Source of the DNA: a virus
Length of the DNA stretch: 20,824 nt
Direction: 5' to 3' (one strand)
Virus record (IMG/VR): IMGVR_UViG_3300046820_000838
Span: 1 to 20,824 of that record
Part shown: positions 1 through 20,824 of the stretch, in pieces
Position numbering within the stretch: position 1 is the stretch's first letter
Layout: each line of letters begins with the position of its first letter
Translations under genes and position numbers: made by a program
Notes under the pieces: model-generated
What the model saw: only the letters and a program-made list of their open reading frames with translations
What the model was told of the DNA's origin: nothing
The model's database searches: none

Positions 1-1
1 A

Positions 2-475
2 TATAGCGACAAGTTTCCTTTCGCAACCGCTTTTTTGATTTCGTTCGCAATAGAGGCTGACCTATCCGAACAAGACCTTATACGCATGGCTTTCGCTGAT
101 TCAACTCTAAAGAACATGGAGAAGTACAGCGATAACATGCGAAACTGGTCTACACGGATGGAACATCCTGCAACAAAGTACATAATAGACAATTCGGACA
201 TTGCAAGAAAGAATGATGCAGAAGCGAGGTTTGAATATGTTGATCAAGCATTTGTGTCTAAAAGGTACGGCAAGCAAAGATACCTGGATACCCTTAATAA
301 GGCCCTGGAAGCCCAGGAGATGAAGTTTGAGCCATTAGTCCAGGGTATGAAGTATGTATCCGACAAAGTTGGCATAGAAACCCTTATAAGGTATAATAGA
401 GATATAATCTCATATGCAGAGATTTTTACAGGAGAATATTCTGTTACATATGACCAAGAAAAGGAATGGGTATGA
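2..475 (+). CDS. Hypothetical protein, 5'-truncated by the window edge
   Basis: The reading frame is open from base 2, and the first start-like codon (TTG at 35) has no ribosome site, so the gene almost certainly begins upstream and only its last ~157 codons are visible. The visible part is mainly helical and charged, with no signal peptide or membrane segment and no motif I recognise. The stop TGA (473-475) overlaps the ATG of the next gene (472) in an ATGA junction, so the two are probably co-translated. Function unknown. Confidence 0.75.
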   Translation, partial: YSDKFPFATAFLISFAIEADLSEQDLIRMAFADSTLKNMEKYSDNMRNWSTRMEHPATKYIIDNSDIARKNDAEARFEYVDQAFVSKRYGKQRYLDTLNKALEAQEMKFEPLVQGMKYVSDKVGIETLIRYNRDIISYAEIFTGEYSVTYDQEKEWV

Positions 476-663
476 CAAGAGAAGAAATTATCGAGACAAT
501 GATCGATACAGTAAATATTTATAATATTGATTGGATGATGAAGAGCGGAATGTCTGATGAAGAAATTGAAAAAAATATTTCAGGCCAGCGTCCAGCACTT
601 GATCACATGTTTGATTTGATTTATAGAAGTCTTGAGAATAAGGGCGCTTTCCCTCAAAACTGA
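472..663 (+). CDS. Small hypothetical protein (63 aa)
   Basis: I chose ATG 472 rather than ATG 466. The AAGGA at 461-465 is correctly spaced (6 nt) for 472, and 472 makes a classic ATGA overlap with the upstream stop. The product is acidic and helical, starting MTREEIIETM, with no motif I know. It ends 5 bp before the stop of the convergent minus-strand gene at 669, and I see no clear terminator between them. Function unknown. Confidence 0.7.
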   Translation: MTREEIIETMIDTVNIYNIDWMMKSGMSDEEIEKNISGQRPALDHMFDLIYRSLENKGAFPQN

Positions 664-668
664 AAAAA

Positions 669-899
669 TTATTTAGAACAAGCGCAATCGCTGCAGCAGG
701 TTTCTGAAAATAATTTTACAGCCAGGTTTGGCTCTTCTGGCCTACCTAAATCTTCCCAAAACTTTTCTCTGCCCATAGAGTCGGTTTCTACGATAGGGCT
801 TGACTCAAATTGAGGAGTACCTGTTGTGCACCAGTCGGCAATTGGCTCTGAGTCAAAATTATCGTCCCAGGCGTTTTCTAGATTATCTAAGATTCCCAT
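669..899 (-). CDS. Small acidic hypothetical protein with C-terminal cysteines
   Basis: This is a 76-aa protein, strongly acidic, ending in a Cys-rich tail (CCSDCAC) that could bind metal. Its ATG (899) lies inside the 3' end of the HNH nuclease gene, with a 17-nt out-of-frame overlap, so it is probably translated by coupling on the same mRNA. No strong Shine-Dalgarno sequence is visible. The composition (many Asp/Glu, Trp in WDDNFD) is typical of phage accessory microproteins. No function can be assigned. Confidence 0.6.
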   Translation of the reverse strand: MGILDNLENAWDDNFDSEPIADWCTTGTPQFESSPIVETDSMGREKFWEDLGRPEEPNLAVKLFSETCCSDCACSK

Positions 900-1455
900 T
901 TAAATATTCTATCATATTTTGCAGTAGTCTTACATCGTCATTTACCGAGCCAAGCGCTCTATTGCATCTAGAGCATAACAAACCTCTTGTGCACTTACCG
1001 CAAGTCTTTTCACCAGGACAGCATGCATGGTCATGATCTACTGATAGGCGCTTATAATCTGTCTTCCCGCAAATTTTGCAAACCCCATTTTGGGATTTTT
1101 CTAGTTCTGAATATTTTTCTAAAGTCAGGTTTTTCTTTTTAAGGTTAGAGTTTACGCCAACATACTCTTTGCATGGACGACAATATGTTGATTGCCCCCA
1201 AAAGTTGGATTTATCTAGATACTGTTCGCATCTGCGACAATGAATTAATTCCCCCTTCTTTTTTCTAGGCATAACTCTTTTTGGATCATCTTCTGCCAAG
1301 TCATATTCTCTCACACAAGCCTTACACCAAGGTTTCAAACCATCTTGAGCCTTAGAGTATTTATGGAAGTTAGGTGTCTCTTTGTATTCCTGGCAATTTG
1401 TGCATTGCTTTAAGCCATTTTCATCGTATTGGACCCTAGTGTATTGTTTTCTCAT
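883..1455 (-). CDS. HNH nuclease, recombination endonuclease VII family
   Basis: This 190-aa protein has three parts. Two N-terminal zinc ribbons use C18/C21/C44/C47 and C73/C76/C92/C95. The C-terminal endonuclease VII domain (~110-190) has CxxC at 126-129, the HNH core VDHDH at 139-143, further cysteines at 152/155, and RGLLCSRCN at 158-165. T4 endonuclease VII cleaves branched DNA such as Holliday junctions. Actinophage relatives with this domain order are often free-standing HNH nucleases, so either resolvase or homing-type function is possible. A CTGACA-17-TATACT promoter ends 6 nt before the ATG with no Shine-Dalgarno, so the mRNA is probably leaderless. The next gene (899) overlaps its 3' end. 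Confidence 0.9.
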   Translation of the reverse strand: MRKQYTRVQYDENGLKQCTNCQEYKETPNFHKYSKAQDGLKPWCKACVREYDLAEDDPKRVMPRKKKGELIHCRRCEQYLDKSNFWGQSTYCRPCKEYVGVNSNLKKKNLTLEKYSELEKSQNGVCKICGKTDYKRLSVDHDHACCPGEKTCGKCTRGLLCSRCNRALGSVNDDVRLLQNMIEYLNGNLR

Positions 1456-1461
1456 GATTTA

Positions 1462-1490
1462 AGTATACCAGGTTTCAGATTTGTTGTCAG
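1462..1490 (-). promoter_or_regulatory. Leaderless promoter of the HNH gene
   Basis: On the minus strand, CTGACA (1490-1485), a 17-bp spacer and TATACT (1467-1462) are followed by exactly 6 nt and then ATG at 1455. The expected transcription start coincides with the A of the ATG. Confidence 0.75.
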
Positions 1491-1560
1491 ATTTCTAAAT
1501 TGGAGTAAATTGGAATATTTTGTTCAGATGTACGATACATGCTATACAAAACCTACATAC

Positions 1561-1593
1561 AAAAAAATAGTGCGCCCATAATAGACACACTAT
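1561..1593 (-). terminator. Intrinsic terminator of the 1615-2119 minus operon
   Basis: Read on the minus strand, ATAGTGTG pairs with CGCACTAT (8 bp, one G-T wobble) around an 11-nt loop and is followed by seven T. It lies 22 bp past the last stop of the operon. A second inverted repeat, TGCATG-CAC-CATGCA, lies between it and the stop (about 1600-1614). Confidence 0.75.
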
Positions 1594-1614
1594 CGATCTT
1601 GCATGCACCATGCA

Positions 1615-1800
1615 CTACATTTTGGGTGCTCTACCCTGTACCCACCCGCTGTGAATTCCGACTAGTGGGGCATCAATACAAACTGCTTGACCTATGTGCA
1701 GGGTGTCCTTGTATAATTCAATAAACTCTAGTAGATGTTCCTTAGTATCGAAATTCATTTGCTTTGTAGCACCTGATGTACTTGTTAATGTAACTTTCAT
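1615..1800 (-). CDS. 61-aa hypothetical protein, paralog of the gene at 3502
   Basis: The start is supported by TAGGAGA upstream and an ATGA overlap with the preceding gene. The protein aligns over its full length with the 61-aa product at 3502-3687: a beta-like N-terminus with T, T, G, TK, then a helix FxxxY, then L-x-x-G, then a C-terminal LxGI...G. It has no membrane segment. In both places it is paired with a CxxC...CxC microprotein, so the pair looks like a duplicated module. Function unknown. Confidence 0.75.
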   Translation of the reverse strand: MKVTLTSTSGATKQMNFDTKEHLLEFIELYKDTLHIGQAVCIDAPLVGIHSGWVQGRAPKM

Positions 1801-1904
1801 TTATTTATTCTCCTAATACATTCGCATGACTTAATCTTGATTGTTGTACCGTCGAATTCAACGATACCTAATGTGTCGCAGTGATAGCACATAAAAATTT
1901 CCAT
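1797..1904 (-). CDS. 35-aa zinc-binding microprotein (CxxC...CxC)
   Basis: The ATG at 1904 overlaps the stop of the upstream gene (TAATG) and the stop overlaps the next ATG (ATGA), so it sits as a perfect link in the operon. The cysteines are C6, C9, C27 and C29, enough for one zinc site. The spacing and the intervening G-[IL]-x-F match the 51-aa product at 3688, which has C10, C13, C32 and C34. It is a likely paralog of that gene. The resemblance to half of a DnaJ-type zinc module is only superficial. Function unknown. Confidence 0.65.
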   Translation of the reverse strand: MEIFMCYHCDTLGIVEFDGTTIKIKSCECIRRINK

Positions 1905-2119
1905 TAGATACACTCCTCACAAGGACACTGTGGGAATTCTCTATCTTGCTTAATGCGATTAGCAAGAGCGATAACCTTATTGTAGGTATCAGCAGAAGCA
2001 CCTCTAAAGGATACTAATTCGCCATTGGCTACCTTTTCAGCAGCGATAACAATTCGCTGTTCTAAGTTATACTGTCCATACTTAGAGGACTTGATGTAGT
2101 TTTTATCTAGTGTAATCAT
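1904..2119 (-). CDS. 71-aa hypothetical protein, first gene of a minus-strand operon
   Basis: The gene has a clear leader: promoter at 2157-2185, then AAGAAAGG and ATG at 2119. The product is basic in its N-terminal half (MITLDKNYIKSSKYGQYN), predicted helical in the middle, and ends in CPCEEC, a possible half zinc site. It may be a small nucleic-acid-binding or regulatory protein, but no family is recognised. It is the first gene of the three-gene unit ending at the 1561 terminator. Confidence 0.75.
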   Translation of the reverse strand: MITLDKNYIKSSKYGQYNLEQRIVIAAEKVANGELVSFRGASADTYNKVIALANRIKQDREFPQCPCEECI

Positions 2120-2156
2120 TTTTGACTACCTTTCTTTTTTAATTCTTATAGTAGTA

Positions 2157-2185
2157 ATACTAGCACACATAACCCAAAAAGTCAA
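2157..2185 (-). promoter_or_regulatory. Promoter of the minus operon (extended -10)
   Basis: On the minus strand: TTGACT, 17 bp, then TGC-TAGTAT. It is closely similar to the plus-strand promoter at 3321-3349, including TTGACTTTTTG and TGCTAGTAT. Here the spacer and the absence of a 6-nt ATG show a leadered transcript. Confidence 0.8.
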
Positions 2186-2195
2186 GTCCAAACAC

Positions 2196-2222
2196 GGCGT
2201 GTCGCATGTGATTTAGACCACA
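2196..2222. promoter_or_regulatory. Composite operator: GGCGTGTCG plus CRP/GlxR-like site
   Basis: GGCGTGTCG (2196-2204) is followed after 2 nt by TGTGA-N6-CCACA (2207-2222), one mismatch from the CRP-type consensus TGTGA-N6-TCACA. The site lies about 65 bp upstream of the predicted start of the 1904-2119 operon, a position suited to an activator. Confidence 0.5.
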
Positions 2223-2325
2223 TACCAAATCGGACATATCGGACATCGCCACGTCGCCCATTTGTCAAGTCGACACACCGATAAAACTAGCATTGTTACG
2301 GAAATGTTATAATTCCCCCTAAAAA

Positions 2326-2357
2326 TGTGACCTACCTCTCATGTGACCTACCTCACA
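2326..2357. promoter_or_regulatory. Tandem CRP/GlxR-like sites
   Basis: There are two copies of TGTGACCTACCTC with a 16-bp period. The first reads TGTGA-N6-TCTCA (2326-2341, one mismatch). The second reads TGTGA-N6-TCACA (2342-2357, perfect). They lie upstream of the promoter for 2467 in the divergent control region 2120-2466. That region also holds repeated TCGGACAT words (2230, 2239) and the inverse word ATGTCCGA (2359). Confidence 0.55.
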
Positions 2358-2390
2358 ATGTCCGAATTATCCCATTTATACCCCTCAATT

Positions 2391-2412
2391 TGTCGTACCC
2401 CCATGCTACACT
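2391..2412 (+). promoter_or_regulatory. TGTCG-class promoter for the 2467 operon
   Basis: TGTCGTAC (2391-2398), 8 nt, then TACACT (2407-2412). This is the same element and spacing as at four other promoters in the window, but it is the weakest copy. An inverted repeat CTTGTA-TGTA-TACAAG (2411-2426) overlaps the predicted start point and could be an operator. Confidence 0.45.
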
Positions 2413-2466
2413 TGTATGTATACAAGGTTGAAAAAGAAGTAAGCCCCTTAAAGAAAGGTTATCAAA

Positions 2467-2649
2467 ATGATAACACTAGAAAAAACAACAGTATGCGTAG
2501 AGCATACCCCTAATAAGTCTGCTATCTCCGAAGTAGGAGATGACCAATTCACTTTTTGCGAAGTGTGTGAAAATAACATTGAGCGTTGGTATAACGATAC
2601 CGACCCAGAGCGTCTACCTATGTGGACAGATTGGAAGGTGTCTAAGTGA
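2467..2649 (+). CDS. 60-aa hypothetical protein with cysteine motif
   Basis: This is the first gene of the plus operon 2467-3198. AAAGAAAGG lies 8 nt before the ATG. The protein has C10 and a later CEVC pair (residues 31-34) plus H13, a possible zinc site, and an acidic C-terminal half rich in Trp. Its stop overlaps the GTG of the next gene (GTGA). No family recognised. Confidence 0.75.
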   Translation: MITLEKTTVCVEHTPNKSAISEVGDDQFTFCEVCENNIERWYNDTDPERLPMWTDWKVSK

Positions 2650-2810
2650 GTACTTTTGCACCAATGCCCTCCGTATGCGGGGCAACTACCGCTATGGTTG
2701 ATGTCTATGACTTTGACCTTAACCCTCATGGCGTTATCTGTTGCGATAATTGCCAATCAATTCTAATGTGCCGTAAGGCTTGGGACTATCTATACAAGGA
2801 GGTCAAATAA
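2646..2810 (+). CDS. 54-aa hypothetical protein, GTG start, CC..C cysteine motif
   Basis: It starts at a GTG overlapping the upstream stop (GTGA) and ends in a TAATG junction, so it is translationally coupled on both sides. Cysteines lie at C10, at CCDNC in the middle and at MCRK near the C-terminus, consistent with a zinc-binding fold. The ribosome site of the following gene (AAGGAGG, 2796-2802) lies inside its 3' end. Function unknown. Confidence 0.65.
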   Translation: MSTFAPMPSVCGATTAMVDVYDFDLNPHGVICCDNCQSILMCRKAWDYLYKEVK

Positions 2811-2956
2811 TGACTAAATACAATGTACTTATTTCTTATGTCGTAGAGGCAGAAGATGAAATGAGAGCGGTGTTCGCCCTTAACAAATCGCTATACCCGC
2901 TTAGCGAAAACGAAATCGAAAAGTTTAACGCTTTTCATGTAGAGGAGGCTAACTAA
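2810..2956 (+). CDS. 48-aa small protein, paralog of the next gene
   Basis: This is a TAATG-coupled gene preceded by AAGGAGG. The product has a beta-alpha-beta-like pattern: a hydrophobic strand (YNVLISYVVEAED), an amphipathic helix and a short strand with FHVEEA. The next product (2956) has the same layout (FELFVDVEADD, helix, FHVIDY), so the two are tandem paralogs. A similar VxVxA...EDAxxA pattern occurs in the C-terminal half of the 8673 product. Function unknown. Confidence 0.7.
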   Translation: MTKYNVLISYVVEAEDEMRAVFALNKSLYPLSENEIEKFNAFHVEEAN

Positions 2957-3096
2957 TGCCAATTTTTAATTTTGAGTTATTTGTAGATGTAGAGGCAGAT
3001 GATTTTGAGTCTGCTTATTCATGGCTAAAGGCTATGCCACTAGAAAGACAATTAGACTTTCATGTGATTGACTATCGACAGATTGAGGTTGAGTAA
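2956..3096 (+). CDS. 46-aa small protein, paralog of the preceding gene
   Basis: This gene is TAATG-coupled to the gene before it. It shares with that product the VEA[DE]D turn, a central helix and an FHV strand, suggesting tandem duplication of a minimal ferredoxin-like fold. The following ATG (3097) abuts its stop directly. No catalytic residues are evident and the function is unknown. Confidence 0.7.
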   Translation: MPIFNFELFVDVEADDFESAYSWLKAMPLERQLDFHVIDYRQIEVE

Positions 3097-3198
3097 ATGG
3101 AAAAAGATTTATTTGGATTTAGCGATGCAATTAATTTGGATCATCTAAACTTAGAACAACTAAAAGAGTTAGAAAAACTTTTAGAAAAAATAAAATAA
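3097..3198 (+). CDS. 33-aa helical microprotein
   Basis: The ATG directly follows the previous stop (TAAATG). The peptide is a single leucine-rich amphipathic helix with heptad-like Leu spacing and lysines at the end, so it could form a coiled coil with a partner. It is the last gene of the 2467 operon, followed 11 bp later by a hairpin (3208-3236). Its reality rests on junction spacing and composition only. Confidence 0.55.
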   Translation: MEKDLFGFSDAINLDHLNLEQLKELEKLLEKIK

Positions 3199-3207
3199 AT
3201 AAAAACA

Positions 3208-3236
3208 ATTTTGCAGAAATAAAAACTCTGCAAAAA
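3208..3236 (+). terminator. Operon-end hairpin
   Basis: TTTGCAGA (3210-3217) pairs with TCTGCAAA (3227-3234) across a 9-nt loop ending in AAAAC, and AATT/AATT flanks lengthen the stem with a bulge. There is no T-run. A CACGTGG motif (3240-3246) and DnaA-like boxes follow immediately. Confidence 0.6.
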
Positions 3237-3248
3237 TTGCACGTGGCG

Positions 3249-3269
3249 TTTTCCACAGGGTGTGGATAA
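3249..3269. promoter_or_regulatory. DnaA-box-like pair
   Basis: TTTTCCACA (3249-3257, one mismatch) faces TGTGGATAA (3261-3269), which is the reverse complement of the DnaA box TTATCCACA. Confidence 0.5.
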
Positions 3270-3273
3270 CTAA

Positions 3274-3289
3274 TGTGTTTAAGGTCACA
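3274..3289. promoter_or_regulatory. CRP/GlxR-like site
   Basis: TGTGT-N6-TCACA, one mismatch from the CRP-type consensus. It lies about 75 bp upstream of the predicted start of the 3321 promoter. A GGCGTGTCG word (3310-3318) lies between the two, 2 bp from the -35. Confidence 0.4.
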
Positions 3290-3320
3290 CGATTATTTTC
3301 CCAATTTACGGCGTGTCGAT

Positions 3321-3349
3321 TTGACTTTTTGAGATTTATCTGCTAGTAT
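3321..3349 (+). promoter_or_regulatory. Promoter with extended -10
   Basis: TTGACT (3321-3326), 17 bp, then TGC-TAGTAT (3344-3349). It is the twin of the minus-strand promoter at 2157-2185. It would transcribe the 3502 operon with a leader of about 145 nt that contains the direct repeats at 3387-3441. Confidence 0.75.
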
Positions 3350-3386
3350 AGTTACTATAAACAATTAAATAAAGATAAATAAGCAA

Positions 3387-3441
3387 TGAGCCTTAGCAAA
3401 TAAATGTGACCAGTATCACAGTGAGCCTAAGCAAATAAGTG
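3387..3441 (+). repeat. Two 20-bp direct repeats flanking a perfect CRP-like site
   Basis: TGAGCCTTAGCAAATAAATG (3387-3406) and TGAGCCTAAGCAAATAAGTG (3422-3441) differ at two positions and have a 35-bp period. Between them, sharing two bases with the first repeat, lies the perfect palindrome TGTGA-N6-TCACA (3405-3420). No reading frame explains the repeats, so they are probably regulatory. Confidence 0.65.
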
Positions 3442-3448
3442 CCCAATT

Positions 3449-3470
3449 TGTCGGTGCCCTCTGATAGGAT
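3449..3470 (+). promoter_or_regulatory. TGTCGGTG-class promoter for 3502
   Basis: TGTCGGTG (3449-3456), 8 nt, then TAGGAT (3465-3470). Sequence and spacing are nearly identical to the promoter at 4523-4544, including TAGGATAGT and TATCAA just downstream. It is followed by a leader with AAAGAAAGG. Confidence 0.6.
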
Positions 3471-3501
3471 AGTCTTATCAACTTAAAGAAAGGTAGTCAA
3501 A

Positions 3502-3687
3502 ATGACTTACACTATAACACTCGAAACCTTTAACGGTTCTACTAAAAAAATCGCTCTCCCTTCTAGAGGTGCGGTTGCTCAATTCCTCTCAACTTACCCA
3601 ACACAATTACCTGTTGGCGTATCTGTTAAAGTCGCTTGCGACTCTCTCGGTATTAGCGGAACACTAAGAGGAAAGGCGGTTCTATAA
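3502..3687 (+). CDS. 61-aa hypothetical protein, paralog of the gene at 1615
   Basis: The start is set by AAAGAAAGG nine nt upstream. The protein has a beta-strand N-terminus (MTYTITLETFNGSTKK), a helix around 25-35, and a glycine-rich C-terminal LGISGTLRGKA. Length and pattern match the minus-strand protein at 1615-1800, and both are paired with a CxxC...CxC microprotein. Function unknown. Duplication of a two-gene module on opposite strands is the main clue. Confidence 0.75.
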   Translation: MTYTITLETFNGSTKKIALPSRGAVAQFLSTYPTQLPVGVSVKVACDSLGISGTLRGKAVL

Positions 3688-3843
3688 ATGATAAACTCCG
3701 TCTTAACTATCCCCTGCGATGAGTGCAACTCAACAGGTTTACTTTTTTTCGGTAATGGCGATGACTATGATGTCGAAACTTGCGATTGTGATTTTGGTGC
3801 TGAGCAAGATTTCTTTTTATTTAATACACCCGAAGCAAACTAA
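3688..3843 (+). CDS. 51-aa zinc-binding microprotein (CxxC...CxC)
   Basis: The ATG directly follows the stop of 3502. Cysteines C10, C13, C32 and C34 with the sequence CDECNSTG followed by a Phe-rich strand match the 35-aa protein at 1797-1904. The C-terminal tail is longer and hydrophobic (FFLFNT). It is probably a single-zinc ribbon. It is followed by a ribosome site and the 3861 gene. Function unknown. Confidence 0.65.
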   Translation: MINSVLTIPCDECNSTGLLFFGNGDDYDVETCDCDFGAEQDFFLFNTPEAN

Positions 3844-3860
3844 AGAATAGGAAATAAAAA

Positions 3861-4067
3861 ATGGTAGAAATTAAACACTCTCTAAACTTCGTTACAGAAT
3901 TTGACGAAACTCATCCAGTTGCACAACAGGCCCTTGCACTGCCTCACTCAGAGTTGGTTGCAATGCTTGAAGGAATGCTAAAGGACCTGCTCGTGCCTGC
4001 GCTACTTCCAACAATTAACGAAATAAATGAAAACGGTTCCTATGCAATTCTAAAGGTGGTCCAGTAA
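3861..4067 (+). CDS. 68-aa hypothetical protein
   Basis: AATAGGAA lies upstream at suitable spacing. The product is a small, soluble, mainly helical protein with a conserved-looking core (LPHSELVAMLEGMLKDLLVPALLP) and no cysteine. A TAATG overlap couples it to 4067. I recognise no domain. Confidence 0.7.
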   Translation: MVEIKHSLNFVTEFDETHPVAQQALALPHSELVAMLEGMLKDLLVPALLPTINEINENGSYAILKVVQ

Positions 4068-4231
4068 TGATGACTCGCAAAGACTATGTAGAGGTTGCTA
4101 GAATTATTTCAAAGCATTCGAAAGGCGAACACTGCCGATTAGATGTTTTGATTGATGATTTTGCGTTTTGGTTCGCAGAAGATAATCCAAATTTCAAAAT
4201 GGAAAAATTTATGGAGGCTTGCAATGAGTAG
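4067..4231 (+). CDS. Small conserved phage protein starting MMTRKDYVEVAR
   Basis: It begins at ATG 4067 (TAATG overlap) or the adjacent ATG 4070 (MTRKDY...). The pattern MTRKDY-x-x-x-A near the start and FAEDNPNFKMEKF near the end matches a small protein type common in phages and plasmids (MTRKDY...NPRFD..RF). Its function is unknown as far as I know. It overlaps the small membrane protein gene at 4224 by 8 nt. Confidence 0.75.
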   Translation: MMTRKDYVEVARIISKHSKGEHCRLDVLIDDFAFWFAEDNPNFKMEKFMEACNE

Positions 4232-4349
4232 ACTACTAACAACAATTGTTCAACTATTTTTAGCGGGTAGCGTTTTTATTTTATTCCGCATGATGTTGCC
4301 AATGCTAAAAGAAGATTTGCAAGAATTAAAAAACGATTTTCAAAAGTAA
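4224..4349 (+). CDS. 41-aa single-span membrane microprotein
   Basis: This is an overlapping gene (ATGAG shared with the previous stop). Residues ~4-26 form one hydrophobic helix (LLTTIVQLFLAGSVFILF), followed by a charged amphipathic tail of about 14 residues (LKEDLQELKNDF). That layout would place a short cytoplasmic coiled-coil tail on a membrane anchor. It could be a holin- or Rz-like lysis accessory or a membrane-targeted host modulator, and the sequence does not decide. It is the last gene of its operon. Confidence 0.6.
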   Translation: MSRLLTTIVQLFLAGSVFILFRMMLPMLKEDLQELKNDFQK

Positions 4350-4357
4350 ATCGTGAT

Positions 4358-4382
4358 CCTGAGCAAGATTGAAAACTGCTCA
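4358..4382 (+). terminator. Stem-loop family copy 1 (CCTGAGCA...AAACTGCTCA)
   Basis: TGAGCA (4360-4365) pairs with TGCTCA (4377-4382) around an 11-nt loop ending in AAAAC. It lies 8 bp after the stop at 4349. A CACGT-type motif (GACGTGG, 4390) and two DnaA-box-like 9-mers follow. There is no T-run. Confidence 0.6.
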
Positions 4383-4399
4383 AAATTTTGACGTGGAAC

Positions 4400-4420
4400 T
4401 TATCCACAGGTTTATCCACA
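4400..4420. promoter_or_regulatory. Pair of DnaA-box-like 9-mers
   Basis: TTATCCACA occurs at 4400-4408 and 4412-4420, 12 bp apart, both perfect matches to the canonical DnaA box. Confidence 0.55.
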
Positions 4421-4440
4421 GGTGTTTAAGATGCAATTTG

Positions 4441-4473
4441 CGACACGCCCGAGATTTTGTGATTTTTATCACA
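4441..4473. promoter_or_regulatory. Composite operator: CGACACGCC plus perfect CRP-like site
   Basis: CGACACGCC (4441-4449), 8 nt, then TGTGA-N6-TCACA (4458-4473), a perfect palindrome of the CRP/GlxR type. It lies upstream of the 4523-4544 promoter. Confidence 0.6.
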
Positions 4474-4522
4474 TGACTTGAGCGTCTCATTATTTGGATT
4501 TACTCGCCAGTAGGTAGATAAA

Positions 4523-4544
4523 TGTCGGTGGCATAGGCTAGGAT
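4523..4544 (+). promoter_or_regulatory. TGTCGGTG-class promoter for 4585
   Basis: TGTCGGTG (4523-4530), 8 nt, then TAGGAT (4539-4544). It is closely similar to the promoter at 3449-3470. Confidence 0.6.
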
Positions 4545-4584
4545 AGTAGTATCAAGTTAATTAAAGAAAGAAGGTCGCCCCCCT

Positions 4585-4791
4585 ATGGCTACTAAACTAT
4601 ACACTATCGAAAACCTACTAGTAGGAAAAATTTACACTTCCCGTAATCGTAACTTTGAGGGCGAAATTGTTTCTGCTCGACCAAGAACAGAAATTTGGTA
4701 TGGCGATAATACCGAAGCATACCTAATCGAAATTAACACTCGCAGTTTGCGAAACAAGTTTGCGACTATCGCAATTAAGGTTGGTGAGTAA
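4585..4791 (+). CDS. 68-aa small beta-rich protein
   Basis: This is the first gene of operon 4585-5979, with AAAGAAGG and a C-rich spacer (CGCCCCCC) before the ATG. The beta-rich sequence contains IENLLVGKIYTS and FEGEIV. It weakly resembles the small SH3-like products at 7411 and 7690 (GD-x-FTT...TG-x-I), but I would not claim homology. TAATG-coupled to 4791. Function unknown. Confidence 0.75.
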   Translation: MATKLYTIENLLVGKIYTSRNRNFEGEIVSARPRTEIWYGDNTEAYLIEINTRSLRNKFATIAIKVGE

Positions 4792-4958
4792 TGATAAAAG
4801 AATACATTGACGAAACTGATTTTTATTTAATCAAAGATGAACAACGCTTTTGTTGTGATGAGTCACAATTTAAGTATGTATGCAAGGCTCATGGAGAGTC
4901 TATGGGTTGCTATTTTTGCGAGTTTGATTACTCAACAGATTGCGAGGAACAACACTAA
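4791..4958 (+). CDS. 55-aa cysteine-rich microprotein
   Basis: The gene is TAATG-coupled on both sides. It has six cysteines: CC at 21-22, C31, C40, C43 and C51. The CYFC pair plus C31 and H34 could form a zinc site. It is acidic and soluble. It belongs to the class of small Cys-rich proteins that recurs throughout the window. Function unknown. Confidence 0.65.
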   Translation: MIKEYIDETDFYLIKDEQRFCCDESQFKYVCKAHGESMGCYFCEFDYSTDCEEQH

Positions 4959-5101
4959 TGGGATACATTGAGATTTTTAGAATTGACGAAAACGGTGCAG
5001 GTTGGGTAGACTTAGATAATGCAACCCCCGATGAATTATTTACACTAGAGGTTGGCTTGCTTAATGAAGGCGCACTATTTACAACGAAAGAGGCAGAATA
5101 A
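4958..5101 (+). CDS. 47-aa hypothetical protein
   Basis: The gene is TAATG-coupled on both sides. It is an acidic protein with a beta-turn-beta start (MGYIEIFRIDENGAGWVDL) and a C-terminal helix (PDELFTLEVGLLNEGALF). No recognisable family. The case for a real gene is the exact junction spacing within the operon. Confidence 0.6.
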   Translation: MGYIEIFRIDENGAGWVDLDNATPDELFTLEVGLLNEGALFTTKEAE

Positions 5102-5313
5102 TGGAATATGAATATGTAATCACTAGCGCATATGATAGTAATGAGCCACATTGGACACAACGCTATGAGAACGAATTTGGTGCATGGGAAAACTTCTTCC
5201 TATTTACTGATTGGGGCATGGCTGAAGAATATCGCACAGTTAATCTTTACACTCCAACAGGAAAGTGTTACACTAAGTTATTCTATCGAGACGGAAGGGT
5301 GGTAGTTAAGTGA
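5101..5313 (+). CDS. 70-aa hypothetical protein rich in aromatics
   Basis: It starts at a TAATG junction. Many Tyr, Trp and Phe residues (MEYEYVITSAYDSN, WENFFLFTDWG) suggest a compact beta-rich fold. There are no catalytic motifs. Its stop overlaps the GTG of the next gene (GTGA). Function unknown. Confidence 0.7.
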   Translation: MEYEYVITSAYDSNEPHWTQRYENEFGAWENFFLFTDWGMAEEYRTVNLYTPTGKCYTKLFYRDGRVVVK

Positions 5314-5450
5314 GCGACTTAACCTATTGCGAAGAGTGTTATGAGAACTTAGACTATGATAAGTTTGATTCTCGATTTGAGCGACCAATTTGCCAAGAGT
5401 GCGTATATGCACTAGACTTAACCCCAGAACTACTAGAAGGAGCATACTAA
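5310..5450 (+). CDS. 46-aa zinc-ribbon microprotein (CxxC...CxxC)
   Basis: It has a GTG start overlapping the upstream stop. C7, C10, C28 and C31 form two CxxC pairs 17 residues apart, a textbook single zinc ribbon. The remainder is acidic. The ribosome site of the next gene (GAAGGAG) lies at its 3' end. The role may be protein-protein or nucleic-acid binding, which the sequence does not show. Confidence 0.65.
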   Translation: MSDLTYCEECYENLDYDKFDSRFERPICQECVYALDLTPELLEGAY

Positions 5451-5451
5451 T

Positions 5452-5736
5452 ATGGGAAGCGTAACAGCACTAGGAATACAAGATGAAGTGTTAGATTTAG
5501 AAACACAATTGCTATATCACCTGCAGGGTAATCACTACCCACCTGTCCCCGCAGAAATGGTAAAACCTTGCATTGAGGCTATTGACGCTTACTATGATGA
5601 GGACTATGAGCGAATGATTTCTATGCCTATGGTTGGTGACTTTCAGATTCTATATAAAGGAATGACTCACGCACCTGCAAGAGCAATTGTAGACCAGCAC
5701 CACCTATCTTTTTGGCTACCTGATTGGGAGGACTAA
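5452..5736 (+). CDS. Conserved phage protein with HYPPVP motif (94 aa)
   Basis: The start is preceded by GAAGGAG. The protein contains LLYHLQGNHYPPVPAEMV at about 20-37 and then a helix with AIDAY. This HYPPVP pattern is one I associate with conserved small proteins of actinophages, function unknown. No cysteines or membrane segments. It is followed directly by 5737 in the same operon. Confidence 0.75.
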   Translation: MGSVTALGIQDEVLDLETQLLYHLQGNHYPPVPAEMVKPCIEAIDAYYDEDYERMISMPMVGDFQILYKGMTHAPARAIVDQHHLSFWLPDWED

Positions 5737-5979
5737 ATGTCTGATACAATGGAAAGCATGGAATTGATCCACGCAGATAACTTAACACCAGACCAATTAA
5801 TGATTGGTGATTTAATTAAAGTTGGTGATGATATTGTTGAAGTTACTTTTATTGAAAGTGATTCGACAGGAGATAACTACGACATACAGACAGAAAATGA
5901 ATTTGGTGAAAGAGAGTTTACACAATACAGTTACACCGATTCAATTCCGTTGTATGTATTTATTGAAGAAGAAGAGTAG
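5737..5979 (+). CDS. 80-aa acidic protein, probable small beta-barrel
   Basis: The ATG directly follows the previous stop. Very acidic (ends IEEEE), with a beta-rich core: DQLMIGDLIKVGDDIVEV, TGDNYDI, then GEREFTQYSY. The GDLIKVGDDIVEV segment is typical of SH3-like or KOW-like folds, an inference from pattern only. Last gene of the 4585 operon, followed by a strong terminator at 5988. Confidence 0.75.
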   Translation: MSDTMESMELIHADNLTPDQLMIGDLIKVGDDIVEVTFIESDSTGDNYDIQTENEFGEREFTQYSYTDSIPLYVFIEEEE

Positions 5980-5987
5980 TTACAAGT

Positions 5988-6037
5988 ATTTTTATGCACT
6001 TCCCCGCATAAAAATGCACGTCCCGCATTCGGGCGTG
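5988..6037 (+). terminator. Tandem hairpin terminator
   Basis: ATTTTTATGC (5988-5997) pairs perfectly with GCATAAAAAT (6006-6015). Right after it, CACG-T-CCCG pairs with CGGGCGTG (6017-6037) around the loop CATT. The second stem overlaps the GGCGTGTCG word of the next operator. Confidence 0.75.
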
Positions 6038-6059
6038 TCGCAGTGTGATATTTATCACT
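6032..6059. promoter_or_regulatory. Composite operator: GGCGTGTCG plus CRP-like site
   Basis: GGCGTGTCG (6032-6040), 3 nt, then TGTGA-N6-TCACT (6044-6059, one mismatch). Its centre is about 54 bp upstream of the predicted start at 6106, suitable for activation. Confidence 0.5.
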
Positions 6060-6069
6060 TTAAGGCGGT

Positions 6070-6099
6070 TTGACATTTTTTCGCCATTTGTGCTAAGAT
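6070..6099 (+). promoter_or_regulatory. Leaderless promoter with extended -10
   Basis: TTGACA (6070-6075), 18 bp, then TGC-TAAGAT (6094-6099), followed by 6 nt and ATG 6106. No Shine-Dalgarno lies between. Confidence 0.75.
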
Positions 6100-6105
6100 T
6101 AGTTT

Positions 6106-6255
6106 ATGACTACAAAGAAAAGCCCTGAAGAGTTACGCAGACTTATGGAGTTGCGCCGTAGCAACGCTGCCTCTGCCGTGCCTTCTAAAAAGACTTACAC
6201 TCGCAAGGGTAGAAAATGTCAGTCCGAAATGCTAAAATTAAAGTATAACTACTAA
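6106..6255 (+). CDS. 49-aa basic protein, leaderless
   Basis: The -10 TAAGAT ends exactly 6 nt before this ATG, so the mRNA should start at the initiation codon. The protein is strongly basic, with a helical N-terminal part (EELRRLMELRRSNA) and a Lys/Arg-rich tail, suggesting nucleic-acid binding. It begins the 6106-7173 transcription unit, and AAAGAAAGG for the next gene overlaps its stop. Function unknown. Confidence 0.65.
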   Translation: MTTKKSPEELRRLMELRRSNAASAVPSKKTYTRKGRKCQSEMLKLKYNY

Positions 6256-6272
6256 AGAAAGGTCGTGCCCCC

Positions 6273-6449
6273 ATGACATTCGAAAATGATGAATACCTAG
6301 ACGCATACTATGCAACAACCTGTCCTTCATGCAAAGAAAACGCAGTAGATGACTACGAAGAAAAGTGCACACACTGCCTACTTGAAGAAATGTCCGCACA
6401 CTATAACGAAGACATTGCACTAGAAATGAGCCTTGGCCTTGACTACTAA
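6273..6449 (+). CDS. 58-aa zinc-ribbon protein (CxxC...CxxC)
   Basis: AAAGAAAGG is separated from the ATG by a C-rich spacer (GTGCCCCC). C17, C20, C32 and C35 form one zinc ribbon, and the rest is acidic. The gene overlaps the start of the Gp88-family gene by 11-17 nt. It sits directly upstream of a cysteine-rich protein and could work with it, but nothing in the sequence proves this. Confidence 0.7.
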   Translation: MTFENDEYLDAYYATTCPSCKENAVDDYEEKCTHCLLEEMSAHYNEDIALEMSLGLDY

Positions 6450-7173
6450 TACACTTACACTAAAAAGATCTAAAGATAGAAAAGTCGCTAACGCCGTTAC
6501 CCCTAATGGCAAGCAGGCGAGCATTGCTAATACATTCGGCCTACCTGCAGGCAAGGCCTACTCGTGCCCTGGTGCCACTACCGTATGCGAAAGCGTATGC
6601 TATGCAGGTAAACTAGAAAAGGTATTCCCTACCGTAAAGGTTAACCTTCTTCACAATTGGTCCCTGCTAAAAGACGCAGACGGTGAGACTATGGTCCGCC
6701 TACTTAATGAAATGATTGTTGATTTCAAGAATGATTGTGAAAAGAAAGACGCACCTAAGTTATTCCGTATCCACTGGGACGGCGATTTCTTTAACGATAC
6801 ATATGCATATGCATGGAAAGTCGTTATCAATAACCATGAGGATGTTCAATTCTGGGTATACACTCGTGTGAAGAGTGCTGCGATTATTCTTAAGGATGTA
6901 TCTAATCTTTCATTGTACTTCTCTGCAGATAGTGAGAATGTAAAAACAGCGGTAGATCTAAAAATTAATAGCGGTGTTCGCATGGCATATCTTGCTAAGA
7001 ATTTTGCTATTGGTCAAGCAGATGTTAAAGAAATGATTGGTAAGCCTGCTGCAAAGTGTCCTGAGAATAATAAACAAATTAAACTAATATCTCAAGCAGG
7101 TAGCGCTTGCGTTTCTTGCTCACTTTGTGTATACTCTAAGAGTGACATAATTTTTTCTGCAACTAAGAAATGA
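6433..7173 (+). CDS. Gp88-family phage protein (gene product 88)
   Basis: This 246-aa protein resembles the Gp88 family found mainly in actinophages. Visible landmarks are a glycine-rich start (NTFGLPAGKAYSCPGA, 34-48), the cysteine set C45-x6-C52-x3-C56 followed by YAGK, an HWDGDFF motif (114-120), a WVYTR strand (141-145), and a C-terminal set C209...C226-x2-C229-x2-C232. The cysteines suggest a metal or Fe-S cluster. No enzymatic activity has been firmly assigned, to my knowledge. The start is not ATG: TTG 6433 or TTG 6439, both inside the upstream gene, so translation is probably coupled. A GAAA-loop hairpin follows at 7244. Confidence 0.85.
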   Translation: MALTTNTLTLKRSKDRKVANAVTPNGKQASIANTFGLPAGKAYSCPGATTVCESVCYAGKLEKVFPTVKVNLLHNWSLLKDADGETMVRLLNEMIVDFKNDCEKKDAPKLFRIHWDGDFFNDTYAYAWKVVINNHEDVQFWVYTRVKSAAIILKDVSNLSLYFSADSENVKTAVDLKINSGVRMAYLAKNFAIGQADVKEMIGKPAAKCPENNKQIKLISQAGSACVSCSLCVYSKSDIIFSATKK

Positions 7174-7179
7174 GATGAG

Positions 7180-7242
7180 ATGAGCACAACACAAGTTATA
7201 TTTTTCTTTTGGTGTTTGCTTTTTTTATTTTTCTTGCAATGA
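7180..7242 (+). CDS. Candidate 20-aa hydrophobic membrane peptide
   Basis: Just after the Gp88 stop, ATG 7180 is preceded by GAGATGAG. It opens a 20-codon frame that is nearly one transmembrane helix, rich in Phe, Leu and Trp, ending at TGA 7242 just before the 7244 hairpin. The run of T in this segment would by itself encode Phe/Leu, so the hydrophobicity may be accidental. Treat as a candidate. Confidence 0.3.
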   Translation: MSTTQVIFFFWCLLFLFFLQ

Positions 7243-7243
7243 T

Positions 7244-7253
7244 CCCGAAAGGG
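7244..7253 (+). terminator. GNRA-loop hairpin at end of the 6106 operon
   Basis: CCC-GAAA-GGG, preceded by T-rich sequence and followed by CCACGT (7255-7260). The same GAAA-loop hairpin plus CCACGT occurs at 13652. Confidence 0.45.
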
Positions 7254-7285
7254 GCCACGTCGGCAAAATCTAATTTGTCAAGTTT

Positions 7286-7317
7286 CGACACGCCTTTAAG
7301 ATGTGATTAAGGACACA
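7286..7317. promoter_or_regulatory. Composite operator: CGACACGCC plus CRP-like site
   Basis: CGACACGCC (7286-7294), 7 nt, then TGTGA-N6-ACACA (7302-7317, one mismatch). It lies about 64 bp upstream of the predicted start of the 7337 promoter. Confidence 0.45.
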
Positions 7318-7336
7318 CCCCAAAACCTCCCCAGAA

Positions 7337-7366
7337 TTGGTATTTCTGACATTTTTCTGCTAGACT
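7337..7366 (+). promoter_or_regulatory. Probable promoter for 7411
   Basis: TTGGTA (7337-7342), 18 bp, then TGC-TAGACT (7361-7366). An alternative -10 is TATACT (7367-7372). Either places the start upstream of ATG 7411 and inside the longer open frame that begins at 7303. Confidence 0.5.
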
Positions 7367-7410
7367 TATACTATAAGCAATTAACCCCCACAACGAAAGG
7401 CAAGACCCAA

Positions 7411-7581
7411 ATGACACTTCACGGATACACTTACCAGATTGGTGATTTATTCACAACAAGCAAGACAGGCGTTACAGGTCGTATCGCAGGTTTTACACCA
7501 ATGTCTAATAAGGTTACCAGAGTTAGTCTAGTTCTAGCAAACGGCTCTCGTCGCTTGGCTATGGTCAAGACATCTAAGTAA
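7411..7581 (+). CDS. 56-aa small beta-barrel-like protein, paralog of 7690
   Basis: The frame is open from 7303, but the promoter lies inside that extension, and GAAAGG with a C-containing spacer precedes ATG 7411, so 7411 is the start. The protein shares with the 7690 product the order Y-x-[IV]-GD-x-FTT-x-K-x-x-VTG-x-I, then P, N, VRV-x-L and a C-terminal K, so they are paralogs. The pattern suggests a small SH3-like barrel. Function unknown. A weak hairpin TCTCA/TGAGA (7582-7596) follows the stop. Confidence 0.75.
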   Translation: MTLHGYTYQIGDLFTTSKTGVTGRIAGFTPMSNKVTRVSLVLANGSRRLAMVKTSK

Positions 7582-7612
7582 TCTCAAAATGTGAGAAATG
7601 TCAGAAATGGAT

Positions 7613-7642
7613 TTGACATTTTTATCCCCAAAATGTTATACT
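7613..7642 (+). promoter_or_regulatory. Promoter with TATACTTAGGTATA palindrome
   Basis: TTGACA (7613-7618), 18 bp, then TATACT (7637-7642). The -10 is the left half of an inverted repeat TATAC-TTAG-GTATA. The promoter at 10614 has the same TTGACATTTT start and the same ATACTTAGGTATA. Confidence 0.75.
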
Positions 7643-7689
7643 TAGGTATAACGAAATAACAACCCTCTAACAGAAAAGGAAATAAACAA

Positions 7690-7854
7690 ATGGCAGTAGC
7701 AACAGCAACATACAAGGTAGGCGACACTTTCACAACACAGAAGTCAAAGGTCACAGGAGTAATCACAGAGATTAACCCACAGGCTAACGGAAATGTTCGT
7801 GTAAAGTTAGATGTAGATGGCAAGGCTCGTTACACAACTTGGACGGCTAAGTAA
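7690..7854 (+). CDS. 54-aa small beta-barrel-like protein, paralog of 7411
   Basis: This gene has its own promoter (7613) and AAAAGGAA upstream. The product is short, basic and beta-rich, with KVGDTFTTQKSKVTG matching the 7411 product and a regular strand pattern (VRVKLDV). No cysteines or membrane segments. It is probably a small SH3-like protein of unknown function, arisen by tandem duplication with 7411. Confidence 0.75.
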   Translation: MAVATATYKVGDTFTTQKSKVTGVITEINPQANGNVRVKLDVDGKARYTTWTAK

Positions 7855-7855
7855 G

Positions 7856-7873
7856 TTTGGCAATAATGCCAAA
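7856..7873 (+). terminator. Hairpin after 7690 gene
   Basis: TTTGGCA-ATAA-TGCCAAA, a perfect 7-bp stem 1 bp past the stop. A second stem, ACACGC/GCGTGT, follows at about 7880-7903. It has no T-run. Confidence 0.6.
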
Positions 7874-7925
7874 ACAAAAAACACGCCCCACAGAAATGCG
7901 TGTCTAAATAAATAGAGTGGGACAA

Positions 7926-7950
7926 CCTGAGTAAGTTGTAAAACTGCTCA
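7926..7950 (+). terminator. Stem-loop family copy 2
   Basis: TGAGTA (7928-7933) and TGCTCA (7945-7950) pair with one G-T wobble around an 11-nt loop ending in AAAAC. It precedes the ribosome site of 7988. Confidence 0.55.
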
Positions 7951-7987
7951 ACTCAACCCCCCAACTATCAGAAAAGGAACAGACCCA

Positions 7988-8410
7988 ATGGCAAGAGGAA
8001 AAGCAATCTCAGTAAAAATCCCTACTCAACGAGTAATCACCGCACTAGAAACAAAGTTAGCAGAACTAGAGGCTAACTACAAGACACAAGACGAAAACGA
8101 AGCAAAGTATCAAGAAGCATACAAGGCTTGGCAGAAGCAACTAGCAGATTTCGCTATTGCTAATTTCTCAAAGGCAGAAAACATCAGAACAAACTATCGC
8201 ACTTGGAACAAGACACTCAGTGTTGATTTCGACATTGTGGGTTCAGACAAGGAGTTTCCTGCTGAGCCTGAGCGCAACTTTGAGCAACTACACCGACACA
8301 CCTATACAGAAATGAAAGAGGAAATGTCTAACGCAATCCGTATCCTAAAGATGACGGACGAGGAAGTAGTTAGCACCAGCACTTACAATGCGGTTGCTCG
8401 TTATCTCTAA
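7988..8410 (+). CDS. 140-aa coiled-coil hypothetical phage protein
   Basis: GAAAAGGA lies upstream of the ATG. A basic start (MARGKAISVKIPTQRV) is followed by a long, charged helix (residues ~15-60) likely to form a coiled coil. A middle part has FSKAENIRTNYRTWN, and a C-terminal helical segment has TYTEMKEEMSNAIRIL. No catalytic motif. The role may be structural or DNA-associated, which is inference. Its stop is followed 12 bp later by a family stem-loop. Confidence 0.75.
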   Translation: MARGKAISVKIPTQRVITALETKLAELEANYKTQDENEAKYQEAYKAWQKQLADFAIANFSKAENIRTNYRTWNKTLSVDFDIVGSDKEFPAEPERNFEQLHRHTYTEMKEEMSNAIRILKMTDEEVVSTSTYNAVARYL

Positions 8411-8422
8411 ATAAATCAACGA

Positions 8423-8447
8423 CCTGAGTATGTCGCTAAACTGCTCT
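8423..8447 (+). terminator. Stem-loop family copy 3
   Basis: GAGTA (8426-8430) pairs with TGCTC (8442-8446) around an 11-nt loop ending in TAAAC, 12 bp after a stop codon. Confidence 0.55.
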
Positions 8448-8574
8448 ACTCAATCCCTGCGTTCCACGCTATTTATAGCAAGCGTCCCCTGGGTGACAGT
8501 ATTCGCCAGGCTGATTAGGGCGATCATAGAAATACTATAGAGCAAGGTTACTGCCGACCTAAAGACGCAGACCT
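8448..8574 (+). ncRNA. Unexplained structured interval between two family stem-loops
   Basis: No credible gene lies here. The segment holds GCTAT-TT-ATAGC (8468-8479) and a larger nested stem: AGTATT (8498-8503) with AATACT (8531-8536), enclosing CGCC (8504-8507) with GGCG (8519-8522). It is not a tRNA, as I find no T-arm. Being bounded on both sides by copies of the same stem-loop, it may be a processed small RNA. This is inference from inverted repeats only. Confidence 0.35.
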
Positions 8575-8598
8575 CCTGAGTATGAGCCAAAACTGCTC
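8575..8598 (+). terminator. Stem-loop family copy 4
   Basis: GAGTA (8578-8582) pairs with TGCTC (8594-8598) around an 11-nt loop ending in AAAAC. It lies just upstream of the promoter at 8612, not after a stop codon. Confidence 0.55.
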
Positions 8599-8611
8599 CC
8601 CGCAAGGGCCC

Positions 8612-8641
8612 TTGACAAATGTCGGCGGTACCCAGTATAAT
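8612..8641 (+). promoter_or_regulatory. Consensus promoter with TGTCGGCG spacer element
   Basis: TTGACA (8612-8617), 18 bp, TATAAT (8636-8641). The spacer contains TGTCGGCG (8620-8627), 8 nt before the -10, as in four other promoters. Confidence 0.85.
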
Positions 8642-8672
8642 TAATTTAAACAACTAACAGAAAGAGGCCCCC

Positions 8673-9095
8673 ATGGACCAAGTAACAATAGTAGACAATC
8701 ACTACATGACGAGAGAATTTCTTGAGTCTCAACTAGTAGAAAACAAAAACCGCATTGCTCAACTTGAAGAGCACATTCAAAAGGTAACCCAGCGCTCATA
8801 TGCAGATTCTGCAGACCGTAACCGTATGGTTGAATCAATGCAAGAGTGGACCTTGGCCGCATTAGAGCAAGGTTCAATTAACGAAACAGAAGCAGAAGAA
8901 ATTGCTGAAATCATGGGCTTTGAGTTAACAAAAGAATTCGAAGTTGAAGTCACAGTAATGTACTCAGTCACTGTTAATGCTCGCACTGAAGAAGATGCAC
9001 AGAATGCAATTCACGATATCGATTTTGATACCGTCGATTACAATTCAGATAACATCACTTATCTTTCATCCTCAATTGATAGAGTAGAGATTTAG
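8673..9095 (+). CDS. 140-aa hypothetical protein, coiled coil plus VTVxA domain
   Basis: GAAAGAGG and a C-rich spacer precede the ATG. The N-terminal half is a coiled coil (LESQLVENKNRIAQLEEHI) followed by a helical segment. The C-terminal ~50 residues form a beta-alpha-beta pattern (EVEVTVMYSVTVNARTEED, then AQNAIHDIDF). That C-terminal pattern resembles the tiny proteins at 2810 and 2956, so it may be the same fold as a domain of a larger protein. Function unknown. Stop followed by a family stem-loop. Confidence 0.75.
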   Translation: MDQVTIVDNHYMTREFLESQLVENKNRIAQLEEHIQKVTQRSYADSADRNRMVESMQEWTLAALEQGSINETEAEEIAEIMGFELTKEFEVEVTVMYSVTVNARTEEDAQNAIHDIDFDTVDYNSDNITYLSSSIDRVEI

Positions 9096-9115
9096 TAGGG
9101 GGCTACTAATACGGA

Positions 9116-9142
9116 CCTGAGCATGTCTAAGTAAACTGCTCA
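9116..9142 (+). terminator. Stem-loop family copy 5
   Basis: TGAGCA (9118-9123) pairs with TGCTCA (9137-9142). The loop is 13 nt here, ending in TAAAC. It lies 20 bp after the stop at 9095. CACGTGGGG (9165-9173) and two DnaA-like boxes follow. Confidence 0.55.
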
Positions 9143-9174
9143 CTCTAAATCCCCGTAAAAATTTCACGTGGGGT

Positions 9175-9194
9175 TTATCCACAGGTTATCCACA
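9175..9194. promoter_or_regulatory. Pair of DnaA-box-like 9-mers
   Basis: TTATCCACA occurs at 9175-9183 and 9186-9194, 11 bp apart (one helical turn). TCACATGTGA (9204-9213) and ATTACGA (9214-9220) follow. Confidence 0.55.
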
Positions 9195-9266
9195 TGATCA
9201 AGATCACATGTGAATTACGACACATTAAAAAAATGTCCGATTTACCCCATATCTAACTATCCCGAT

Positions 9267-9295
9267 TTGCATTTGTCGGTGGGTGGGTGTATGAT
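9267..9295 (+). promoter_or_regulatory. Promoter of the DUF932 gene
   Basis: TTGCAT (9267-9272), 17 bp, TATGAT (9290-9295). TGTCGGTG (9274-9281) lies 8 nt before the -10. The leader carries AAAGGAGA. Confidence 0.75.
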
Positions 9296-9325
9296 TGTAT
9301 TAACAACAACAAAAGGAGAAAACTC

Positions 9326-10348
9326 ATGGCACATGACCTAGAAATTCAAAACGGTAAGACATCTTTCGCATCTTTCCGTGAACCTGCTTGGCATGGATTG
9401 GGTACCGTATTTACAGAAGAAAAAACAACTGCAGAAATGCTAGAGGCTGCAAACCTCAATGGTTGGAATGTTCGTCTGGAAGATTTGGAAACCCCCTCAC
9501 ATCTAACAAGCGACAAAAACTATCAGTATGTTTTGCGTACTAATCCTACTGATAACACTCAGACCGACATTCTTGGTGTCGTTGGTGAGCGCTATCATGT
9601 AATGCAGAATGAAGATTTGTTTTCATTCGGTGATAACATTCTTGACGGCGGAGGTCGTTGGGAAACTGCTGGCTCAATCAAGGGTGGTCGTGTAGTATTC
9701 GGCTCTCTTGCACTAGAGCGTGAAACTGTTCTTGACCCTAGCGGTGTTGCAGATAAGGTAAAGACTTATTTGCTCATCAACACATCACATGATGGCTCAA
9801 TCGCTATTCAAGCATCTATTACCCCTGTTCGTGTTGTATGCGCTAACACTCTTAACCTTGCTCTTGGTGGCGTAGGTCGTAAGAAGAATAAGGGCATCAA
9901 GCAATCATTCAAGATTCGCCATACGCAAACTGCATCAGGCAAGGTGCAAATTGCTCGTGAGACTCTTGGTCTTGCTAATGCATACATGGACGAGTTCGAC
10001 ATCATGGCAAAAGCCATGTTCGAGAAAGAAGTCAATGCTAAGCAATTTAACGACATCATTCTTGCTGCATACCCAAAGCCTGAAAAGGATTCTAAGGGCG
10101 CTTTCAAGAAGTGGGAAAACAAGGTCGATGTTATCAACGACATCTACACAGGCGAATTTAACGGCATGATTGCTGGCTCTGCATGGGGCGCTTTCAATGC
10201 TTTAACTGAGCGCCTTGATTGGTACCGCTCTGCTCGTGGTGGTTCTAACGAATCCATTCTTGCATCTGCATCTGGTTTTGACCCTGCAATTAACGCAGAA
10301 AAGAATCGCTTGCTGAAAGTTGTGCAGAATGTTATGCAACTTGCATAG
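9326..10348 (+). CDS. DUF932 / TIGR03299 phage-plasmid protein
   Basis: The frame opens at 9287, but AAAGGAG and the promoter place the start at ATG 9326 (340 aa). It is recognised by the N-terminal PAWHGLGTVF motif (20-29), then YQYVLR, ERYHVMQNEDLFSF, the block AGSIKGGRVVFGSLALE, and the core SITPVRVVCANTLNLAL. These are hallmarks of the DUF932/TIGR03299 family, common in phages and plasmids, whose biochemical role is not established to my knowledge. The protein is near full length for the family. It is monocistronic, followed by a stem-loop and a tRNA. Confidence 0.9.
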   Translation: MAHDLEIQNGKTSFASFREPAWHGLGTVFTEEKTTAEMLEAANLNGWNVRLEDLETPSHLTSDKNYQYVLRTNPTDNTQTDILGVVGERYHVMQNEDLFSFGDNILDGGGRWETAGSIKGGRVVFGSLALERETVLDPSGVADKVKTYLLINTSHDGSIAIQASITPVRVVCANTLNLALGGVGRKKNKGIKQSFKIRHTQTASGKVQIARETLGLANAYMDEFDIMAKAMFEKEVNAKQFNDIILAAYPKPEKDSKGAFKKWENKVDVINDIYTGEFNGMIAGSAWGAFNALTERLDWYRSARGGSNESILASASGFDPAINAEKNRLLKVVQNVMQLA

Positions 10349-10366
10349 CATCTGATACAATTAAAT

Positions 10367-10391
10367 CCTGAGCATGATTTAAAACTGCTCA
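10367..10391 (+). terminator. Stem-loop family copy 6
   Basis: TGAGCA (10369-10374) pairs with TGCTCA (10386-10391) around an 11-nt loop ending in AAAAC. It ends only 3 bp before the tRNA, so it may serve processing rather than termination. Confidence 0.6.
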
Positions 10392-10394
10392 CAC

Positions 10395-10468
10395 GGTCCG
10401 TTAGAATAGTTGGTTAGTTCGCTACCCTGTCACGGTAGAGGTCACGGGTTCAAGTCCCGTACGGATCG
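10395..10468 (+). tRNA. tRNA-Asp (anticodon GTC)
   Basis: A full cloverleaf is seen. The acceptor GGTCCGT/ACGGATC has one G-T pair, then T8 and A9. The D-stem is GAAT/GTTC with loop AGTTGGTTA. The anticodon stem CTACC/GGTAG has loop CTGTCAC (anticodon GTC at 10429-10431), the variable loop is AGGTC, and the T-arm is ACGGG-TTCAAGT-CCCGT. The discriminator is G, and CCA is not encoded. The phage proteins here are rich in Asp, which could explain carrying this tRNA. Confidence 0.95.
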
Positions 10469-10479
10469 CAATTAATAAA

Positions 10480-10497
10480 TATGCAACGCAATGCATA
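10480..10497 (+). terminator. Hairpin after tRNA
   Basis: TATGCA pairs with TGCATA around the loop ACGCAA, followed by AAAA and, 7 bp on, CCACGTGG (10504-10511). Confidence 0.5.
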
Positions 10498-10613
10498 AAA
10501 ATGCCACGTGGGACAAACCAGACAAATCGGACATAAAATGTCAATCTTAAATTAAATTACGATGGATCACAAAAATCCCCAAAATGTCAAACCAAAAATT
10601 AATTACGATAGAC

Positions 10614-10642
10614 TTGACATTTTCCCGAATATCTGTCATACT
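10614..10642 (+). promoter_or_regulatory. Promoter with ATACTTAGGTATA
   Basis: TTGACA (10614-10619), 17 bp, CATACT (10637-10642), continuing as ATACTTAGGTATA as in the promoter at 7613. Two ATTACGA words lie upstream (~10556 and 10602). Confidence 0.75.
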
Positions 10643-10675
10643 TAGGTATACCCAAAAACGAAAGCAGACCCCACT

Positions 10676-10822
10676 ATGATAGACCTAGCCCAAGAACAGT
10701 TCCAATGCCTACTCTGTGATAGAGAAATGGAAGTAGACCATAATCGTTGTATTGACCACAACGATGAAGTTTGCTATGATTGTTGTACAGATGACGACCA
10801 CTCAAGTGAAAGAAATATCTAA
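10676..10822 (+). CDS. 48-aa zinc-binding microprotein
   Basis: It follows promoter 10614, with CGAAAG and a C-rich spacer before the ATG. C11, C14, C33, C36 and C37, plus His22 and His28, form a likely zinc ribbon. It is acidic. It is the first gene of a long run of small genes (10676-11527). Function unknown. Confidence 0.65.
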   Translation: MIDLAQEQFQCLLCDREMEVDHNRCIDHNDEVCYDCCTDDDHSSERNI

Positions 10823-10823
10823 C

Positions 10824-10988
10824 ATGACCCAAACAATGAGAACGATTGATGAATTAGTTAATGAGATGTACATGGACAATGAGGCACATCTCGAATATAT
10901 GGAAAATATGAACGGTGGGGATTGTGATTGTAACATCCACACTACCCTAAATACAATAGTCAAATACTGGTGGGATGAGGAGAACTAA
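10824..10988 (+). CDS. 54-aa acidic hypothetical protein
   Basis: The frame is open from 10752, but ATG 10824, one base after the previous stop, avoids a long overlap. The sequence is acidic and Met-rich, with CDC around residue 35 and a Trp-Trp near the C-terminus. TAATG-coupled to the next gene. No family recognised. Confidence 0.6.
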   Translation: MTQTMRTIDELVNEMYMDNEAHLEYMENMNGGDCDCNIHTTLNTIVKYWWDEEN

Positions 10989-11146
10989 TGCTAGGTTATA
11001 CTAAAGAAGATTTAGATACTATGATTGAATCTATTGCTACCGCTCTACTTTTGGTAGATGATACAAATGACCCTTGGCTACATGGAAACTTAAGTAGAAC
11101 TAAGGAGTTTCTTGAAGGCCTATGGGCAGAAGGGTACTTTGACTAA
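10988..11146 (+). CDS. 52-aa helical hypothetical protein
   Basis: The gene is TAATG-coupled on both sides. Two helices (TKEDLDTMIESIATALLL and SRTKEFLEGLWAEG) are joined by DDTNDPWLHGN. The helical-hairpin pattern is similar in kind to the products at 11146, 11531 and 11689. Function unknown. Confidence 0.65.
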   Translation: MLGYTKEDLDTMIESIATALLLVDDTNDPWLHGNLSRTKEFLEGLWAEGYFD

Positions 11147-11295
11147 TGGATTTATTAGATTTTGTTAAAGGTCGTATTGATGAACTAACCCTGCTTCGTG
11201 ATGAGTACCAGGGCGAGGGTGACTATGAGATGGACGACTACTGTGCAGGGGCTATTGATGCCTACGATATTGTCCGAATGAAGTTGGAGGAGTAG
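11146..11295 (+). CDS. 49-aa acidic helical hypothetical protein
   Basis: TAATG start. The N-terminal helix DLLDFVKGRIDELTLL and the C-terminal YCAGAIDAYDIVRMKL form a helical hairpin. The C-terminal G-x-x-x-A-x-x-x-V spacing recurs in the 11689 product (NEGYMDALSSVYAL), perhaps a shared small fold. Two bases separate it from 11297. Function unknown. Confidence 0.65.
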   Translation: MDLLDFVKGRIDELTLLRDEYQGEGDYEMDDYCAGAIDAYDIVRMKLEE

Positions 11296-11296
11296 T

Positions 11297-11527
11297 ATGT
11301 GGAGCAAGTATACCTTTGTCTGTGATCCTGAAGAGTGTGACGCTCTTGTAGAGTTTACTGCCAGGGATGGCTTTGGCTTTCCCCTGGGGGTAGTGGAGAT
11401 GACCTGTGCCTGTGGCAGGAAGTTAAACTATATTAGTTATGAAGAGGCCTATGCTCCGATCATCACAGATGTGAGCAAGGTCACACCCCGTACAGTTGTA
11501 AAAATCAATACGAACCCCTATAATTAA
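11297..11527 (+). CDS. 76-aa hypothetical protein with cysteine motifs
   Basis: GTTGGAGGAG lies upstream. C9 and C14, then CAC at 37-39, could bind zinc. The middle is beta-rich (LVEFTARDGFGFPLGVVEM). The last codons (TAT AAT) contain the -10 hexamer of the next, leaderless gene. Function unknown. Confidence 0.7.
   Translation: MWSKYTFVCDPEECDALVEFTARDGFGFPLGVVEMTCACGRKLNYISYEEAYAPIITDVSKVTPRTVVKINTNPYN
11496..11524 (+). promoter_or_regulatory. Leaderless promoter inside the 3' end of 11297
   Basis: TTGTAA (11496-11501), 17 bp, TATAAT (11519-11524), then 6 nt and ATG 11531. Confidence 0.7.
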
Positions 11528-11530
11528 TAT

Positions 11531-11686
11531 ATGGACCTAAACACATTTATCGAATACATTAAACTGCACCTAATCAGTCTTGAACAAGACCTTGAAGAAA
11601 ACCCTTCGTCTATCCATGTGGTAGATATCGAGGGACAAATCTATGCTACCAAACATCTTTTGTCAGTGGCAGAGGGTAGAATATAA
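11531..11686 (+). CDS. 51-aa helical protein, leaderless
   Basis: The ATG lies 6 nt after a consensus TATAAT, with no Shine-Dalgarno. The protein is two helices (FIEYIKLHLISLEQDLEEN and GQIYATKHLLSVAEG) around SSIHVVDIE. Similar small helical proteins flank it. Function unknown. Confidence 0.65.
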   Translation: MDLNTFIEYIKLHLISLEQDLEENPSSIHVVDIEGQIYATKHLLSVAEGRI

Positions 11687-11688
11687 TT

Positions 11689-11970
11689 ATGGAAACGACA
11701 CAACTAGACCCAAGACTGCAAAAACTCGTAGACCTAGGGGAATCAGGAACTGATATCCTCCATGGCGAACTTAAGAATATGATGTATGAGTGTGAGAAGA
11801 TACTCGTGCCTCTGCTGGAGAACTCTAATGAACTTGGCTCTGATGAGGAGTATGACGATACAGTAGAGCGCTTATATAATGAAGGATACATGGACGCTTT
11901 GTCTAGTGTCTATGCTCTTACATATCAACTAGCCTTTGCTATCAGTGACAGGATAAAGAACAATGGATAA
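11689..11970 (+). CDS. 93-aa acidic helical protein, leaderless
   Basis: TAGAAT (11677-11682) ends 6 nt before the ATG. A nearer TATAAT is too close to act, and no good -35 is seen. The protein is acidic and helical with a GYMDALSSVYALTYQLAFAI C-terminal helix that is moderately hydrophobic but not clearly a membrane span. It overlaps the next gene by 8 nt. Function unknown. Confidence 0.7.
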   Translation: METTQLDPRLQKLVDLGESGTDILHGELKNMMYECEKILVPLLENSNELGSDEEYDDTVERLYNEGYMDALSSVYALTYQLAFAISDRIKNNG

Positions 11971-12406
11971 CTTTATTGAAATGGATTTTGATGAGTGGGT
12001 TGATACCTACAAGCCAATCATTAATCATATAGATGAACATGCTTCATTCGACAATGGTGATGGTGGCATTATGTTTGAAACCTATGGCGATGAGGTAGAG
12101 TTTGTTAAGTCTCAGGACCCCGCCAAAATCTGGATGTATGGGGATGGCGACGACGGTGGTTCATATATCTGGTCTGGCTGGGGATTTGTAAACAGATTAG
12201 GATACTTTATTACTGAAGTACCATGCCCACCTGACACGACCATTCAAATCCGTGTCAGTTATAACTGGTTCTACTGTGAAAACTGTAGCGCTGAGTTTGA
12301 GGACCCTGATAATATAATCAGAGATGCATTTGATGATGAGGACTTGCAAAAATGTCCCGAATGTGCTACACTTGAAGAAATGACCCTAGTAGGATTGGAG
12401 AAATAA
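11963..12406 (+). CDS. 147-aa conserved phage protein with C-terminal zinc ribbon
   Basis: It overlaps the previous gene by 8 nt and is joined to the next by TAATG. The N-terminal part (1-90) is rich in Asp, Gly and Trp (ETYGDEVEFV, YGDGDDGGSYIWSGWGF). The C-terminal part has CENC (about 105-108) and CPEC (about 131-134), a zinc ribbon. I associate this type with phage proteins of unknown function. The domain order suggests a zinc-stabilised binding protein, which is inference. Confidence 0.75.
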   Translation: MDNFIEMDFDEWVDTYKPIINHIDEHASFDNGDGGIMFETYGDEVEFVKSQDPAKIWMYGDGDDGGSYIWSGWGFVNRLGYFITEVPCPPDTTIQIRVSYNWFYCENCSAEFEDPDNIIRDAFDDEDLQKCPECATLEEMTLVGLEK

Positions 12407-12738
12407 TGGCAATTGATAGTTTCGATAATGTTGTCTTAGCAGGACACATTGGAGTTGATTCAGGACAGATAATGATTGGTGACCCTTGCTATCTAGATGG
12501 CTGGGACAACAATGTGGGCGAGGAGTGGAACCCCGAAGGCAAGGAAGGTCAGTATTGCTACCAAGGTGTGTCCGCTACTACAATTAGAGATAACTACGGA
12601 CAGATTGGCGGCGGTCTTGCTGTTGCTATGAGCACAGGCTATGGCGATGGTCAATACCCTGTTTATGTTCAGTTAGATAGTGAAGGCCGTGTTGTTCTAG
12701 CGGTAATCGATTTCAATGATGTATTGTTAGGAGAGTAA
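12406..12738 (+). CDS. 110-aa conserved protein with GDPCYL and GYGDGQYPVY motifs
   Basis: TAATG start. The sequence has VDSGQIMIGDPCYLDGW (17-33) and later STGYGDGQYPVYVQLDSEGR. This is a compact beta-rich domain pattern seen in small phage and bacterial proteins of unknown function. I am not sure of the Pfam name. No catalytic residues are assigned. It is in an operon with 11963 and 12741. Confidence 0.75.
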   Translation: MAIDSFDNVVLAGHIGVDSGQIMIGDPCYLDGWDNNVGEEWNPEGKEGQYCYQGVSATTIRDNYGQIGGGLAVAMSTGYGDGQYPVYVQLDSEGRVVLAVIDFNDVLLGE

Positions 12739-12740
12739 TA

Positions 12741-13106
12741 ATGGGAGCAAGGATCAACTTTATATTTAAAGAGTCAGACACTCGACCTGCAGTTGTACTC
12801 TACAGCCACTGGGGTGAGACTGAATGGCAGCGGGACATAGCAATGGCCCTGCAGCATGCTAAGCCTAGATGGATTGATGACTCATATGCTACCCGCATGA
12901 TGATTAGTTATCTTATTCAGGATTCAGTCCTAGAAGAAACAGGCTTTGGAATTTATGCAGTTAACGGCCCTAACTATGAATTAGGCGATACCACTGTAGT
13001 CATCGACTTTTGGAATAAGACTGTTTATGAGGTGGGCTCCAGCACACATGTCAACTGGAATAATTTCATAGCAGCATACGCACCAAGTTTAGTTGAGCAA
13101 GTCTAG
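12741..13106 (+). CDS. 121-aa conserved phage protein (MGARINFIFKESD type)
   Basis: TAGGAGAG precedes the start. The protein begins MGARINFIFKESDTRPAVV, then YSHWGETEWQRDIA, SYATRMMISYLIQD and ETGFGIYAVN, a pattern I recognise from conserved phage proteins of unknown function. It is soluble, alpha/beta and 121 residues, about the usual length. It is the last gene of the unit, and the stop codon is inside a hairpin (13102-13123) followed by a terminator. Confidence 0.75.
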   Translation: MGARINFIFKESDTRPAVVLYSHWGETEWQRDIAMALQHAKPRWIDDSYATRMMISYLIQDSVLEETGFGIYAVNGPNYELGDTTVVIDFWNKTVYEVGSSTHVNWNNFIAAYAPSLVEQV

Positions 13107-13174
13107 AGATTGGGTCCTCTAGATTAATAGGGTGGGAAGGGCAGGCGTGGGGCTTGCTCTTTCCCCCACTTTTT
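13102..13174 (+). terminator. Double terminator; first hairpin contains the stop codon
   Basis: TCTAGAG (13102-13108) pairs with CTCTAGA (13117-13123), and the stop TAG is within the left arm. Then a GC-rich imperfect stem (13132-13170, GTGGGAA...TTTCCCCCAC) is followed by TTTTT. The second is a good intrinsic terminator. Confidence 0.8.
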
Positions 13175-13182
13175 GATACAAT
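13154..13182 (+). promoter_or_regulatory. Promoter of 13200 embedded in the terminator
   Basis: TTGCTC (13154-13159) inside the terminator stem, 17 bp, TACAAT (13177-13182). A leader of about 11 nt carries GGGAG before ATG 13200. Confidence 0.6.
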
Positions 13183-13199
13183 AGATACAAGGGAGAACT

Positions 13200-13406
13200 A
13201 TGCGAATAAGCAGACGAGTCACAGAAGAAGAAAAGGTTGCCAACAGAATTGGTAACATGGTTTCAGACCTTCGTGTTGATTTGGAATTGGTCGGGGAATA
13301 CTTAGCCAAGTCCCAACCTTATGTAGTCTATAACCGATTACAGACAATTGCAGAGTCAGCAAAAGAAACTAAGGAAGGTACAAACTATGCTTACAACAAC
13401 CTTTGA
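13200..13406 (+). CDS. 68-aa basic helical protein
   Basis: GGGAG lies 4 nt before the ATG. A basic N-terminus (RISRRVTEEEKVANRIGNMV) leads into a long helix with LRVDLELVGEYLAKSQPYVVY. It may be a DNA-binding or DNA-associated protein, which is inference. It overlaps the next gene by 20 nt. The type is familiar from small phage proteins of unknown function. Confidence 0.7.
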   Translation: MRISRRVTEEEKVANRIGNMVSDLRVDLELVGEYLAKSQPYVVYNRLQTIAESAKETKEGTNYAYNNL

Positions 13407-13647
13407 GAACAAGGCTTTCATCTTGGGGCAACTGTGGATTAACTACAAGGCTGAAGATGAGTGGATTGATTTCTTTATTTATAACGATTTAGGTTTGCCA
13501 CTTGCTTTCGCATTTGCCGAGGGTATCATCAATCACACACCAACACTTGAACAGTATGTAAACGAAACATGGGATTTGTTTATTGAAGGTTTGGGAATTG
13601 AGGATGAAGGGTTTGAAGATATTCAAGATTTGTTAGAGGACGACTAG
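13387..13647 (+). CDS. 86-aa conserved phage protein (ILGQLWINYK type)
   Basis: The frame extends to 13348, but AAGGAAGG correctly precedes ATG 13387. The protein has FENKAFILGQLWINYK (6-21), YNDLGLPLAFAFAEGII (~33-49) and a C-terminal acidic tail. I associate this pattern with widely distributed small phage proteins of unknown function. It is the last gene of its unit, with a GAAA-loop hairpin 4 bp after the stop. Confidence 0.8.
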   Translation: MLTTTFENKAFILGQLWINYKAEDEWIDFFIYNDLGLPLAFAFAEGIINHTPTLEQYVNETWDLFIEGLGIEDEGFEDIQDLLEDD

Positions 13648-13651
13648 TCCT

Positions 13652-13663
13652 GCCCGAAAGGGC
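13652..13663 (+). terminator. GAAA-tetraloop hairpin
   Basis: GCCC-GAAA-GGGC, perfect and immediately followed by CCACGTG. It lies 4 bp after the stop at 13647. No T-run. Confidence 0.55.
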
Positions 13664-13816
13664 CCACGTGACATATTTTGATCAATTTGTCAAACCTCAT
13701 TTCCAAAAGACATTACGATCCAAACCAAAAAATCCCCAAACCAAGACATTACGAACCCTCAAAACTTTCCCCCTGCTGAACTTATACCATATCAAACCAG
13801 GTTTGTCAAACCATGT

Positions 13817-13822
13817 TATAAT
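13817..13822 (+). promoter_or_regulatory. Leaderless -10 for 13829
   Basis: TATAAT followed by 6 nt and ATG. No good -35 at 16-18 bp. CAAACCAGG and TTGTCAAACC lie just upstream. Confidence 0.5.
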
Positions 13823-13828
13823 TATATT

Positions 13829-14050
13829 ATGAGTCCAAGACATTTATCAAACCTTAGACAATCAGATCCTATTGCATATCGAAAAGGAGAAGACCAGGTT
13901 TGGAATACCTTTGTCTCTATTACTCATAAGGTTGGTTTGTCTAATTTCTTTTCATTTACCCCCGATTTTTTGAGGGACCGTGAGATTGAGCAGGCCACAG
14001 GCCGCTTCGCCGAGGGCGAAATCCCAGGGGATCAAGACCAAACCATATAA
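13829..14050 (+). CDS. 73-aa hypothetical protein, leaderless
   Basis: The ATG lies 6 nt after TATAAT with no Shine-Dalgarno. The product is polar (MSPRHLSNLRQSDPIAYRKG) with a central aromatic stretch (LSNFFSFTPDFLRDRE) and an acidic, Gly-rich tail. It is the only gene between 13648 and 14474 and sits inside the CAAACC repeat region, so it might encode a protein that acts there. That is only an idea from position. Moderately confident it is a gene. Confidence 0.5.
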   Translation: MSPRHLSNLRQSDPIAYRKGEDQVWNTFVSITHKVGLSNFFSFTPDFLRDREIEQATGRFAEGEIPGDQDQTI

Positions 14051-14145
14051 CTTCTACCCCCTATAGAATAACAAACCATTTCTCCTTGGTTTCTAGAAAA
14101 ACCATAATAGTTTTATTAAAAAACATTACGATATTGGCAAATTTT

Positions 14146-14170
14146 CCCCTGGTTTGGGGATATTTTTTTT
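14146..14170 (+). terminator. Intrinsic terminator
   Basis: CCCC-TGGTTT-GGGG (14146-14159) followed by ATA and a run of eight T. It separates the 13829 gene from the tandem promoters that follow. Confidence 0.65.
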
Positions 14171-14183
14171 GCATAAAATGGGC

Positions 14184-14212
14184 TTGACAAACCATCGTTT
14201 ACGATGTATAAT
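14184..14212 (+). promoter_or_regulatory. Tandem promoter 1, perfect consensus
   Basis: TTGACA (14184-14189), 17 bp, TATAAT (14207-14212). No gene of more than a few codons follows. Confidence 0.85.
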
Positions 14213-14235
14213 GCCCAAACCATGCATATCAAGGT

Positions 14236-14264
14236 TTGACAGATATGAAGGTTTGCGCTATAAT
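14236..14264 (+). promoter_or_regulatory. Tandem promoter 2, perfect consensus
   Basis: TTGACA (14236-14241), 17 bp, TATAAT (14259-14264), then 6 nt and an ATG (14271) that opens only five codons before TAG. AAGGTTTG occurs three times within 50 bp. Confidence 0.85.
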
Positions 14265-14302
14265 CCCGCTATGAAGGTTTGGGGATAGGAAGGTTTTTCG
14301 GT

Positions 14303-14331
14303 TTGACATTACGAACGCCTTATGGTATAGG
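14303..14331 (+). promoter_or_regulatory. Tandem promoter 3
   Basis: TTGACA (14303-14308), 17 bp, TATAGG (14326-14331), reading into the 10-bp repeats and DnaA-like boxes. Confidence 0.7.
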
Positions 14332-14339
14332 GCTCCCTA

Positions 14340-14369
14340 CTCCACTATCCTCCACTTCACTCCACTTCT
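14340..14369 (+). repeat. Three 10-bp tandem repeats
   Basis: CTCCACTATC, CTCCACTTCA, CTCCACTTCT in direct succession, one repeat per helical turn. Iteron-like. Confidence 0.7.
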
Positions 14370-14403
14370 ACCCTATCTATTTAAATAATCAGTAACATTT
14401 ATC

Positions 14404-14456
14404 TGTGGATAACTTGTGGATAACTATGACATTTCTAGCCTATTGGTTGTGGATAA
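14404..14456. promoter_or_regulatory. Three phased DnaA-box-like 9-mers
   Basis: TGTGGATAA at 14404-14412, 14415-14423 and 14448-14456, all in the same orientation, spaced 11 and 33 bp (one and three helical turns). A further copy lies in the next gene at 14885-14893. Confidence 0.6.
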
Positions 14457-14462
14457 CTGTGA

Positions 14463-14468
14463 TAGAAT
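14463..14468 (+). promoter_or_regulatory. Leaderless -10 for 14475
   Basis: TAGAAT followed by 6 nt and ATG 14475. The third DnaA-like box lies where the promoter spacer would be. No clear -35. Confidence 0.5.
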
Positions 14469-14474
14469 TAACAC

Positions 14475-15056
14475 ATGCAGTATTCCAAAATGATCCACGA
14501 CTACTCAATAGTCACCCTACCTAGGGTTGGGTCTAACTACTTTCAAGACAGAATATTCCAACACACAGGAGTCCTTGTCCAAAGATTTCACAGGGTACAA
14601 AGTAACAAAATGATAACAATAGTAAGAGACCCTATAGAACTTATGACATCAGAACTAACCATGAGATCATTCTTTGACAAAACCATCATAGACAAAATCC
14701 AAACCAAACAATGGCAAGAAACCGTACTAACCAACTTCAACAGTTATCTATCTGGCATAGACGACATGGCTATAGCCAATAGGTTTGATATCGTCATAGA
14801 CTATAGGACCCTAGTAGATTTTCCATTTGAGACAACAAAGGCTGTATGCGATAGGATAGGGCTTGAGATAACAAACCATGAGTATGTGGATAACCGCCTA
14901 AGAGACTATACAGAGCATAACCATATCCTATCTAGCAAAAGGGTTCAGGAGTATGACCAGATAAAGGAATATGTCCTAGGCCTAGACCTTACACAAATGT
15001 ATAGATTCTATAACACATTACTTGCCAAGTGCATAGAAGTTCCTGGTATACTGTAA
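14475..15056 (+). CDS. Sulfotransferase-like P-loop protein
   Basis: This 193-aa protein has the two nucleotide-binding signatures of PAPS-dependent sulfotransferases. One is an N-terminal TLPRVGSNYF (14-23), matching the 5'-phosphosulfate loop. The other is IVRDPIELMTSE (49-60), matching the 3'-phosphate motif with a conserved Arg and Ser. A strand IVIDYRTLVDFP follows. It is shorter than typical sulfotransferases (about 250-300 aa), so it may be a minimal form. The acceptor is unknown; phage or host surface glycans are a guess. ATG at 14475, leaderless. A TATACT in its last codons serves the next gene. Confidence 0.7.
   Translation: MQYSKMIHDYSIVTLPRVGSNYFQDRIFQHTGVLVQRFHRVQSNKMITIVRDPIELMTSELTMRSFFDKTIIDKIQTKQWQETVLTNFNSYLSGIDDMAIANRFDIVIDYRTLVDFPFETTKAVCDRIGLEITNHEYVDNRLRDYTEHNHILSSKRVQEYDQIKEYVLGLDLTQMYRFYNTLLAKCIEVPGIL
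15047..15052 (+). promoter_or_regulatory. Leaderless -10 for 15059
   Basis: TATACT followed by 6 nt and ATG 15059, inside the end of the sulfotransferase-like gene. A TTGCCA (15022-15027) lies 19 bp upstream. Confidence 0.5.
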
Positions 15057-15058
15057 TT

Positions 15059-15157
15059 ATGCTAAATGTTCTATGCTTCAACTGTGGGGGTATGTATCAG
15101 GTACCCTATGGCACAAAAGAGATTACGAAGCAGTGTCCAAAATGCCAGGGCAAATAA
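15059..15157 (+). CDS. 32-aa zinc-ribbon microprotein
   Basis: The ATG is 6 nt after TATACT and no Shine-Dalgarno is present. Cysteines C6, C9, C26 and C29 with CFNCGG and CPKCQG form a complete zinc ribbon, the whole protein being little more than the zinc knuckles. The aromatic strand MYQVPYG joins them. It ends 3 bp before the stop of the convergent gene at 15161. Function unknown. Confidence 0.65.
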   Translation: MLNVLCFNCGGMYQVPYGTKEITKQCPKCQGK

Positions 15158-15160
15158 AGA

Positions 15161-15475
15161 TTACGATAGGTCCTTTATAGCCCTATTGACCATACGGATC
15201 AAACCTTTTCTGGTTATCTTCGACGCATCAAATGTCTCCGTGTAACCGCCTTGTGGCATATCTGCTTTATCTAGGAAATAGCCATGCTTCTTAGTGAGTG
15301 TATTTACTACTAGGGTTTCTACGGCTCTTGCTCGATCCCGTTGCGAAAACGCCCAATACTTGATCAATATCCAACCCTTGGTCCTATGGCTTGCAAACCT
15401 TCTACCTGACACATCTGATATACCTATTTTGACAGCCTTATACACAGGACTGTATAGTATATATAATAGGGTCAT
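15161..15475 (-). CDS. GIY-YIG-like nuclease-fold protein (T5orf172/MUG113 type)
   Basis: The frame opens at 15529, but TATAAT (15487-15482 on the minus strand) plus 6 nt points to ATG 15475, giving 104 aa. The sequence TLLYILYSPVYKAVKIGIS is followed by GRRFASHRTKGW, a Glu in the following helix (AVETLVV) and DMPQGGYTETF. This resembles the T5orf172/MUG113 branch of the GIY-YIG superfamily. The Arg and Glu of the fold are visible, so nuclease activity is possible, but many such phage proteins are uncharacterised. Confidence 0.7.
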   Translation of the reverse strand: MTLLYILYSPVYKAVKIGISDVSGRRFASHRTKGWILIKYWAFSQRDRARAVETLVVNTLTKKHGYFLDKADMPQGGYTETFDASKITRKGLIRMVNRAIKDLS

Positions 15476-15481
15476 TAGTCT

Positions 15482-15487
15482 ATTATA
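15482..15487 (-). promoter_or_regulatory. Leaderless -10 for the minus gene 15475
   Basis: On the minus strand TATAAT is followed by 6 nt and ATG 15475. It is back to back with the plus promoter at 15489, and the two -10/-35 regions share about 40 bp. Confidence 0.55.
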
Positions 15488-15488
15488 C

Positions 15489-15517
15489 TTGACTTCCCCC
15501 GCCAAAATCGCTATACT
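15489..15517 (+). promoter_or_regulatory. Leaderless promoter for 15524
   Basis: TTGACT (15489-15494), 17 bp, TATACT (15512-15517), then 6 nt and ATG 15524. Confidence 0.75.
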
Positions 15518-15523
15518 TGATAC

Positions 15524-16000
15524 ATGCAAACATTTCTGCCATCATCAGATTACGAGTACTCTGCCCAAACCCTAGACAATAAGCGCCTAAACAAACAAAT
15601 ATTAGAAGGCTACCAAATTCTCAAGATTCTATCTGGCGCATCTGAGTCTGGTGCTTGGCGTAACCATCCAGCAGTTCTTATGTGGAAAAACTCTGAGTCC
15701 CACCTCATGGACTATATCGATCATATGGTTTACGAAGCAGACTGGCGTGGCATCAGGACTGAGAAGAATGTCCTAAACCTTAAAACCCTAAAGCGTAACT
15801 TTAGCAATATGTGGGGCACCATTACCCCTGTTTGGCAAAAGCCAGAGCATGTTCTTCGTGTTGTTGAAAGCCATAAGGCTAACCTTTATCGTAAGGACCC
15901 TGTGCTTTATCGTTCTTTTAAATCCAATACCGCCAATCCTTGCTGCGATAAGTGTTTATATTATTGGCCAACACATGTTGAAAGATTGATCAAGGTTTGA
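15524..16000 (+). CDS. Conserved phage protein, possibly a DNA glycosylase/endonuclease V-type protein
   Basis: This 158-aa protein has the pattern MQTFLPSSDYEYSAQTLDNK (1-20), KQILEGYQIL, GAWRNHPAVLMW and a C-terminal CCDKCLYYWPTH. I associate this family with actinophage and actinobacterial proteins sometimes annotated as pyrimidine-dimer DNA glycosylase/endonuclease V, though I cannot confirm that activity here. The C-terminal cysteines may bind zinc. The promoter makes a leaderless mRNA, and no Shine-Dalgarno is seen. The -35 of the next promoter lies inside its 3' end. Confidence 0.75.
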   Translation: MQTFLPSSDYEYSAQTLDNKRLNKQILEGYQILKILSGASESGAWRNHPAVLMWKNSESHLMDYIDHMVYEADWRGIRTEKNVLNLKTLKRNFSNMWGTITPVWQKPEHVLRVVESHKANLYRKDPVLYRSFKSNTANPCCDKCLYYWPTHVERLIKV

Positions 16001-16006
16001 TAGACT
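15978..16006 (+). promoter_or_regulatory. Leaderless promoter for 16013
   Basis: TTGAAA (15978-15983), 17 bp, TAGACT (16001-16006), then 6 nt and ATG 16013. Confidence 0.7.
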
Positions 16007-16012
16007 ATGTAT

Positions 16013-16219
16013 ATGATAAACATGGAAATACCTGACCCATTTCAAACCTTTGTAGCCAACAAGTATAAGAACTATAAGGGCTATGTCCACGACTTCTTTT
16101 CTGGCGAATGGTCTTATAATTGCTCTACCTGTAAGGAAGACTTGTTTGCTCCATCCCGCAAAATTATGACAAAGATTAGATTGTTTCATACCCGCAACGA
16201 GTGTCTTGGAGGATACTAA
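16013..16219 (+). CDS. 68-aa hypothetical protein with CxxC
   Basis: There are in-frame ATGs at 16007, 16013 and 16022. The promoter spacing (TAGACT + 6 nt) favours 16013. The protein is aromatic and basic, with CSTC and a late Cys, suggesting a zinc site. TAATG-coupled to the membrane protein at 16219. Function unknown. Confidence 0.65.
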   Translation: MINMEIPDPFQTFVANKYKNYKGYVHDFFSGEWSYNCSTCKEDLFAPSRKIMTKIRLFHTRNECLGGY

Positions 16220-16389
16220 TGGTACACGATAAAGATTTAACAAAAGGAATGCTTAAGGGGATGGCAGTGACTGCTTTGATCTCGCCAGTATTTGGTATTA
16301 GTTTTATAGTTCTATTAGCATTCCCACTTACCTGGCTATTATTTCAAGGCATATATAACTTAGAAAGAGTAGATAATGACACACGATGA
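16219..16389 (+). CDS. 56-aa small membrane protein
   Basis: The frame runs from 16201, but ATG 16219 is the TAATG-coupled start. A charged start (MVHDKDLTKGMLKG) precedes a hydrophobic stretch (~16-45) long enough for one long or two short membrane helices. A short charged tail ends the protein. It overlaps 16376. Function unknown. Confidence 0.7.
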   Translation: MVHDKDLTKGMLKGMAVTALISPVFGISFIVLLAFPLTWLLFQGIYNLERVDNDTR

Positions 16390-16603
16390 ATTGTTAGCAA
16401 AAATAGATTATTGGTTTGACACAGATAATTTTCATTTACACAAAAATGCCCTTCGTGCAGTAGTGGAATTGCATAAGCCTGAACGAGGTGTTATTGAAAG
16501 TTGGTTCAAGTGGTTAAATGGAACTAAAATAATTGGATGCCGTTTATGCGATGAACTTTATCCTTGTCCAACTATTCAGGCTATTGAAAAGGAGTTGAAG
16601 TGA
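16376..16603 (+). CDS. HDELL-type small actinophage protein, paralog of 17732
   Basis: It starts at ATG 16376 inside the previous gene (14-nt overlap). The sequence MTHDELLAKIDYWF, then RAVVELHKPE, a C-x-x-C site (CRLC), and the C-terminal YPCPTIQAIEKELK is the pattern of a small family common in actinophages, function unknown. The product at 17732 has the same ends. AAGGAG near the 3' end serves the next gene, whose GTG overlaps the stop. Confidence 0.8.
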   Translation: MTHDELLAKIDYWFDTDNFHLHKNALRAVVELHKPERGVIESWFKWLNGTKIIGCRLCDELYPCPTIQAIEKELK

Positions 16604-16773
16604 TTCATAAACTTAAACTATGGATATGGTGGTATGCCCTTCCGTATATCCCCTCAAAATATCTAAAATGGCGGGGAGACAGGATGTGCAAAAGAGGTGA
16701 CCATATGATAGTTGGTTCTACTAATTCAGATAGAATTTGGTGTGCAAGGTGCAAGAAAAGAAAAGGTATTTAA
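16600..16773 (+). CDS. 57-aa Trp-rich protein with zinc-like cysteines
   Basis: A GTG start overlaps the previous stop (GTGA), with AAGGAG upstream. The N-terminus is Trp/Tyr-rich and hydrophobic (LKLWIWWYALPYIP), possibly membrane-associated. The C-terminal part is basic with C30, C48 and C51 and H35, a possible zinc site. Its position after the HDELL gene matches the membrane gene 17965 after 17732. Function unknown. Confidence 0.65.
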   Translation: MIHKLKLWIWWYALPYIPSKYLKWRGDRMCKRGDHMIVGSTNSDRIWCARCKKRKGI

Positions 16774-16774
16774 A

Positions 16775-17194
16775 ATGGAATTAGGACAAATGCTACTTAG
16801 TAATACCCCCGTACAGACTTATGAGGCTAATTGGGCTACAGAAGGTCTTAATTTGATTGCAGAAGTTATTGCTGAGCACCGTGGAGATAAATATGGAAAA
16901 TATGGATACTCAAACCTTCTAACATCAAACTCTGGTGATCCAGAATTTGTTAATGATGTATTTGAAATGCGTCCCTATTGCTGGTGTGATTCAGGCTGGG
17001 AAGAATATGAAGGTCCTCATCCAGATGGATGTCCACCAAACTTTGTATATAAGAAAAATGGTTTAGTTATTACTTGGTACAAGCATGCCAATCGTGGTGT
17101 AACTTCTAACATGGAATATCCAGGGGCTAAGAATTGGGCTAAGGCTGTTATGACATGTATTGAAAGTATTAACCCTTTAGACTTGCGTAACTAA
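16775..17194 (+). CDS. 139-aa conserved phage protein, Cys/Trp-rich
   Basis: The frame opens at 16712, but AAAAGG and the previous stop favour ATG 16775. The protein has an N-terminal helical region, then MRPYCWCDSGWEEYEG...DGCPPNF and LVITWYKHANRGVTSNMEYP. I associate this pattern with conserved phage proteins of unknown function. Cys in CWC and DGC could bind metal. It ends the unit, and the next promoter starts at 17183. Confidence 0.7.
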   Translation: MELGQMLLSNTPVQTYEANWATEGLNLIAEVIAEHRGDKYGKYGYSNLLTSNSGDPEFVNDVFEMRPYCWCDSGWEEYEGPHPDGCPPNFVYKKNGLVITWYKHANRGVTSNMEYPGAKNWAKAVMTCIESINPLDLRN

Positions 17195-17212
17195 GGGTCT
17201 TAGTGATATGAT
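17183..17212 (+). promoter_or_regulatory. Leaderless promoter for 17219
   Basis: TTGCGT (17183-17188), 18 bp, TATGAT (17207-17212), then 6 nt and ATG 17219. Confidence 0.7.
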
Positions 17213-17218
17213 AGATAT

Positions 17219-17413
17219 ATGAAAATAGGACCATATACATTACGCAGACCATGGGTTAAGTATGTTAATCTTGAGTTAGATATTGAACAACAAATCACCA
17301 GAGCAGTGATGAACTCAATTAGATCAGACATTGTGGCAGACATTATCTCTTTAGATCTTTGTGATATAGATTGTGATGTGATTCACTACCTTGAAAAAAC
17401 GGCACGAGCATGA
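17219..17413 (+). CDS. 64-aa hypothetical protein, leaderless
   Basis: The ATG lies 6 nt after TATGAT with no Shine-Dalgarno. The product is alpha/beta with MKIGPYTLRRPWVKYV and a helix EQQITRAVMNSIRSDIVADI, and one CDIDC pair. ATGA overlap with 17410. Function unknown. Confidence 0.65.
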   Translation: MKIGPYTLRRPWVKYVNLELDIEQQITRAVMNSIRSDIVADIISLDLCDIDCDVIHYLEKTARA

Positions 17414-17550
17414 GATACTTTACAAAAGGTTGGTTAAAGGGTGGTGTCTGTGATGGCTGGGGTTTTGCGATTGAGTTCTACCCAAGAGAAAAATCACTGA
17501 GTATTACTTTCATACATTGGTATTTAATTATTGAGAAGGATTACACATGA
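17410..17550 (+). CDS. 46-aa aromatic-rich hypothetical protein
   Basis: ATGA overlaps on both sides. It is short, beta-rich and aromatic (MRYFTKGWLKGG, WGFAIEFYPRE, ITFIHWYLIIEK), and the C-terminal part is hydrophobic, perhaps a buried strand or a weak membrane contact. Function unknown. Confidence 0.65.
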   Translation: MRYFTKGWLKGGVCDGWGFAIEFYPREKSLSITFIHWYLIIEKDYT

Positions 17551-17735
17551 GTGATGCCGTTACTATTTATATCTACCGTAAAACAAATGGCTGGGAGTCT
17601 GATGTTTGGCGTGGAGATGAGCAATTAGGTGGATGCACTGGTCCAACACTTGTTGGTGTTATGGACTTAACACATGAAATAATTGCAGAAAGTGATCCTG
17701 TATGGTCTGACTTTAATGCGAATGAGGACTTATGA
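17547..17735 (+). CDS. 62-aa hypothetical protein
   Basis: ATGA-coupled at both ends. The beta-rich N-terminus AVTIYIYRKTNGWESDVW leads to GGCTGPTLVGVMDL. Soluble and acidic. It sits immediately before the HDELL paralog 17732. Function unknown. Confidence 0.7.
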   Translation: MSDAVTIYIYRKTNGWESDVWRGDEQLGGCTGPTLVGVMDLTHEIIAESDPVWSDFNANEDL

Positions 17736-17968
17736 CACACGATGAGTTGCTGAAAAAGATAGATGATGAAGCAATGCTTGGAAATAAAGAATGGAGAGCA
17801 TTTCGTGCAGTAATTGAACTGCATAAACCAGTTATGCAATGGAGTGGTGGGTATGACGGAGAAGACAATCCATTATATGCAGAACAATGCAGTGATTGTT
17901 CAGGTAATGGTTTTACACAAGAATACCCATGTGAAACCATTCAGGCAATTGAGAAGGAGTTGAAGTGA
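17732..17968 (+). CDS. HDELL-type small actinophage protein, paralog of 16376
   Basis: MTHDELLKKIDDEAML, then FRAVIELHKPV, CSDCSGNG and a YPCETIQAIEKELK end match the 16376 product over both ends, with a longer middle here. C-x-x-C suggests a zinc site. The last nucleotides (GAAGGAGTTGAAGTGA) are the same in both genes and supply the ribosome site of the following GTG gene, so the gene plus its junction was duplicated. Function unknown. Confidence 0.8.
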   Translation: MTHDELLKKIDDEAMLGNKEWRAFRAVIELHKPVMQWSGGYDGEDNPLYAEQCSDCSGNGFTQEYPCETIQAIEKELK

Positions 17969-18216
17969 TAGTTAAAATATTATGGCTTATCTGTTCGTTG
18001 TTTGTATTTAGGTATACATTAAAAAACCTTATTAAAGAAGAACTAAAAATCTTTGGCGGGATAGACGCAATCCTATTAGGAATATTTATTATTATGTCTA
18101 TCATCATTGCTGCAGCAGGACCTATTGCAATACTGGCATTCCTTGTGTATAATGGACTTAAGGGGATTGCCAACGGTATTAGCGAAGGGTATAAGAATGA
18201 ACGAAGCAGAGTTTGA
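17965..18216 (+). CDS. 83-aa membrane protein
   Basis: It starts at GTG 17965, overlapping the previous stop. The N-terminal hydrophobic segment (~4-17, ILWLICSLFVFRY) and a second of about 35 residues (GGIDAILLGIFIIMSIIIAA) give two or three membrane spans, with a basic tail. It parallels the Trp-rich gene 16600 in operon position. Holin-like topology is possible, but no lysis gene is seen nearby. Confidence 0.7.
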   Translation: MIVKILWLICSLFVFRYTLKNLIKEELKIFGGIDAILLGIFIIMSIIIAAAGPIAILAFLVYNGLKGIANGISEGYKNERSRV

Positions 18217-18316
18217 CCAAGAGTTTAATTTAGAAGACATTACGAACGCCATAGTTAATCAGGCTAAGGCTGAGGTTAAGGCTCGCTATGGTAACAAGAA
18301 AAGACATCGCCAATGA
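18197..18316 (+). CDS. 39-aa helical microprotein
   Basis: ATG 18197 lies inside the 3' end of the membrane protein gene (20-nt overlap). An acidic N-terminus (MNEAEFDQEFNLEDI) leads to a basic C-terminal helix (NQAKAEVKARYGNKKRHRQ), so the peptide is sharply bipolar. The ATGA overlap with 18313 supports it. Function unknown. Confidence 0.55.
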   Translation: MNEAEFDQEFNLEDITNAIVNQAKAEVKARYGNKKRHRQ

Positions 18317-18423
18317 CATGCAAGGTGTGTGGTTTGTCTAAGGAATCAGAGTGGTTTTGGAATGCACATCAAACCATGCCTGATGGCAACATCTGGTGTG
18401 TTAATGCAAAGAGAAGACGCTAA
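18313..18423 (+). CDS. 36-aa degenerate zinc ribbon resembling the endonuclease VII N-terminus
   Basis: The layout is CKVCG, then FWNAHQTMPDGNIWCVNAKRR. The endonuclease VII gene at 883-1455 has CTNCQEY, then FHKYSKAQDGLKPWCKACVRE. Spacing is the same, but the last cysteine is replaced (CVNA against CKAC), so the zinc site may be incomplete. It could be a domain fragment left by recombination or a minimal protein. Coupled by ATGA to 18197. A hairpin follows. Confidence 0.55.
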   Translation: MTCKVCGLSKESEWFWNAHQTMPDGNIWCVNAKRRR

Positions 18424-18430
18424 CCGCTAG

Positions 18431-18445
18431 TGCCCGTCTAGGGCA
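18431..18445 (+). terminator. Hairpin after 18313 gene
   Basis: TGCCC-GTCTA-GGGCA, 7 bp past the stop at 18423. No T-run. Confidence 0.5.
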
Positions 18446-18500
18446 TATTAAGGTTTACTACTTCTATTTTGCGCCGAACTTTAAAGATTATTTTGTAGTG

Positions 18501-18506
18501 TATAAT
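18501..18506 (+). promoter_or_regulatory. Leaderless -10 for 18513
   Basis: TATAAT followed by 6 nt and ATG 18513. The frame also has an ATG at 18498, overlapping the -10, which is less likely to be used. Confidence 0.6.
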
Positions 18507-18512
18507 GGTTAT

Positions 18513-19124
18513 ATGCCATATATCGTTAATAACCAGCCAGTAGGACACCACCCAAGCGAAATCGAAAGAGCGCCTTCTTATATTGATTTTTTTGAAAAGA
18601 TTGGCGACTCTGCCGACAACATTAAAATTATTCCAAACTTTGCCTCTGACGAAGAGATTGAGTATTTGTTGAGCCAAGGCAAAGAAGAAAACCTAACTAG
18701 TTTTGTTTCTCAAAAAGATGAGAATGGCAACCCTACATCTTGGATACACAACTATCAAGGAATTATAGATAAGTACAACCTTTTTTCAAGAGTTTTGGAC
18801 GAAGTAAAAAAGGCATACGATTATCAAAACATAAGGAAGAAAGATACAGACAGACTAAATATGGCTAGATGGGATGCTGGTAGCAGACTGTCACTCCATG
18901 TTGATGATCTTGGATATGTAACAGACAACCACCTACCAACACTTGTATATCTTAACGATGATTACGAAGGTGGAGAGTTAAGTTTTGCAACACATGATGT
19001 TACTATTAAGCCAAAAAAGGGAGACCTTATTATGTTCCCTGGAAATATGCACTATGCTCATGAAGTAAAAGAAGTTTTGTCTGGTGTAAGATACACCATA
19101 CCTATTTGGTTTACGATACCGTAG
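18513..19124 (+). CDS. 2OG-Fe(II) oxygenase (prolyl 4-hydroxylase-like)
   Basis: A 203-aa protein with a complete iron site: H129 and D131 in LSLHVDDLG, H183 in HYAHEV, and the 2-oxoglutarate-binding R193 in GVRYTIPIWF. Between them are YLNDDYEGGELSF (146-158) and KKGDLIMFPGN (168-178), typical of the prolyl 4-hydroxylase-like 2OG-Fe(II) family. Such enzymes hydroxylate proteins, nucleic acids or small molecules, and the substrate here is unknown. A leaderless promoter is at 18501. The same domain, altered at the iron site, is fused to a luciferase-like domain in the 19398 gene. Confidence 0.85.
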   Translation: MPYIVNNQPVGHHPSEIERAPSYIDFFEKIGDSADNIKIIPNFASDEEIEYLLSQGKEENLTSFVSQKDENGNPTSWIHNYQGIIDKYNLFSRVLDEVKKAYDYQNIRKKDTDRLNMARWDAGSRLSLHVDDLGYVTDNHLPTLVYLNDDYEGGELSFATHDVTIKPKKGDLIMFPGNMHYAHEVKEVLSGVRYTIPIWFTIP

Positions 19125-19126
19125 GG

Positions 19127-19132
19127 TATAAT
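19127..19132 (+). promoter_or_regulatory. Leaderless -10 for 19139
   Basis: TATAAT 2 bp after the stop at 19124, then 6 nt and ATG 19139. A weak TTTGGT lies 16 bp upstream. Confidence 0.6.
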
Positions 19133-19138
19133 TGAGTA

Positions 19139-19408
19139 ATGATAAATAATCCATCTGAAGACAGCCATAAAAAAAGGAAACTTTTAGATGGGTCAGAAGT
19201 AAACGACTATGATTATCCAATTGATTTAATCTTACATACAAAAGCCCCTGGTAAATGGAAATTGATCGACCTTGAAACTGGTCAAGAGTATCTGGGCTCA
19301 GAAATTTCTCACGAAACATTTGCAGAATTATTAAGAACTAAGGTTGCAAAGTCTAAAATTGGTTCTTGGTTTAAAACTAAAGGAAGAGTAACAAATAATG
19401 GAAAATAA
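19139..19408 (+). CDS. 89-aa basic phage protein
   Basis: Leaderless by position (TATAAT + 6 nt). A polar, basic N-terminus (HKKRKLLDGSEVNDYDYPID) precedes LHTKAPGKWKLIDLETGQEY, a beta-rich core familiar from small phage proteins near tail or oxygenase genes. The C-terminus is basic. It overlaps the fusion gene at 19398 by 11 nt. Function unknown. Confidence 0.7.
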   Translation: MINNPSEDSHKKRKLLDGSEVNDYDYPIDLILHTKAPGKWKLIDLETGQEYLGSEISHETFAELLRTKVAKSKIGSWFKTKGRVTNNGK

Positions 19409-20813
19409 CGAAAGACCTATAACTTTTCACTGGATGTGGAGAAGGCACTGGCAGGTAAATGATAGTACTGAGAACCTAGACCTTAAAGGAATTCTTGGTA
19501 TGGCACAAGAATTAGATGGTGCCAATGTAAAGTCTGTCTTGCTTCCATACGGTCCAGGAGGTATAGACTTTTCTTTAGTTATACAAGAAGCATTACAAAA
19601 AACAAATCAACTAATTATGACAATTGCCTTGCCAGCATATGGAGTAAGTCCAGACTATGCTGCCAAAGTTGTTGACACTTTGAATCAGTTTGCACCTGGA
19701 AGAATTGGTGTAAACCTTGTTGCTGGAAGATGGGGAGATGAAGGCAATGGTCCTTCTGAAAAATTAGTTTTAGATCATTACATGCATGACTCAAGTCTGA
19801 TTGATACTTTAGAAAAAAGAGTAGCAATATCTGCAGTTTGGATGGATAAGTTTGTGAACTTAATGAAGACTCACAAATATAAAACACACATGGCAGTTGT
19901 TGGTTCTTCAGACACTACAATTGAGATAGCAAACAAACACTGTGAGTATGCATATGTTGATGATAATCTACTATATAGTGATCAGTTTAAAAAGATTAAT
20001 CTTGATAAAGTAAAGCCAATAGTAATTATTGATCCACTTATCATTAACCATCCAGATGATGAACAGAATGTTAAGTATGATAAGAATGCGCCAGAAAGAA
20101 GACAGCATCATCATGTAAAAGGAACAATGTCTGAGGTAAAACAAAAGATAAAAGAAATTTCATCAGAATATGGTGTATATGATTTTATGATACATACGGA
20201 TCAAGCAGATATCAGAAACTTATTAAAGTTGGTAAAAGATTTTGATAAAGATGAGAGCGAAACCACGACTAATCCTATTACTGCTGATATGACCACTAGT
20301 GATAAATTTAATGCTATTGGAAGCGGACCAGAAAACATAAAAGTATTCAATAACTATTTTACTAAAGAACAGTGTGAGAGTATGATAAGATCTATTAGAG
20401 AAACAGAAACAAGCAACATAAGACCACTACAGTCTGAGGCTCTTTCACTAATATATTACGACTCCCTTGCTTTACCAGAAAAGTATGTTCCTGGTATTCA
20501 TTCTATGTTACAAAAAGAATATAATGTAGTGGTAAAACCAAGGCATTCTCGCTTTGCTGAGTGGAGACACAACAATAGCCAAGTCATTCCAATAGACGAT
20601 ATGGGTTCTAAAGACTCAAACCACATGGCTGGATGGGTATACCTAAATGATGACTATGCTGGTGGAGAACTACACTTTATTAATCAAGGCATATCATTTA
20701 AGCCGAAGGCTGGTGATTTAGTATTATTCCCTGGAAATTTCCATTACTGGTATCATGTTTCTCCTGCAAACGGATCAAGATATATTATGCCTGTATGGTT
20801 TGATTTTATTTAA
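19398..20813 (+). CDS. Fusion of luciferase-like monooxygenase and 2OG-Fe(II) oxygenase domain lacking the iron histidine
   Basis: A 471-aa protein. Residues ~7-280 are a luciferase-like flavin monooxygenase TIM barrel: FHWMWRRHW, VLLPYGPGG, IALPAYGVSPDYAAKVVDTL and FAPGRIGVNLVAGRWGDEG. After a Thr/Ser/Asp linker (285-310), residues ~311-471 are a 2OG-Fe(II) oxygenase fold with YLNDDYAGGELHF (415-427) and KAGDLVLFPGN (437-447). Aligned with 18513, the iron motif HVD is PID (P398, D400), so the proximal His is missing, while H453 and R461 remain. The second domain is therefore probably inactive or uses another mode. Substrate unknown. Confidence 0.85.
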   Translation: MENNERPITFHWMWRRHWQVNDSTENLDLKGILGMAQELDGANVKSVLLPYGPGGIDFSLVIQEALQKTNQLIMTIALPAYGVSPDYAAKVVDTLNQFAPGRIGVNLVAGRWGDEGNGPSEKLVLDHYMHDSSLIDTLEKRVAISAVWMDKFVNLMKTHKYKTHMAVVGSSDTTIEIANKHCEYAYVDDNLLYSDQFKKINLDKVKPIVIIDPLIINHPDDEQNVKYDKNAPERRQHHHVKGTMSEVKQKIKEISSEYGVYDFMIHTDQADIRNLLKLVKDFDKDESETTTNPITADMTTSDKFNAIGSGPENIKVFNNYFTKEQCESMIRSIRETETSNIRPLQSEALSLIYYDSLALPEKYVPGIHSMLQKEYNVVVKPRHSRFAEWRHNNSQVIPIDDMGSKDSNHMAGWVYLNDDYAGGELHFINQGISFKPKAGDLVLFPGNFHYWYHVSPANGSRYIMPVWFDFI

Positions 20814-20816
20814 TGG

Positions 20817-20822
20817 TATAAT
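20817..20822 (+). promoter_or_regulatory. Leaderless -10 for a gene beyond the window
   Basis: TATAAT just after the stop at 20813. By the rule seen at 13 genes here, the next ATG is predicted at about 20829, outside the window. Confidence 0.5.
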
Positions 20823-20824
20823 TA

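Follow-up and report, generated by a model that had tools for sequence, protein, structure and literature searches.

The stretch of DNA analysed here (the window) is an IMG/VR virus record of 20,824 bases with a G+C content of 39%. Besides many tiny genes, it carries those for a GP88 protein (6433-7173), a DUF932 protein (9287-10348), an endonuclease VII and a pyrimidine dimer glycosylase. GP88 is 80-94% identical in its relatives, which comprise 80 viral contigs of up to 119 kb. One relative of 119 kb carries a terminase, a ribonucleotide reductase and a head protease. The head protease shares 40-42% identity with those of Stanwilliamsviridae Streptomyces phages (Annadreamy, Karp), which likewise have large genomes, and DUF932 matches other large Streptomyces phages at 53%. 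A match to WhiB, the gene for which is a mark of actinophages, was found in 19 of 19 large phage records (above the cut-off in 18 of 19). The family appears to consist of lake viruses infecting actinobacteria, and the host of the window phage is probably a freshwater actinobacterium, with Nanopelagicales the likeliest candidate in view of the Planktophila phages that share the sites described below. A scan of genome contigs for a host by homology gave a single phage contig, placed in a 5.4-Mb bin labelled 'cyanobacterium'; since whiB, an actinobacterial gene, is found in relatives of this contig, the binning was considered wrong and the contig did not count as evidence on the host.

The CRP-like palindrome TGTGA-N6-TCACA occurs in the window in 4 exact and 9 one-mismatch copies. 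The original prediction had listed perfect palindromes at 2342, 3405 and 4458 and one-mismatch copies at 2207, 2326, 3274, 6044 and 7302; all are present and intergenic as described, while an exact site at 11470 and one-mismatch sites at 7590, 9209, 14458 and 17372 had been overlooked. The site at 11470 lies within the 3' end of an ORF (11297-11527), directly upstream of a strong predicted promoter. Markov models of order 1-3 predict 0.015-0.04 exact sites in the window (4 seen), in line with the earlier estimate of about 0.02 per 20.8 kb, and 0.7-0.9 sites when up to one mismatch is allowed (13 seen). Each of the other spacings from 0 to 19 yields 0-1 exact sites in the window, and enrichment among relatives, which had been proposed as a check, is evident in the 80 related contigs, where the N6 spacing accounts for 412 exact sites and each other spacing between 0 and 16 for 0-5. 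The CRP-like sites (about 12-15 per genome, exact plus one mismatch) and the 9-mer described next are gathered, in three relatives 109-119 kb long, in one stretch of small genes (59.8-79.6 kb in relative G001) and are absent among the structural and most replication genes. Judged by gene type, this is probably the early region. The earlier idea that the phage places its operons under such sites thus holds for the small-gene region, and not for all phage operons.

The second element, the 9-mer CGACACGCC, occurs exactly at 2196, 3310, 4441, 6032 and 7286. With at most one mismatch allowed, 7 copies are seen in the window versus 0.94 expected, a count reached in 0 of 100 shuffles, and in the 80 relatives its 263 copies rank it 11th of about 102,000 9-mers. 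The four pairings with a CRP-like site previously noted, at 2196, 4441, 6032 and 7286, were recovered with gaps of 2, 8, 3 and 7 bp respectively, as was the fifth copy (3310), which abuts a -35 box, lying 2 bp from the TTGACT at 3321. The sites of the window and their predicted promoters are as follows, with centres given relative to the predicted starts.

2157..2185, minus strand: leftward promoter, -35 TTGACT, 17 bp, -10 TAGTAT; genes 2119 and leftward
2196..2204, minus strand: CGACACGCC, proposed WhiA box of the '>' class; centre -50 of the leftward promoter
2207..2222, minus strand: CRP-like site, one mismatch; centre -64.5 of the leftward promoter
2326..2357, plus strand: tandem CRP-like sites, one mismatch at 2326 and exact at 2342
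Second site of the 2326..2357 tandem, plus strand: centre about -75.5, assigned by analogy with relatives; -35 TTGTCG at 2390, weak -10
3274..3289, plus strand: CRP-like site, one mismatch; centre -74.5
3310..3318, minus strand: CGACACGCC in '<' orientation; centre -42, 2 bp upstream of the -35
3321..3349, plus strand: promoter, -35 TTGACT, 17 bp, -10 TAGTAT
3405..3420, plus strand: exact CRP-like site; centre -64.5, -10 TAGGAT at 3465-3470, weak -35; gene 3502
4441..4449, plus strand: CGACACGCC, 8 bp upstream of a CRP-like site
4458..4473, plus strand: exact CRP-like site; centre about -85.5, -10 TAGGAT at 4539; gene 4585
6032..6040, minus strand: CGACACGCC ('<'), 3 bp upstream of a CRP-like site
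6044..6059, plus strand: CRP-like site, one mismatch; centre -54.5, -35 TTGACA at 6070, -10 TAAGAT at 6094
7286..7294, plus strand: CGACACGCC, 7 bp upstream of a CRP-like site
7302..7317, plus strand: CRP-like site, one mismatch; centre -63.5 (-10 TAGACT at 7361) or -71.5 (TACTAT at 7369); gene 7411
7590..7605, plus strand: CRP-like site, one mismatch; centre -51.5, -35 TTGACA at 7613, -10 TATACT at 7637
9193..9224, plus strand: tandem CRP-like sites, two and one mismatches; second centre about -85.5, upstream of the DUF932 gene (9287-10348)
11470..11485, plus strand: exact CRP-like site; centre -53.5, -10 TATAAT at 11519

Stretches of viral contigs that hold the exact composite TGTGAN6TCACA-NN-CGACACGCC number at least 120. 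Among viral contigs, a composite whose 9-mer had its letters in reverse order was found 0 times, as was the arrangement with the CRP-like site and the 9-mer in swapped order, so that both the spacing and the order of the composite are constrained. The joining of the two elements that had been proposed is therefore genuine, and it is rigid. No earlier report of such a composite code was found in a search of open papers.

Promoters of sigma-70 type were predicted from sequence and called independently of the CRP-like sites, giving 3,121 non-redundant promoter-like sequences. The centres of the CRP-like sites peak at -53.5, -64.5, -74.5 and -84.5 from the predicted starts, and 237 of 303 non-redundant site-promoter pairs deviate from one of these by 1 bp at most (about 30% would do so by chance). 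The best Rayleigh period is 10.25 bp, with a p-value that is not to be taken literally since related sequences are non-independent. On these predicted promoters, four phased centres with a period of one 10.25-bp step are the signature of class I activation. Class II placement (-41.5), or an operator overlapping the promoter, was rejected because there are almost no sites there. DnaA boxes were considered as a further part of the composite; they are present and upstream, and were left out of the mechanism because they are not phased. The 9-mer adjoins the -35 box, with its centre at -50 in the '>' orientation (40 cases) or at -42 in the inverted '<' orientation (29 cases). Of the 80 promoters in the -64.5 class, 64 have it with no more than one mismatch, and there it is near invariant over about 11 bp (CGACACGCCGT).

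Such precise placement bears on the idea that the sites are not promoter elements but decoys by which host CRP (and DnaA) is titrated. The many copies per genome and the many DnaA boxes nearby would suit a decoy, but this requires no fixed distance to a promoter, yet the phasing and the composite spacing are sharp, and the 12-15 sites per genome would make a small sink; we consider this explanation scarcely credible.

The palindrome has a spacer preference of T..T/A..A and an internal consensus of TGTGAtnTAnaTCACA, which matches the GlxR consensus TGTGANNTANNTCACA (PMC4254451), as expected of a CRP/GlxR operator. The same consensus is found in the Corynebacterium glutamicum GlxR and Mycobacterium tuberculosis CRP regulons, which act mostly by activation through RNA polymerase recruitment (PMC4254451). 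The phage sites differ from these in their setting: the promoters are viral, the sites form a strict composite together with CGACACGCC, and their centres lie at -53.5/-64.5/-74.5/-84.5.

As to whether the sites are read by a host or a phage protein, no CRP-type HTH or cNMP-binding domain (two Pfam models) was found in 15 and 19 phage records, with controls detected, and a phage-encoded CRP was rejected on this ground. HTH_WhiA likewise gave no match above cut-off in 19 phage records; the sole match was sub-threshold, in LanE43-AprF5, and a phage-encoded WhiA was also rejected. The whiB gene of G001 is at 53.2 kb, outside the region of CRP-like sites.

The distribution of the sites extends beyond the window's family. 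Most contigs with the composite belong to this family (terminase 56-92%); those outside it include L134/L136/L140/L178/L180/L197 and L311, with G+C of 0.53-0.58 (L178 has an Arthrobacter-phage-like primase), L163/L147, with a terminase 80% identical to cultured Planktophila phages, and L227/L166. Two contigs (L191 and L241, GC 0.67-0.68) were set aside as possible chance matches, and the unrelated phages sharing the composite span a G+C of 0.43-0.58. Relatedness was taken from a table of protein pairs, single-linkage grouping having been discarded as too loose; on this basis, the sites are found in at least four phage groups with few or no common proteins, and the same distances (-64.5, -66.5, -75.5) recur in phages with almost no proteins in common.

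The known Nanopelagicales host of phages LanE43-AprE7 and LanE43-AprF5 (OX376640, OX376641) is 'Ca. P. landstejnensis' LanE-43, on which both were isolated. They have 39-kb genomes and almost no proteins in common with the window's family, and they share with it a WhiB gene, two exact intergenic CRP-like sites each (0.03 expected) and one intergenic CGACACGCC each. Both elements are thus present, and they are not joined as the strict composite. The cultured Streptomyces relative Annadreamy, in contrast to the window's family, has zero exact sites in its 126 kb, so this wiring is not a general feature of the wider group.

The presence of the elements in at least four groups with few or no common proteins favours a host factor, which would be the simplest common cause. 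The sites might instead serve a phage-encoded master regulator unrelated to host CRP, like the stoperators of cluster A mycobacteriophages, and their repetition, intergenic location and confinement to one genome region are as often seen for phage regulators. A regulator of the phage's own should be restricted to relatives, whereas here the sites, their spacing and their promoter positions are common to unrelated phages that carry no CRP-type protein in the records searched. The helical phasing, upstream of and not across the promoters, also argues against simple repression, and we regard a phage master regulator as highly improbable. CRP/GlxR-type host control of the phage promoters is well supported on sequence grounds, and the part of the original prediction that invoked the host cAMP regulator can be kept, given the GlxR consensus, the phasing, the lack of a detectable phage CRP and the occurrence in unrelated actinophages, among them those of a Nanopelagicales host. 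A precedent for a host regulator reading a phage genome is reportedly that of LexA in phage GIL01; the present case would differ in involving two proposed host activators, a fixed composite, several small-gene promoters and unrelated phages.

The reader of the 9-mer had been called unknown, which is no longer wholly so since CGACACGCC contains GACAC, the recognition sequence of WhiA, which is asymmetric and read in either orientation (PMC3781837). WhiA binds in vivo only together with WhiB. A review has proposed that WhiB sits on sigma-A with WhiA upstream, class I activators still being accommodated, and the phage promoters look like this predicted arrangement. In the cryo-EM work of Lilic et al. 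(2023) on WhiA/WhiB with RNA polymerase (to which the WhiB chains of 8DY7/8DY9 presumably belong), WhiA/WhiB reportedly lies directly upstream of the -35 box; the 9-mer, at -50 or -42, occupies a position just upstream of the sigma-A -35 box, as reported for this complex. The WhiA/WhiB regulon of Streptomyces and Corynebacterium, concerned with cell division, shares with the phage promoters the GACAC core in either orientation, as a motif match, and, as a proposed feature, joint action with WhiB; the phage sites differ in being longer and invariant (CGACACGCCGT), in being paired with CRP-like sites, and in lying in phages as putative targets.

The most likely partner at the 9-mer, judged by motif and position, would be WhiA/WhiB. 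The reading we hold to be probable is that host CRP acts in class I fashion together with host WhiA, assisted by WhiB of the host or the phage, at the GACAC beside the -35 box. A host CRP/GlxR dimer on the palindrome would activate transcription by class I contact with RNA polymerase, and host WhiA would bind the GACAC core jointly with WhiB, which, whether the host's or phage-carried, would sit on sigma-A region 4. Acting together, the two inputs would allow the phage to sense the nutritional and cell-cycle state of its host through sites that the host already recognises.

It is possible, if rather unlikely, that CRP reads the palindrome while the 9-mer is read not by WhiA but by an exchanged phage regulator or another host protein with a site of about 10 bp. 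At about 11 bp the invariant span is longer, and far more rigid, than the 5 bp (GACAC) that WhiA of Streptomyces is reported to recognise, so a reader other than WhiA is conceivable; about 1% of random 9-mers hold GACAC or its complement, which makes the match suggestive and not proof; and some copies of the 9-mer lack a CRP-like site, or have a -35-like TTGACA and no -10. Conversely, the occurrence in at least four groups with few or no shared proteins favours a host factor, and the position adjoining the -35 box suits WhiA/WhiB.

What appears to be new is a fixed two-factor host-regulator code common to unrelated phages, with WhiA/WhiB as its putative second part. In lakes, Nanopelagicales rank among the most abundant bacteria, and the gene control of their phages is little known. 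If true, the two-input code would link infection to host carbon/cAMP state and to the host's division cycle, and the motif would help to recognise actinophage promoters in metagenomes. It would also give the whiB genes of actinophages a concrete candidate role. More tentatively, and with somewhat less than even confidence, we suggest a code shared by unrelated phages of abundant freshwater actinobacteria in which phage WhiB switches on host WhiA at phage promoters, alongside class I activation by host CRP; the frequency of whiB in actinophages would then be explained by a part in running phage transcription, beyond stopping host division.

A separate observation concerns a compact RNA pseudoknot, NNNC-CTGAGYA-N-GNNN-(6)-TGCTC, whose 3' strand is the repeated word AAACTGCTC; it is often located 2-15 nt past stop codons and is present in six copies in the window. 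It had no Rfam match at the gathering threshold. Among 29 chosen distinct copies, pair cells were standard in 97.3%, versus 81.4% when shuffled, and both-sided changes were seen in all four pairs of stem 1, with slid controls all failing. The relatives hold 185 distinct copies, 180 of which pair over 3 bp or more in the first stem and have the same 1-nt gap.

A compact H-type RNA pseudoknot, following the pattern NNNC-CTGAGYA-N-GNNN-(about 6)-TGCTC, occurs in six copies in the window, on the plus strand:

4353-4381, +, pseudoknot
7921-7949, +, pseudoknot
8418-8446, +, pseudoknot
8570-8598, +, pseudoknot
9111-9141, +, pseudoknot
10362-10390, +, pseudoknot

Among the relatives (80 viral contigs whose GP88 is 80-94% identical to that of the window), 185 distinct copies are present. 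The element frequently lies 2-15 nt 3' of a stop codon. Stem 1 shows strong covariation, and stem 2 is invariant save for C-G/U-G exchange. The pseudoknot matches no Rfam family at the gathering threshold, and was not found in the 'Ca. Planktophila' phages LanE43-AprE7 and LanE43-AprF5. It is possibly a 3'-end element of the phage mRNAs.

DnaA boxes (TTATCCACA) number nine in the window (0.16 expected) and 420 across the 80 relatives:

3261, 4400, 4412, 9175, 9186, 14404, 14415, 14448, 14885, DnaA boxes

In the relatives, most lie 10-60 bp upstream of the CRP-like sites (TGTGA-N6-TCACA), without phasing. The boxes may reflect DnaA acting as a regulator, or titration of DnaA.

In the relatives, an extra word, TGTCCGA, favours certain positions between the CRP-like site and the -35 box: it falls 23-33 bp downstream of where the CRP-like site starts. 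Its window copies are:

2359-2365, TGTCCGA word
9234-9240, TGTCCGA word

The unit TTGTCAAG-N-CGACAC(A/G)CC, which occurs at 2263-2279 and 7278-7294 and in many other contigs, holds a -35 hexamer in reverse orientation that matches TTGACA perfectly, with 2-4 bp separating it from the 9-mer (the repeated GACAC-core word); no -10 box was found beside these units. Words of the form ATTACGA / GACATTACGAACG recur at 10533-15169 and 18236, for the most part in non-coding stretches.

A ~110-kb relative of the window's phage (CAINGU010000031.1; terminase 56%) lies inside a 5.4-Mb MAG titled 'uncultured cyanobacterium', a placement that is probably due to misbinning. At the window end, a single 471-aa ORF (19398-20813) combines a luciferase-like monooxygenase domain (weak match) with a 2OG-Fe(II) oxygenase domain, and is adjoined by a second 2OG oxygenase (18498-19124).
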